NCBI GenBank assembly: GCA_021234155.1
Contig: JAJEKV010000003.1
Location: 14,244,386 to 14,308,385 of the forward strand
Length of the DNA: 64,000 nucleotides
Source of the DNA: Isoetes taiwanensis
Lineage: Eukaryota; Streptophyta; Lycopodiopsida; Isoetales; Isoetaceae
Reading direction: 5' to 3'
Part shown: in pieces, positions 1-64,000 of the stretch
Layout: each line of letters begins with the position of its first letter
How positions within the stretch are numbered: position 1 is the first letter of the stretch
Program-made: the position numbers and the translations under genes
The notes under the pieces: model-generated
Told to the model about the DNA's origin: nothing
Databases searched by the model: none
The model's input: the letters and a program-made list of their open reading frames with translations, nothing else

Positions 1-900
1 AATACTAGCATGCAGTTAGGAGCAACAGTTAAAGGCAACATTTAAATATTTGGCTTCTGATGGACCCAAGGATTCAAAGTCTTTTAAGTATGGAATTGTT
101 GTTGCTTTGAAAGTCTTCAAGCAACAAAACACAAGATGTAATGTTAGTTTTGATTATTTTAATAGCACATGTGTTTGCTATTTTAGCACCATGAACAAAC
201 TCATCACCATTTTTTTCACCTTTTTTAGGTTATATTGGACAAGAATCTGCAATTTTTTACACTACAAATCTTAAGCAATCAAGAAGTATCAAGTTTAATG
301 GCAGAGTGTCAAAGCTCTATATTCGATGTGACTTAGTTTTTGCGATGTTAATACTAGAAGATGCAGCATACATGTAATGTGCTAAACAACAAATCGTCGG
401 ACTTAAGTGTTCACGTAAGACATCCTACTGTATTTGAAGGATGTCCTACGTAAGACATCCTTCAAATAAGGAAATCAAATTTCAAACCCGACAAACCGAA
501 TATACTTCCAAATAACCACAGTTGAATGCACTAAGTCCATAAATGCCTAACCTACAATCTTTCTTGCAATTAAAGCATATCCACATCGCACCTCCACCTC
601 ACCGAAATTTGAGATGCAACACCTCTGTAGAATTCGAGGTGGTATAGTATAAGCTGTAAGATTTTCAGTTTTAAAATTCAATGATAGTCTAATGACACCA
701 AACCTAAATAAAACCAAACAAATCTTACCTTGCTAAAGGCCTTCTGATGTGCTTTTTGCTAGTTTTTTTCCTAGAATGAGAAATTTTCTATATTATGTAT
801 AGACATAGACAGGAAAGTATAATGCTTCACACAATAAGAGAATCAATACAGAAGCATACTTGATATCTTCATCCTCTTAAGTTTAGAAACTTATTTACTG
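1..900. other. Intergenic, AT-rich, no gene seen
   Basis: I see no coding region with a recognisable domain. The short open frame at 50-274 has no family resemblance and ordinary intergenic composition. The only structured item is the hairpin at 432-467. Confidence 0.6.
432..467. repeat. Perfect 14-bp inverted repeat with 8-nt loop
   Basis: ATTTGAAGGATGTC at 432-445 is exactly complementary to GACATCCTTCAAAT at 454-467, around a CTACGTAA loop. A related CGTAAGACATCCTAC stretch lies just to the left (about 414-428), so the motif occurs three times in 55 bp. It may be the core of a worn foldback element. No flanking duplication was recognised. Confidence 0.8.
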
Positions 901-1234
901 CTCTACTCTGATAGCCGATAATAAACATTAAGCACAGAAAACATCACCACATCGGAACCAAAGTTTACAAGATGATTCAAAGAGCCAATATCTCTCGAAA
1001 TAAATCTTACCTTGGAGAGCGTACAGATAACTTAAGAGATTGAAACAATAAGAATAGAATAGAATAGATTTTTTAGCGTCCACGGAGACCGATTGGCCTA
1101 TGGGACCCAAACAAAAAGAGAGCAGCAAGCGTATTACTGACAGGATTAAAAAACCCCGGCCCCGAAGGGTTTTTGAGGGAAAAACCTTAGCAGTAATAAG
1201 TATGCTGGCACGCTGTACAATTGTATAGGACAGT

Positions 1235-1993
1235 TCAATACCGTCCCAGATGACACAACTGAGTCCGTGCATCCATAACCTCCTGGAGGTATGATCCCAA
1301 CAAACCCACTGACGCCGTATTCAATAACTGATGCAACGATTGGCCAGACACTAGTAATCGAACATATTGCTCTCGGATATGGGCAAACGCTGGGCAGATC
1401 TGGAGAGCATGACATTCATCCTCAATGGCGCCCTGGTGGCAACACTGGCAAAGCCTTTGCTCTCGTGCTTCCCGAGCCCAACGTCCTGTCTCAATGCGGA
1501 GGCGATGTGCACCCGTGCGAATGGAAGCTATAAGTCTGCGCTTCTTCATGGGCAACTGGGTGTACAAGTACTGGTGTGGGCCTCTCGTGAGCCTAGGATT
1601 GACTTGTTGTTGATAGTGTGCCAGCTTAATGTGCGTCAGAGCATCTGCATCCCAGAGCTTGCGAAGGAAAGTAGCATCTAGGTACAACTTAAGTGCCTTG
1701 TGATCTTTCTTTGTCCTTACATGTACGCATCTGTTTGTCTGTACACCCCAGCGTGAGAACCACTGAGCTTGCTTGTCCTTCCAGCAGGCTTTCAGGCGTT
1801 GGGGACCCATCGCCATGGGCAACGCAAGATTGGGCAAACGTGTATCACCCATAGCGACCACCTTCTGGAAGTAAATGATATGGCGTTCCAATGCAGCCTG
1901 TTGAAGGGGTAGAAAACCGGTCTCCTGGAGTAGGATCTGGTATGGAACTGTGGACTTTACCCCAAGGGCTCGTGCCAAGAAGGCTTTCTGCAC
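1235..1993 (-). pseudogene. LINE A C-terminal region with Cys/His cluster
   Basis: A 252-codon minus frame directly downstream of the RT. It ends with CQCCHQGAIEDECHALQICP, that is CxxC...C-H...C, the arrangement of the RT-associated zinc-binding domain found after the RT in plant LINEs. The preceding part (helical, rich in Trp, Gln and Arg) fits the usual linker. It is the longest intact piece of this LINE. Its initiator Met is incidental and the frame was part of a longer ORF2. Confidence 0.75.
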
Positions 1994-2134
1994 CTGCTTG
2001 AGGTCATTCTAGGTGTTGAGGGATATCATCGGACCCCACACTTCTGCCCCATACAAAAGGACCGGCTCGACCAAGGCCCGAAACAAGTGTGACTAGTGGC
2101 CCCAGGCATACAACTCTGCCTTGTGGCTGTTGTT

Positions 2135-2974
2135 CTACATGGAATATAGTGCTTTCCAACCCGTCGTGACCCCCAACCTGATGGCAGCATCCCAAAGGGT
2201 GGTAGTTGAGAACTCGATCCCCAAGTACTTGTAGGTCGGAGCCACCTCTATATCTTGTCCCTGGTAAGTGAATGAGGGCAGCCTTGGCTGACGGGATGAT
2301 GAAAGTAGCAGCACCCTAGTTTTGGCCAAGTTAACTTGCATGCCAGTGAATCGGCAAAAAGTGTCAAGAGTATTCAGGTGACGTTGCATGTCCTCTGGAG
2401 TATAGGCCAGGAGGTTGACATCGTCAACATATATGAGTTGCCAGATTATGTGATGCATGAGATGGGCGCCCGCACCTCCATGCTCAGAGAGCCAATCTTC
2501 CAGCTGATCAATGTATAGGCCAAAGAGTGTGGTCAAGAGGGGGCAACCCTGACGTACTCTAATACTACTGATTACCGGCTGTCCTGATGATGTGATATGG
2601 CCTGAGCATGCCTCGTATAGCCTATATACTGCATTCTGCAAGTCAAGGGGGGTCCCCAGCTACCGCAGTCTGCCCCGTAACCTGTCCCAGGGCACTGTGT
2701 CAAAAGCTTTTGCAAAATCCACGAAACAACAGTATAGGTTTTGTCAGCGATTCCTGTTATCCTCAATCAATGTGCGCAGAGTGAAGATATGATCAATGGT
2801 GGAATGCCTGGGCCGAAAACCTGTCTGTGTGAGAGCTCGCACATCTGCCTCCTCTGCCCGTATTGTCAGCTGCTGCTCAAGGATACCAGCCAACAGTTTT
2901 CCAAAGAGAGAGCTGACCATAATAGTACGATAGTTGGCCAGGCATTGAGGGTCCCCTGCCTTGTATATGGGCAC
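2135..2974 (-). pseudogene. LINE A reverse transcriptase domain, frameshifted
   Basis: Seen directly: PIYKAGDP and NYRTI (finger motifs), TGFRPRHSTIDHIFTLR, the motif-A stretch FVDFAKAFDTV (about 2700-2745), RVRQGCPL (motif B) and the catalytic IYVDDVNLLA (motif C), followed by the thumb-side TGMQVNLAKT and YKYLGI. These are the standard RT blocks of LINEs, in the right order. The blocks sit in at least two minus frames (2744-2974 and 2135-2641 agree, while motif A is in another), so at least one pair of frameshifts and a stop have accumulated. Confidence 0.9.
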
Positions 2975-3335
2975 AACTCTACTAGTTGTCTACTGCGGAG
3001 GGAAGCCTTCTTGCAATGCTTTATTGAATAATGCCGTGAGGACAGGCACCAGTGGAGGCCCAGCCCATTTCAGAAGTTCCGCCTGCATGCCATCTAAGTC
3101 TGCTGCCTTCCCATTAGCTAGACGTTGTAGGCCCATGATGATATCTCCCTTTGTGATGACCAGAGCCATGCCTATCTATGGAGGGACTGGTGTCCAGCCC
3201 CCGAGTGGGTCGTAAAGCTGTTGCAAGTACTGTACCCATTGCTCCTAGGTGATGTTCCCTGTGGGCTGTGCAATCTTGCTCAAGATCCTTCTCCAGAATG
3301 TCTTGGGGTGTCGATCTAGGAGACCAAACATCTGT

Positions 3336-4060
3336 TAAGCAAGATGTGTTATCCTGCTCGTGGGCTATACGACAACATCCAAATAGAATATAGATCAGGC
3401 ATATCAGTAACCGACGAAGCACACACTCAAACATGGCGATATTTGAGCAACCAAATTTGATTGGAATGGTATCAGGATATTTTGGCATTAGTACTAAAAT
3501 GTCACTCAATCTTCAGTAATTGAGTGGCATTCACAAGCATAAGTGTACTTGAAAATGCAACCAAGATGCTTCAAAGAATAGTGCTCAAGCTTCAGTGCTA
3601 GAGCATCGAGTCTATATTAAATGCTGTCATACATCCTATTGTCACTACTGCTTCAATATAAGAATAATAATTTGAGACTCAAGTATACAATTCCCCTGAC
3701 AGAGGAACCTGGAAAAATATGGGGAAAAGAATTTTAAGATGTAATCAGTAGTGGGGTTTTTGAGAAGTTCTGGTTTGAGTAGATGAAAATAAAGAATCAG
3801 GGAGGTGTTCAGAACAATTCTCTAAGGACATGAGAATTGCGATACCATTTTCGTCCTATTGCTGCATGAGCTTAGCTCTGAAAAGTAAACATATAATCCC
3901 ACCCTCTTCTCTACCTTTTATTCCGTTAATCTATTATTTGTAGAAATCCAGCTTGTTCTTTCTTGGCAAGATCAGATGTCCTTTAATTTATGATCCAGCT
4001 TGTTCTTTCTTGGCAAGATCAAGGTGTTGTTAAAGCACTGTTACTGCACTATTCAAAGTT
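3336..4060. other. Intergenic, no gene seen
   Basis: AT-rich sequence without recognisable coding potential. It contains a direct repeat of 29 bp (ATCCAGCTTGTTCTTTCTTG...) at about 3946-3974 and 3993-4021, period 47 bp. Confidence 0.5.
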
Positions 4061-4068
4061 TTAGTAAT

Positions 4069-4196
4069 AGGAAACTGCCACGGGGAGGAGTTTCTGTGGC
4101 GGAAACTTTCAGGCAGTGCCGCCACGAACTACGGAGCTGCGAGTGGTGCGCTGCCTGAAAGTTTTCGCCACGAAAACCCCGACACTTGGCAGTTCC
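4069..4196. repeat. Imperfect ~48-bp-arm hairpin next to the 4.2-kb element
   Basis: The left arm 4069-4117 (GTGGCGGAAACTTTCAGGCAG core) pairs with the right arm 4150-4196 (CTGCCTGAAAGTTTTCGCCAC core). The outer ends also pair (AACTGCCA with TGGCAGTT). It directly abuts the TIR of the following element, so it may be the outermost part of that element or a separate foldback inserted next to it. Confidence 0.7.
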
Positions 4197-4680
4197 CTTA
4201 CGTAAACAACCGAAAGGGGTGGGAGGGGGAGGAGGGGAGGGGGCTTTTTTCCGAGGTGGCGCCGACGTGTCGCCTACGTGGAAAAAGTTCATTGTATTGC
4301 GTGTGTTTCTTTTTTTCTTCAAGCTTTGGCGATGGCGTAAGTCCGACATGCTCCGGGACCATTTTTTGAGGCGCTGCTGTGGCGCTTGCCTCGTCGTCTA
4401 ATTCTGCAGTGGTGCCTTGGCTTTAGCTTCATTTTGATATGTGTTTTGCTGGATTTGAAGCTTCCTTCAAGTGTTGTGATGAGTTTTTGAGTTCCGACAA
4501 GTTCCGACGAGTTCTGGTAAGAAGATTTGCGACTTTTTTAGTTGTGGTCCAGCAAGTTGTGCGAGAAGATTTACGAGTTTTCAAGCTTCTTAAGGTAATT
4601 TTTTTACTTTTTTTCGTGGATTGAAGTTTCCTTAGTTATTTCTAACACTTTCTTGTTTGTTTCTTGCAGTTCTCGATAGT

Positions 4681-4875
4681 ATGAAGGAGGAAAGCAAGTT
4701 CTGCTTTGTCATTTTGTTGTTGGTTGGCTTGCATGCAGTGTTAGCTGACTGCGTTCGGACTAGCAGACCATCTTTTGCTATTCTTGATCCAGACGAAGAC
4801 CTCTGTAGGGAAGAAAGAGGAATAGACATGGATTCTGTGTTAGAAAGTATAAATCGTGAAGATGTGATAATATGA
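4681..4875 (+). CDS. Putative small secreted peptide, 64 aa, with 5'-UTR intron
   Basis: Begins MKEESKFCFVILLLVGLHAV: a charged N-terminus, a ~14-residue hydrophobic core, then an Ala-Asp-Cys region, a typical signal peptide with cleavage near residues 22-23. The mature part (~42 aa) is acidic with two Cys and has no family I recognise. Upstream, a strong donor CTTAAG|GTAATT and a T-rich acceptor TTTCTTGCAG| bound a 75-nt intron at 4595-4669; the ATG is 12 nt into the following exon. The frame is open from further upstream (4657), but that start lies in the intron, so I chose 4681. The gene is framed by the G-rich TIRs of a ~0.93-kb element. It could be a captured host gene or chance. Confidence 0.45.
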   Translation: MKEESKFCFVILLLVGLHAVLADCVRTSRPSFAILDPDEDLCREERGIDMDSVLESINREDVII

Positions 4876-5030
4876 ATTTCTGCTGTGAAAACTTATGTTT
4901 TGCATTGTATCTGGGATTGTTTTGATATCAATGTGATAATATGACTTGAATATCTTGTGTGTATCAAATTATATAAATTTCTTTTCAAATGTGTCTTGTC
5001 TATACACCAATTTTCAGTACAAAACAATAA

Positions 5031-5058
5031 TGGTGGCGTCGCTTAAGCTCCGCCACCA
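5031..5058. repeat. Short hairpin TGGTGGCG...CGCCACCA
   Basis: TGGTGGCG (5031-5038) pairs with CGCCACCA (5051-5058), with GCTTAAGC in the loop also self-complementary. It lies just inside the right TIR of the 4.2-kb element and mirrors the GC-rich hairpin outside the left TIR. Confidence 0.65.
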
Positions 5059-5283
5059 ACATAAGCTTCCACAGAAGAAACAAAAATAGGAATCGGAAGG
5101 AAAAAAGCCCCCCCCCCCCGGTTGTTTACGAACCCACTGTTGCCATGCTTCCAAGTCATCTATCCAAACTTGTGATGTCCAAATGTCGTCCCCTGGGTCC
5201 CTGGTCGCCAAGAAGCCCATTCCAAGCTTAAGAATAAAAAGCATTAACCACCTCTTCTTGGTATAGTCTTGTTGTTTACCCAC

Positions 5284-5921
5284 CGTTTCATAGGATCAAT
5301 TCTTGTTTCTATTAGCATTTTGATTTGGGGTTAATGTAATATTATAGCTAGTTAAAAAATGATAATGAATCGGTTGTGATAAAATGTGAATTCTTTTTGT
5401 CTTTGAGAAATTTTGAGAAATGGGATCCCGTCGTAAATTTTATATACAGGAACGATCCGATTCAAAATAATAAATTCTGATTGGGCGAGAAAAAAACAGG
5501 AAATTTTCCGATAGCAGGAAAAAGGTTTCCGAACGTTGGCCGGGATCTTCCGCGCCATATTCCACACAAGATGCCATCATCTGAGGGCCTCAGAGCAATA
5601 ATACACACTCAAACCAATAACACACACTTAGCGCATAATGCGATTTTGAAACAGGAGAAGGAAGGCAAAATGTTTGGTCAATTTGGTCGTGGAGCTCGGC
5701 CAATCTTTGGGGAGATTAGGGCCGATTTGGGTTGCAGATGGCGTTGCAGGGATCGAAGGCAGCAGCATGTCTTGTAAGCCATGCTGCAGGGCTTGAAGCC
5801 GACTGAGAGAAGCAATTTCTAACAGAGTTCACAGGGTCCATTGGAATCGTTGGAATGCTTGATTTTGACCAAATGGCCGGATTATTTGGTACTGTCTAAT
5901 ACCTAAGCGGCAGGGGTTCCC
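5284..5921. other. Intergenic, no gene seen
   Basis: I see nothing with coding or structural signal. The overlapping open frames at 5352-5777 have no recognisable domain. Confidence 0.5.
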
Positions 5922-6154
5922 TAATGCCCTGTTCACATGCATAAAAATAAAAAAATGCCGGCTGCAAAGCGGCTTGACATCCTAAGGGGCGCCTCACATG
6001 TGAAGTCTCCGGCGGCCCCCCAACGTCAATGTTTTCAGAAAAAAATTTGGGGCGGTCACATGCTGGACGTCAATTTTTTGTTTCCTGTAGAGTTTTAGGG
6101 TTTTGTCATTTTCGTACCTCTAGCCGGTAGCAAATTTTGTGGCGGTATTGGATA

Positions 6155-7640
6155 TGGCTCCAACGAGAGATCCAGCGAGATTTAACCATGCTGCCTTCTT
6201 TCAACTAGTGCAGATGATGCTTGTTCTATTCCAGCTAGTGTGGGCTCATTTTGAGCGTAGATCAAGAATTGTGCAGCTGCTCCTGGATGGTGGAAGTAGT
6301 GGGAGTGTTCTTGCTGCTCATTACCAGGTCTTTCTCTCAGTTGCAATGACCTGGGTTCATAGAATTTTCTATATCAGAGGGTGTCTTCTATATCAGACCA
6401 CGGTCTATTCATTGGTGGGGGCATTTTGCATCAGAGGTCAATGGAATTGATCCTCGCAGGTACAAAGAGTTCTTCCATGTAAATTTAGAGCAGTTTGAGC
6501 ATCTATGCTCCATATTAGCTCCCTCCCTGACTTCAATCCCACCTCCTGGCTTAAGGAACATCACAACAAGAAATGTTCCAGTGGGTTTGAAGGTAGCTGC
6601 CGCTCTATCTAGAATAGCAACAGGAAATAGCTATTTGAGTGTGTCTGAACAAGTAGGATTAGCACCAGCAACTGTTCACAAGTACGTGAAACAATTTAGT
6701 GATGCAGTTGTCAGACATATGAGTCATTACTTGCATTGGCCTGAGGACTTGAATGAGGTTAAGAATGGATTCAAAGAGTGGAGAGGATTTTCCAACTGCT
6801 GCGGGGCAATGGATGCTACTCATTTCGAGTTAGATCTCCAGCAAATGCTTGTGCTATTGATTACTATGATAAGGACAAGGATTATTCAATTACTTTACAA
6901 GCAGTGGTGGACATTCGAGCGAGGTTCTTAGATGTCTTCGTTGGAACCCCAGGTAGCTGCAATGATATTAATATCCTTCGTAAATCACCTTTGTATAACA
7001 ATGCTATTCATGAAATGCTTTTCAATGGGCCAAGAGTTACAAGAGGAGGATTCACATTTCCTGAGTACATTATAGCAGATGCAGGATACTTTGGCCTGCC
7101 GTGGCTAGTGTTTCTCTATCCTGGACGCATTACTACAAAAATAGGTAGAAATAACACAAAAGTTACATTTATGCTCCGCCTTTTCACAGAGCATAAACGT
7201 CACTTTTGTGCCATTTGGGGAGCAGAACCGTCATAAATGGCACAAAAGTGACGTTTATGCTCCATAAAAAGGCGGAGCATAAATGTCACTTTGTGCCATT
7301 TCTACCTATTTTTCTAGTAGTGACGTCACTTGTAAGATGATTTCAAAAGCTTTAACTACTTACTATGTAGCAGTAGGGTTTGTGCTGGGAGAACATTTGG
7401 TATATTTAAGACTAAGTGGAGACTGTTTTATAAAAAGCTGAGAACGTTGAAGACTTAACAAATGTACTATATGCTTGTTGCATTCTCCACAACTACTTAA
7501 TTGAGGTTGGTGAAAAAGAGGATCCTATCTCAGCACCAATTGTTGATGATGATTACGTTGAGTTCCTCAGGGCGCCTGCAGGAAGAAGCTGCTATGCAAC
7601 TCAGGGATAACTTAAAAACTTACCTTTTGGGAGCATGATT
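6155..7640 (+). pseudogene. PIF/Harbinger transposase (DDE nuclease) pseudogene
   Basis: Read in order: RRYKEFFHVNLEQFEHLC, then PVGLKVAAALSRIATGNSYL (helix-turn-helix-like part), VGLAPATVHKYVKQF, CCGAMDATHFEL (first catalytic Asp block), YYDKDKDYSITLQAVVDIRA, VGTPGSCNDINILRKS, FPEYIIADAGYFGLPWL (second Asp). After the MITE it continues with RTFGIFKTKWRLFYKKL (third-acidic-residue block, where the expected ER reads GR), YACCILHNYLIEVGE and MQLRDNLKTYL. These are the diagnostic HARBI1 family motifs. At least three frame changes (around 6400-6420, 6830 and 7600) and the 195-bp insertion inactivate it. No Myb-like partner gene is visible. Confidence 0.9.
7128..7322. mobile_element. 195-bp CACTA-type MITE inserted in the Harbinger transposase
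   Basis: The right end, read inwards, is CACTACTAGAAAAATAGG and the left end CATTACTACAAAAATAGG (16/18 identical). A 3-bp duplication ACG flanks both sides (7125-7127 and 7323-7325), as expected for CACTA/EnSpm elements. The whole unit folds back on itself: the arms contain repeated GGAGCATAAA and GCACAAAAGTGACGTTTATG segments. The transposase reading resumes directly after it. No coding capacity. Confidence 0.92.
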
Positions 7641-7779
7641 TGACTACTGCATCAGCCAATTGCCGTTTTATTTTCTCTTAACCAAAAAAAAAAAAAAAAA
7701 AAAAACTAGCAGAAGGGCAGGGTTGAGGCAAAGGAAAGAATTATAAAATATTAATGTGTGCTAGTATGTTCACAGAAGG

Positions 7780-8073
7780 AACAAAGAAGAGCAAAATTAT
7801 GTTTTCAGATGTATTGTGCTTCGATGGTGTTTTACCTTAGAAATTCAATGCAAAGCTGTGAATTGTTGACCTCTTGATTGCGGCACATTTTGAACCGGGA
7901 AAAAGAAGGGTATATAATAGAGATGCTCAATAATTATCCAATTTTTATGAGTAAAACAAAGAGGAGCAAAATTATGTTTTCGAATGTGTTGTGTTTCGAT
8001 GGCGTAACACCATAGAAATTCAGTGCAAAGCTGTGAATTATTGACCTGTTGATTGCGGCACGTTTTGAACCGG
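7780..8073 (+). repeat. ~119-bp sequence in two direct copies
   Basis: Copies at about 7780-7898 and 7955-8073 share AGCAAAATTATGTTTTC, GTTGACCT.TTGATTGCGGCAC and TTTTGAACCGG, about 88% alike by eye, separated by 56 bp. The second copy runs straight into the GC-rich helicase-like fragment. Function unknown. A 21-plus-nt A run at 7683-7705 lies just left. Confidence 0.8.
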
Positions 8074-8340
8074 CTACATTTGCAGCGTCTTGTTCGGCTG
8101 GAAGTCCGCCGTCGTGATCGGCGACACGATCGACAGCTGCTTCCTGTCCTTGATCCGCGAGAGCATCACGTACAGCAGCCCGGGCGTGAACGCCCTCCTC
8201 ACGACCATGATCGCGTTGCCTTCTATCGTGGAGCTCTGGCTCTTGTGCCCTGTTTGCTCGTCGGTCTCTATGTGTTTTGCGGTAACGCAGGCTTGGGCAA
8301 GGGGTGGATTGGATTTCATAGCTGGGTTAGGTTCATGCAC
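8074..8340 (-). pseudogene. Fragment resembling the C-terminus of an SF1/Pif1-like helicase
   Basis: The minus frame reads RRAFTPGLLYVMLSRIKDR, then KQLSIVSPITTADFQP. The (L/V)YV(A/M)LSR(I/V) block is helicase motif VI of SF1B helicases (Pif1, RecD, Helitron Hel). The downstream pattern (xxLxI) also fits. Only about 50 residues align and there is no Walker motif, so it is a fragment at best. Base composition is distinctly GC-richer (about 8080-8225) than the surrounding AT-rich DNA, which suggests it was brought in from elsewhere. The coding claim rests on this one motif. Confidence 0.5.
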
Positions 8341-8349
8341 ATGTTATAA

Positions 8350-10560
8350 TATGTTCTTGAGAAAGTATATCAAGCATTTGTGCTATTAGGACTATGTAGA
8401 ACTAAAAACAATAAAGGGGTTTCTCATTTTGGCCTATTGGTGTTTTGGGAATGCCACATGCAAACCAACATTACTAAAATGAGGCAAAAGGATGCTATGT
8501 TGAATAAGATTTCCTACATTATGTATTCTATATCAAAGAACACTTTGCACACACGTTGGCTATTGCTTGCCAAGAGAAGTACATTATTTATTGTGCTTTT
8601 GTGTGAACTCTCGTTTTGAACAATGCGCTTTCAAGTGACTATATATTGTTTTTTTGTATCAACTCTCGTTTAAAGCAATGTGTTTTCAAGTGACTATAAA
8701 CAAATCTTCGCATGAATATATACCATATGACCTAGGGCAGTAATAGTTTGGAGGATGGTACTTCATTGCAAGCAATGTCATATTATCCTCATATTCATAC
8801 TTCAAGTAGCAAGACATATATATGTACGAAAAGTTCTACGTCTATAACCAGATGTATTGTATAATCTCACATTGTTACCACATTTCTAAGGATGGACATT
8901 TCTTGCTCTAAATGACCATTGTCCTGCACAAGTTGATTTCTCCAAAGAAGACATATTTGCATCAACTACAAAGGAGATGATATTTGCTGGCACATTCTTG
9001 AAGGATTTTTTGAATAATGAACGGTTTCAATTGAATATATTTCCAACTATTCCCACTTGCTTAATATTGTGTGTTCTCTCCATACCTGAGTTGGCAAGGG
9101 CATTATGAACATAAAGTCATATGCTTCCTAGCCCTACATCATTATGTCCTCTACAAGCACAGGTAATGCTACCAAACCAAGTGTATTGGACTGCAACTAC
9201 TTCTAAATGCATTTATTGCGATTTTGAATCAACTAGAAGTGCCTAAGATCTCAATCATGATGTTGTGATGAATTAGATTTGATTGCACACCAAAGCAATG
9301 ATCCATATTTGTCAAATGGCAATAATCTTCCTCCATTGAACTGACATAATTGCCTGCACTAAGAACTGCACTAAAAATCATGGCATTTGATGCAATGGCT
9401 TAATATTGCATACTTTCAAAGCTCTACACAGGCAAAACAACTACAACAATATGTGCATATTTTGTAACCATAGTGTTCCATTGATAAAAAGTGAGAGTCT
9501 TTAATTGACAAACTTGAGGTTGCATAGCAGCTTGACCTTCTGCCTCGGTAAGATAATCTGCAAATGCCAATAACGTGAACCAACCAAGTAGTACGACACA
9601 TGTCATGTATTATGACTTACAGTTTTGAGGTGCGGAAAGGTTTCAGTTACGAAGCATGAATGTCAAAATGCAGTTGTGAAAGCAATACCTCTAGCTTAAC
9701 ATCATTGCATTGGATATATTGCATAGCATATGCAACATTTTCAAGCAGGCCCATGCCACTCTGCAACCATTGGAACCTGCTTGCTCTAAGTGCCCAATCA
9801 TACTACATAAATATTTCGTAATGCTCAGAAAGATTGCTTCTACTGGTTTTATGCACTCTTGCTGCATGTATTCAAAATACTTAAGAGCAACAGTACTCTC
9901 ACATCACTGTGGATATTTAGCAATGATAGAAGCCCATAAAACGACATCACAGTCTGACAAGTTCAGGAATATTTCATGTGCCTCCACCATGCTGTGGCAT
10001 TTCAGATACATACAAGATGCATTTAACCTTGAACTAATTCAAACATATCCTGCTCTGCAACTAGTCCCGGATGGCTTCTTAATATAAATCCTAGAATCAC
10101 AATTGCAAACCAAGATTTAAATATAGCACCTCCTAAAACATGTACTTTAGATTTCCTCTTTGAAGCATGCATGGTTTAGTGAAGAAGATATTGATATAGA
10201 TACAACTGAGGAAGAAGAAATTTGCATGCGCATTAAGGCAGTAAAATTGTAGCCGTTAGTATCTGAAACTACACTTTTAAGTATGTGAACTTGTATCAAA
10301 GTATAACATGTCCGGAAATGTTGGTTGTTCTAAGAAATGCTGCCTTGCATTAACAACTACCTTTATACAGGTCATATATACATCTATAGAGCTGGCATTT
10401 TTTGTATTCAGAGGAAAGCAATCATAAATTTCCATCTGAACAAACTGTTGCTGCTTGAAGGATCACTAGAATTATAGACAAAGGAGTAAGGGACATTACC
10501 AAAAAACAATACCCACTATTTGGTCCACAGTGAGGGATTCCTCCTTCATCTTTCATGTGC
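8350..10560. other. Long AT-rich stretch without recognisable genes
   Basis: Open frames here (for example 9416-9606 minus, 9710-10087 plus) show no domain, no codon bias I can see, and no splice context. Nothing else recognised apart from the small direct repeat at 8606-8698. Confidence 0.55.
8606..8698 (+). repeat. ~40-bp direct repeat, period about 53 bp
   Basis: AACTCTCGTTTTGAACAATG...TTTCAAGTGACTATA at about 8606-8645 recurs as AACTCTCGTTTAAAGCAATG...TTTCAAGTGACTATA at about 8659-8698. Confidence 0.75.
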
Positions 10561-10562
10561 TG

Positions 10563-11035
10563 TTAATTGCAGTACATTGACCGTTTATTATGCAGATACG
10601 CCCCGGCTGCTGCTATATCACCAACCTTGCAGAGCCCATTAAGAAGAGTATTATAGAGTACAACATCCGGCATGCAACCTGCTAGATTCATTTGCTGAAA
10701 GAAATTCTTGGCATTAGTGATATCTTTTGCTTTGCAGAAACCATCAATAAGTGAATTGTAAGTGACCACATTGGGAGTGCATCCCATATTATTCATCTCT
10801 TTAAACATCTTTTGACCTCAATCCATTCTGTTCATTTTGCAGAACTTGTCAAACAGTGTGCTGTAACTAAATGCAACTGAATACAACCGTTTTGAAGCAT
10901 TGTTGGAAAATTGCAAAGCTTCTTCAGCTTTGTCTATCTCGCAAACTCCAGCAAATGAGTATGTTATAGCTAAGAACATCAGGAGAAACTCCTGCCTGAC
11001 ATTTGCTGGAACATTCTGTGAGCCTTATCTAAAGA
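10563..11035 (-). pseudogene. PPR (pentatricopeptide repeat) protein fragment
   Basis: Two canonical 35-residue PPR units are plain: GCTPNVVTYNSLIDGFCKAK and GCMPDVVLYNTLLNGLCKVG, with KMFKEMNNM and NFFQQMNLA helices between. Upstream in the same strand, weaker units (SPDVLSYNIL; VAFSYSTLFDKFCKMNRM) continue the array. PPR proteins bind organellar RNA in plants. This copy is broken: an in-frame TGA just before 10808 separates the units, at least one further frame change lies near 10960, and both ends are missing. The ORF that remains (10563-10808) is 81 codons. Confidence 0.88.
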
Positions 11036-11289
11036 TCATAGCTATCCAGCTGGCACGATAAATAATTGCAAAATATTTCACAACATCTGTTAACTAGTGT
11101 GCATTATATGAAGGCAATAGAGGTCAACAACAACATGGAGGCTAGCTTCTGGCCATACATCTTACAAGGACAATAATATCATTGATGCAAAAGTGTCCAA
11201 ACATGCATGGTTTAGTCGAAATACATACCTTTATTCCTTGGTTAGACTGTGATATGTTCCTTGTTGTGGTTTAAATCCGCACAATATAA

Positions 11290-11445
11290 TCATTGCACCC
11301 AGCAAAGAGATGGCCAATGCAGTTGAACCACTTCCATTTAATCTAGGAATAAACAGGCCCTTCATAACTTCCATAGGATTTGGCTTAGGATATCCTAGCT
11401 CAACACGGAAGGAGGTGGCTATGATGAACACAAGACCTCCTATGA
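11290..11445 (-). pseudogene. NRAMP metal-transporter exon fragment
   Basis: The minus frame reads [46 protein letters not shown]. This matches the conserved TM4-TM5 region of plant NRAMP divalent-metal transporters (pattern ...P.P.EV.KG.F.P.L.G.G...LAISLLGAM), but it breaks off where NRAMPs continue MPHNLFLHSAL. On the minus strand TTTATCATAG| before the first residues could be an intron acceptor, so this may be one exon of a lost gene. No neighbouring NRAMP exons were found. It lies next to the PPR fragment on the same strand. Confidence 0.65.
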
Positions 11446-11719
11446 TAAATAAAGTCTAGCTTTTGAACTTGCAGATCTATTGGTCATCGCGACCTATTAG
11501 AAATCTGTAACTGGTGACCTTGATTGAAGCCACTCCATAACTGAAAAGATCCCAGTTCAGTCCGACAGAACAGCCTTAGCACAGCCTAAGCAGAAGAAAG
11601 GAAGAAATGGAAATAAAAAACTCGAAGGATTGGGTTTCAAATCTCTGATCAAGAGCAGTAAGCAAAAACATGAAAAATCTAGGTCAAAGGATGGCTATGG
11701 CGAGGCTATGGGTCGGATT

Positions 11720-11791
11720 GGAGCAGAATGAACTCATTGGAGCGGATTGGGTTGGTGGAGCAGAATGAACTCAGTGGAGCGGATTGGGTTT
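11720..11791 (+). repeat. 37-bp tandem duplication
   Basis: GGAGCAGAATGAACTCATTG...GATTGGGTT at 11720 recurs with few changes at 11757. Confidence 0.8.
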
Positions 11792-11799
11792 CATGGCAG

Positions 11800-12800
11800 C
11801 AACTTCCAAAAAGGAACAGGCATCCGGAACACGGTCGCGAACAGGCACTTGCCCTAAACGGCAGGAAGAAAAGAAAGAAAACCACGAAAGCTTGGTAGAT
11901 CTCCGGCAGGCAAATACTTGATTTTCTAATTTCCCTGACCCTACGATCAGAAAATAAAAAATCGGACGTCTAGAAAAGAAAACAGCCGACGTGGCAAGAC
12001 ACGTGGCATAGCTCAGAAGGCAGGAAAGTGTGCAGGGGGGGTTAGGCAACCCTGCTAAAAAAAAAAAACTTGAAGCAAAAGAGTTGGCCGTTTTATGTAG
12101 ATTCTAGCATATAAAATTCCATTGATCAATGATTGGTCCAAGTTAATTTTCACGTTCTAAGTGAAATATGTTTCTAATCATGATTTAAAATAAACTTATC
12201 TACCTACCTATGTGCGCTAGCACCTCATAACACCTAAGTACATGCTAATTATACACTTTATATGCGCACATGGTTGTTGAATATCAAATGCAGATAGTGA
12301 TGCATCCTGCATCCTATTATTAGGAAATTCTGAACCACATGAAATGCATATGTGGACAATAGTAGGCAAATTTGGTGCCACCTTTCAAAAGATTATATGG
12401 TAAATAAATACATCAATAGCCCTTCTTGTTCATACCATGAACAAGTGAATTTGTATTTATATGATGCGGAGAGGCAATGCTTGCAATAAGCCAGCGCAAT
12501 TTAGAAATGAAAGCTTGATGCACATGTCCATGTGGCATGAAATAGTGAAGTGCATTGCATGTGCCCACGAAAGAACATCATAAAAGGATATAATATAAGA
12601 TAAACTAAAATTCAAAACAAAGACAGCAATGGTGTGCAGCCTGGCGTCTTCACTTTTCCAAACAAAAGGAAAGTGGCCCACACAAAAATACTCTTTAACC
12701 TCATTCTCATCTCATGCTTTTTTTTCCCCACAAATACACGCATATATTCTTACAGGATCCAATATCTACATTGAACACAGGCTATGTATTCTCTTGATGC
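11800..12800. other. Intergenic, no gene seen
   Basis: No recognisable coding sequence. The open frame at 11771-12049 (minus) has no family resemblance. On its minus strand this is the 3' side of the small gene at 12.8 kb. Confidence 0.5.
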
Positions 12801-13181
12801 TTAGACTGCAGTGCTGCCTAGATTCATGCACAATTCGTCAAAATTTAGGTCTCTAAAGAGATCTCGTCTAACGGCATGGCACCTAATTAATCTGGGACTT
12901 GTCGGAATAGCTTCTTGAATGCTTGACGCAGGAGCAGCAGGGGAAGAGGGCAAAACAGCAGGTTCTTCAATCTTTGAAACTGGAACACTCATAATATTGA
13001 CATTGTTATGGTAGGGATCCGTTGGTACCTCTGAAACTGCCTTCTTATTAGACCAACAGCCTTTTATCATTCCCATACTGCCGCATCTCACATCTGCTTC
13101 GCTTTGCGAATATCGCCGGAATGATCTTTCCGGAGATGTTGCAGACTCGGCTGCTAGGCATGCCAGACATGCTAGACTCAT
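12801..13181 (-). CDS. Small plant protein of unknown function, 126 aa
   Basis: I chose the ATG at 13179-13181, giving MSLACLACLAAES...; an in-frame ATG 30 nt upstream (13211) would fall inside the proposed intron. Features: a Cys-rich start (CLACLAAE), a basic/Ser stretch RSFRRYSQSEAD that looks like a kinase site (RRxS), then a Pro/Ala/Ser linker, and a basic-acidic C-terminus SPRLIRCHAVRRDLFRDLNF that looks like a conserved block. No membrane segment. An upstream CTCCTTCAAG|GTAAAG donor and a TTGCAATGCAG| acceptor give a 217-nt 5'-UTR intron. The frame is uninterrupted, so this is the best candidate for an intact host gene here. Function unknown. Confidence 0.55.
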   Translation of the reverse strand: MSLACLACLAAESATSPERSFRRYSQSEADVRCGSMGMIKGCWSNKKAVSEVPTDPYHNNVNIMSVPVSKIEEPAVLPSSPAAPASSIQEAIPTSPRLIRCHAVRRDLFRDLNFDELCMNLGSTAV

Positions 13182-13197
13182 CTTTCCCCCACTCTGC

Positions 13198-13414
13198 CTG
13201 CATTGCAACATAAATTAGGCGAAACTCTTCTGCTTTTACACATCAAATTAACCATACGGGCTTTTAGGGCATCAAATTCCTCACTAATCTCAATTCGGAA
13301 TGAGAAAAGCAGCAACGACTTAAAAGATTAACAAACAAATTGCCTCTAGCAATTTCATCAACGAACTTAATCAATACAACATCCGCCATGTTTATAAGGA
13401 TTTGGAAGACTTTA
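13198..13414 (-). other. Putative 5'-UTR intron of the 126-aa gene
   Basis: On the minus strand the donor is AAG|GTAAAGTC (first intron base 13414) and the acceptor TGCAATGCAG| (last base 13198), with an alternative acceptor four bases further in. The leader exon would lie at about 13415-13500. No transcript data are available. Confidence 0.5.
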
Positions 13415-13525
13415 CCTTGAAGGAGTAGAAGACGAAGGAGGAGGCGTTGGCCGTCCACAAGGCGGAGGTTAAGAGCTTACAGCAGGGCCGGAACTGTACA
13501 AGAAAACATGCCAGCTTTTCCTCCC

Positions 13526-13610
13526 CTTTTTTTTCCATAACCGACTATATCAGGTCGATTATTTCGCCTTCTTTTTTCCATAACCGACTATATCAGGTCG
13601 ATTATTTCGC
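13526..13610 (+). repeat. ~40-bp tandem duplication upstream of the 126-aa gene
   Basis: TTTTCCATAACCGACTATAT followed by CAGGTCGATTATTTCGC occurs at about 13528-13567 and again at 13572-13610. The unit contains the partial palindrome CGACTATATCAGGTCG. Its place makes it part of the gene's presumed promoter. Confidence 0.85.
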
Positions 13611-13619
13611 TCTTAGCAG

Positions 13620-15630
13620 AAATAAGTGTTGCGACTTCCTAGGCACAAATCTAACAATATTATTAGACATTTTCGCCTATATTTTTTGGCTGTGATATTT
13701 TGCTCCATTATTATGTATATAGGGGGGACTGCTTTCTAGTGCAGCCGGTGGGGTCCCGCAACCGGCGGTAGCCGGGAGCAGGTCACCAGGACCGTTATTG
13801 TCTGCTTGTTTTGCAGCAGTTTTAGAGCATGTGCACATTGCTGGATCGCGACATCCATGTCTACAGACCTTGTGAATTTCTGCATTCTTCATGCATTTCG
13901 TAACCTTTATTTTCTGTGTTTTAGGCCACATTATCTGCAAGCAATGGTTGCTTGAGTATACGATTTCTAAAATCCGGCAAGAATCTTTGGATATGAAATT
14001 TTTTGCAGTGTATTTACAGGCATCCGTGAATGGGAACAATAATCCAGGAATTTTGTTGCCTTAAATGGTAGGAAAAGGTTCTACTGCTGTGTTTTTGTTT
14101 AAGATTGAGAAGGATATTGAGAAGCGGCATTCTTGCATTGTATTTTGACTGCCAAAATCTGGCAATCTGGCGACCAATATGGGCCAAGAACTTCTTCTTG
14201 GACGTCCTTTCATGCTATCAGATCTTCCATATTCCATATTTAGTGGTCTATTGCTTTGTTTTGGCATCTGTTGGTGCTATGCTCCTTTGTTTTAGTCTTG
14301 TTGCAGCTTCCAAGCATATCAGAGCATGCCTCTAAGTCGCAACAACACTAAGATCCTTGGTTCATAGGTAGGCAGCTAAAAATTTGAAGTTATTTTACCA
14401 GTCCGCAAGATCAAATGCTGGTTTTGGCCATGGAAAAATCAGACAGAGAAGAAACAGAGGAACGCCATAGCCGACACAAAGAAGAAACAGAGGAACAAAG
14501 GGGAAAAAAACAGAGGAGGGAGGTGTAACCGGGGACCTTGTCATGCGGAATTCGGCTACCCAATTTCCATTACGCATTGTAGGAGAATGCTACGTGGCAG
14601 CACCATATTACACCCCACCTAAAAAATGCGACCCAATTTCTATATTGTTAGCGTAGTTCTCGTTGTAGTTCCCATTTCAAATCAAAGTCTCCACTATTGA
14701 GCATATTGAAAGATATGGTCATAGTCTAACTTTTACCTAGCCGTATAATGTACTGCACCTCGAGAAGATTCCTCGAGGGAATTTCCCAAGTCGGCTCCAC
14801 CATACAAAATGAAAACAAAAAACAAGGTGTAAAGGTTCTAAGAAATACAAATCAAATGATAGAGTCCAATCTTGTTCAACGTATTATTTGTAATATAATT
14901 TAGTGCAGAGCTTAAAGAAAATTTTTTATCTAAGAGTGTTATGCATAAATAGCACATTACGCATTCCTCAAAGCCATTCATATTTAGCAAATGCATAATA
15001 ATAATAACCTAAAAATACATTGCAATCTTGTTAGGTATGCCTAAAATCTCAAAGATTGGAAGGGCTTAATCAACAATTATGCAACATATTTTTTCCACAA
15101 TACAATGGATAAACAATATTATATTATCTTGACTTCTGCAAAAGAAAATGGAAGGAATTTAGCATAATATATCACAATATATAGAGCACTGTCATTTTTT
15201 GTTTGTTTATCAAACTTGCTTAACCCCCCTACAACAATTCATGGCTTCATAGCCTATCCATGTGGTTGCTCATGTCACCTATATTCATATGTTGTCATTA
15301 GATCTTCATATTTTAGATCTAAAGGCCAAGAAACCAAAAAAAAAAAAACTCCTAAAAAATAAGTTATCAATCACTATTCTTTCATCTGCAAGGCCAGCTA
15401 TAAGGAATCCGTAAGTGCTAACCTTTCGTCATCGAGATTGAAGTTTCCCTTTGCTCGGGTATGGACCGTTTCTGTACTGTAAAGATTTGATCGCCTTTAT
15501 TTGTGGGTTCGCTCCCATTTGTTGTTCCTAAAGCTAGTGGTTTACGAGTTAGGTTTTATAAACACTCCCTCAAGCCGAATCGACGCTATAGACAAGACAA
15601 ATAAAGAAAAAAACCAGTTCTAAAGGCCAT
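13620..15630. other. Intergenic, no gene seen
   Basis: Several short frames on both strands (13677-14039 minus, 14061-14267 minus, 14105-14335 plus) show no domains. I see no RNA gene or element ends here. Confidence 0.5.
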
Positions 15631-15639
15631 ATTTCAAAA

Positions 15640-16050
15640 ACGTAGGTTTGAGACCCTTTCTCGACTTGCGAGTCGAGAAAGGCAGCTCAGGGTGAAAAAG
15701 GTAGGTCGGCTCGACTCGCGAGTCGAGAAAGATAGCTCAAAGTAAAAAATGCAGGTTCGAGGAGCGAACAACGTGGGTCTGATCAGTTATGAAGTCGAGA
15801 AACACAGCTCAGAGTGGAAAATGCAGGTCTGAGGGCCTTTCTCGACTCGCGAGTCGAGAAAGGCAGCTCAGAGTGGAAAATATAGGTCTGAGGGCATTCT
15901 CAATTTGTGAGTCGAGAAAGGCATCTCAGATGTAAAACGCAGGTCTGAGGACTTTTCTCGACAATCTCAAAGTGTAAAACGCAGATCTGAGGGCCTTTCT
16001 CAACCTGCGAGTCGAGAAAGGCAGCTCAGAGTGAAAAGGCAGCTCTAGGG
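15640..16050. repeat. Palindrome-bearing minisatellite, about 6-7 degenerate units
   Basis: Units of about 60-75 bp repeat the pattern TTTCTCGACT...GAGTCGAGAAAGGCAGCTCA, AGAGTG.AAAATGCAGGTCTG and AGGGC. The core CTCGACTCGCGAGTCGAG is a perfect palindrome in the best copies (around 15710-15730 and 15838-15862). Other copies have lost half of it. Each unit can form a stable hairpin. Confidence 0.85.
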
Positions 16051-16059
16051 CCAATATTT

Positions 16060-16370
16060 AAGTTCAATATTAAGTTCAACCTACCCAAATTTGACCATTA
16101 CCAATATTTACCAATAGTCAAGTTCAACCACTACCAATTCAAGTTCAATCATACCAATAGGAGAAGTTTTTTCTTCCTTTTTTTTTTTTTTTTTTTTTTT
16201 CAACCATTACTAATATTTATCAATATCTGAGCAATACCAATATTTAAGTTCAATATTAAGTCAACCATTACCCATATTCAAGTTCAACCATTACCAATAT
16301 TTACTTATATTAAAGTTCAACGAATGGCAATATTTACCATGAGTTTTTCTTTTTCTTTTTTCTCTAGCGC
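16060..16370 (+). repeat. Tandem (A/T)-rich repeat of ACCAATATTTAAGTTCAA type
   Basis: ACCAATATTTAAGTTCAA, TTACCAATATTTACCAATA and AAGTTCAACCATTACC recur many times, interrupted by a T run (about 16177-16200). Related sequence appears far away at 59.94-60.08 kb. Confidence 0.75.
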
Positions 16371-16379
16371 AACAACCCA

Positions 16380-16940
16380 ACCTTGGGTGTAAGCTTATCT
16401 CAACTCAAAGCCTAAGCTATCCACGTGTCTCAATAAATGACTTGGACTAGATTTCAGCCGTTGGATTTTGATCTAAACTAATATACAGTTGAGAAAATTA
16501 AGAAATATGATGCTCTAAAATGTCCCCATGCCTTTTCGTCAAGCGCTTCGGGTTTGTCGTCATCTCTCGTCACGAAATGCGTAATATCTGTGTCCTATGG
16601 TCAAGTTATTAGCCTTTCTACCCATCCATATGGCCCCCGAGCCCCTGTCGAGTGATCCAGATTTGGTCTATTTCCTTCCATGTAAGAACACAGTCTCATA
16701 TTTTCTGGTTCAAGGGGACCCTCGAGCATTGTACAGATGAACAAAAGCAGTTAAGTTTGAGATTTCTGTCCGCAGTTCTAGTGTCACAATGTATTGCAAA
16801 GAACATCCTTTGAGAATCAGTATAATGGGGAATTGTGCTGGGAGTCTTCGGATTAGGAACAGTAGAGCCCTTCATGGAATTATGAGGCATCTTACAATGA
16901 AAGGGACATTTGGTGTACAAGTCTTGGGATTTCTTATGGT
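16380..16940. other. Intergenic, no gene seen
   Basis: No supported coding sequence; short frame 16696-16920 (minus) has no features. Confidence 0.45.
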
Positions 16941-17108
16941 ATGGTGGCTGTAAGGATTGCGGTTGGCATGGCCTGCTTCTTGTTCCTGCTTCTGGCTTTT
17001 AATCATGTTGCCTTGGTTGTGGATACGGCTCCATTTTCAAAGGAAACCTCTGATAGTATCATTGAGAGGAAGACTATAGAATCCATCCTTGTCCATCAAC
17101 TTGCTTAA
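16941..17108 (+). CDS. Putative secreted micropeptide, 55 aa
   Basis: A short open frame starting MVAVRIAVGMACFLFLLLAF, with a hydrophobic core of about 14 residues followed by NHVALVVD and a polar ~27-residue tail ending in VHQLA. It looks like a signal peptide plus a short mature peptide. A strong splice-donor-like AAG|GTATGT directly follows the stop (TTAAGGTATG), so this may be an exon end and the real reading frame could differ. No family recognised and no promoter seen. Weak call based on composition only. Confidence 0.3.
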   Translation: MVAVRIAVGMACFLFLLLAFNHVALVVDTAPFSKETSDSIIERKTIESILVHQLA

Positions 17109-17109
17109 G

Positions 17110-18480
17110 GTATGTAACCTCATCAAACTTATAGTTTTTTCCTGTTCGTAGAGAAAATGGTTTTTTGTCATTCTTTATCCAAGTTAAGCGAGGATGCCTT
17201 ATCTGCAGTACAGAAATGCTTGTAATATTTATGATTCAATTATAAGTAGCTATTACCATCACAATTAATAATAAGATTGATGGGGTCTTTATTGAAGAGA
17301 TGTTACTATTATGTTAATGCTGCAATTTTTGCCATTAGACAAAGCTACTGCTCTCCACATTAGGAAAACTTAAATGTAGCAATCGAGTGGCTCTATATTT
17401 CTGTGGCCCAATGTATCAACATGTGCAAAGGCTTTTGAAATACATTTCAACATGTTAGTGCTCTATTCTGGGAAGAAGCTTCTTGATGTCAGGTAACTCC
17501 ATTCGAAATGATACAGAGGCCCAATATATAACAAATGCCCAATATTCAAGAAATGCAAATTGCATGCAATGGCTGTTTTTACAGCAGTTTATCTTTGTTC
17601 CTCTATTATATATATGCAAGGTCTAGCTTGCATTTTTGTTAACCATGCGGCATGCCATGTACCGATCTATAGATATCACTTCAGTAGTGCTTTGGCGTCA
17701 TAAATATGATGTGTTAGATTTTGTTCAAATTTCACTAGATAACTAGTTAGGTTCCCTGCATTTTATATATTCACAGATTACGTGAAATGAGTGATATATT
17801 CATATATTATTGATTGATTTGGTTCTTGTGCATGGTATTTGCTTGGGCTTTTGTTTGTGCACTGCACTTTGTGGATATTTTTCTCATTTTCCAGTGGCCC
17901 GCGTTGGGTCTATTATTCATTTGTTAGTGGTGAATGTTTACTGTCATTGGTTTATTTTGCAAGAGAAGATGTGCAACATCATTGGGCAGGTGGTCTTTTC
18001 GACTTGATAATGATCTATCTTTTTTGACCACTAGCTTCACACAAACCTCTATATTTGCTACTATTAACTGCACAAACGGTTTCGTGTGCATCATATGAAT
18101 TGATTTACTTATTCAAGCTGCGATGCGATAAGTGGTAAAAACTTAAAACGAAAATAAGAAATAGTACTTTCAAGGCAGTACCAACTAATATTCTATGCAG
18201 CAAAGACCATGCTGTGAGATTCTGCAATGTTTTTTGCTAAATTTTGTTTATGAAATTGTGGGGCTAGGAAAAATAGTTTCTTTGTTGCAATTTGAAACCA
18301 TCGCCTCACCCATAAGAAAGTAGTCCCTGCAACATTGTTCCCCTGCATTTGCATCCTCCAACACCAACACTTCAACCCGCCTCACTTGTAAGAAACACAA
18401 CCATACAACATCATTCGCCTGCCATTTGTATTCTCTAAGACTGGCACTTCAGCATTGTTTCATGCTTCAATAACTATATA
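17110..18480. other. Intergenic, no gene seen
   Basis: AT-rich sequence. The frames at 17810-18027 encode hydrophobic but unrecognisable peptides. Around 18240-18440 there are two related ~75-bp stretches (CAACATTGTTCCCCTGCATT / CAACATCATTCGCCTGCCAT), possibly an old duplication. Confidence 0.45.
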
Positions 18481-19262
18481 GCACACATATAGGAGTTTCT
18501 GTAGTCCCAAAAACCTATTACTTTGATCTTCTCCTTATTAATACACATGCCACGAGCTGTGCAAAATGCTTGCAAAGCATCTAAGTGCGTTTGTAGACCT
18601 TCTATTGTTTTTGATATGAGAACAATGTCATCAGCAAAAAGGAGCAACTAAACAATATAGCCATGAAGATCTATGCCAATGCCTCCGTGAAGATATAACC
18701 ACTGCTCTACTTCATCTATAAATAAGCAAAACAACAATGGAGGGCATGTGCAGCCTTGCTTTACCCTTATTGTGCTATGGATCTTATGCTTTTTATCAAA
18801 TGGAAAGGAAAGCTCCACAAGGACACGCTGATACAAACATGTTACTGCCTCTTGTAACTCTTTTGGACTCCCAACAAATCCATTCTATCTTGCAACTTTC
18901 CTCTTTCCACCTTATCAAAAGCTTTAGTAAGGTCAACAAAAGCACAGAATACCTTGTTCCCTCGCCCTCTCACAGACTCAGTTATGATGCGCAGAATTAC
19001 CAGGTGATCTACGGTAGAGTAACCTGCACGAAATCCAGCTTGGCATGCTGCTCTCACATTTTTTTGATCAGCCCAACATGAAATTTTGCTTTCCACCATA
19101 GATGCAAAATCTTAGCTAGGATATTTTCTACCAAGACCGTTCTATAGTTGCTAACCATGTTTCTGTCACCAGTTTTATAGATCGGGACTACCCTACTGAT
19201 GGTCCACAATTCAGGGAAAGCTCCTTCGATCAGCGCCAAATTACAAACTTTGCATGGGCTCC
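18480..19262 (-). mobile_element. LINE B: reverse-transcriptase fragment
   Basis: Minus strand, in order from the right: SRVVPIYKTGDRNMVSNYRT (19130-19200), AGFRAGYSTVDHLVILRIIT, VFCAFVDLTKAFDKVER (motif A), IRVKQGCTCPPLLFCLFIDE (motif B), and after 18650 LLADDIVLISKTIEG (motif C, with the usual first residue replaced by Leu-Ala) and CINKEKIKVIGF. It is the same LINE type as the copy at 1.0-3.3 kb. Blocks occupy more than one frame, so it is inactive. Its upstream part is cut off at about 19263 by another LINE whose tail lies there. Confidence 0.88.
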
Positions 19263-19271
19263 AAATTCGTA

Positions 19272-20300
19272 CCTTCTCTTTTTTTTTTGTTGAAGGACGT
19301 CAGACTTTATTCAATCAAAGAGTCAAATACAAGTATAAATGCAGAGACAGGAATAAAATCTCAGCGGATAAGCAGAGACCCACCGAGTGAAGCAACCTGC
19401 CTAAGCATAAGACTGCACATCCAAATACTCCTCAAAAATCAATCGCCTCTTGCGAGGGGCAAGTGAAGAACAATGATACGACTTTACAATGTAACCTTGA
19501 GCTTCGTGGAGAACACGATTATCTGCCACATCCAGACCTTTGAAGATTACCAATCTTCGTCTTTTCCAGATAGTCCAAAGCAACCATCATGCTGCTAGAT
19601 GAAAAGCCTGGCCTTGTAACTCTGTCCAGGTACTTGGGTAAATTGCCAAAAGCAGTTGTTGACTTGTTAGTGAAACCTGAAAAAGGGAAAACAACCAGTC
19701 CCATACACATCTAAGATGTTCACACATGAAAAGCAATGCTCAATGGTCTCGGATCCACGCTTGCATCTTGGACAATCGATTTGATATTCTAGGGTTAAAC
19801 TTATGGACAAGCACATTAACCCTTGACACACCTATGAAGAATCGCCACCAAAGAACGCCACTTTAGGATGAAGTAGCTTGTCCCATGCCCAAGACCACAC
19901 CTTACGCCATTGAAGAGGAGGAAGTTGAAGAGACCACTTATTAGGCGGAGGAAGAATATCGATTATCAAGCAACAAGCGATACATAGAGTTCACAAGTTT
20001 GCACTCCTTAATTTCTTCATGACAAACCCATACCAAAATATCTTCTTGGTGTGGCAGAATAGGCTGTAGAAAATTAGCAACTTTTTGCCAAAGAACTCTA
20101 TCCCATCGCCCTAATAGAAACTTTAACTGAAAAGCCTCCCATGTCAGCAACTGGCCTGAGTCATACCATGCTGCAATAGTTAAGATTCCAGCACTTTTCC
20201 AACGTCTTTGAGTCAATGGGTGCACTGTAAAGCAAAGTGGTTGATTGTCTACCAGAGGGATCCACCAACAAGGTGCAGTCAACTGTACACAAGCAGTTGG
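19272..20300 (-). mobile_element. LINE C: L1-type 3' fragment with zinc-binding region
   Basis: The minus strand ends in a poly-A tail (T run 19275-19283 on plus). Upstream the coding traces read LLGRWDRVLWQKVANFL, EEIKECKLVNSMYRLLL and MLWTIWKRRRLVIFKG, the W...W, 'KxxxVxSxYRxL' and 'WxIWKxRNxxxF' blocks of the RT-associated zinc-binding domain and C-terminal tail of plant L1 LINEs. No RT proper is present, so the copy is strongly 5'-truncated. It was inserted into LINE B, whose 5' part it interrupts. Several frames are used. Confidence 0.75.
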
Positions 20301-20838
20301 ACTGATGTGAAATAAAGTTTTGTCGTTTGTTTTTCTTATGGCCTTCCTGCATATCTATCTCTGACGAGCTAATGCATCCTCCCAATTACTGTGTTTCTAA
20401 GAAAAATTAAAATTTGAAAATGATAACGGCCATTGTCTCTAATGAAGAGCCAATTATATTACACGAAACATTCCATTAATAAGCTACCCAACCTAAAACT
20501 ATCAAGTCCAAATGCATATTTTATTTAATGGCTAGCATATTGGTTTTCATTGTTTTAATTCAACATTTTAATATATAAATCTCTAGTTTCAATACTCCTT
20601 TCTAAACATATATAAGGCAGCTTCCTTTTTTGTTTGATGGAATATTTTCGTTCCAAGAAAAAAACTGAGAGCACCACGTGTACTTCAAAAATATAGCTAA
20701 AAAAAAATTAAAAGGAGTGACTGAATGATGTGACCTTTTCTTGCTCTGCAGACAAGCCCATTCTTGCTCTGCAAACTTCACGGTATTGCGCTGATCCTGG
20801 TTTTCGATATTTCTTGGATCACCACCAGTTCCGGATCG
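20301..20838. other. Intergenic, left flank of the nested stack
   Basis: No gene seen. Ends with GATCG at 20834-20838, the left target-site duplication of the outer LTR element. Confidence 0.5.
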
Positions 20839-21560
20839 TAATATTCTTTGAGAATGTATGTAAATATTTAAGAAAGATGATCGAGAACGATCAGTCTTGA
20901 GAAGGGAAGGAATTGATATGAAGAAGAAGAAGAAGAAGAGATTGATGGTGCTCGGGGGAGTGGCCTTGCATGGAACACTATTTATTGATGTGATCAAGCA
21001 AGAAAACCATCCAATATGTCTAAGCCTTGATATTATCCAAGCGAGAGCTAAAAATAAACCTTGACCTTTATTTAGAAGCAAAAAGGCAAAAAAAGGTGTG
21101 TTACCTATAAATAGAAGGACAACTTTGAGACGTGATATCTCCGTGACCACAACTCAGAAATCAGCGATCCTTACCTTGTTGGAAAGCCCTTAAAGTCTAG
21201 TTTCCAGATTAAGCTTGGTTGTCCATAGATTCCTTACGGTTTGAAAGTTATGCCCAGAAGGTGCATAGGGGTCTAAGCTGACTGCACAGCTAAATCTGCT
21301 TCTTCCTACATTGATGATGAGCCTAGCCTTGATCTGCATCATTTTCCTTAGCTCTTGATTGATCATATCATTAGGAGGAGTTCCTGTAACACCAGTGGTT
21401 GGTGGCTAGAAAGAGCTTGTTCTTATACAGTCTTGCAGAGTAGCTTGACTTGGTGGCATCTCTTCTAGTCGGTCCGGTTGGGTGGTAAATCGAGTACCCT
21501 ATGGTGTTTTACTTTCTAATAAGTTGATGAATTTGCAGGAAGAATGGAGCATTTGTAACA
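20839..21560 (+). repeat. Left LTR of the TRIM/LARD-like element
   Basis: It matches 22636-23030, 29822-29868 and 57466-57710 block by block (for example GGTGCTCGGGGGAGTGG, CACTATTTATTGATGTGATC, GGTGGTAAATCGAGTACC, GAATGGAGCATTTGTAACA). The 3' boundary is set by the adjacent primer site. The 5' boundary is inferred from where the two copies start to agree and from the GATCG duplication; the expected TG start is not visible. A (GAA)n tract at 20920-20938 is private to this copy. Confidence 0.8.
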
Positions 21561-21562
21561 AT

Positions 21563-21574
21563 TGGTATCAGAGC
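21563..21574 (+). other. Primer-binding site (initiator-Met tRNA type)
   Basis: TGGTATCAGAGC, two bases after the LTR end (GTAACA). This is the standard primer site of plant LTR elements and sets the orientation as plus. Confidence 0.85.
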
Positions 21575-21859
21575 TCAATTCCGGTCTTTACCAGTGGAGA
21601 TGGAAGCGTTGGAAATTTGAGTGGCTTAGCAGCACACAAGATATCTTATTAAGGCAACGCAAGAAGCGAGGACTTCTGAAGCCAAGAAGAGTAAGTTGAA
21701 ACGAAAGTAGCACAAAGAGGTGGAAAGGAGCAAATTGCAAATCGGTTACCTCTTGTCTGGTATGAAATTGATGTTTAAGGATTGTGATTAGAATCTTTGG
21801 ATATTTCTTATTGCATCCTTATAGTTGAGGTTGGTACCTTAACGGATAATTTTAGATTG

Positions 21860-22145
21860 TTATCTAAAATTATGAGCAGTAGTTGGTGCTACTGGGTTGA
21901 GGTTGGTGCCTCAATGGAAAATATTGAGCAGTAGTTGAAGCTACTGGCTGAGGTTGGTGCCTCAAGAATGGAAAGAGTTGGTGCTCTTGTCCAAGTGAAT
22001 GGAAAGAGTTATTGCTCTTGTCCAAGTGATTGGAATGAGCTGATGCCATGTCCAAGAGGTTGGAATGAGTTAAGGCCATGTCCAAGAGGTTAGAATGAGT
22101 AGTGCTCATGTCCAGGTGAATAGAATCTTTGTTATTCTTGATCTT
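21860..22145 (+). repeat. Tandem repeats of ~35 bp inside the TRIM/LARD element
   Basis: The repeated pattern is GTTGGTGC..C..GTCCAAG.G..TGGAA.GAG, seen about eight times with decay, including TGCTCTTGTCCAAGTGAATG and GCCATGTCCAAGAGGTT. The overlapping minus frame (21870-22199) encodes a repetitive peptide that is a by-product of this array. A second short repeat (GTTCAAGTT.AATGGTGATGTTTAACTTGAAGGACT) follows at about 22300-22410. Confidence 0.8.
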
Positions 22146-22635
22146 CGCAGGTCTTCTGGTTGGTGCTGGAGATTGCAAACTGGAATAGAAACTGATCAAA
22201 AGTTGGTGCTTCTGGTGGAGGTTAGTAAATATTTTATTTTAAACTAACCTATACTTTGAGACAAATTAAGTTGATGTTCAACTTGTGGTAAGGGGGAAAT
22301 AACTTTATTGTTCAAGTTGAATGGTGATATTTAACTTGAAGGACTGGAAAGGGTTTACTTTCTTGTTCAAGTTAAATGGTGATGTTTAACTTGAAGGACT
22401 TGAAAGGGATGGGAATGCCATGACTGTTCAAGTGAGGGACGCCTACTTGATGGATCAGTATGGAGATTTTTCTGTCCAAGCACAGACCTGCCTTAGAGGA
22501 TCAGAAAAACAACATTCATAGGGGGGCGAGATTGGTCCCAAGAAGAGAAAGATCAATTTTGAAACGGGAGGTTTGATGGTTTTCTTTCAGGTTTAATGGC
22601 GATCGAGGACGATCAGTCTTGAGAAGGAAAGGAAT

Positions 22636-23030
22636 TAATATCCTTTGAGAATGGATGTAAATCTTTAAGAAAGATGATCGAGGACGATCAGTCTTGACAA
22701 GGAAAGGAATTGATATGGTGCTCGGGGGAGTGGCTTTGCGTGGAACACTATTTATTGATGTGATCAAGCAAGAAAAGCATCCAATATGTCTAAGCCTTGA
22801 TATTATCAAAGAGAGAGCTAAAAATAAACCTTGATCTTTATTTAGAAGCAAAAAGGCAAAAAAAAGGTGTTGTTACCTCTAAATAGAAGGACAATTTTGA
22901 GACGTGATATCTCCGTGACCACAACTCAGAAATCAACTATCCTTACCTTGTTGGAAAGCACTTGAAGTCTAGTTTCTAGATTGGGCTTGGTTGTCCATAG
23001 ATTCCTTACCTTTTGAAAGTTATACCCAGA
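22636..23030 (+). repeat. Right LTR of the TRIM/LARD-like element, first part
   Basis: Begins TAATATCCTTTGAGAATG, exactly where the left LTR copy begins. It runs to CCCAGA at 23030, where the CACTA element sits. Continues at 29822-29868 (AATGTGCATAGGGGTCTC...) and at 57466-57710. The ~90 bp before 22636 repeats LTR-internal sequence (GATCGAGGACGATCAGTCTT), perhaps from template switching. Confidence 0.8.
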
Positions 23031-23639
23031 CACTACAACACAATAAGCGTTTTTTCGTCGAATATAGCGACAAGCAAACTGACGCTATAGGTATTCTCAA
23101 ACTCCCACTAGATGTCAAGAATTGACGCTAAAAGTACCATACTTTGATGTCGTATGGATGTCAATTTTTGCGTCAAGTATTGTGTCATGTCTACATGACG
23201 CAAAATTGATACAATGACAATATTTGTGACAAGTGCATGACATATTTGTGTCAAGCTTATATCCAAATTATTCGATAATTGCATCATATTTTGTATCATA
23301 TTAGTTAAACCTATATGTCTGAATTGTTTCACCAGATTGACATTTTAATTTTTCATAGGTTGACATCCTTTGCGAGATATTTGTGACTATCTTATAATGC
23401 TTTTTACTTCATTTTGTAATGCCATTATAGCAAAAATTATTATATTTTTATAACATGATTGCGACCTTTTTATATAATAGCATTATATCATTATCTTTTT
23501 CGTTTTGTGACATCTATGTATCAATTTTATGGATAATTATATCCACAATACAAGTCTTTATAATAAACCTCGCACATTTTTTTATTATTAATTTTTACAT
23601 TTTAAATGTTTTTTTGTAACAATATTTTTTTCTTCGAAT

Positions 23640-24300
23640 GCACTATCAGTAGCTTCAGCAGCACTTACACATCAGTTCCCTGTCCCTGGCGCCTCGCTGG
23701 CGCTGGCGCTGGCGCTTCGCTGCGGCGCCGCTACTGAGGAACTTGCCATCTGATGATGGATGGCGTTTGGAGCAATGGCATCGATGAAGGATGGCGCCCA
23801 GAAAAAGCTGAGTGGATGTCACTTCTTGCGCATACACAGGGGTCTTGGCGCCATGGCGCGGAAATGGGTGAGGAGGCACCCTCCGATGGGCGATTTCCAC
23901 TGCGGTTTTTAAAATAAACCGCCTTCCTGCGGTTCACAGGCGATTGGCGTTAGGGGGCGTCCCCGTTTTCCAGCACCCGGTTGTGAAGAGGTTACGGTTC
24001 GGAGTTGCTTGGTGAAGCTTTACTGGCGGAGGTATGAAGGTATGCTTGTTGCTTGTGCAACAACATGGATTTTTGGATCGGTGGCGACCATAGTCATCCC
24101 GGCAACGGTTTTTCCTGTGGTTTTAATCCGGGTCATGATGGTTGTGTTCTAGCTCACGTTGTGCTTTGGTTTAAGGGCTTCGGCCCATGTTCTTGTTTGG
24201 ACTTCGGTCCAGGACTTCGGTCCCTTATGTACTTGGTCCCATAACCCGATTGGGTTCCGTGGACGTTAAAAATTTTTCCTTCCTTCCTTCCTTCCTTCCT
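23640..24300. other. GC-rich segment ending in (TTCC)n inside the CACTA element
   Basis: About 23680-24250 is clearly GC-richer than its surroundings (GGCGCTGGCGCTGGCGCTTC at 23699-23718). It ends in a repeated CTTCGG..C pattern (GGGCTTCGGCCC, GACTTCGGTCC) and a (TTCC)5 microsatellite at about 24279-24300. The simple-repeat tail and discrete composition suggest a separate retroposed insertion or captured segment, but I recognise no family. The open frames here have no domain. Confidence 0.4.
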
Positions 24301-27300
24301 ATAATTCAGTTTACTCAAAAGCACTTAGTTGTATAAAGAAGAAAAACCTTAACACGCATACACACGCTAATGTTCAGAGTGTACATTGTACTGAAAATGG
24401 TCAATGTAATCTTGAAAAACTTGAATCACAACTTCAGTAATAACATTATAAGTTGCCTGTGACTCCATCACAAATCTGAGAAAATCTTCATTAAGTTGAA
24501 GCAGAAAATATCCCCCCTGCGTTATTAAACAGTCTAGGAAAAGAGCACCTCCTTACCTGCCACAAATCAAAACAAATGTTAAAACATAAAAAAGGAATGG
24601 AAATGCAAATGTCATTGGCTGGGCTTCCAGTTGCTCTCCGACTCTTAAATTACTTTAACATACAAGGATCAAAGTCCATATGCAAACTAAGAATCACCTA
24701 CTGAATGAGCACAACTACCCACAAAATGAGAGAGGCAGATATACTCAAACTTGTGGTACTAGAACTCTGTTGAGCTCATTGTGCATGGCATAATAAGATG
24801 TTCACAATTACTAGTTTAGCAATTTCAATAGAGGTCTAGACATTAGTAAATCAGCAAACATGCTTACAAAAGGACAAACTATTCTTAAAAAAATTGACCT
24901 TAAACATCTTAAGGTCCAAAGTGAACATCTGTACAGTTAAAACTTATAGTTAAGCTTACCTTACATCTGCATATAACAATTTTTAACTGTAACCTGTCAT
25001 TATAAACAATAAAGGTAGCCAAATATCTATCAACAAATTTGAGTTCAAGTTTCATAATGGCATCCAAAGCTGCTAATTTTGCCACTACCATAAATACTTC
25101 AATAGAAGGGACAAGACTCTTGACTTAGACTTGCAAAAACGAAGGAAAAAAAGGCTCCGCTATGAAAAGGGGTCATTTGCATGAGATGCATTGATCAAAT
25201 GTATGGGAAAGCTACAGGTCCGTAAACTTAGAATCACCTCTTCCAATTCCAAATCAACAATGTTCTAATGTACAAAGCTTCAAGTTGATAAGCTTCCAGA
25301 ATCTGGTATCGTATGCATATTCAGTTGGCAATTTCAACTTATCCTTTATAAATATGTTCCTTATCCCTTCTGTTACTATGATAGCCCCACCTTCCCATTA
25401 TGACTATCCATGGACAAAATATCTGATGTTAAAAGTGATACAAGTCATATATGATGGCGCATATGACGCAAATGCCAAATATATATGCTGTCCTCGGCCA
25501 AAATACTTCAGCCAAAATACTTAGAATTTACGGCCCTGGCAACATACATCTCATAAACGTTCACAGAAACTTTGACTTAGAAGTCACCAAAAGCACCTAA
25601 CAATACGGTTAATCTAAAATTGTTCAGGAAGCAAACATGACAAGTCAAAGCAAGAAGGAAGGAAGGAGAAAGACGATGCCATCCTGGTTGCAGGCTCTTA
25701 AGATTTCCAACATACTGTTGAACAAAAGTCATGTCCCGCACTTCAACCACAGTGCAAGCATAAAAACAAAACCTTGCTGGAGGATGATTACTCCAACCAT
25801 AGGAAAGTAAGACACGTTGAAAAATATAGAAGGCACCTAATACCATTCATGGTCTTTAAAACTTTATTGCAAAGGACTATCTAGCAGTAAGAAATAAAAA
25901 TCTCACCATACCTCAAACGCTTCTGAAAATCTCTAACAATAAAGCCATCATCAAAGCCGCATTCACATTATCTTCCATAAATTAAGAATCTGGAGAAAAT
26001 CCACAGTGCAACTGCTGTAATTCATGGGACACACTGCAAGCCTCATTTGTGCAGCAAAGCAGAATGAATTGAATAAAATATTGATGCTAGCAATTTAGAA
26101 TGGACACAATAAATATAAATATGTAGCAAGAAAAGTCTAAGAGCATAACTAACGGTATTCTTATATCATCCATTTTCTTTCCTGTAAAATTGAACATAAT
26201 GCAATTCAAAGAATCACAATTAGCATAGACAAATTTAATTAAATGTTAACAGAAGAAGTCTTCTGTAATATTTGTAATGCTTTGGTACATGAATACTCAA
26301 TGTATTCAAGATTATGTCAAACTTGGTGCATTCAATTCTGTTCTATTAACTATTGCACTTGATAGACGAGAGAAATATCAATTTGACCAGAGTGCACAAT
26401 GCAATTTTTTTTAAAGTAGCTGTTAACATATGCAGCCTAATCAGGTGAACAAAAGCAACTCTGTTCTTTATATTCTAAACTTTAGTAAAGCTGTTGAGAA
26501 GCTGGGACGGCCTTTGGAAATAATAGCTCTAATCTTCTAAGTTGGGAATGGGAGACGTGAATGGAGCCTTGCCAAGCAACAAGATCACAAAGGAAAAGGC
26601 ATTTTGCAACAGAGAATAATAAAAAAACAATCAATTGTGGAATCGAAGTAGGAATAATAGCTAGATAGATCTGCTTCTCTTCCTCTAATTTTCCTTCCGT
26701 CTTCCACAATTTCAAAATTGCAAAGCAAGTTGCTGAAGTTCTTCTGGATCTGTCCAGAATTTCGAAATTACAAAAGCTATCTCTAAACTGCAGATCCGAT
26801 TATAGAGGCTGAAGCCTTTTACAACAAAGATTAATCAAGAATTTTCAGCATGGACAAAAATACCCGGAGGCTTTGCAAGTTGGGGAACCCTTTGCAGATC
26901 CAATTACAGACTGGAGCCTTCCGAGAGCATTTTTGACGAAACCTAATGGGTAAAACGTAATGTAATACGGCCATTTCCTTTCGACTTCCTGTTATCTGCA
27001 AATTCTGGTTGCCTGAGTCCATAACTTTTATGATATAACCCTACACAAAGGAAACCCGACTTTAAGGAAGAAATTATCTTTGACTCTTATCGCAAAACCC
27101 ACAACCCTGTTGTTTGAAGAAATATAACCTGCTTGTCGAAACTCTGTTTGAAGAAGCAACTGAATACAAAATAGTTCCCCTAAGAGCATCGAACAAGACG
27201 TGTCAAGATGTAAGGTCACAAATAGGGAGAAACTCCATTTACATGTAGGCAAAGGAGGTTTGTGATCTTGCGACTCCGCCATTTTACTGCAAAAGGGGTT

Positions 27301-28200
27301 TCTTACTCCACCGCCATTTTACCCAACTCGACCAGAAAGAAAGCCTACCCAAGGAAAAGAAAGCGCGGGAGGAAGGTTTGTTATGAAAGGTTTCAAACAT
27401 GGCCAGGCCAAGTGAAATAGCGTAGCAAGGGTCACTTAAATTTGTCCAAGGGATCTTCATATTATTCAATAATATTGCTTGCGGAATAGCAGTGAAATTT
27501 TCGTGGTTAACTGGCTATTGTTGTCCAATTTGAAAGTGATTTTCTATCATATGCAAATTGGAGACGTTTCTATTTTCCTGATCTATATGGTCCATATATG
27601 CATTGAGGTCATTAATTGGCTAGTTCTCACAAATTTTTGATCCTAGATGTTGCTTTATAGATGCATTATTGGGCATAATTTACATCTATGCTGTGATAAT
27701 TAGGTTGTGAACTATTTATAATGAGACAGTCTATCAGGACCAGAAGCTCCGATCCCTAATACTCCTCCGACTTTGAAGATTATTCTAATGGTGGACTTGG
27801 ACGAAAATCTTGCAAAATCTCACCTTGTTCGCAACGATCTTGTACCAAGGAACCCTAATCTTTGAAAAGCTGCTTTCTAAACCTTGGGTATCATAAGAAA
27901 TTTCCATGGATGTTGATTACTAGAAGCTTAAAGATGTATCTTAAATGGACGTCTTTTTTTTTTTCGTCGAATAAAAGGAAGTATCAAGCATAAGGCCGCT
28001 TCTCTCCTTTGATGCACAACCTGCCTCATTGCTGTCGATGAAAACTCTCCTTGGATCTGCCAGGAATGAGCCCATTTCTTTTTGCCCAGCACATGGGTAT
28101 GACCCCTTCTTATCCTCCACATGCGTATCAGAATTGATTGGGTATATTCTGGAAGGAGGTGTATGGCAAAAATGGAAATCCTCAGGATGAAAACATAGTG
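24301..28200. other. Interior of the CACTA element without recognisable genes
   Basis: About 3.9 kb of AT-rich, intergenic-looking DNA. Frames at 25577-25846, 26482-26715 and 27028-27282 (all minus) show no domains. This could be captured host DNA. A T run followed by CGTCGAATAAAAGGAAG at 27955-27980 resembles the plus-strand image of a LINE tail. Confidence 0.45.
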
Positions 28201-28224
28201 CAAAATACTAATGATTAGATCTAA

Positions 28225-28715
28225 AGAAAGACAATATAATGGAGGTGTTTATTTCAGATCTTGACAAAGCATGAACTAATGAATCTATCGCCTGGAACGT
28301 TGGAGAAAGAATCGATGAGTCACCCCTACGGTGGTGATCTGGCAAATTAAACTGCACCTTGGCTATGGCGGTGGACAATGCTTCTTTCTCACCCAAGTTG
28401 CAACGAATTCGAAATAGCTCAACCAACAAAAAGTGACCTGAAAAAGAAAGGGGGTTTGACACGTTCCAAGAAAAATAAAAATTCTGGGTAGCAATTTGGA
28501 AAAAGAGTGGGTGATATGGAATATTAGACTTAAAGGAAGGCAACAAATATAGTAGAGGTGCTTATCTCAGACCTTGACAAAGCAGTAAAGAGCCGATCAA
28601 TTGCCCATATGGTGGTTGCTTGGAAAAGAAATGCATCTTGGCTATGGCGATGGACGATTCTTCTTTCCCACCCAAGTCGCATTGGATTCGAAATAGCTCA
28701 ACCAAAAAAACGTGA
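28225..28715 (+). repeat. Large tandem duplication, period about 310 bp
   Basis: ATAATGGAGGTGTTTATTTC...ATCTTGACAAAGCA...CTTGGCTATGGCGGTGGAC...TTCGAAATAGCTCAACCAA (28225-28440) recurs as ATAGTAGAGGTGCTTATCTC...GACCTTGACAAAGCA...CTTGGCTATGGCGATGGAC...TTCGAAATAGCTCAACCAA (28540-28715). Confidence 0.85.
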
Positions 28716-28739
28716 TACCTTCAAATAAAATAGGAAATT

Positions 28740-29045
28740 CGGATAGGAAGTTGAGAATCTTTGGGGAATTTAGAGTAACCTCGGTGAATCTCCAAGAAGC
28801 TTAGAAGATGAGGTAATCTTCTGAAATCTACAGATATCTTTAAAGAATGCAATGAGAACTTGAGAGAATGTTGTAACATAGGTGATAACTTAAACAGATC
28901 TTGAGGGAATCTAAGGAAAAAATGATGGAATCTATCTTCATGAAATCTAAGAGAATCTTGACATAAATCTTTGAGCACCTGAGGCAATATTAATGAATTC
29001 TGAGGGGACCTCTCGAGTATCTGCGAAAATACTTGGGGGAATTCC
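28740..29045 (+). repeat. Degenerate minisatellite of about 30-bp units
   Basis: GAATCTTTGGGGAATTTAG, GAATCTCCAAGAAGC, ATCTTGAGGGAATCTAAGG, GAATCTTGACATAAATC and similar units follow one another. The minus-strand frame across it (28721-29161) is open because of this periodicity and I do not call it a gene. Confidence 0.65.
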
Positions 29046-29868
29046 TTCACATTGGGTGTCTTTTGGAGGGCTGACTTCACACTGACTCTAAATATCAAGT
29101 CACTTGTGTATATATTATACAAGATATAAGAACATGCATATATATACATAAGAATCAACACATATGGCAGATATAATGTTTAAGCAAATACCTTTAAGCA
29201 TTCAAAACATGTTAATCTAAAATGACAAATAATATAAAATGTCTATTTGTTGCGAGGTTTTTTTTAGTATTAGTAATGGAATCTTGGTGTCAAACTTAGA
29301 CCTGTTTGCATCAACATATTTGTGTATTTCTACTTTACAATGTCACGACATTGACACTTTTTTTACGCAATCATGTGAAGTAAGCACCATAATATGTAAC
29401 GGGAGCATAGATGTAAAATTGTCAATATGTTTGACACTATAAGATGACATAAAACCTTACAAAAGTGACAAAAAGATCTCACAAAGTATGGCACAAATGT
29501 GCTATAAAATTGACCCAAAATTTTAGAGCTAACGATGTTGTAGTTGACACAAAACTATTGACATATTTGACACTAAAATATGTCACAAATTTGTCATAAT
29601 GCACGACGCCATTAGTTTTACAAAATCTAATATAAAAGTACCAAAGTTTTGTCATAAACCTTTCAAAATACTTACACTACAATTGATACAATTATATTGA
29701 CGTAAGTTTTGACGCAGTCACATAAATTTGTGTCATTTTTAAACTTCTGACACAAATTTGACAAATCTTAAAAGTAGTGACGCAGGGTTTGACGCGAAAG
29801 CCCTATCCTCTTGTAGTGAGAAATGTGCATAGGGGTCTCGGTGACCGCCGCACTAAAACTGCTTCTTC

Positions 29869-31457
29869 GTGGACGCTCCCCGAAACATATCGACGCCGCT
29901 TCGGTATACATGCGGGGACTTTCCCCCCCATGGCAACCATCTCGCCATGAGCGGGGCCCTCCGTCCTAACTTCGGGCCATCACGTCGAGTGAAGGACACC
30001 AGAGGGGTCATTAAATTACCCACTTCAATGGGGCTCCTATGTCGCGGAAGCGTGAATACAAGGTTAGCATACAGCATAATCATATCATAAATACCACCAC
30101 GAAGGGTGGCACATCCATCCCACTGATAATAACAGAGAATATACATTAAATACTAGAGAAAACACCCCAACCCCATGGTTCTACCCCCCTGCTCGGCGGC
30201 TAGGTCTCAAGAGATCAGTGACCCAGAATCTTGGCATGGTGTTGGGCGGCATAGAACATCGGCTAGGGTTGTCCACTCCATCCGCCCCTCACACACACAC
30301 TTTGCGGATGAGTCGAATCATGCTATGGCATCACTATAGCCTTCGAGCCTTGAGACTCATGGTATCACCCTTCGAGCCTACTCGGGTTTCATGAAGACTG
30401 TCCCGATGAGGCGTGGCGGGGGAAGCGTCCCCTTCCGGGATCACAGCCGGTTCCATGGGTGAGCTAGAGAATACGTGCGCATCGGCTACCCCCGCATCCG
30501 CATTCGGACTTACTCCCCTAAATCTACACAAAGTGCGGGGGTGCCCCATACGGGTCACACCTCGCACCGTGGAGTGTCGGACCCATACCCGCCCTCACGT
30601 GGCCAGGCTATCGGGGCCTAGCCCCATCAGGAGTCCCGGGAGCCTTGTATGTTAGGTGCAAGACCCCACCCCCACTTCACCACTGCGTCCCTTCTCTGGT
30701 GCTAAGCAATTCCATAGCATCCATGACTCGGTGGTCTCTTGTGCACAGGCCGCAATTAATGGGAATAATACAGGGCTCTATCTAGGAGCATACTGCAATA
30801 CATGGGCTCAGAGGTCTCTACCCCCCCTTTAATCCCTGCTTTACGGAAGCTGACAGAGATACTTTCATAGATTCATCCATCCTTACTTAACAAAACATAA
30901 TCCATAATTGAAATGTAATTCTAAATATCAAAGAAGGGCTAATCCTAACAAAGATAACCAGAGAAGACTAACTGAGTCACTATCCTAGAAGCTCAAGCTA
31001 GACTACCCACTAACCCGAGTTTCTGCTAGAACCGTTATCATTGGGCACCTCCATCTTTCAGCAACTTGGGTGTTCAAAGAACGGCTTCAAGAACTTGGGT
31101 GTTCAAAGAACACCTTGAAACTTGGGTGTTCGAAGAATGCTTGACAACTTGGGCCACGCTCCTCCTCCTCCTCCTGGCTTGATTTTGGGGTCAAATGGGA
31201 TAGGGACCCAATTTGATGCCCCAAGTTAGCATTTCCCTGCTGGCCAATCGAGTTTGGCCACGTGGCACCTTCCTAATTAATCATTTATCCTGATTAAGTC
31301 AATTAGATATTAATTCCTTAATAATTAATTTAGCATAGCTAAATTAATCCCTTTTAGATCAACCCCCTAGGTTAAAATACTCTATGGTGGCGTACCTTTA
31401 CTGGGTGACGTGTCAGTATGTTTATACTTATACCGTATAAATACTTGGAACGTCACA
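29869..31457 (-). repeat. 3' LTR (left) of the chromovirus
   Basis: Matches the right LTR throughout (GGGGACTTTCCCC..CCATGGCAACC, GGTTCTACCCC, ACCTTTACTGGGTGACGTGT, GTATAAATACTTGGAACGTCACA). Contains three or four ~30-bp units of AACTTGGGTGTTCAAAGAA at about 31060-31160. The inner end GGAACGTCACA abuts the purine tract. Confidence 0.9.
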
Positions 31458-31470
31458 TTCTCCGCTCCTT
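31458..31470 (-). other. Polypurine tract of the chromovirus
   Basis: On the minus strand AAGGAGCGGAGAA sits directly against the 3' LTR start TGTGACG. This is the expected second-strand priming site and ties the pol genes to this LTR pair. Confidence 0.85.
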
Positions 31471-32177
31471 AGAAATAATGCTGTCCTCAGCATTAGGGTT
31501 AGTTAAAAAAAAAAACAAAATGTAAGAAATTATACATAAAAGAAGGAAGGTAATTCCTTATTTCCGAAGGTAATAACATTAAAGTTGAAAGCATATAAGA
31601 GTTTAAGCACCACGGTGCATTTCACATAATTATCATAAAAAAAGGTTTTAAGGACCGAAGTCCGATATCAAACTTCACAGTGAGAACAAGATAACACATG
31701 TAGACAAGATAAAACTGGAGAAGTCGGGCCATCAACAACCCTCTATACATGGGCATGCAGGTCACGTACTGCTCACTGGCCTGCACATGTCAATACATCA
31801 ATATATATAGATAATATAAATAGGTTGTGGTTGAAGGGACCACCCCCTATAGAAGGAAAAAAAACTATCTACAAGGGAACCTATCATGCCTATGGTTCGC
31901 AATTCATTGCGGCGTAAGGAATGGTCAAGTTCCCATTATAGCCGAGATGAAGGTGGCCTATCAACTACATGCTTTCCAAGCAATTTGCAGTCATGCCCAC
32001 ATTGATAATACACCACGTCCTAGAGAACACGGAGATGATCTCATCATCGGTAACTATTATTAACCACGATGCATCTACCCCTCTACTGCATGATTCTTGG
32101 CGAATCAAGCCTTCAAGCTTACCGCCGGGAGCGGGGTTGATAGCATCGTTGATGGTGCGGCCTTGAGATTCCCGCAT

Positions 32178-33563
32178 GAAGTCCGGATAGTGCTTCTCAA
32201 GGTCAATCTTCATCACCCACGTAGCGTCCTCAACTGGTAAGTGTTTCCACTTAACCAAGTATTGCAGCATCTGAGTTCTTCTCGTCTGCTTATAGGCTCG
32301 ATCAAGAAGAGCTTCAGGCACTATATCTAAATGCTCTTCTGTCATTTCAAGGAGGGTGGGTGTATCCAAGATCTCCTCTGGATCCGGGGTATGCTGCTTC
32401 AGAAGACTCACGTGAAAGACCTTGTGGATCTTCAAGCGGGGTGGCAAATCCAAGCGATATGCCTGTTCTCCAACACGTTCAATGATCTTGAACGGCCCAG
32501 CCCATCTGGGTGCCAGCTTCTTGCAGTTGCCAATCTTAAGCTTGGCTTGTTTAACCTTAATCTTGAGCCAAACTGATTCGCCCACCTGGAAGACTCGTGG
32601 GGTCCTGTGCTTATCTGCAACACTCTTCTGACGACTACGTGCAGCCACTAAGTAACCACGAACTTCTTCAACCAAAGCTTGCATTTCCAAGAGGAGTTGT
32701 TGAGAAACCTCCACCTTAGAAACTAGATTATGCCATGTGTCGGGAGTAAGGCATTGATAACCATAATTAATCATGAAGGGAGACATTCTGGAAGACTCCT
32801 GTTTCATGCTGTTGTAGGCAAATTCGACCAAATAAATATAGTCAACCCATTGTGATTGCTTACTCCACACATAACTTCGTAGCATATCCTCTATAATGCG
32901 ATTGGTACGCTCTGTCTGACCATCTGTCTGAGGATGATATGCTGTACTCATAGTAAGCTTGGTTTGAATGGTGGCAAAGAAATCTTTCCAGAATGCACTT
33001 ACGAATTTGGGATCCCTGTCGGATACAATAACTCGTGGCATTCCATACAATCTGAAGATCTCCTTTGCAAACAGCAAGGCGGTATCGAAGGTTGTATCTG
33101 TGGTACGACATGGCAAGAAATGAGCCATTTTCGACAATTTGTCGGCCACTACCATCAATGCATCATATCCACGGAGAGTACGTGGAAGGCCCACAATGAA
33201 ATCCATGGTTATCACTTCCCACTTAGCGTTGGGCACATCGAGAGGTTGCAACTCTCCTGGAATCCTTAATTGCTCAGCCTTGGTTTGTTGACACACCTGA
33301 CACTGTTTAATGTACCTGGCAATGTCCTTCTTCATGGAAGGCCAAAAGTAACTGGAGCAGATCTTAAAGTAGGTTTTCATGAAACCCGCATGTCCAGCTA
33401 TAGGGCTGTTGTGTGTATCATGGAGAATAAGCTTACGCACTCCTGAAGTTTCAGGTATACACAACTTATCCTTGTGATATAACAAATTGCCCTCTTTCTT
33501 ATACGAACGGAAAGCTTCACGTTCTTTATCTGTGCGTGCCTCCTTAGCCAAACTATCCCACAC
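32178..33563 (-). pseudogene. Chromovirus integrase with C-terminal chromodomain
   Basis: In the 532-codon minus frame starting at 33563: an H...H...CxxC zinc region (about residues 48-93), the catalytic core with Asp121 (TMDFIVGLP), Asp182 (IVSDRDPKF) and Glu218 (YHPQTDGQTER), the C-terminal GPFKIIERVGEQAYRLDLP region, and a chromodomain at about residues 413-462 (LQYLVKWKHLP, DATWV). The chromodomain defines the clade: in this family it steers integration to heterochromatin by reading methylated histone H3 tails. It is the best preserved part of the fossil. The frame beyond residue ~465 (to 31965) is probably read-through. Confidence 0.92.
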
Positions 33564-33599
33564 ATCACGGAACTCTGGATCCGCAAAGTCTGCTCTATC

Positions 33600-34528
33600 T
33601 GTTTTCCGAACTCACTGGTGAGTGTGGAAATCGCGTTACAATGGGTTCGGGTTACCAAGGGATGGCGTGACAACGCATCCGCAACCACATTGTGTTTCCC
33701 AGGTCTATATATAATCTCAAAATCATATTCTTCCAGAAATTCCATCCATCTTCTCTGACGGAGGTTGAGGTTCGGCTGGGTTGTTAGATAACGGAGACTC
33801 TGATGATCCGTATCCAGCTGGAATCTTCTACCAAGAAGGTAGTGTCTCCATATACGCAGAGCGCGGACAACGGCCAACAGCTCCTGATCATGGGTGGGGT
33901 ATCGCTGTTCAGTCTCGTTCATTTTCTTTGAATCATAGGCAATAACCCTCCCCTCCTGCATTAGGACTCCACCGGTAGCAATTTTACTGGCATCCGTTGC
34001 TACTAGTTTATCCTTTTCGGGGTCCGGCAATGTGAGGAGTGGTGCTGACGTTAAAGCATCCTTAAGCTTCTGAAAACTTCCCTGGGCCTTTGCTTTCCAA
34101 TGCTCAATCCAATCCTTCACTTTCTCATGCTTTGTAAGATCAGTAAGAGGTGCTGCAATCTTTGCAAAATCCCTAACAAATTTCCGGTAATACCCTGCCA
34201 ATCCTAAGAAACTTCGGACCTCGGAAACATTGCCTGGAATGGGCCAATCCTTCACTGCCTCTATCTTTGCTGGATCTGTAGCAATTCCCTCTGCTGAAAT
34301 GACATGTCCCAAATAATCCACCTTCGGAGTGGCAAACTTGCACTTAGAGAACTTGGCAAAGAGCTGGTGACGTCTTAGTTTTTGTAGGGCCAAGCGAAGA
34401 TGTTTCTCATGCTCCTCCAGGGTCTTACTATAGATGAGAATGTCATCAAAGAAAATAACGACAAAATCATCCAAGTATTGTCGGAAGACATCATTCATTA
34501 ACCGCATAAAAGTTGCGGGGGCATTAAA
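33600..34528 (-). pseudogene. Chromovirus RT (second part) and RNase H
   Basis: The minus frame reads [20 protein letters not shown], then the RT catalytic block with FFDDILIYS, then [30 protein letters not shown] (thumb/connection), then RNase H with [17 protein letters not shown] and [11 protein letters not shown], ending in the [13 protein letters not shown] signature that links to integrase. The first part of the RT lies on the far side of the 3.8-kb insertion at 34529-38330. Part of a broken fossil. Confidence 0.92.
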
Positions 34529-35029
34529 CAAGATTGCAATTGAAACGGGAGTGTTGCAAAACTCCCGTTTCAAAGATTCCCTTAAAAAAGAGACCATGCT
34601 CTTAAAATTAGCCTTTTTTGGATAAACTTGAGGATTTCAAAAGGTTTAGTTTTTTTTTTCACCCATTTTGGCCCCTATTAAGTGACAAGGTTGTTTTTTG
34701 CAAAGAAACACCCTTGAAAATGGCACAATTTAGACATGAATACATAATCTCTAAAAGTGAGATATCAAAAACATCAAAATAGAGAAGAAAAAATAATAAT
34801 TATTTCTTTAAATGTTTTCAGTATATCAATTTGGCACCCTCAAAATTTGATGTGTGTCGAACAATACACTCGTCAGACGTTGCAACTGGGTATCTGTCCC
34901 AAGTCTCCACGTTTAGTTGTTCCATCAAACATGTTTGACGTTCTATTGGCTGAATAAAAAAAAGAAGACAAGCAAGTAGATAATTGAACACTAGGACACA
35001 TAAAACGAAAAACTTTCAAAACAAAATTG

Positions 35030-35245
35030 TATTATGGAATACACTTTTGCTTTTCTAGAAAACAAACGTGTATTCCAGAATACACTTTGGATTTTTAGAG
35101 AAAGCAAAAGTGTATTCCGGAATACACTTTAGCTTTCCTAGCGTGTATTCCAGAATACACTTTGGATCTTCAAAGAAAGCAAAAGTGTATTCCGGAATAC
35201 ACTTTTGCTTTCCTGAGAAAGCAAACGTGTACACTGGAACACATC
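35030..35245. repeat. Left subterminal palindrome cluster (GTGTATTCCGGAATACAC)
   Basis: About five copies of GTGTATTCC(G/A)GAATACAC with spacer AAAGC.AAA / TTTTGCTTT, in a ~216-bp block starting ~500 bp from the left TIR. Such arrays are transposase-binding sites in hAT elements. The assignment by analogy is inference. Confidence 0.85.
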
Positions 35246-35299
35246 TTTGTTTTCTAAGAAATCATCGTGCATGGATTTTAGAAGTCGTGTGCAAAAAAT

Positions 35300-37490
35300 T
35301 GTAAGTACATCAGTCACTCGGTCACCTCATTGACATGTCTTTTCCACACTCATTGCCATATCCAAGCCACCTCCGTTGTCGTCATATAAATGCCACCTTA
35401 CTATAAAAAGAAAAATGTTGGCACTAATATTTGTCTAGACAAATTTCTTGTTTAATCAAGAAGCTCGTTGATATTAAATACTATCCCTGTCTGACCAAAT
35501 GCATTTCAACTATGTTCACATTGATATTAAATACTCTCCCTATATAACCAAATGCGTTTCAACCATGTTCACAATGTTCAGTTGTTCCAATGTTGGTTTA
35601 ACCAATTTCGTTATTTCCACATATGTAATGGTTAAATGCATTTGGACATATATTCTTCGTTATTCCAATGTCTAAACTAATTGTTATTTCGAAATACACC
35701 GTTCATCTCGGATTCGACTCAATTACTAGTCATTGTTTTACCAGGATCTTGAAACTTCACAGCTTAGGGTTTATATGCCTTATTTTGTATGCCAACACAT
35801 TTGTTTAAATTAATGGGTCATATCTTACATATCTTGAAAACTCTAAAATAGAGTTATTCTTTATTAACATTAAACAATAGCAAAGACTACGTTGCACATA
35901 TAACACAGTAAAGGGACAAAAATAACTTTGAAAACCATTCCATTGTACAGACCTAAAAGTAGCAGAAAAATATCCGCCACCACAGCCCTTTATTAGAAGT
36001 AATAACTTCGTATCCAGCACAAGCGTAGAAAGGCAGCCCACTGATCAAGATTTATTGCTTTGTATTCCTTTTGTAACAAGTATAGACCAACCAAGGGAAG
36101 CAACAAAGGTAAAAATGTACATTCATTCAGAGCTTTTGTTCGTATGCGCTGAATAAGGTTCTCCTTTAAAACGACAATGTACTTTGAAGCTTGCCAAACA
36201 ACGAAGTTGTAGGACCATAGCCAGAACACAACCACTGCTTGAATCTCAAGTAAGGCATGATAAAAGAAGGGGAAAGGCCATCATGGATGAGACCAAAAGA
36301 AAGACATTAGGAGTGCCCCAACACAAAAATGACAACATTGCACCTCTAGCTGCAGTGCAGAAACAGCCTTCTTTAGCTTGTCCAGGCTATCCACTCTCAA
36401 CAACCTGAGCCCCTTCCTCCATTCTTCCTGACAGATTTGAGCATATCTTAGGCATCATATATTTTGAAGATCAAACTTAACGTTCAATAAACAAGATACT
36501 TGCATGAAACTAACCAAAGTGAAATAGCCTCGTTTTGCAGAACTTGTTCATGCTCGAAACTTGTTCATGCTTAGAAAGTTGCGCAGAAACTTGTTCATGC
36601 TCAGAAAGTTGCCCGAAAGTTGCTTCTGCATTTTCATTGCCGAAATTTTCTCACGCTTTGTACTTAGGATGACACAAATATAATGTGAATGACATTGACT
36701 CCTAGACAGAACAACTCAAGGCCACTTTTCAAGCAACCCTTGATGAGAATGATCAACTCACGGCAGATCAGAAAGCTCCAGAGGAAGAATACCAAGAATT
36801 TTAGACTTTCAAAAAACAGTCTAGATAGCTATATATTCTACATGAAGAAAATAAGAAAACTTTGAATAGGGTACGTGCAGAAAAAGAAGCTAAAGCCAAA
36901 ATTCAGGCTAAGGTAACCACACTATAGAAAGATTTCCAAGAGCAGAACATGCTACAAGCTCGCATTGCTGCTTTGCCACTTGCAGAGTATAATCTTCAGG
37001 TTCTCCACATTAAGAGATCAAGAGGAAGGACATTTTATCCTGCAGACAAAAACACTTAAAGGATACAGTCACGACTCATCAAAAGACTGGCGAGTTCATT
37101 GCTAGTCTGGAATGGAATCTGGAAATGAATGGAAGCTGTGGAGATATCTCTGGCCTGCTTAGCCGCAGTGATTTCTTCTGGAAAAAATACAAAAGCAAGA
37201 GCTTACCTAGAAGCTCTATGTTTGTCTCTGTGCAAAATCGCCCAGCAAAATCGGCCAGCATAAATCGCCCAGCATAATCGCCCAGCATAATTTCGAGCAG
37301 CATAAATCGCCCAGCCAAAGGCCAAGACTATTTGGTGGAAAAAAATTTCGGATCACCCCACAAAGAGACGATGTAGCCAGCGATTGTCTCTACTGTAGCA
37401 CAAACCTAAATACAATGCAGCGCCAAACTAAAATGGCAGGCGCTAACTCCCCAGAAGAAAATCGCCCAAGAAAACCAAAACTGCCAGGTT
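35300..37490. other. Interior of the hAT-like element: no intact gene; coiled-coil trace
   Basis: No recognisable domain. At about 36720-37020 the plus strand reads like a decayed Lys/Glu/Gln-rich coiled coil (RVRAEKEAKAKIQAKVT, AALPLAEYNLQVLH) with stops. Short direct repeats occur at 36540-36615 (AACTTGTTCATGCTC.GAAA) and at 37220-37318 (AATCGCCCAGCATA, about six units). Confidence 0.5.
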
Positions 37491-37499
37491 TCTTGAAAA

Positions 37500-37975
37500 C
37501 CAAATGCTATTCCGGAATACAAAGTGTATTCCAGAATAAGATTTCCTCTTTCTTTTAGAACCAATATCCTGTATCCCTGGTCCCCACAAAATAACAAAAA
37601 AAAAAAAAAAAAAAATTATTTATGCCACGATCCTGTATCCCCACAAAACAAAAGAAAAAAATCCCAAGGTTGTTGGTTTGTTTTTTCCTTTTGCCAATCC
37701 CTTCATTATTTAGAACTATGTTCATGTTCAATTGAAAAAAAAAATAAATTTTGCTAGGTCATTGAAATTTCGGAAAACCCAGAAAATAGCAAGATCATTG
37801 TTGAGTCTCAAAAACTTGTACAGAAGATGTGTATTCCGGAATACACTTGGGATTTTGAGCAAAACCAAAAGTGTATTCTGAAATACACTTTGACTTTCAA
37901 GAAAAGCAAAAGTGTATTCCGGAATACACGACTGTTATCCTCGAATAGTAAAAATGTATTCCAGAATACATTTTT
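37500..37975. repeat. Right subterminal palindrome cluster (GTGTATTCCGGAATACAC)
   Basis: Copies near 37508-37535, 37829-37846, 37870-37890, 37911-37930 and 37955-37972, with the same AAAGC.AAA spacers as the left cluster, in inverted overall order. A 20-nt A run lies at about 37597-37616. Confidence 0.85.
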
Positions 37976-38338
37976 GGTACTTTAGAATATTATATCATTA
38001 AAAAATGGCTCATAAAGTACGTTTTCTGGAATACAATCTAAGCTAACAAAATGTTGCATAGGATGTACACTTATATTAGTCGTTTTCGCAAAAAACACAC
38101 TTCAGGTAAATTCGAACTGTTAGGAAAAGTGTCACTTTGACATAGTTGATTTTCTCTTTGCACAAAAAAATGAGTGATTTTGGGGGGGTCAAAATGCATT
38201 TTTATGACAAAAATAAAAAGTTTAGCCCATTTTAGCTCTCTTTTTTTTTAAAAAAAAAAAGGGAATCTTCGAAGAATATTCCTTTTTGCTCTCGTTTCAA
38301 TGAAACTCTCCCGTTTCTATTGCAACTCTGTTATTAGT

Positions 38339-39289
38339 TAATCCAAAAGGCATAACGGTAAACTCATAATGCCCATATCTAGTGCGAAAAGCAGACTTAT
38401 GGATATCCTCCTCTTTAATTCGTATTTGGTGATATCCAGAGCATAAGCCAATCTTTGAGAAGTACCTGGCCCCTTGCAACTGGTCCATAAGATCGTCCGC
38501 TCTAGGCAAAGCATAGCGATTCTTGATCGTATGCTTGTTAAGTTGCCGATAGTCAATGCACATCCTGAGGGAGCCATCCTTCTTTTTAACAAAAAGGATA
38601 GGAGCGCCAAAAGGAGAAACACTAGGACGAATGAAACCTAGGTTTAGTAACTCCTGAAGTTGCTTCTTAAGCTCTGCCAATTCAGGGGGACTCATACGGT
38701 ACGGGGCCTTACTGGTAGGCTTTGTACCTGGCTCCAAAGCTATCTCACATTCTACCCCTCTGAATGGAGGAAGTTTCTGGATCTCGTCTGGAAAGAGATC
38801 GGTAAATTCCCTGAGAAGATTAGCAATGCTCTCTGGCAATGCATCAACTGCTTGCTTTTGTTTAGCACCTAACTCAATGGATGCAAGTCTGATAACGCAA
38901 AGTAGCTTATCCTTGCGTATAGCCTTATTTAACTGCCTGATGGACATAGACTGCATAATGGGATTTAAGGGATCACCTTTTATAGTCACGCGGGCTCCAT
39001 TAGCTGCGTTGAAGGTAACCTCCCGTTTTTCGCAGTCTATATTGGCTTTTGCAGATGCCAAGAATTCCATGCCAACAATCAGATCATACTTGCCAATATC
39101 CATTAACTCGGCACCCAATGCAACGGGTGCACCTGGCAGCTGCATTTTAAGGTTAATGCGACGGCCATGAGTATGTCTGATTTTACCACTGGCTAAAGTG
39201 ACAGGTTTCGGTCGGGACCTCAAAGTCTCAAGCTGCAATACCTGGGCCATTCTAGGAGAAGCAAAATTATGTGTACTTCCCGTATCCAT
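38339..39289 (-). pseudogene. Chromovirus protease and first part of RT
   Basis: The minus frame begins with the aspartic protease active site (DTGSTHNF) at about 39286 and continues through the protease fold ([10 protein letters not shown]). It then enters [59 protein letters not shown], ending at VMPFGLTN where the hAT-like element is inserted. RT continues at 34528. Order and motifs are standard for Ty3/gypsy pol. Confidence 0.92.
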
Positions 39290-39488
39290 TATGAAAGGCT
39301 TACTGTCTACTTGACCTATGGTGGAAATAACGGCAGGCTGACTTTCAGCGTTGCCGGTTTCTATGGCTGCAAGGATATGGGGCCTTGCCGTGAATATACT
39401 CGGAGCCTCCTCCTCGGCAGGGTGGTGTAGACTTCGAGATCATCCCAATCGAGGTCGGCCATGGCCACCAAGGGCGTCAGGTGACATA

Positions 39489-40696
39489 AGGGCAATTCTG
39501 CATGAAGTGCCCGAGCCGCATACACCTGTAACATGCCTTATCTCTGCGGAGCTGCTTTCGGGCCTCTTTGGGAATAGACTGTAAGAGGTTCCGAACTTCC
39601 TTACCGACATTGTTCGGTTTTGTCGGCATGTTGAAGGTGACTTTCTTTTCTGGCGGCCGTAAGAGTTCTCACCGAGGGGCCCCGACTTGGTGGCCGGGGC
39701 TTGTAAAGGTGTGTAATGGTGCTGGTGGGAATAAGAGGCAGGACGCTGGTATTGGTTTCTGGTGCGTCCTCCTCAAGGCTCAATGCCTTAGCCTTAGCTT
39801 CTGCAACTAATTTCGGGTCTATGGCCTTAACCATTCGTTTAATTGATGGGGCCAACCCTTCAATATAGCCCTCCACCGCCCTCTTCTCATTCATTCCTGG
39901 CACATACAGCCTCAAGCGCATGAATTCATCTGTGTAGGCCTGAATCGACATGCCTTTACGCTCCAATCGTAAAAGTTTGAATCTGTTGGCATTTGTGCGC
40001 ACGGGGCACATAATGCGACTTAAAAGCTTTGGCAAACTTTTTAAACTTGCATCTGCTTCTGTCCAGATGCTTGGCTCTAGCATAGCCCTTCCACCAAATA
40101 CGAGCGGCTCCTGTAAGGTTTGTGGTGGCAACTTTTCCTGTATCTTTCCCTGTCATGCCATAGGATTTCCCAACCTCCTTCATCTCGTCCAACCAGGACT
40201 CTGCATTCAGGCCGCCTCTAGATTTCCCATCAAACTGGGCCAATTTCCTGTTTTTCCATATACTAGTTATGGTCGTATTAACCATCTTACGGTACTCCTT
40301 GTCCCGGGCCTTTGCATGGTCACCAGACGATATCGATGACTCCGAAGACACAGAAGTGGCTGATTGCGAGGAGGTGGCACTATCTGTAGACGAGCTTCTA
40401 CGGCGTTTAGAACGGTGCCTCCTTTCTGCAGGTACAGGGCCTGGTTCCGGTGCAGGTGGCTGCTGTGGTGGTGGACTTGGCGGTAACGGAGGTAACTCCG
40501 GTCCGTTCTCCTGCATATACTGTGGAGGATTGGCATTCAACACATAAGCCTGCAGCTCCACTAACTGCCGCTTGATCAACATGAGTTCTTGCTCAGGTGT
40601 TAGCCTGGTAGCATTTGAAGGTGTCTGCCATGAGGCGTTGCGTGCACCGTCTATATTAACCATAAGAAGGTATAAGAAAAGATATTGTGGTACCAA
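39489..40696 (-). pseudogene. Chromovirus gag (capsid-nucleocapsid region)
   Basis: The N-terminal part is Pro-rich then Arg/Ser-rich (RRHRSKRRRSSSTDS), followed by a Retrotrans_gag-like region (KLAQFDGKS, ESWLDEMKEV, GAARIWWKGYARA; then MSIQAYTDEFMRLRLYVPGM and EGYIEGLAPSIKRMV). A CCHC zinc knuckle, CYRCMRLGHFMQNC, lies at 39489-39533. The region is broken in several places. The gag start is not certain (a Met at about 40661 begins MVNIDGARNAS). Confidence 0.88.
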
Positions 40697-41007
40697 GTGT
40701 CACAATGAAGATCATTTTGAGCAGAACTAGAAAAAAAAACGGTAAGGAGAATACAAGAGAATTAAGAAAAAGAACTTTATTTATTATAAAGTTGTGGTGA
40801 CAATTACATTGGAGGGGGTTTCAACAAAATTAAGTCCGTAGAATACAAAACTTAACGATTATACAAAACTTTGCCATGAAAAAGCCGTGCAGAACAGGGA
40901 TAGGTTCTGTACGTATGAAACTATTTTTTCAGACGTATAAAGTGCAAAAATACGTATTTTTGGGAAAAATACGTATTTTTTGTATTTAATACTCGCCGGC
41001 CGGAAAA

Positions 41008-41260
41008 AAAAAGTTTCGCGTAAGTGAAACCTTCTGTTTCGCTTACGCGAACTTTCTTTCGCGTAAGCGAAGTCTAAGTTATCGCTTACGCGAATCCCCT
41101 CGCCGGCTTTCGCGTAAGCGAAGCCTTAATGTTAAACTTTACGCTGAACTATTTTCGGCGAAGTATAAAAGGTTAAACACGCGAAACCTTTTTTGTTCAG
41201 CGTAAGCCATTCTTTCGTTTAAACTACGCGGGCGGGTTCAGCGTGGCCCGAAAGCGGGCG
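41008..41260. repeat. Left subterminal palindromes (TTCGCGTAAGCGAA)
   Basis: TTTCGCGTAAGTGAAA, TTTCGCTTACGCGAA, TTTCGCGTAAGCGAA (twice) and ATCGCTTACGCGAA occur within about 130 bp, followed by GTTAAACTTTACGC and CGTTTAAACT blocks. They mirror the block at 51.2-51.48 kb at the other end. Confidence 0.9.
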
Positions 41261-41327
41261 TTTTAAACTTACGAAGGTTTCTATATATATTTCGGTAGCG
41301 TTCGACGTTATTTCTGCGAGAACAAGG
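41164..41327 (+). promoter_or_regulatory. Putative plus-strand promoter and first-exon donor
   Basis: TATAAA at 41164-41169 lies directly after the palindromes, and AACAAG|GTAAAC at 41321-41332 looks like a first-exon splice donor. This would serve the kinase-like gene that begins about 1.3 kb further on. Inference from motif spacing only. Confidence 0.3.
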
Positions 41328-41329
41328 TA

Positions 41330-42660
41330 AACCACTGCGCCTGCTCCCACAACTGTGCCCCTTTGCCTTTTTTTTCATTTTCCCTTAGTTTTAGCCAAAC
41401 CTAGGTAGTTTTACTGTTGTTTTTAATTGTAGGTCTAGGGTTCCTCCATAGTGAGGCCCTTGCCCATTGCCCCCCTCCATTGAGGGTGGCGATGGCGGCG
41501 TCTCGACCTATGGTTGAATCCAGACTGATTTTTTTTAAGAAAAAAAAAAGAAAAGAAAATAAAATGCAATAGAAATAAAGGAAAAAAAATAATGAAATAG
41601 AAATAAAAATAAGAAAAAAAAAAAAAAATTTTGGTTGCCTACCCTTTCATCGACAACAATAGTAGTTAGGGTAGAGAGTGATCCTTGGCTAGGTTAGAAG
41701 TTGAGAGTGATCCTTGGTCTGAGGCAAAGGGACCCTTGCCTGGCGTGCCACATTTAATTGTGCCATGTCGATGGTGGGTGTCATTGCTGATGTTGAGGAT
41801 TGCTAGGGTCAACCTCCCATTTAGATGTATAGCCCTCTCCTGCCGCTTGTTGGCTTCCGGTCCTTGTGATTGCTAAAGGGTGGGTGTTGTACTCTTATGG
41901 AAGGTCGGTCGGAAGAATATTTAATGAGATATACCCTATTTTCTCGCGGTGTTGTTGACGAAAGTCCATCACTAATATAGGGAGTGGCGATATTTCATTA
42001 AATATTAGGGACTTCGATAGGTGGTCTTATGCAATATGTTGAGTTGAGTCTTTTGCCCAACCTCTGTGAGGGAGTTTCCCAATGGAGTCGATGGTCGGAT
42101 CAGATCATAAGTTAAACTTGTGGAAGAGAATGAGAAAAATGCATTGCATATAACCGGAGCCGTCAAACTCGGTAGATAAACTATAGAGTGCCTATAACCC
42201 TCAACTTGGGCCCGAGTAGTAGAGTGCCTAAAAAAGCGTCAAGCTTGAAACTTAGTAGTTTACTAAAATCTTAATGAACCATTTCAAGGCTTATTAACAT
42301 TCACTAAAGTCGGTTTTTTTTTCTCGGACTCTTAGGTGTTGATCTTTGCTTTGCTCTGATTTGGCATATCGCTATCTATACACAGTTTCTTCTAAAGTTG
42401 CTATGAATCCACAAGAGTTAGGCGGGCTTAGACTACAAGTAGCGAGCCTCACATGAGCCCTAGAGAAGGACCTAGGGTAGAAGCGAGCCCCACATCAATG
42501 TAGAGGTCGAGCCCTCTACTAAGATGCAAAGGAAAAGATCAAGACCCCAACAACCATGGTCCAACCTAAGACCTGCTTTAATGAATTGGCTTTGTGAGCG
42601 AATCTGTGCTGCCACCCCATCTGAGTTAGAGTTGATTACCACAACAGAAGAAGGATGGCT
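41330..42660. other. No gene seen; possible leader/intron region
   Basis: Mixed sequence with A-rich runs (41525-41620). No recognisable coding sequence before the kinase-like region. If the donor at 41327 is real this is an intron. Confidence 0.4.
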
Positions 42661-42680
42661 AGACTTCCCACTCGGGTCTC

Positions 42681-43908
42681 ATGCGAGATGCTGAAAGAGC
42701 TTTTGGGCCTCGAATGATAGACCTAGAACCTGAAAAGATTGATTCTGAAAGGTATGCTTGGATAGATGGCAATGTATCCCGTACAACTGGAAACATGATA
42801 CATGCAGTAGCAAATCTAACTAGTCCGCGCTTGAGAGAGTCTTTGAAAGATAAGGCTGTGGAATGGAACACAGCTTGGACCAATCGAAAGCTTAGAAAGG
42901 AAACCCATCAACCCCCCCACCTAGTTAAGAAAGTGTTGGCACAGACTATTAGAGCCAAGCGTCCTGGTGAAACTGATAAAGAGTGGGAAGCAAGAAAAAG
43001 GGCAGATGCCAAGACTATATGGTTTGCAATGGTGGATTACTCTCAAATAATCAACAAGACCAGAATTGGTTCAGGAACATATGGAACGGTATTCAAATGC
43101 AATATCCTGGGTTCTAGTTTTCTTAAAGGCGAACCCTATTGTGTTAAATTTCGAAATGATGGCGATGCGGTTAGGTACGGCCGGGCCGATGTGATAGTAA
43201 AGGCCATGATGAAAAACATGAGGGAATCACAAATGCGAGGTTAGACATGGGTCTATCATACTGTTGCATTGGTCGCATACAACCGGGTTGGTAAGAACGG
43301 GGTTGATATTTCCCCTACCGGAATGGGGGTTCTTGTGCATCTCTTTTTGTGAATCATGGAGATAATGACTTTGCCGGGCATGCATTTAAGAGACTAGGGT
43401 ATAAACCTCTTTGTCGAGGTCGACGTCCATAAGCTTGAGCAACGAAAAAAGCAAGAGTTATATGTTGCTCAAAGAGTGGGTGATCTAACTATGTCATTTT
43501 TAAGCGGCTTGCTTAAGCTTCATAAAGAGCACCATTTACACATGGACTTGCACCCTGGCAATGTCTTGCTTCATTTTGAATTTGGGAAAGAGAGAGGTTG
43601 CCACGGACCCCAGTGCATTTATATTGGTATATGTGGACTGGGGAGAAGAACGGTTAATAAGGCGAGCACATGGAAGTGAAGCGGTGGGCATACAAAAACA
43701 TGGATGCAGCTGCCAAAAGGCAATTGAGAATGAAAGGCTTGCCTATCCTTACATGCACGATGATTTGTATTGGGGTCCAAACAAAGATGGAACGAAGACA
43801 GTGAATGCAAAGGTAGACTTTGACCTCTTAGGGGCAGCCTACTTTATTTATTACCTTGCTGATTTTGCACGCAAAGCATTCTTTCTTGGAGACCATGGGT
43901 ACCAATGA
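42681..43908 (+). pseudogene. Protein-kinase-like gene, decayed
   Basis: A 187-codon frame starts at 42681 with a ~125-residue helical, charged N-terminal part, then RIGSGTYGTVFKC (Gly-rich loop, about 43062-43100) and PYCVKF (the expected Lys). After a damaged stretch the catalytic loop HMDLHPGNVLLHF is clear at about 43532-43572, and a metal-binding DWG (VYVDWGEERL, about 43628-43660) replaces DFG. The C-lobe trace DLLGAAYFIYYLADFARK follows. DLHPGN loops are seen in atypical kinases (ABC1/RIO-like, some viral and aminoglycoside-type kinases), so I only claim the superfamily. At least two frame changes (after 43244 and near 43600) make it a pseudogene as it stands. Confidence 0.72.
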
Positions 43909-43909
43909 A

Positions 43910-44920
43910 CAAACCCGGAGGTTTGAAACATGTCGCGATTATTTGAAGCAATGCGGGAATCCCCAATCTGAGACAAGGCACGCATAAGTTTGATCTGAAC
44001 CAGCCTCTTGAACACCATCGCGAGCACTTGGAATTGCTCTCCAACACATTGCACAAGACCCCAAACGGAATCAGTTGGATTCCTCAAGTTGGGTCGGTAG
44101 CGACGATCTTGACCAAAATTTGGACCAAGTCACGCTTAGCGTGCCATTTATGAACTCTCTTATGCGCAACCAAAAAAATATTGATTGAGCAATTGCGAAA
44201 AATACTCTAATAAAACATCTTTGGCATTGCTATGTTTATTTTTGTTGCACTTTTTATTTTTATAATTTGTAAGTCATATTGAGTTGTTGTTTATTTCCGC
44301 CAGATTAACGTAAAGCCTATTTGCTTGGAATACTATTGCACAACTTGTCTAGTGCCATGCCAAAAAGAATGTCTGAACAACCAACGAGTTAGTCTCGGTG
44401 GTAGGAGAAGATGTTGGTGAAACAGGACATGAGGGCGACTTGAGATGCCGTCCATTTTGAGAACTCGGGAGAAGGAGATGAGTTTGTATTCCCTTCCCTA
44501 CCTCTGATTAATCGGAGGTTAGGGCACAACATTCTGAAAGCGAGGAACATGCTAGGATGAATGAGTTGCGTCTTGAAAAGAGTTGTTGAGGTTGAGGGCA
44601 ATGGCGAGAGTGGCCAAGAAACAAGGTGTCACAATTCTGAGAGGTGCATGGAGTTGCATGTGACATGGGCCCGTGTGTTGCCCGCATGGAGCCGATTTTG
44701 ACGATATCGAGGCCAATTTAGGCGTAAGCGGTTTGACGACGACCGCCAAGCGAGGAAGCGGGTAAGTATAAGGCATATGACTGCAAGATCCCTGCAGTCC
44801 GAGGTAGAGCTTTGGAGAGGTGGGTGCAAGTGAAAGGAACAATGATAAAAAACCACGAATTCAGTAAGACATTTGCCAAGCAAGTGTACTATGAGATTGT
44901 GAGAGGGGAGGTCGTAAATT
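43910..44920. other. No gene recognised
   Basis: Short frames on both strands; none shows a domain. It may be decayed continuation of the kinase-like gene or an intron. Confidence 0.4.
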
Positions 44921-45760
44921 ATGCCCGTTAGAAAGTGGAAACAAGGAAGCGGCGAAGGTAGCGAAAAGAGAGTGAAGCTTGCGGAGGATTCTGAAAGCGC
45001 TCTTGGTGATGAGCCCGTGACTATAACTTATTTGCTTCAAGATGCCATAAAACTTTTAGAGGTAGCGTCGGTTGAAGCGGCGGTGTCAAATGGACGGATG
45101 AGGTAGATTTGAAGGCTCGGTTAGAGAATGAAAGAAGTCGAAACCTCACTTTGTCGAGGAAAAAAATGTGCGCTTAAAAGATCGTGCAAATGCTCATGAC
45201 AAGATGGCTGCGAAATTACTAGACACAAAGAATCAAACTTGCGACTTTGGGTAGGGAAAATACGGTGTTGAGAATAGACAATGACCATATCGCACAATAT
45301 CAAGAGTTTTAGATTCTGATCCCCTTAGAGTCTCCAAGGGCGGGGGGTATTTCATACCTCCCTCCGAATACCTATATGACCGGTCGGTGGGATGATGTAA
45401 AGAATGGAGACTTTAGATATTGTCAAGTATGTCGCGGAAAATCTGACCCAAGTTGGTTGGTATGCCTTAGGGTGTGGACATCGTGCGCATTTGAGATATT
45501 TGTTGGATTGGATGATGGGCGTGGGTTACATCCATCAAATGATGGATATATTATACCGGGCGCCCGTATGCAATGCTCAACATGCAATCACGCATGCCTC
45601 CCTTGCCAGCTATGGTTTGCTTTCGAGGAGGGATGGAATGCTTCATCGGTTCCAAACACAACGTGAAATGGACCTTTGGATGGGGGTAGAAGAACCGCGT
45701 GAAGGTGAAGAGGTACGGACATTAATCGGTACCTGCCCCCGCTCACAGGCCCAGCGGTGA
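44921..45760 (+). pseudogene. Coding-like region with RING-like Cys/His pattern
   Basis: Starts MPVRKWKQGSGEGSEKRVKL (basic, nuclear-signal-like), then a weak coiled-coil trace (45120-45310). At 45376-45500 it shows RYCQVCRGKSDPSWLVC in one frame and CGHRAHLRYLLDW in the next, followed by PVCNAQH. The order CxxC...CxHxxH...CxxC-like resembles a RING finger (ubiquitin ligase), but the last Cys pair is incomplete and the pieces are in two frames, so it is at best a decayed copy. It lies downstream of the kinase-like gene on the same strand and could have been part of the same cargo. Confidence 0.35.
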
Positions 45761-46361
45761 TAGTAGTGCGAATGTGGATCTGGGGCGATTACATTAACCC
45801 ATGAGCTACTCTACATTAATTTTTTTGATATTTTTCCACGAGATCTCGGATGCACATGAATGAACTAACGTTGGCGAGGATTTTTTTGTCTAAATAACAT
45901 TTTGGGGGTTGGGTTGCGGCGCATTGAGTTGTTTGTGTTGTAGTTAAGTAAAGTAAGTATGTTAGTGATTTTTGAACATCCTAATTAGGGACGGATGCCA
46001 ATTAGGATTAGTGGACTTCCTAACTTTCGAGACTTCCAACTTCGCTCACCACAGCTTAGTCTCTTTGAGACTTCTCGAGACTTCAACTCGCTCACCCTAG
46101 CTTAGTCTCTTTCGTTTTACTGTTTTGTGTATCTAATTTGCCCCTAGGATGACATCGCTCACTCGGTGGCGAATTAGATCATGCCAAGAGAAACTCGAAA
46201 AGGAGTAAGCCAAGGCGCAACCCTCTTGAATGGTTGTCAGGTCACCAGGCTTTATATTCTCCATGGCAAACAATATAGACTTCTCGAAATTCTTGTTACC
46301 TCCTTTAGAAGGAGCTTGCGATTCTGTGGGTTCATTAGATGTTAGTGATTGATGAGTTCAA

Positions 46362-46484
46362 GCATCGAGACTTCCCCGTTTTTCTTTCCCCCCGGCTCTT
46401 TGGGCAATGTAGCTTAGTTTACATGCTAAGTTCCATTGTCCAAAGACCCGGGGGAAAGCAAAGATTGGGGCGTCTCGATGCACA
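46362..46484. repeat. Foldback hairpin, copy 1
   Basis: GCATCGAGACTTCCCC...TCTTTGGGCAATGTAGCTTAG...CTAAG.TTCCATTGTCCAAAGA...GGGGCGTCTCGATGC: outer arms pair over about 55 nt with a short loop (TTTACATG). Confidence 0.85.
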
Positions 46485-46528
46485 GACCAGTCTTGAGTTA
46501 ATTGGATGTTAGTGACTGATGAGTTCAG

Positions 46529-46645
46529 GCATCGAGACTTCCCAATCTTTCTTTCCCCTCCTCTTTGGGCAATGCAGCTTAGTTTACATGCTAAGTTCCA
46601 TTGTTCAAAGAGGGGTGAAAGCAAGGTTTGGGAAGTCTCGATGCT
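46529..46645. repeat. Foldback hairpin, copy 2
   Basis: GCATCGAGACTTCCCAATC pairs with GTTTGGGAAGTCTCGATGC, with the same middle (CTCTTTGGGCAATG.AGCTTAG / CTAAG.TTCCATTGTTCAAAGAG). It is about 90% like copy 1 by eye. Confidence 0.88.
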
Positions 46646-47204
46646 TGTATTCAGGTCTCTTTCATCTGGCACAGGCGTGACTTTCTTGAATGGTTGTCAA
46701 CTCACCGGGCTTGATATTGTTAAGCTGCAAACAATATAGACTTCTCGAAATTCTTGTTACCTCCTCTAGAAAGAGCGGGCTTTGTTAAACTCTCTTGTGT
46801 AGTCTCTACTGTGTCAATGTAGCTTAGTCACTTTGCTAGGTTATATTACACAAAGAGGCTCACAATGGGAGTCGAACAAAAATCGTTCGTTCTAGAGATT
46901 GAACTTTCTATGGCGTCGGAGGTGAGGCGCACTCTAATTTCAAGCCAAAGTGGTGCACAGGTGTTGTCCATCTATATAGCGGTTGTTAGGCACCAAATCA
47001 TGGAACATCCTAACTCCTCGCTATTGATGGAGAACCTTGAGCATCACTATGACTTCAAATTAGAGTCTGCAGCGTCCCTTTGGCAAGGTGGTGGATTGTA
47101 GGTAACAAGGTTTTTGAGTACTCTATTTTTTGTTGTGGCAGCGGATGATATCAGCCTAGTGGTTGCTTAGCGATTACGTGGTTGCCACGCCCGATGGCAT
47201 GCCA

Positions 47205-47385
47205 AATCGCCATTTGGATGCCATCACGGACCTATAATTTGTACCTCCATTCCTTTGGGTGGCACATGCCATGCAAACCCATTTGGGTATTCGAGCATGT
47301 GCCACCCGGAGGAATAGAGTCTGAATTATAGGTCGAATAACATCAAAGCCCAATTTGGCATACCAAAGTTATTCCCGACTTGGGT
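47205..47385. repeat. Long imperfect hairpin, ~40-nt main arms
   Basis: GACCTATAATT...CCTTTGGGTGGCACATGC (47229-47269) pairs with GCATGTGCCACCCGGAGG...AATTATAGGTC (47294-47334). Outer segments ATGCCAAAT (about 47207) and ATTTGGCAT (about 47375) pair too. Loop about 24 nt. Looks like a MITE or an old inverted duplication; a small-RNA precursor is possible. Confidence 0.8.
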
Positions 47386-47667
47386 ACCGAAGTACCTTGT
47401 GAACCTTCCGATGGATCAGATTAAATCCGGGCTGGTCCGGGCTGTTTGGCCCCTTATTAACATGCGTGGATTACTTCTCATCGGCAAGATTAAAGGCGCA
47501 TGCGAAGAGGCAAGCAACAACGGAGGTCGAGGCGGGTCTGATCCAACGAAGGTTTTCAGGCAACGCTAGCGGTTACACATGAAAGAAACATAGAAAGAAC
47601 TATCATACATGAACCCGGTCTTTGGGGTAAGTTAGACATAAAATAAGATAGCTTCGATGATTGGACG

Positions 47668-47797
47668 AGTTCAAAAAGCGACACTTCCCTCTTTCTTTCC
47701 CGCCTCTTTGGGCAATGTAGCTTAGCTTGAATGCTAAGTTCCATTGTCCACAGAGGCGGGGTGAGCAAGATTGGGAAATTCTCGATGCTTTGACTTT
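47668..47797. repeat. Foldback hairpin, copy 3
   Basis: GCGACACTTCCCTC...CGCCTCTTTGGGCAATGTAGCTTAG / CTAAGTTCCATTGTCCACAGAGGCG...TTGGGAAATTCTCGATGC: same family as the copies at 46.36 and 46.53 kb, more diverged. A partial copy (CAATGTAGCTTAG...CAAAGAGGCTC) is visible at about 46815-46865. Confidence 0.8.
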
Positions 47798-48159
47798 GAT
47801 ATCCGGTGACCCATGCTTGCACTCACCTATCTAGTGGTTGGAGAGTGGATCGTGTATCTAGTGACATCTCGTATCCGTTAGAGTCGTATCGACTGACCCG
47901 GATCTAGGCACTTAGATCGACTTATATTACAAATGAATGAAACATGGACGGAAGTTACATGAACCATCATACAATACATGAAACAAACATCATACATGAA
48001 AGGAAAATTCCACAAGGTAACGAAATATATGGAAGACAAAAAACTTGTAACAAAAAACTTTACTTTTAATTCATAGTGCCAGGATGGTTACAATAGTTTT
48101 TGAACATCCTCATACACGATTACAATAGACAGACTGAGGGTAGTCATCACCTCCTCTCT

Positions 48160-50736
48160 CTAGACATCACCGTCTTCATCAATTTCATCATCTGCACTTC
48201 CGTCTTCTTCTGCCAGCTGGCCTAGGCTCAACCTCCTCTGGCCTTTTCCCTTACTGGAACGTCCTCGAGATGTGTTCTTTCTGACTCGTTGCCTGTTTGT
48301 CTGGGTCATTGGCATTGGAGAGTCCGATGGCTCGCGTACCATTAAGTCCTCAGGCTGATCTCTTGTATTACTTGGACCTGGCCTTTACGTATCGACTCCT
48401 CTTACGTATCTTATTTGTCGTCGGTTGTCCGAGAACATGTTCTTGTCTAAATCATCTTGGCATCGACAAAATGGGTACATTGAATGTCCTCGTCAACATG
48501 GTTAGCGGCATTTACAGCAAGCGGCTTCGTCCTCAACTTGTCTTGAAGTTGTCCTCTTCCACCGAATCTGCATCCATGAAAGGGCTACTGCGGCTTATCA
48601 ACTTCTGGCTGCACCAGCATTTGCGATTCAAGAGGCGCCCGGTTTGAGAAGTTATATACAAGTTTGTCGACCTTCTTATGCGGGGAGGCGATTTAGGGTG
48701 TCACACTATGTATATATTTATAAGCACTCCAGTTTCTCTCACTTGCACTATTGGAGGATACCAAGGAGAGGATAGTCATTCGCGAGGGCACATAGCGTGT
48801 CGATAACTTGTCCATGGGCTTGCCACCATGCATAAGATTCCATATTTGGTTCCTTCTTGTGACTCTCCGATTGCATCGTGAAGCTCTTCATCGCCCACCT
48901 TCCACTCAAGTTACGGTATTCGATTAACTTCGGCAATGAAAACTTTGTAGTCCGAAATTGTTGGGGTAAAACGTTTTTGCAACCTTCTTCAATGAACCCA
49001 TCACTTCTTTATCGTATGCTGGTCCATATCATGGTTGTGTGGGTCTAAGGCATGTCTTGGCGCCATGAAGATCATTATAGGACTTCTTCCATCGTTCATT
49101 AAAGTCTCTAAGCGGTCTTTGCTTGGCGCTTAGCATTGTCAAAGGGTGCATTAGGGCCATCGCGTTCTAGAAAGGATTGAATGGAGTGCCGGCACCTCCA
49201 CACCTTTCGATTGCTTGCCTTCGAAGAATCAAGGGTTTTGATGGCATGACAAACAGGTTGCATGCACTTGACAACATTCTTAACGCCTCTCCAAAATGTC
49301 TCCCGCCCAAGCATTTCGAAGAAGCGGCAGACTTCTTTGCCGGTGTTTTGAAGCATTTTTTCCCTTCTGCCTCCTCTCCCATTCAAAGAACTCTGTATGG
49401 TTGAAGGTCGAGATAATCGAGTCGCGACACCTGAGCACTCTTTCAAGACAAATGTAATTGGAACCAAACCGGGTCTGCCCAGGATTCATGAGTGCAAGGG
49501 CCTTCTGACGCAATGACTTGTATATGGCGTAAATTGCCGGCTTCTTTGTGATGAATTTCACGAGGCGGCGGGGCCTTTTGAATGGGATCTTTGAACCAAG
49601 CGTCTTTGTGAAAACCATCCTTCAAATAATAAGTTTAGGCAATGGCATTGGCAGCTGGTCGCGTGCAATCCTGGAAATTCGGACTCCAACATTTCACCCG
49701 CTAACTTACAATTAGATGCATTGTCCATTACGACCTGAAATATTCTCTTCGGTCCAAAACTCTCTATCACAGCCTTTGTCTTTTGAAAAATCCAATCTCC
49801 ACGTGACTTGGTCGGTTTTGGTTTCTCTGGTTTTCAAGAATACTTAGCCCCACGGATATCTGATCATGAAATTTATAAGATGGTCCTTATTTACATTGCT
49901 CCAACCATCGGTGACTAGAGAGGCTGGCCCGGCTTGATAACTTCGACTTAACCCGTTCCACCCTCTCGACCATTCTTCCATGAATTTCATCCACCATTTT
50001 GTTATTCGCATGTTTGTATGAAGGCAATCTAAAAAGTCAGGCCTGCTTTGGCAACTTCTGGAAGGCTTCTTTGATTGCTTTGTGCTCCAAAATATGTGGA
50101 GACAACCCGTATATAGAAAGGCCTCTACAACCTTCAATTCGTCTTCTTGGTTGCTCGATGTTAAGCCTTTGGTCAACCCTCATTTGCTTAGTCTGTCTTT
50201 CCACTAAGCTGAATTGTCTCGCCATTCTTTTTTCGCCCGTACTTAACCCACCTATCGACCCTAGTCCACCCTCTGGTTGGTACGTTGGCGCTCTGGCAGG
50301 AGGGGTGGTGTAATTGATCTCTTCTTCTTGGCATGGTGAAGGTTCTTGGCTATCCCTTGGCTGTGTTCTTACCTTCTATTATTTTTTCGACCCAACACTT
50401 CAAGTGCATCTTGTCGTATGTCGGCAGATCTGTACATGTTTGCACCCCAATTTTAGGATCCCGTAAAAGATGAGCTCGTATTCTTGTCGCGGATCCATTT
50501 ATTGACGTGTACCCACAAAATACACATTGCCACTCATTCTGACCAAATTCCTTCACAAATCCCCACTCAGGACCTCTCTTTCGACCACCGAGTTTCGACA
50601 TATAATTCTTCCACGTGCTGTTCCAACTCCCGTGGCCCTGCCATGACCGCGCAATGGTGCGCACCCTAGACGATGATGCATGACCGCCGGCGGCGAGATG
50701 TGGATGCATGGCGCGGCGGCTTTGATGTAGATGCAT
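48160..50736 (-). pseudogene. hAT transposase (BED zinc finger + DUF659 + hATC), decayed
   Basis: The minus strand, right to left: BED finger (WGFVKEFGQ, CVFCGYTS, ATRIRAHLL, 50460-50570); a linker; DUF659 with SLVTDGWSNVNKDHLINFM (about 49860-49920) and IFQVVMDNASNCKLAGEML (about 49690-49745), CQCHCLNLLFEG; then TRFGSNYICLERVL (about 49440-49480), a central ETFWRGVKNVV block (about 49270-49310), and a C-terminal YAWWQAHGQVIDTLCALAND (about 48780-48840) as the dimerisation hATC region, with an acidic tail at 48160-48342. Frames change at least four times, so it is inactive unless some joints are introns. It probably belongs to the 10.7-kb element. Confidence 0.85.
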
Positions 50737-51194
50737 GACCAGCCGGCATCCCCGCTGCTATCTAAAATTACTTGTCCCTGTTTTGTATGCTAAAGGGTAA
50801 AGACTCATTAATCGTCAAACTAAAGGCCGGCGTCTATATACGCCGAGGAGCAAGCTCACTGCGCATATGTTACATCGGCGTCCGGTTGAGCGTAAGGAGT
50901 GAAGGACAGGAACCTATAGGTCTCTAAGGAACAGGGTAGGAACCCAAGGTCGGAAAACTCTGTGAAGGAGGAATCTCACTTCACAATTCCGGCGTCAGGC
51001 CCCGGACGCAATAACCCACACCTCAAAGGCTGACCGTTTCCCAAAGAGTATGTGGACTCAACCTGGTAGTCAACGTTCGAGGCGAATTCTAGAGCTAAAC
51101 AAGTTTTCCTTATATATAATATTTCACCTGCACAAAATAGACCCAACAGTGGCGCAAAAAGTTTTTTTCCCTTAGCAAAAAGGCCCAAGATGCT

Positions 51195-51480
51195 TTGCAA
51201 AGTTTCGCGTAAGCGAAAACAACTGCTGTTAAACTGAAAAACATCTTGGCGTTTAAACAGCGGTTGTTTTAAACTGCCAACCGAAATAGTTTCGCGTAGC
51301 GAACATCGCTTTAAACTGCGAAGATGTTTTCGCTAAAGCGAAAACAAAGTTTATTTCGCTTCTGCGAAACTATTTCTGGTTCGCTGCGTGGCGAAAAATA
51401 CTATTTAAACTGTGCGAACCGGACTTCAGCGTAGTTTAAGCGGTTGTTTTTAAACTACCTGCGAAAAGTTTTCGACGCCG
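51195..51480. repeat. Right subterminal palindromes (TTTCGCGTAAGCGAAA and variants)
   Basis: TTTCGCGTAAGCGAAA at about 51203-51218, then TTTCGCGTAGCGAA, TTTTCGCTAAAGCGAAAA, TTTCGCTTCTGCGAAA and several GTTTAAAC/TTTAAACTG blocks. Same motif type as at 41.0-41.26 kb. Minus-strand transcription of the hAT gene would start from this side. Confidence 0.85.
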
Positions 51481-51602
51481 GAAATTTTTTTAGCCGTATT
51501 TTTGACGTATTAAACGTCAAATTTGTGCCGTATCAAACGAAAAATAATGTGCGTATAAAAGCATTATCTGATGTGAACCTATCCACAGTGCGATCAACGG
51601 GC

Positions 51603-52080
51603 CTAGGGCTCCGCGAAAGGGTACAGGATAGAGTAACGAATACTCTCCCGTACTGCTCTAAGTACCTTGTAGCGAGCCCATGCCTGGATAATGACCAACT
51701 GATAATCTAATGTGGGGCTGATGATGAGTAACTTGAAGAGATCTCTCAACGCGTAGAAAATCTGCCATAAATGGTTATTTGCATCAATAAAAGCCTTCTG
51801 CTTCGTCATCTGCCAGTAATTCCAAGTCCGTCAAAGAGTGTGTTCCAGATGCTCGAAAGCGCGCTCACGGAGAATGTTGACAATTTCGAAGCCCTTGATT
51901 GGGTCGTAGGCCTCTGCTTCCTCCATAAGCTCCTCTGCCACGTAATCGACATCCTCTGAATGCCACTCCGCATATTCTTGACCATAATCTTGGCCCGGAG
52001 GTATCTGATCTTCCCCTCGTAATTCCTCGGGTATTTCTTCATTCTCCTCAATTTCATCGTCTGCAAGACGGTAAGTATGA
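51603..52080 (-). pseudogene. Acidic coding-like region of the 5' block, family unknown
   Basis: Minus-strand sequence reads as an acidic start (ADDEIEENEEIPEELRGED), then a helical, aromatic-rich part (FIDANNHLWQIFYALRDLF, YQLVIIQAWARYKVL). Composition and length suggest real former coding sequence. It is the part of the 5' block nearest to gag and lies against the border of the 10.7-kb element. It belongs to a broken fossil and I recognise no family. Confidence 0.4.
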
Positions 52081-52256
52081 GTACATAACAGTTGAATTAT
52101 TCCTTATACGTCAAACTCTAAAAGAGGAAGACAAGTATTGTAGGAAAAAGACAATTTGCTTGTATTCAAAAGAAGATGCGCGAAGATCATCAGTGCAAAA
52201 TTACATATATTCAAGTAGCTCAAAGGCTATGCTCATACAATAGATACTATAAAAGG

Positions 52257-53752
52257 CTACGAACTAGTCCCGGCATCCCGGTCCATAGGCGTAGGAGGTG
52301 GTGGCGGGATCGATGACGTAACAAAGTCACCCCCAGGTCTACTTGTGGCGGTACCAATGGAGGCAACCTCTGGCGGATAGGCGGCAGCCAATGGGGCCGA
52401 CGTAAGGAGCTTCATACTCATCCATGGTGCAATATCCTGCCCTAATGCAGTGAGGGCAAGATTCCGTCGGACGAGTATGTAAGTAAGCGTGCGATAGGGA
52501 AGCTTCTTGTGCCCTGCCAATGTGGAAAGAGCACGGAGGTTCCACCATGACGCCTCGGCCTCTGGCCCTAAGTCCCGGGCTACAAAAAGGACCTGCCCCT
52601 GCCGAAAAGCTGATAGGAAGAAGCGGGTGAGGTGATTCCCTAACGCCTTCCCCTGCGGGGTCTCCGACATGGCGACCTCCTTATCTAGGTCCATAGGGAC
52701 TTCTTCTTCCTTGAGTTCCTCCTGTTCTTCCTTCAAATGAGCAGGGTTATGGTAAAGATCCTCTCCCTTCTCGTCCGAACCGGAGGGAACTTCGACCATA
52801 TTAATATTTGGAACATGAGGCCCCATAGTTGTAAAGGCATCCAGTGAAGGCTGGGATGGCGGATCCTGTAACACCAGTTCCCGAAGCCGTAACAGGTTGG
52901 CTCTATGGTCTCCTGATGAAATTGGAGTAGCTGCTGTACTTCCTGGGGAAGGTCAATAGGAGTAAAGTCAATGAAGTCATCCATACAGTACTCCGCTAAC
53001 TCATAGAGTACATGGTCCTTGCGTCGGCGCTTAAACCTAGCCACCATGTGATGAGTCCAGATGATATCATCCAAAAGAAGATACTCTTGCCCTTGGTGAT
53101 ACACAACTGGAAGGGCGTCCAGCCCGGACAAGCGTGCAGCTTGTTCCCGACGTGGTGGCATCTCCTCTGCCAACTGCTTCCAACGGACGAAGTCACCCAT
53201 GCCTATGTGCTCATCCTCTTCCTCATCGGAAGACTCGGGAAGTTTGCCTCTCTCTGCCGGCAACGTCTCATCCTCTTCCTCATCGGAAGACTCGGGAAGT
53301 TTGCCTCTCTCTGCCGGCAACGTCTCATCCTCAACATACTGATCCATGAGGATGGCTAGAGCGAAGGCAACTTCAAGATATTGTCGCCCCTGGTGCTGAA
53401 CAACTGGCGGCTGTTTACCCCATCTAAGTTTGCCTTTGAGCACATCATATGCGTGGGTGTCACCCCCAAGCATTTTTCGGACCACATCCCGTTCTAGGTA
53501 CAACTGGGGAGGTTCCCCAAAAGGAATACACAGAGGGAGCATCTCCTCTGTGTAAAACTGTAGGAATCCGGCATAATCTGGGTGCCGTTGCATGTTAGAG
53601 ATGAGGTCGAGGCGCTGGCGTAGAAAGGGCTGTAAAAGGTCAAAGGGCACCTGTGGATCCCAATGCTCTCCATCCTGGTACCATGCAAGTAGATTGATGG
53701 CGGCCATGGGCGTTGAAAGAGAGGAGGGAGGAAGATAAACAGATATGGACAA
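52257..53752 (-). pseudogene. ~500-residue coding region of unknown family in the chromovirus 5' block
   Basis: The first part (from about 53695, MAAINLLAWYQDGEHWDP) has an internal duplication of the pattern VVQHQGRQYLEVAFAL / VVYHQGQEYLLLDDI and a perfectly repeated 19-residue acidic unit (ETLPAERGKLPESSDEEED). The later part is acidic (KEEQEELKEEEVPMDLD), then helical and Trp-containing (RQGQVLFVARDLGPEAEASW), and ends in a Pro-rich tail (PPPPPTPMDRDAG). Nothing resembles gag, pol or a known accessory retroelement gene. The copy is broken, though long stretches remain open. Spacer sequence on both sides suggests a unit of its own. Confidence 0.6.
53211..53324 (-). repeat. Exact 57-bp (19-codon) tandem duplication
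   Basis: Two consecutive copies starting at 53211 and 53268 appear identical. Each encodes ETLPAERGKLPESSDEEED on the minus strand. Because it keeps the frame and has not diverged, the duplication is recent relative to the rest of the fossil. Confidence 0.92.
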
Positions 53753-53984
53753 ATGAAAATGAAACCCTAGAGATCCTTTTAACCCCTTTTTTTTTTAAAA
53801 AAAAGTGATTTATTTATGCTGACGTCAGCATTTTCATTCTCTCTTCTTTTCTTCTTTTTTTTTTTTTTTTTTTTTTATTACACCGAGAGGCGACTTATCT
53901 AGTCCATACATAACACAAGGACAAAATGTAGATTTCTATTTAATATAACAAAAATAGTTACAACGCAAACATTCCCAAAACCCA

Positions 53985-54766
53985 CTAAGGACGCTCTCCC
54001 CGAATCCTGCGGGCCAGGGCCAAATCCTTTGGCATTATAGTGACTCTCTTTGCGTGGATAGCGCAAAGATTTGCATCACCAAAAAGTGCCACCAAATAGG
54101 CTTCTGCAGCCACTTGAAGTGCTAGAATGGCAAAAGTCTGGAAGCGGAGGTCGGTTTTGAATTCTTGGGCTATCTCCCGAACCAACCTTTGAAAAGGCAG
54201 CTTCCGTATCAAAAGTTCCGTGGTCTTCTGGAACTTACGGATCTCCCGAAGGCCACGGTGCCGGGTCTGAACCGGTGGGGCTTCTTCAGTGGAGCAGGTT
54301 TGGGAGTCGGACCTCTTTGCGGTGGTATCGTCTTGCCCCCAATGACAGGATGGGGCCGAGAAGCATCCACGCGCTCCTGCCTCCGGCTGGAACTTGTGTT
54401 CTTCCCAATAGCTCCGACAACCTTCAACTTTTCCTTGTACTGGCTGCCGGACTTATGGGCTACAAATTTTCTCCGGCGTTTACTGGACGGTTTGTCCGCC
54501 TGGTTTGGCCCCTGCTCGGTCTCTTGTCCCCTATTACCCTGCTGGTCCTGGTGTTCCTGTCGGGCCTTTTCTTCGCTCTCCCGTTGGAGTCTTTCCTGTT
54601 CCTCCCGGAACTCACGGGCTCTATTGAGGTCGGCTTCAACCTCAGCGTACCGTCGTTCTACAATGCGGCGAAGGAGTTCAGCGTGGTATCGGTCGGGTCG
54701 CTGGCTCATATCAATCTGGACCGTCGTCAAATAATCCAGACTGATATCAGGAATCTCTCCCCACAT
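53985..54766 (-). pseudogene. Histone H3-like protein with long N-terminal extension, inside the chromovirus LTRs
   Basis: The minus strand encodes a Gln/Glu/Arg-rich, coiled-coil-like N-terminal part (EVEADLNRAREFREEQERLQ), a basic linker ([16 protein letters not shown]), then the H3 junction [12 protein letters not shown] and the histone fold: [65 protein letters not shown]. The fold is canonical H3-like: loop 1 is not lengthened as in plant CENH3. The usual H3 tail (ARTKQTARKSTGG) is absent and replaced by the long extension. The copy looks broken once or twice. Same strand as gag-pol, between 5' LTR and gag. Capture of a host H3 gene is the simplest reading. Confidence 0.85.
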
Positions 54767-54865
54767 GAAGCTCTGGGAAGCTTCATGCCACTCAAATGGG
54801 GGAAGCTCGATTGCCCTGCCATCAATGACGGCGTCTCCATCTCCTAAATACCTATACTCTCGACC

Positions 54866-55249
54866 TCAAGCCACCGTATTAGCTCGTTCCACCTCCCTGC
54901 GGTCATCCTCCCTGGCCTTGAAGTTCCGGATACGGTCAGCCTCTGTTCGTATGGCCTCCTCCGCATAGTGTTCCTCACATTCAGGAGGATAAAATTTAAT
55001 CATCATGACCAAATCAGGTTGCTCGGCCATGGTATAAGGAAACTGTCGGAGATTCAACTTAATCAAAAACTGCTCCGAGTAATGATATATTGGATAGGGT
55101 ATCCTAGCCTCGTCAGCAAATCGGAGTACCAGCTCATCCAGAAGTATATCAATCAAGGCACTGTCGGTAGCCATATGTTGTGCGATTAAGGCATAAATCT
55201 GGGCTATGGTGAGGGCAGCGGGGTCCATGGTACTCTTGGTGGTGGCCAT
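54866..55249 (-). pseudogene. 127-codon region upstream of the H3-like part, family unknown
   Basis: Reads MATTKSTMDPAALTIAQIYA at the start, then mixed helical sequence, ending EEAIRTEADRIRNFKAREDD. The end resembles the charged stretch that opens the H3-like protein next door (YHAELLRRIVERRYAEVEAD), and both lie in the same register, so the two may be a domain duplication within one former gene. Family unknown. Part of the broken 5' block. Confidence 0.5.
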
Positions 55250-55865
55250 AACTATGGCGCTGGGGTCTAGGGCGGCAGGAAGTGAGGCGCTTGCGATTAG
55301 GAAGACGATAGGGGAGGCGCTAGGGGTAGAGGAGGCGGTAGAGAAAAAACAAGATGGAAGAGCAGGGTCGGGTCTGGTAGCTATGGCGGACGTCAGACCT
55401 AGCGGGCGGAGGCGCTGTAAAACAGGGGAGGAGTAAAAAAAATTAACGGCCGCCTAACCTTTAAATTTTAAAAATTTTCTTGTTAATTTTTTTTTTTAAA
55501 TATTTATACGACGGAAATACGTGCGATTATACGGTCGGGCGCCGACGGCATTATAAGCGGCTTCGGGGCCCCTCCTTGACCCTTTTCCGCCTGATGATGA
55601 CCCTCCTAGGGTATTTGGGGTATGCCCGATACATTGGAACCACTTTCACCTTCATCTGAACTACCCACAAAAAGTTATGGTCCCCTCAAACTTGGGTCCT
55701 CCAGTCGCCCTAAACTTCTTAAGACTTACTAATGTATTACATCAACCTAGCACAAAACCAAACATCAAAGAGTTAAACATCCCCACTAATTTAAACTCCC
55801 ACCTAACTACCGAACTAACGAGTTAGGGTTTGGTCAGTGCTATGATTTCAGGCAACTAAAATCAC
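55250..55865 (-). other. Leader between chromovirus primer site and the 5' block
   Basis: No coding sequence recognised. At 55490-55560 a TACGACGGAAATACGTGCG / TTATACGGTCGGGCGCC stretch resembles in style the ATACG-rich borders of the 10.7-kb element (40.9 and 51.5 kb). It could mark another element border, in which case the H3 block would be a separate insertion. Confidence 0.4.
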
Positions 55866-55878
55866 GGCTCTGATATCA
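55866..55878 (-). other. Primer-binding site of the chromovirus
   Basis: On the minus strand TGATATCAGAGCC lies one base inside the 5' LTR end and is one base off the initiator-Met-type primer site TGGTATCAGAGCC. It fixes the element's orientation as minus. Confidence 0.85.
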
Positions 55879-55879
55879 C

Positions 55880-57460
55880 TGTGACGCTCCCAGAATATAT
55901 ACAACGCTCGGGCGTATATATACGGGGACTTTCCCCTGCCATGGCAACCATCTCGCCATGAGCAGGGCCCTCCGTCTAACTCGGGCCATCTGTGGAAAGA
56001 TGCTCGAGTGAAGGACACAGAGGGGTCATTCGGCCCACGCCTTCAATGGGGATCCTATGTCGCGGAAGCGTGAATACAAGGTTAGCATACAGCATAATCA
56101 TATCATAAATACCACCACAAAGGGTGGCATAATCATATCATAAATACCACCCCAAACCCATGGTTCTACCCCGGCTCAGACTCCAGTGAGGATCGACTGA
56201 CGGCTAGGTCTCAAGAGATCAGCAGACCAAATCTTGGCATGGTGTTGGCTGGCATAGAACATCGGCTAGGGTTGTCCACTCCATCCGCCCCTCCTGTACA
56301 CACTTTGCAGATGAGTCGAATCATGCTATGGCATCACTATAGCCTTCCGGAGACGCAGACTCATGGTATCACCCTTCGAGCCTACTCCAGGTTTCATGAA
56401 GACCTGTCCGATGAGGCAGGTCGGGGAAGCGTCCCCTTCTAGGATCACAACGGTTCCATGGGTGAGCTAGAGAATACGCGTGCGCATCGGCGACCCGTGA
56501 TCCGTGCAGACTTACTCCCCTAAATCTATACAAAGTGCAGGGGTGCCCCATCACGGGTCACACCTCTGCACCCGTGGAGTGTCGACCCATACCCGCCCCA
56601 CGTGGCCAGGCTATCGCCTAGCCCACCTCATCAGGGAGTCCCGGGGAGCCTTGTATGTTAGTGCAAGACTCCACCCCCACTTCACCACCTGCGTCCCTTC
56701 TCCTCGGGTGCTAAGCAATTCCATCCATCCACAACTGGTCTCTTGTGCACAGTGCCGCAACTAATGGGAATAATCTGAGGGGGCTCTATCTAGGAGCATA
56801 CTACAATACATGGGCTCGGAGGTCTCTACCCCCCCTTAATCCCTTTCACGGAAGTCGACAGAGATACTTTCATAGATTCATATCCTTACTAACAAAACAT
56901 AATCCATAATTGAAATGTAATTCTAAATATCAAAGAAGGGCTAATCCTAACAAAGATAACCAGAGAAGACTAACTGAGTCACTATCCTAGAAGCTCAAGC
57001 TAGACTACCCACTAACCCGAGTTTCTGCTAGAACCGTTATCATTGGGCACCTCCATCTTTCAAAGAACTTGGGTGTTCAAAGAATGGTTTTCAAAGAACT
57101 TGGGTCTTCAAAGAATGACTTCATGAACTTGGGTGTTCAAAGAACAAATTGAAAGAACTTGGGCCAAATGCTCCTCCTCTGCTCGATTTGGGGTCAAATG
57201 GGATAGGGACCCAATTTGATGCCCCAAGTTAGCATTACCCTGCTGGCCAATCGAGTTTGGCCATGTGGCACCTTCCTAATTAATCATTTATCCTAATTAA
57301 GTCAATTAGATATTAATTCCTTAATAATTAATTTAGCATAGCTAAATTAATCCCTTTTAGGTCAACCCCCTAGGTTAAAATATCCCATGGTGGCGTACCT
57401 TTACTGGGTGACGTGTCAGTATGTTTATACGTATACCGTATAAATACTTGGAACGTCACA
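55880..57460 (-). repeat. 5' LTR (right) of the chromovirus
   Basis: Ends TGTGACGCTCCC...GGAACGTCACA, so the outer 7 bp (TGTGACG/CGTCACA) form the short inverted terminal repeat of the LTR. Aligns to 29869-31457 along its whole length. Many differences between the two LTRs are 1-5-nt gaps, concentrated in the GC-rich first half. ~30-bp AACTTGGGTGTTCAAAGAA units occur at 57065-57160. Confidence 0.9.
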
Positions 57461-57465
57461 TCTTC

Positions 57466-57710
57466 CTACATTGATGATGAGCCTAGCCTTGATCTACAGC
57501 ATTTTCCTTAGCTCTTGCTTGATCATATCATTAGGAGGAGTTCCTGTAACACCAGTGGTTGGTAGCTTGTTCTTATACAGTCTTGCGGAGTAGCTTGACT
57601 TGGTGGCATTTCTTCTAGTTGGTCCGGTTGGGTGGTAAATCGAGTACGCTATGGTGTTTTACTTTCTAATAAGTTGATGAATTTGCAGGAAGAATAGAGC
57701 ATTCGTAACA
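57466..57710 (+). repeat. Right LTR of the TRIM/LARD-like element, last part
   Basis: CTACATTGATGATGAGCCTA to GAGCATTCGTAACA matches 21311-21560 closely; a ~10-bp gap (GGTGGCTAGAAAGAGC vs GGTAGC) is the main difference. It is followed by the GATCG duplication at 57711-57715. Confidence 0.88.
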
Positions 57711-57715
57711 GATCG

Positions 57716-59930
57716 TTTCTTAGGCGATTACGAAAGGGCAGGGTGCAGATCCAGCGTTACTAACTATAAGGACCCTGAAAGCCTTTGTTATGAGATTAGA
57801 GATGGCAAATATTAGAACACCCCTGTTTTGAGCTCTGGCTGAATATCAGAGATGCCCTCCCTGCTCGGCCAAAAGAATTTAAGTCATCATAATACTCTGT
57901 TGCCATCTAGCTCACGATTTTCTAATTTGGCGTTGTTTTTCTTCCATATCTAGCAACTTTTTCTGTTGTGGAGCTCTCAAGCTTTGGATTCGCCGGAGTA
58001 GGATATCTTGCTTCCTATAGAAGCGGACTTCTTTGACATTTCTTCTATTTCTATGTGCATTGCTGCATACAGGCAATCCTTTTTCTTTCCCCTTGGATGA
58101 AGAAAATTCGTCTCTTATTAGATGCATTGGAATAGAATGGTTCATCTTCTCTTGAGATGAAATTTCATATGACACAGTAGATTTCACCGTGAATCTGTAC
58201 AAAAAACTCTGTGATCTCTGTTTTTAGGCCTACGGAAAATACGCTCTATTTTCTTCAATCTTTGAACTCACCTTTACATCCAATTGAAAAGGATAAGACA
58301 TAAATTTACAAACCATCCCATGGCGTCGAAATTAGAGCCATGAATTGCGACAATATTTGGCGACGCCATGGCAAAAAGGGGAGCATGAAGCTGCAAAATG
58401 GATTGTTGGAATGAGGATCATGTCTAAAGCAGAAAAAAGAAGCTATTTTAATCTAGGATCTGAGCAGAGTAAAATAGAAGATTTTGCCTGGTTGTTGTAG
58501 TTGCCGCTGGATTTCTGGCTCCAAATCTGCTATGTTGCCTAGTTGATGTACTTGGTGCTGATTCAGATTCCATCCTCATTTTGCCTTTTTCTGGCTGGCC
58601 GATTTGTGGCCGTATGAATGATTTGCCCCACAGAGGTCCGTTTCGAGCTTGTTTCAGAGCTCGGCCATGGCTCCCTCCTCATCATCCGCCCAATTCATGG
58701 AACTGGATTGATCGCTTGCTTCCAATCTAAATTTTTCTGCCCATGAGCCACCCGCACACCATTTCCATGGCTTACTCTGATGTGCTGAATTCCTTTTGCA
58801 AGCCTTTGCCTGGGGGCTTGTGGGTCATTGCAGTTGACCCTGTATCACAGAGATTGTATTTTTGGGATTGACAACGTTGTTGGTGCTCTCCGTAATTCCT
58901 AAAAGATACAAATTACAACGGAAACCTGGTCATATTTTTATGTTGATTCTTGCTGAGCTGTATGATAGAGCCGTGGTTGCAGTTTTTTTGGGACTCTCTA
59001 TAGATAATGTGGATTCCCAACATCGAATTCCACCTTATGAGGTACAAAATTCATGTGACCAACTCTGTACCCGTTGTTATTACAGATATAACCCACGTTA
59101 GTTTGTCGTTACAGATCACCTCTTTGTCACTCTCATTCATCAATTGGGTTGCAATATTCATACTGCGGCTAATTGAAATGAAAACTTATGTCTTTATCCA
59201 TTCTTAAGTTGTTAGTTTCCTTCTTTCCATTTTCGAATTGCTAAAGACTAGGCTCCAGCATCCATTGTTTTCGGATCTATCGTAACGCAACCGATATTTG
59301 TTGCCATGTCATCAAGCAATCTAGAAATATTAATATGTTGACATTCATAGAATGCAGAATCCTGGATAATGATCTTCAACATTTTGGTCCCCTGATCTCT
59401 GAAATAGGATCTCACAAACTATCGATAGTTGCTATAAAATTTGCATTTTAGATGAGTCTTTGCTTTCTATCTTCTGCCTAGGATTTTGCTCGAAAAGAAC
59501 ATACTAGGTAGCACATGATTGTATCTTCTTTCATATTTGTGTATTCCATCGGAAGGTTGAGGTTGCTTATCAAGTTCCACAATTGGGTAATAATAGGTTC
59601 ATAGGTCATAGTTTCTAAAACTCTTAAAAATCCAATGCACCATCCCATTCAAACTAGCTCATTTAGGGGTTTAAATGTTCTTGCCTATTACTATTAGACT
59701 GGCATTTAACTTACTAATCAGCAGATTATTTACTCGGAACATTTCATCTTGAAATCACACCAAGTTTGTAAAGAGAAATGTTCGCAGCGGCCTCGGCCGC
59801 CGCGATAAATTGCTTGTAACTAATAACTTGTCTATTATATGTTTTCCTCAACAAAAAATAGATTCCAAGCCTAAAACAACCCAGGCCTCTTGTTGCGCTT
59901 TTTTTCTTTTCTTTTTTTTCTTTTTTTTTT
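57716..59930. other. Intergenic, no gene seen
   Basis: Right flank of the nested stack. Frames at 57912-58202 (minus; Lys/Arg/Gln-rich) and 58862-59207 (plus) have no recognisable domain. No element ends seen. Confidence 0.5.
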
Positions 59931-60110
59931 GGCTCAACCATTACTAATACTTACCCATAATTAAGTTCATCCATAATATTTACCAATATTAAAGTTCAAC
60001 CTTTACCAATATTTACCATGAGATTATTGTTTTTTTTTAATATTACCAATATTTTTATTCAAGTTCAACATTACTAAATATTTATGCAACATTCTTACTT
60101 TTAAAACGTT
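59930..60110 (+). repeat. Second copy of the ACCAATATTTA/AAGTTCAACC repeat
   Basis: CAACCATTACTAATACTTACC, AATATTTACCAATATTAAAG, TTCAACCTTTACCAATATTTACC and ACCATGAG match the array at 16.06-16.37 kb, including the neighbouring CTTTTTTTCTTTT run and the ACCATGAGTT/ACCATGAGAT end. So this is a dispersed family, not a local array. Confidence 0.75.
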
Positions 60111-60237
60111 AGTATTTTCGAAGATTAGTATTTTTATTAGCCCATATGACATTTTTTTAATTTTTTGGTAATGTTTTTTTAATATCCGCTTTTTCTTTCT
60201 ACCTATATTTGAAGTTTGAAATTTGGTACCCATCTTT

Positions 60238-60283
60238 GAGCTGGAGATCCGTTGTACCAGTTTGAGCTGGAGATCCACTGCCA
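60238..60283 (+). repeat. ~26-bp tandem duplication
   Basis: GAGCTGGAGATCCGTTGTACC followed by GAGCTGGAGATCCACTGCC, period about 26 bp. Confidence 0.75.
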
Positions 60284-60299
60284 TAACCATAGCTCCGAA

Positions 60300-61800
60300 A
60301 CCCTATTCTTGATCTTGTGTTTTCGACAAAGAAAGATCAATCTTTATAGCCTCATCCAGTGCTCTGTGCTTCGGAGCCAAATCCGATTGCCATAATGGCT
60401 GGATAACGGCATGCTGAAGACATGTTGCCATGTCAAGCAAAACCAATTTTCGGTGTAGTCGACCATCGCCGAGATTGGGATTGGCTATCTATATCAAAAT
60501 TTAAGCAAGTTGCAAGTAGTGCAGGGGAGGGTTTACTGGAATGGATACAAGCCTATGGGGATTCAAAAAAGCTGCACGATAAATAAACAAGGAAGCTTTC
60601 AGATCTTAGCGTTATGGCGGATTCCAAGGTCAACGTACGACTTGCCTGGCTTCTAAGCTTCAAAGGAAAAAAAAATCAGATAAGCCTCCTTGCCTTACAG
60701 GCCTGGCTTGAAGGCAGATCTCCCTGTTACAACGGATCTAAGATCCTGCTGCCTTTCTCGTTCTTCAACAAGAACACTAAAGATTGGAGGTCTTTCCGGT
60801 AGGAAGGCCATATATATCATCCGAGATGTGGTTAATCCGGCCACCCATTATCAATGAAGAACCACGCAGTTTTAAGCCCAAACACCAACGATTTTGCCCA
60901 TTTTTTGATCGATTCTGCTCTATTTCGCCTCAAATCTCTTTCTCTCTTCATCAATCTAGCATAAAAGAGGCATACAAAGCGATTGGCATGCTTTTTAAAT
61001 CGGATCAAACCGCCCACGGAACAGCAAGAGCGATCTGATCAAAATTTCTGCCCCCGTCGCACAGTTACTACACCTGATTTTTTGTCCGGATTAACAACTT
61101 GGCTGATATCGGATGTCCGGATTAACTACCCTGGCTGATACCGGATGTCCATACTCACCACGCAATTTTGTCTGGAAAAACCACTTCTCGGATGATATAT
61201 ATAGAGTTCCTTTCCCGCAGCCAAATCTCCTTGTTCCAACAGATCCAAGAGGTGGAGGCCTGTTCTGCTCTTTCTTCTGTTTGTTAATGCAAAAGCAGCG
61301 GAGTCAGCGGAATCAAGCACCAGTTTCCAACCAAATCTATGCAAAAGGCTGTATTTGCAATAAATTTCTCAGCTAAATCAGTTGTCTCGACCTCTGGTAG
61401 ATGTGCAAAAGAGCACAATTTGGAAGCCATCAGAAAGTCGATCTGCTATTCTGTCGTGATGCAATCATATGGTGCTGCAATTTTTAAAAATATAGAAAAG
61501 AATGGATGTGATGCTTCCTTGATTATAGGGCATGATCAGAAAAAGCTTCAAATTATTGAAGAACCAGATCTGGAATGTGGATTCCATCGATTTGAAATGA
61601 GATCCCTCTGAGCAGGTTGGAGGCTTCCAGATTAAAATGATGCTCGAGTTCCGCTGAATCTATGCCTTGCAACGCCTTATCCTTCTCTACTGGCTTCCCC
61701 TCCGTAGTTAGGGTCTGGTCATCAGCTTCTCCTCCAATTTAGAACCACCGCCGCTTCCTCCATCACGTAAAACCTTTATCAATTTATCAAGTCTTATCTT
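60300..61800. other. Intergenic, no supported gene
   Basis: Plus frames at 60614-60802, 60784-61038 and 61339-61611 are open but show no domain. At 61070-61155 a ~37-bp unit (TTGGCTGATATCGGATGTCCG / CTGGCTGATACCGGATGTCCA) is tandemly repeated. CAGATCTCCCTGTTACAACG (about 60716) and CAAATCTCCTTGTTCCAACA (about 61221) look like a diverged pair. Confidence 0.4.
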
Positions 61801-61859
61801 ATCTATTTGGGTTTGTCGCTCACTTGTCCTTTTTTTTTCAAGATCTTCAGCTCAAGCCT

Positions 61860-62686
61860 TCCTGATCCCCCAAAGTCGACTTGAGCAGTAGGACTCTTGC
61901 CCGCATCGCATCGTTAACTCTGTCTTTGGCCGTCCTTTGAAGTCATAATTGATGCCTATGCCAACTTCCTCCTTGGCTCTTCCTCCTCAATAGCCTTTGC
62001 CCTTCTTTCCATCTCGTCCTCTCTATCTTGCTTACTAACATCAATGGGGTCGTTCAACAGATCTTGTCTAATGCTTCTTAGCTCATTATAGAGGTCATTT
62101 TTCTCCTTTCTAAATATAGTAGCACGACCCCTGCCTCATGACTTTGTCCACTTTTTCATAGTTTGTACCTTTTGTACCCATCTTTTCATGCTAGGTAAGG
62201 ATGTTTGAGGCAACGCGACAAGAAACAACTTGAATGCGTCTACAAAACTCTGCTTGGTTAGGTAGCTTGTATTAAACTTGAAGGGCAAACATCCTTTCTC
62301 TTGTACCTCTCGTAGGGATTCGAATGTCAGTACTTGTGGAATATGATCTGAATGGGAGAAGCACAAATCTGCCTCTACAAAGCATCGATCTAACTAGTTG
62401 TTCTATTAGCAACATAAAAATGGTCAAGGAGGCAGTAGACCCAATTCTGACCTTTCTACTTATTGGATCAGGAGTAAAGAGCATTAGATAGGGGTATAGT
62501 CACCCGATATCATTTAGTGCCTTTTCTTGAAGCTAGAGGTTATGGATGACCCCTAACTTTTGGTCCCAAATATCCATCATGTTAAAGTCCTCTACCAGCA
62601 CCCAGTGGTTTGCTAGTTGCCTCATGGCCCAACTATTAATTTCACCCCATAACATGGTTCTTCCAGCAGGGTTGTTGGAGGCATAG
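61860..62686 (-). mobile_element. LINE D: endonuclease-domain fragment
   Basis: On the minus strand: YASNNPAGRTMLWGEINSWA, HWVLVEDFNMMDIWDQK (the GDFN block of APE-type endonucleases with Gly replaced), a SRK.RIGS...DHFYVA trace (the SRLDRFYVS block), then LCFSHSDHIPQVLTF (the SDHxP block). It continues into the linker CLPFKFNTSYLTKQSFVDAF and a charged helix (LYNELRSIRQDLLNDP) that normally precedes the RT. Pieces are in all three frames, so it is dead. No RT follows, and the right side is cut by an LTR element at 62687. Confidence 0.82.
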
Positions 62687-63015
62687 TGTTATAGTTTCTG
62701 TAAGCTGTGAGACCGCCTAGGAGCGGTAGTTAGGAAATTGGTCTAGGAAGTGCCATTGGGTGGCATGGGAACGTCGGAAACGTTCAAAAGGCTAATTACC
62801 ACCTAGGGACAGTATTGTGGAATTTTATAACGGCAAAAGTTTCGTATAATAAAGTGCCTTTTTAAATAAATGTTAATGAAGTGCCTTTACTTTATATGAA
62901 CCATTGAAATTGGTGGTCCGCGTGGCGGAACCCCATTGGTTGAGTTATTCCAAAGGAATTTTCCCTTTGCATGATAATGCGCAGTTCGGGACTGCCAAAT
63001 CTGCATCAGCGGGCT

Positions 63016-63386
63016 GAATCCTACTCCAGGAAGTGGTAAACCCGGACACATGTCCGGGTTTACCACTGGTGCTCAGTTTCAAGCTCAAGAACAACGGTTT
63101 CTGCATGTTTTTTCACTGATCTTGCTTGATCCATGCTCAAATCTCTTGCTCTTTTGATAGAATGAGGTTTTTAGGGGCTGCCAAGGTGATTTCAATGGTG
63201 TTTGAATCGGATTGAACCGTTCAGTAAGCTGATTGCAAGCTCTATTCAAAGATTGGCATGCCAAAACACAGTCCCACGCTCAGTTCACCGCGTGGTTATC
63301 CGAGCCAAAAAAAAGTGGTTAACCCGGACATGACAGTGGTTAACCCGGACATGTGTCCAGGTTTACCACTTCCCGGAGTAGGAATA
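63016..63386. repeat. Inverted repeat of ~35-bp arms within the LTR
   Basis: AATCCTACTCCAGGAAGTGG...CCCGGACACATG (63018-63052) pairs with CATGTGTCCAGG...CCACTTCCCGGAGTAGGAAT (63348-63383). The enclosed ~295 bp may be a foldback element inserted in the LTR; no clear flanking duplication was found. Confidence 0.75.
63032..63067. repeat. 36-bp palindrome AGTGGTAAACCCGGACA...
   Basis: AGTGGTAAACCCGGACA (63032-63048), CA, then TGTCCGGGTTTACCACT (63051-63067): 17-bp perfect arms with a 2-nt centre. Partial copies follow at 63317-63370 (GTGGTTAACCCGGACATG twice). Confidence 0.92.
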
Positions 63387-63469
63387 CGGCGCTCCGCAAA
63401 AGGCTGGATATTTCGAGCTGAGAGAAAGGTTGGAGCCTTAATATCTCCTAAGCTTAGATTTCAGATCCT

Positions 63470-63476
63470 TATATAA
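63470..63476 (+). promoter_or_regulatory. TATA box of the LTR promoter
   Basis: CCTTATATAAGGGCG context inside the LTR, about 360 bp before its end, a usual U3/R arrangement. Confidence 0.6.
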
Positions 63477-63828
63477 GGGCGTCCTTGAAAAGCACAACGA
63501 TTTGGAGAGCTTTTTGGAGAAGTTCAGTTTCTTGATAAGAATCCCTGATTCTGTATTCTTTGAACTTGAGATCTTCTTCTTGATTGCCCAGAGGCAATTT
63601 CGACCTATTTGGGTTTATTTCCAAACTAACCATCTATTGTTTCTTGTGATTGCTTTTGTGATTGAGCAATACTGCCATTGCAGTATTAAGTTCTTGAGAT
63701 AGAACTTGTTGAAGCTAGGCTTCAAGCTAATCCTAGGGGTTGGTAAGAGGTTGTGCGCGGGGAGTTCTGGGAACTCAAGGCCGCGGCGAACTAGATAGCA
63801 CAACTAATCCTACTTTTTGTAGGTGACA

Positions 63829-64000
63829 ATTTGGTATTAGAGCCAAGTTTGCAGTCTTCTGTTCTGATCCTTTATGGCAACTACCTAGTATTATGTAGGG
63901 ATTTGAATTAAGGCTGAGCCTAAAAGCAGACAGGATTTCCAATGGAGGTATGGATGAGCATCTCAGAAATCATCACGGAACAGCAAAGAGGAGTTATTAG
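63829..64000 (+). mobile_element. Primer site and start of the interior of the right-hand LTR element
   Basis: TTGGTATTAGAGCC at 63831-63844, one base off the initiator-Met-type primer site (TGGTATCAGAGCC). The following ~155 bp reach the window end without a recognisable gag start. Confidence 0.7.

Follow-up and report, generated by a model that had tools for sequence, protein, structure and literature searches.

Whether a plant LTR retrotransposon can carry a histone gene of its own is the question raised by ORF1. This reading frame, which ends in an H3 fold, is situated after the 5' LTR and ahead of gag, all on the minus strand, in the single long LTR element (57460 to 29869) of the window, by which is meant the whole 64-kb stretch of DNA analysed here. 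An H3 fold on the gag-pol strand in just this position had been proposed in the initial annotation and is borne out by the motifs at 53985-54286 and by a match to Pfam Histone (PF00125; E 1.4e-35; score 122.6 bits, cut-off 26.4). The gene is unusual and real and lies inside a real element, and it is broken in the present copy. The reading preferred here, held tentatively, is that of a captured H3 fusion borne by the element, in other words an extra gene between the primer binding site and gag of a chromovirus.

That the enclosing element is a chromovirus (a chromodomain Ty3/gypsy element), present as an old and decayed copy, follows from the Pfam identification of protease, reverse transcriptase, RNase H and integrase in that order on one strand, with a chromodomain at the C-terminus of the integrase; the chromodomain had also been named, correctly, in the initial annotation (PF00385, 5.4e-08). 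Its boundaries are likewise marked by paired TG..CA LTRs, a primer binding site, a polypurine tract and a target-site duplication (Table 1). The primer binding site is one change away from TGGTATCAGAGC, which we take to be of the initiator-tRNA-Met type. The candidate duplication is the 5-bp GAAGA standing directly outside both LTRs (57461-57465 on the side of the 5' LTR, 29864-29868 on that of the 3' LTR), a low-complexity sequence that is weak when taken alone and that adjoins an altered 3' LTR end. For gag, the Pfam scores (Retrotrans_gag 8.5e-05 and 1.6e-04, Ty3_capsid 6.1e-05) are all below the curated cut-offs, an rve match in the integrase region (2.5e-06) is below the Pfam cut-off, and the piece with integrase and chromodomain lies in a different frame from that with reverse transcriptase and RNase H. 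Named sequences among the best 120 of 7365 protein matches to the integrase come from a fern, Adiantum nelumboides (up to 49%), from an organism with the entry prefix PITA, presumably loblolly pine, and from flowering plants, for example Tanacetum; at most, this hints at a host outside the flowering plants. The decay of the copy is evident from its broken H3 gene, the several frames of gag and the interrupted reverse transcriptase and, since all three are damaged, any function must belong to the ancestor. A repeat at 21301-21560 and 57461-57710 (93% alike) immediately adjoins the 5' LTR on its outer side, such that the element may itself sit in another repeated sequence.

Table 1. Features of the element, given as positions in the window
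Feature	Position	Strand	Details
5' LTR	55880-57460	minus	1581 bp, TGTGACG...CGTCACA; self-comparison, ends read in sequence
Primer binding site	55867-55878	minus	TGATATCAGAGC, follows 5' LTR
Leader	55250-55866	minus	putative TATA-like TATAAATA at 55501-55508, CT-rich stretch before ATG, by eye
ORF1, whole (N-part and H3)	55249-53985	minus	ATG 55249, ~620 nt after primer binding site
ORF1 N-part	54287-55249	minus	321 codons; novel sequence, predicted long helix, KRRRK basic stretch
H3 fold, K36 to stop	53985-54286	minus	translation, Pfam, structure-sequence match; frameshift near 54251
3' flank of H3	53855-53984	minus	108 nt, then uninterrupted run of 22 A
ORF2	52260-53707	minus	two overlapping frames, 53707-52736 and 52874-52260
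Possible further exon or ORF	51831-52060	minus	after putative CTTGCAG acceptor-like site, by eye
Nested hAT-like transposon	40896-51590		~10.7 kb; GGATAGGTTC at both ends, CGCTTACGCGAA-type palindromic repeats inside both ends
gag	39443-40663	minus	several frames; ATG at 40663
Protease and first part of reverse transcriptase	38300-39439	minus	Pfam RVP_2 2.5e-10, RVT_1 9.7e-13
Insertion interrupting reverse transcriptase	34565-38332		ends approximate; homology stops ~38333, resumes ~34530-34564
Second part of reverse transcriptase and RNase H	33581-34564	minus	Pfam RVT_1 5e-16, RT_RNaseH 1.2e-33
Integrase and chromodomain	31968-33611	minus	Pfam Integrase_H2C2 8.3e-20, Chromo (PF00385) 5.4e-08
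Polypurine tract	31458-31470	minus	AAGGAGCGGAGAA, precedes 3' LTR
3' LTR	29869-31457	minus	self-comparison, ends read in sequence

The 13 kb between gag and the H3 block are mostly accounted for by the hAT-like transposon that sits between them, at whose ends no exact target duplication was seen and in which a DUF659 match (0.027) is below the Pfam cut-off. On its plus strand, at 42663-43241, there is an open frame with a kinase-like IGSGTYGTVF motif by eye and no Pfam kinase match. The insertion in the reverse transcriptase has palindromic repeats at 35018-35264 and 37806-37987. Elsewhere in the window are transposase remains at 6350-7233 (DDE_Tnp_4 7.1e-12 in the frame 6763-7233), which we take to be of the PIF/Harbinger type, and, at 2138-2659 on the minus strand, a reverse transcriptase fragment (RVT_1 1e-12) that is LINE-like by eye.

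As judged from its sequence, the match of the histone part to H3 is beyond doubt. The fold aligns without gaps to plant H3.3, with identity at 75 of 88 residues, and the best match of the region among solved structures is an H3.3 chain (E 6.5e-44); membership of the H3 histone fold is thereby given by sequence, the structure model being of low confidence. Twelve residues, R63, K64, L65, R83, F84, C110, H113, R116, V117, T118, D123 and L126, are unchanged in the translation. These we take to be the essential DNA-contact and H3-H3' positions, such that pairing of the ancestral H3 part with H4 is plausible. The tail, described in the initial annotation as missing, is indeed absent as far as about V35, although K36 and K37 remain. 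Identity with CENH3 was rejected, since no gap is needed to align the fold with canonical H3 across 88 residues; an H3 fold behind a long divergent N-terminal part is a likeness to CENH3, but the longer loop 1 that CENH3 has is absent. Nor is this a canonical H3.1 or H3.3, with a full tail and the signatures at positions 31, 41, 87 and 90, as there is no tail before K36, and the residues F41, F87 and L90 fit neither the F, S and A of plant H3.1 nor the Y, H and L of plant H3.3 at positions 41, 87 and 90, as set out in the available text of PMC4357034. With these three residues the fold appears to resemble the plant H3-like class, whose members, according to the same text, similarly have an absent or degenerate N-terminus and residues off both consensus sets while keeping K36. 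They differ in being host genes with no long novel N-part described there, and the string 'transpos' occurs 0 times in that text (PMC4357034).

The extension in front of the fold, put at about 120 residues in the initial annotation, does exist but is longer, continuing in the same frame up to the ATG at 55249 for a total of ~320 codons. From this N-part the ORF1 frame runs straight into H3 at K36 and holds its first 12 residues, after which the sequence from LREIRK to the stop at 53985 is in another frame; the sole stop before H3 is an in-frame TGA at 54866-54868. The present copy, with one in-frame TGA and one frameshift, cannot make the fusion of N-part and H3. In other words, the earlier description of the two as fused holds for the ancestor but not for the present copy, in which the frameshift near 54251 splits H3 itself. 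Compared alone with solved structures, the ORF1 frame aligns weakly at its end to H3 residues 27-49 (best H3 E 0.069), behind an unrelated structure (0.039).

Across the 336 codons between 54240 and 55249, a single stop interrupts the ORF1 frame. In 5000 Markov sequences simulated to match, the mean was 14.9 stops and none had fewer than 3, and the other five frames contain 14, 27, 8, 15 and 2. The frame with 2 stops is antisense and is also rather open across the N-part, so that openness alone is imperfect evidence of coding and the point counts somewhat against an element gene. The case for a coding past is nonetheless strengthened by the fact that the open frame leads directly into H3, and such a past is likely for ORF1 and likely, indeed well supported, for the joined ORF1-H3 gene. 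It is conceivable that the joined frames never gave rise to a protein, the locus being a defunct piece of H3 next to an open frame unconnected with it, as the present separation of the frames and the near-equal openness of the antisense frame would allow, but this is very improbable in view of the 1 stop against a mean of 14.9, the direct passage into the first 12 H3 residues and the 0 stops in the 88 codons of the H3 part.

A search of proteins with the N-part (its TGA read as W) gave 3364 candidates, none with E <= 0.001, within the reach of a method that finds only relatives sharing exact 5-residue words and having 0.55-1.75 times its length; nor was a relative of the N-part found in viral contigs or prokaryote genome contigs. 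Against the viral contigs, ORF2 and the integrase alignment likewise gave no relative, and the H3 fold gave one locus at 35%. ORF1 and ORF2 each occur once within the window, and a single copy has been seen. In an AlphaFold model of ORF1 a helix is predicted at 187-240, only part of it confident, from one sequence without relatives, the models made in this way having low mean confidences of 44.8 and 44.5; the long helix of the N-part is, on this model, likely a coiled coil. A CENP-Q match on the helix (E 0.058, below the Pfam cut-off) was taken as chance.

The single copy, and the absence of a relative of the N-part from the protein, viral and prokaryote collections, weigh against a gene belonging to the element. 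The close rival of element-borne capture is that a host H3-like variant with a long novel N-terminus, perhaps together with the neighbouring ORF2, was picked up by, or inserted into, the space between the LTRs of this copy alone, as a one-off passenger with no role in the element; this is possible, and the lack of an element relative of the N-part in the protein search is in its favour, but the same search found no host gene with the ORF1 N-terminus either. In ORF2, Pfam finds no known domain, and a perfect 57-bp tandem duplication at 53210-53323 yields a repeated acidic peptide. Putative TATA-like and CT-rich sequences stand upstream of both ORF1 and ORF2 by eye and, with the acceptor-like site after ORF2, would suit self-standing genes brought in from the host. 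In base composition by codon position, the ORF1 N-part, H3 and ORF2 are alike, which supports the element-borne reading; against this, GC1 is 0.56-0.65 in ORF1 and ORF2 versus 0.50-0.54 in gag-pol, a slight difference that could mean foreign origin, as a passenger would have. The upstream sequences, the acceptor-like site and the composition are compatible with a gene of the element as well as with a passenger from the host. Further in favour of a passenger, plants possess H3-like genes whose N-terminus is degenerate and whose residues at 31, 41, 87 and 90 are unusual, as described in the available text of PMC4357034. Against a passenger, ORF1 is on the same strand as gag-pol and starts ~620 nt past the primer binding site, and in 51500-55900 there are neither paired inverted repeats of at least 14 nt nor direct repeats resembling LTRs. 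For the element-borne reading, moreover, the LTR ends, primer binding site, polypurine tract and GAAGA on both sides bound one element with gag-pol on the same strand, and the 1 stop in 336 codons is joined to the first 12 H3 residues in the ORF1 frame.

A different possibility concerns the time at which the H3 part arrived. The only other A/T runs of at least 15 between 29 and 58 kb (20 at 37596, 15 at 41614) are both within nested insertions, and the run of 22 A after H3 therefore favours the view that the H3 part began as a retrocopy. This run fits early and late capture alike and leaves the odds between the readings unchanged; it also fits a processed host transcript that was dropped in, which is a point against element-borne capture. 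If the capture was late, a 5'-truncated, polyadenylated H3 retrocopy would have landed after integration at the 3' end of an element ORF with which it had no connection, the in-frame join being due to chance, which is 1 in 3. The lack of an intron, the truncation near residue 35, the 22 A at 108 nt past the stop and the confinement of other long runs to the two nested insertions are what such an event would leave. It is nevertheless improbable, as no direct repeat of 14 nt or more, T-rich matches aside, flanks the H3 block, and the changes within H3 are numerous.

In this regard, 13 of the 88 residues of the fold depart from plant H3.3, which requires at least 18 replacement changes, where decay from a canonical donor at half the LTR divergence would on average produce 10.8 (P(>=18) = 0.023). 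If residues that differ are counted instead, plain decay suffices (P(>=13) = 0.23), a figure in favour of late insertion and against the element-borne reading. Six residues, Y54, S86, V89, E94, E105 and T107, are all changed here and are invariant in 64 distinct H3 folds taken from the best 120 of 4568 protein matches. These matches come from a search with a long length window, and the best 120, which hold 239 ungapped H3 folds of 63-75/88 identity, are dominated by H3 models with several copies or fused parts, behind which fusions with a single H3 domain would go unnoticed.

The clock used in these estimates is itself distrusted. The LTRs are 90% alike over the 1295 aligned columns of the longest block in the self-comparison, and have a K2P of 0.112 over 1523 aligned positions with many short gaps, for which pol is too intact: its three open pieces, of 1256 codons, have 0 stops versus 7.8 expected at half the LTR divergence, although, having been chosen for being open, they are a yardstick biased to few stops, and pol also holds a frameshift and an insertion. 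The decay rate taken from LTR divergence may thus be too high, in which case the true decay would probably be lower and the excess of changes in H3 larger. The LTR divergence and the stop-free pol pieces (31968-39439) disagree on the age of the copy, and recombination between copies is possible. The replacements in H3 are, moreover, milder than random (P 0.05 against plant H3.3, which is borderline, and 0.01 against chain 1p3b). Since the changes exceed the expectation from decay, probably either the divergence of H3 preceded the decay of the copy or the donor was an H3-like variant from the outset. The excess of replacements, the few pol stops and the mildness of the changes support the element-borne reading, against which the pre-selected openness of the pol pieces has to be set.

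Under element-borne capture, a host H3 transcript or gene would have lost its 5' end, and the truncated H3 would have been joined in frame to a gene of the element, there to evolve under loose constraint. The product would have been a fusion directed to the nucleus by KRRRK and comprising the novel N-part, the long helix, the basic stretch and an H3 without a tail before K36. With its core contacts kept, the fold could pair with host H4, and the fusion might then enter nucleosomes on the DNA of the element or on nearby chromatin. Lacking K4, K9 and K27, such nucleosomes would make this DNA hard to mark for silencing, while the N-part would bring in functions of the element. In other words, the protein may have acted beside the chromodomain as a histone decoy or tether, sparing the DNA of the element from silencing. 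The interpretation in the initial annotation, that an element with both a chromodomain and a tail-less H3 could package or mark its DNA or interfere with silencing by the host, is partly supported: the chromodomain, the position of the H3 block inside the LTRs in sense with gag-pol and its likely coding past bear it out, while the roles in packaging, marking and silencing are conjectural. The wider proposition, that a lineage of plant chromoviruses has an H3 of its own, tail-less and fused to a part specific to the element, and builds nucleosomes unable to carry the H3K4, K9 or K27 marks, so as to choose sites or escape silencing in concert with the chromodomain, is at present rather unlikely.

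There is some precedent for the capture of host domains by such elements. The giant Gypsy elements of Phalaenopsis carry an AlkBH5-type 2-ODD domain that is a working RNA demethylase and is proposed to act against host control; as here, they are Ty3/gypsy elements with an extra ORF that has a host-derived domain at its C-terminus, but they differ in belonging to the Tat/Ogre lineage, in forming a many-copy family, in having a measured enzyme activity and in encoding a demethylase rather than a histone, as reported in the available part of PMC9289625. When 121 angiosperm genomes were screened there, the n5 filter left 15 extra domains; of the nine named in that part of the paper none is a histone, and the word 'histone' occurs twice in its text, neither time for such a domain (PMC9289625). 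Histones are carried by integrated or nuclear viruses, as in the case of the bracovirus H4 and the nudivirus Orf1, the latter being like ORF1 in that its first two thirds are without homology and its histone part is C-terminal. These are, however, insect DNA viruses, and their histones are H4 or an H4-H3 doublet at 30-40% identity; in the review that describes them, 'retrovir' occurs 0 times and 'transpos' 2 times (PMC9145170). No LTR element with a histone gene was found among the papers listed by literature searches, made in a body of work without most subscription papers or bioRxiv.

It is already known that host domains are at times acquired by LTR elements and seem there to influence the control exerted by the host, and that DNA viruses have acquired histones. 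A retrotransposon with its own tail-less H3 would, if real, unite the capture of domains by elements with the capture of histones by viruses, and such an element could alter the very histone on which its chromodomain and the silencing marks of the host depend. It would thus offer a direct test of whether elements resist silencing via nucleosomes that cannot be marked. Were the gene only a passenger, it would still provide a clear example of an H3 fusion gene trapped within a pair of LTRs.
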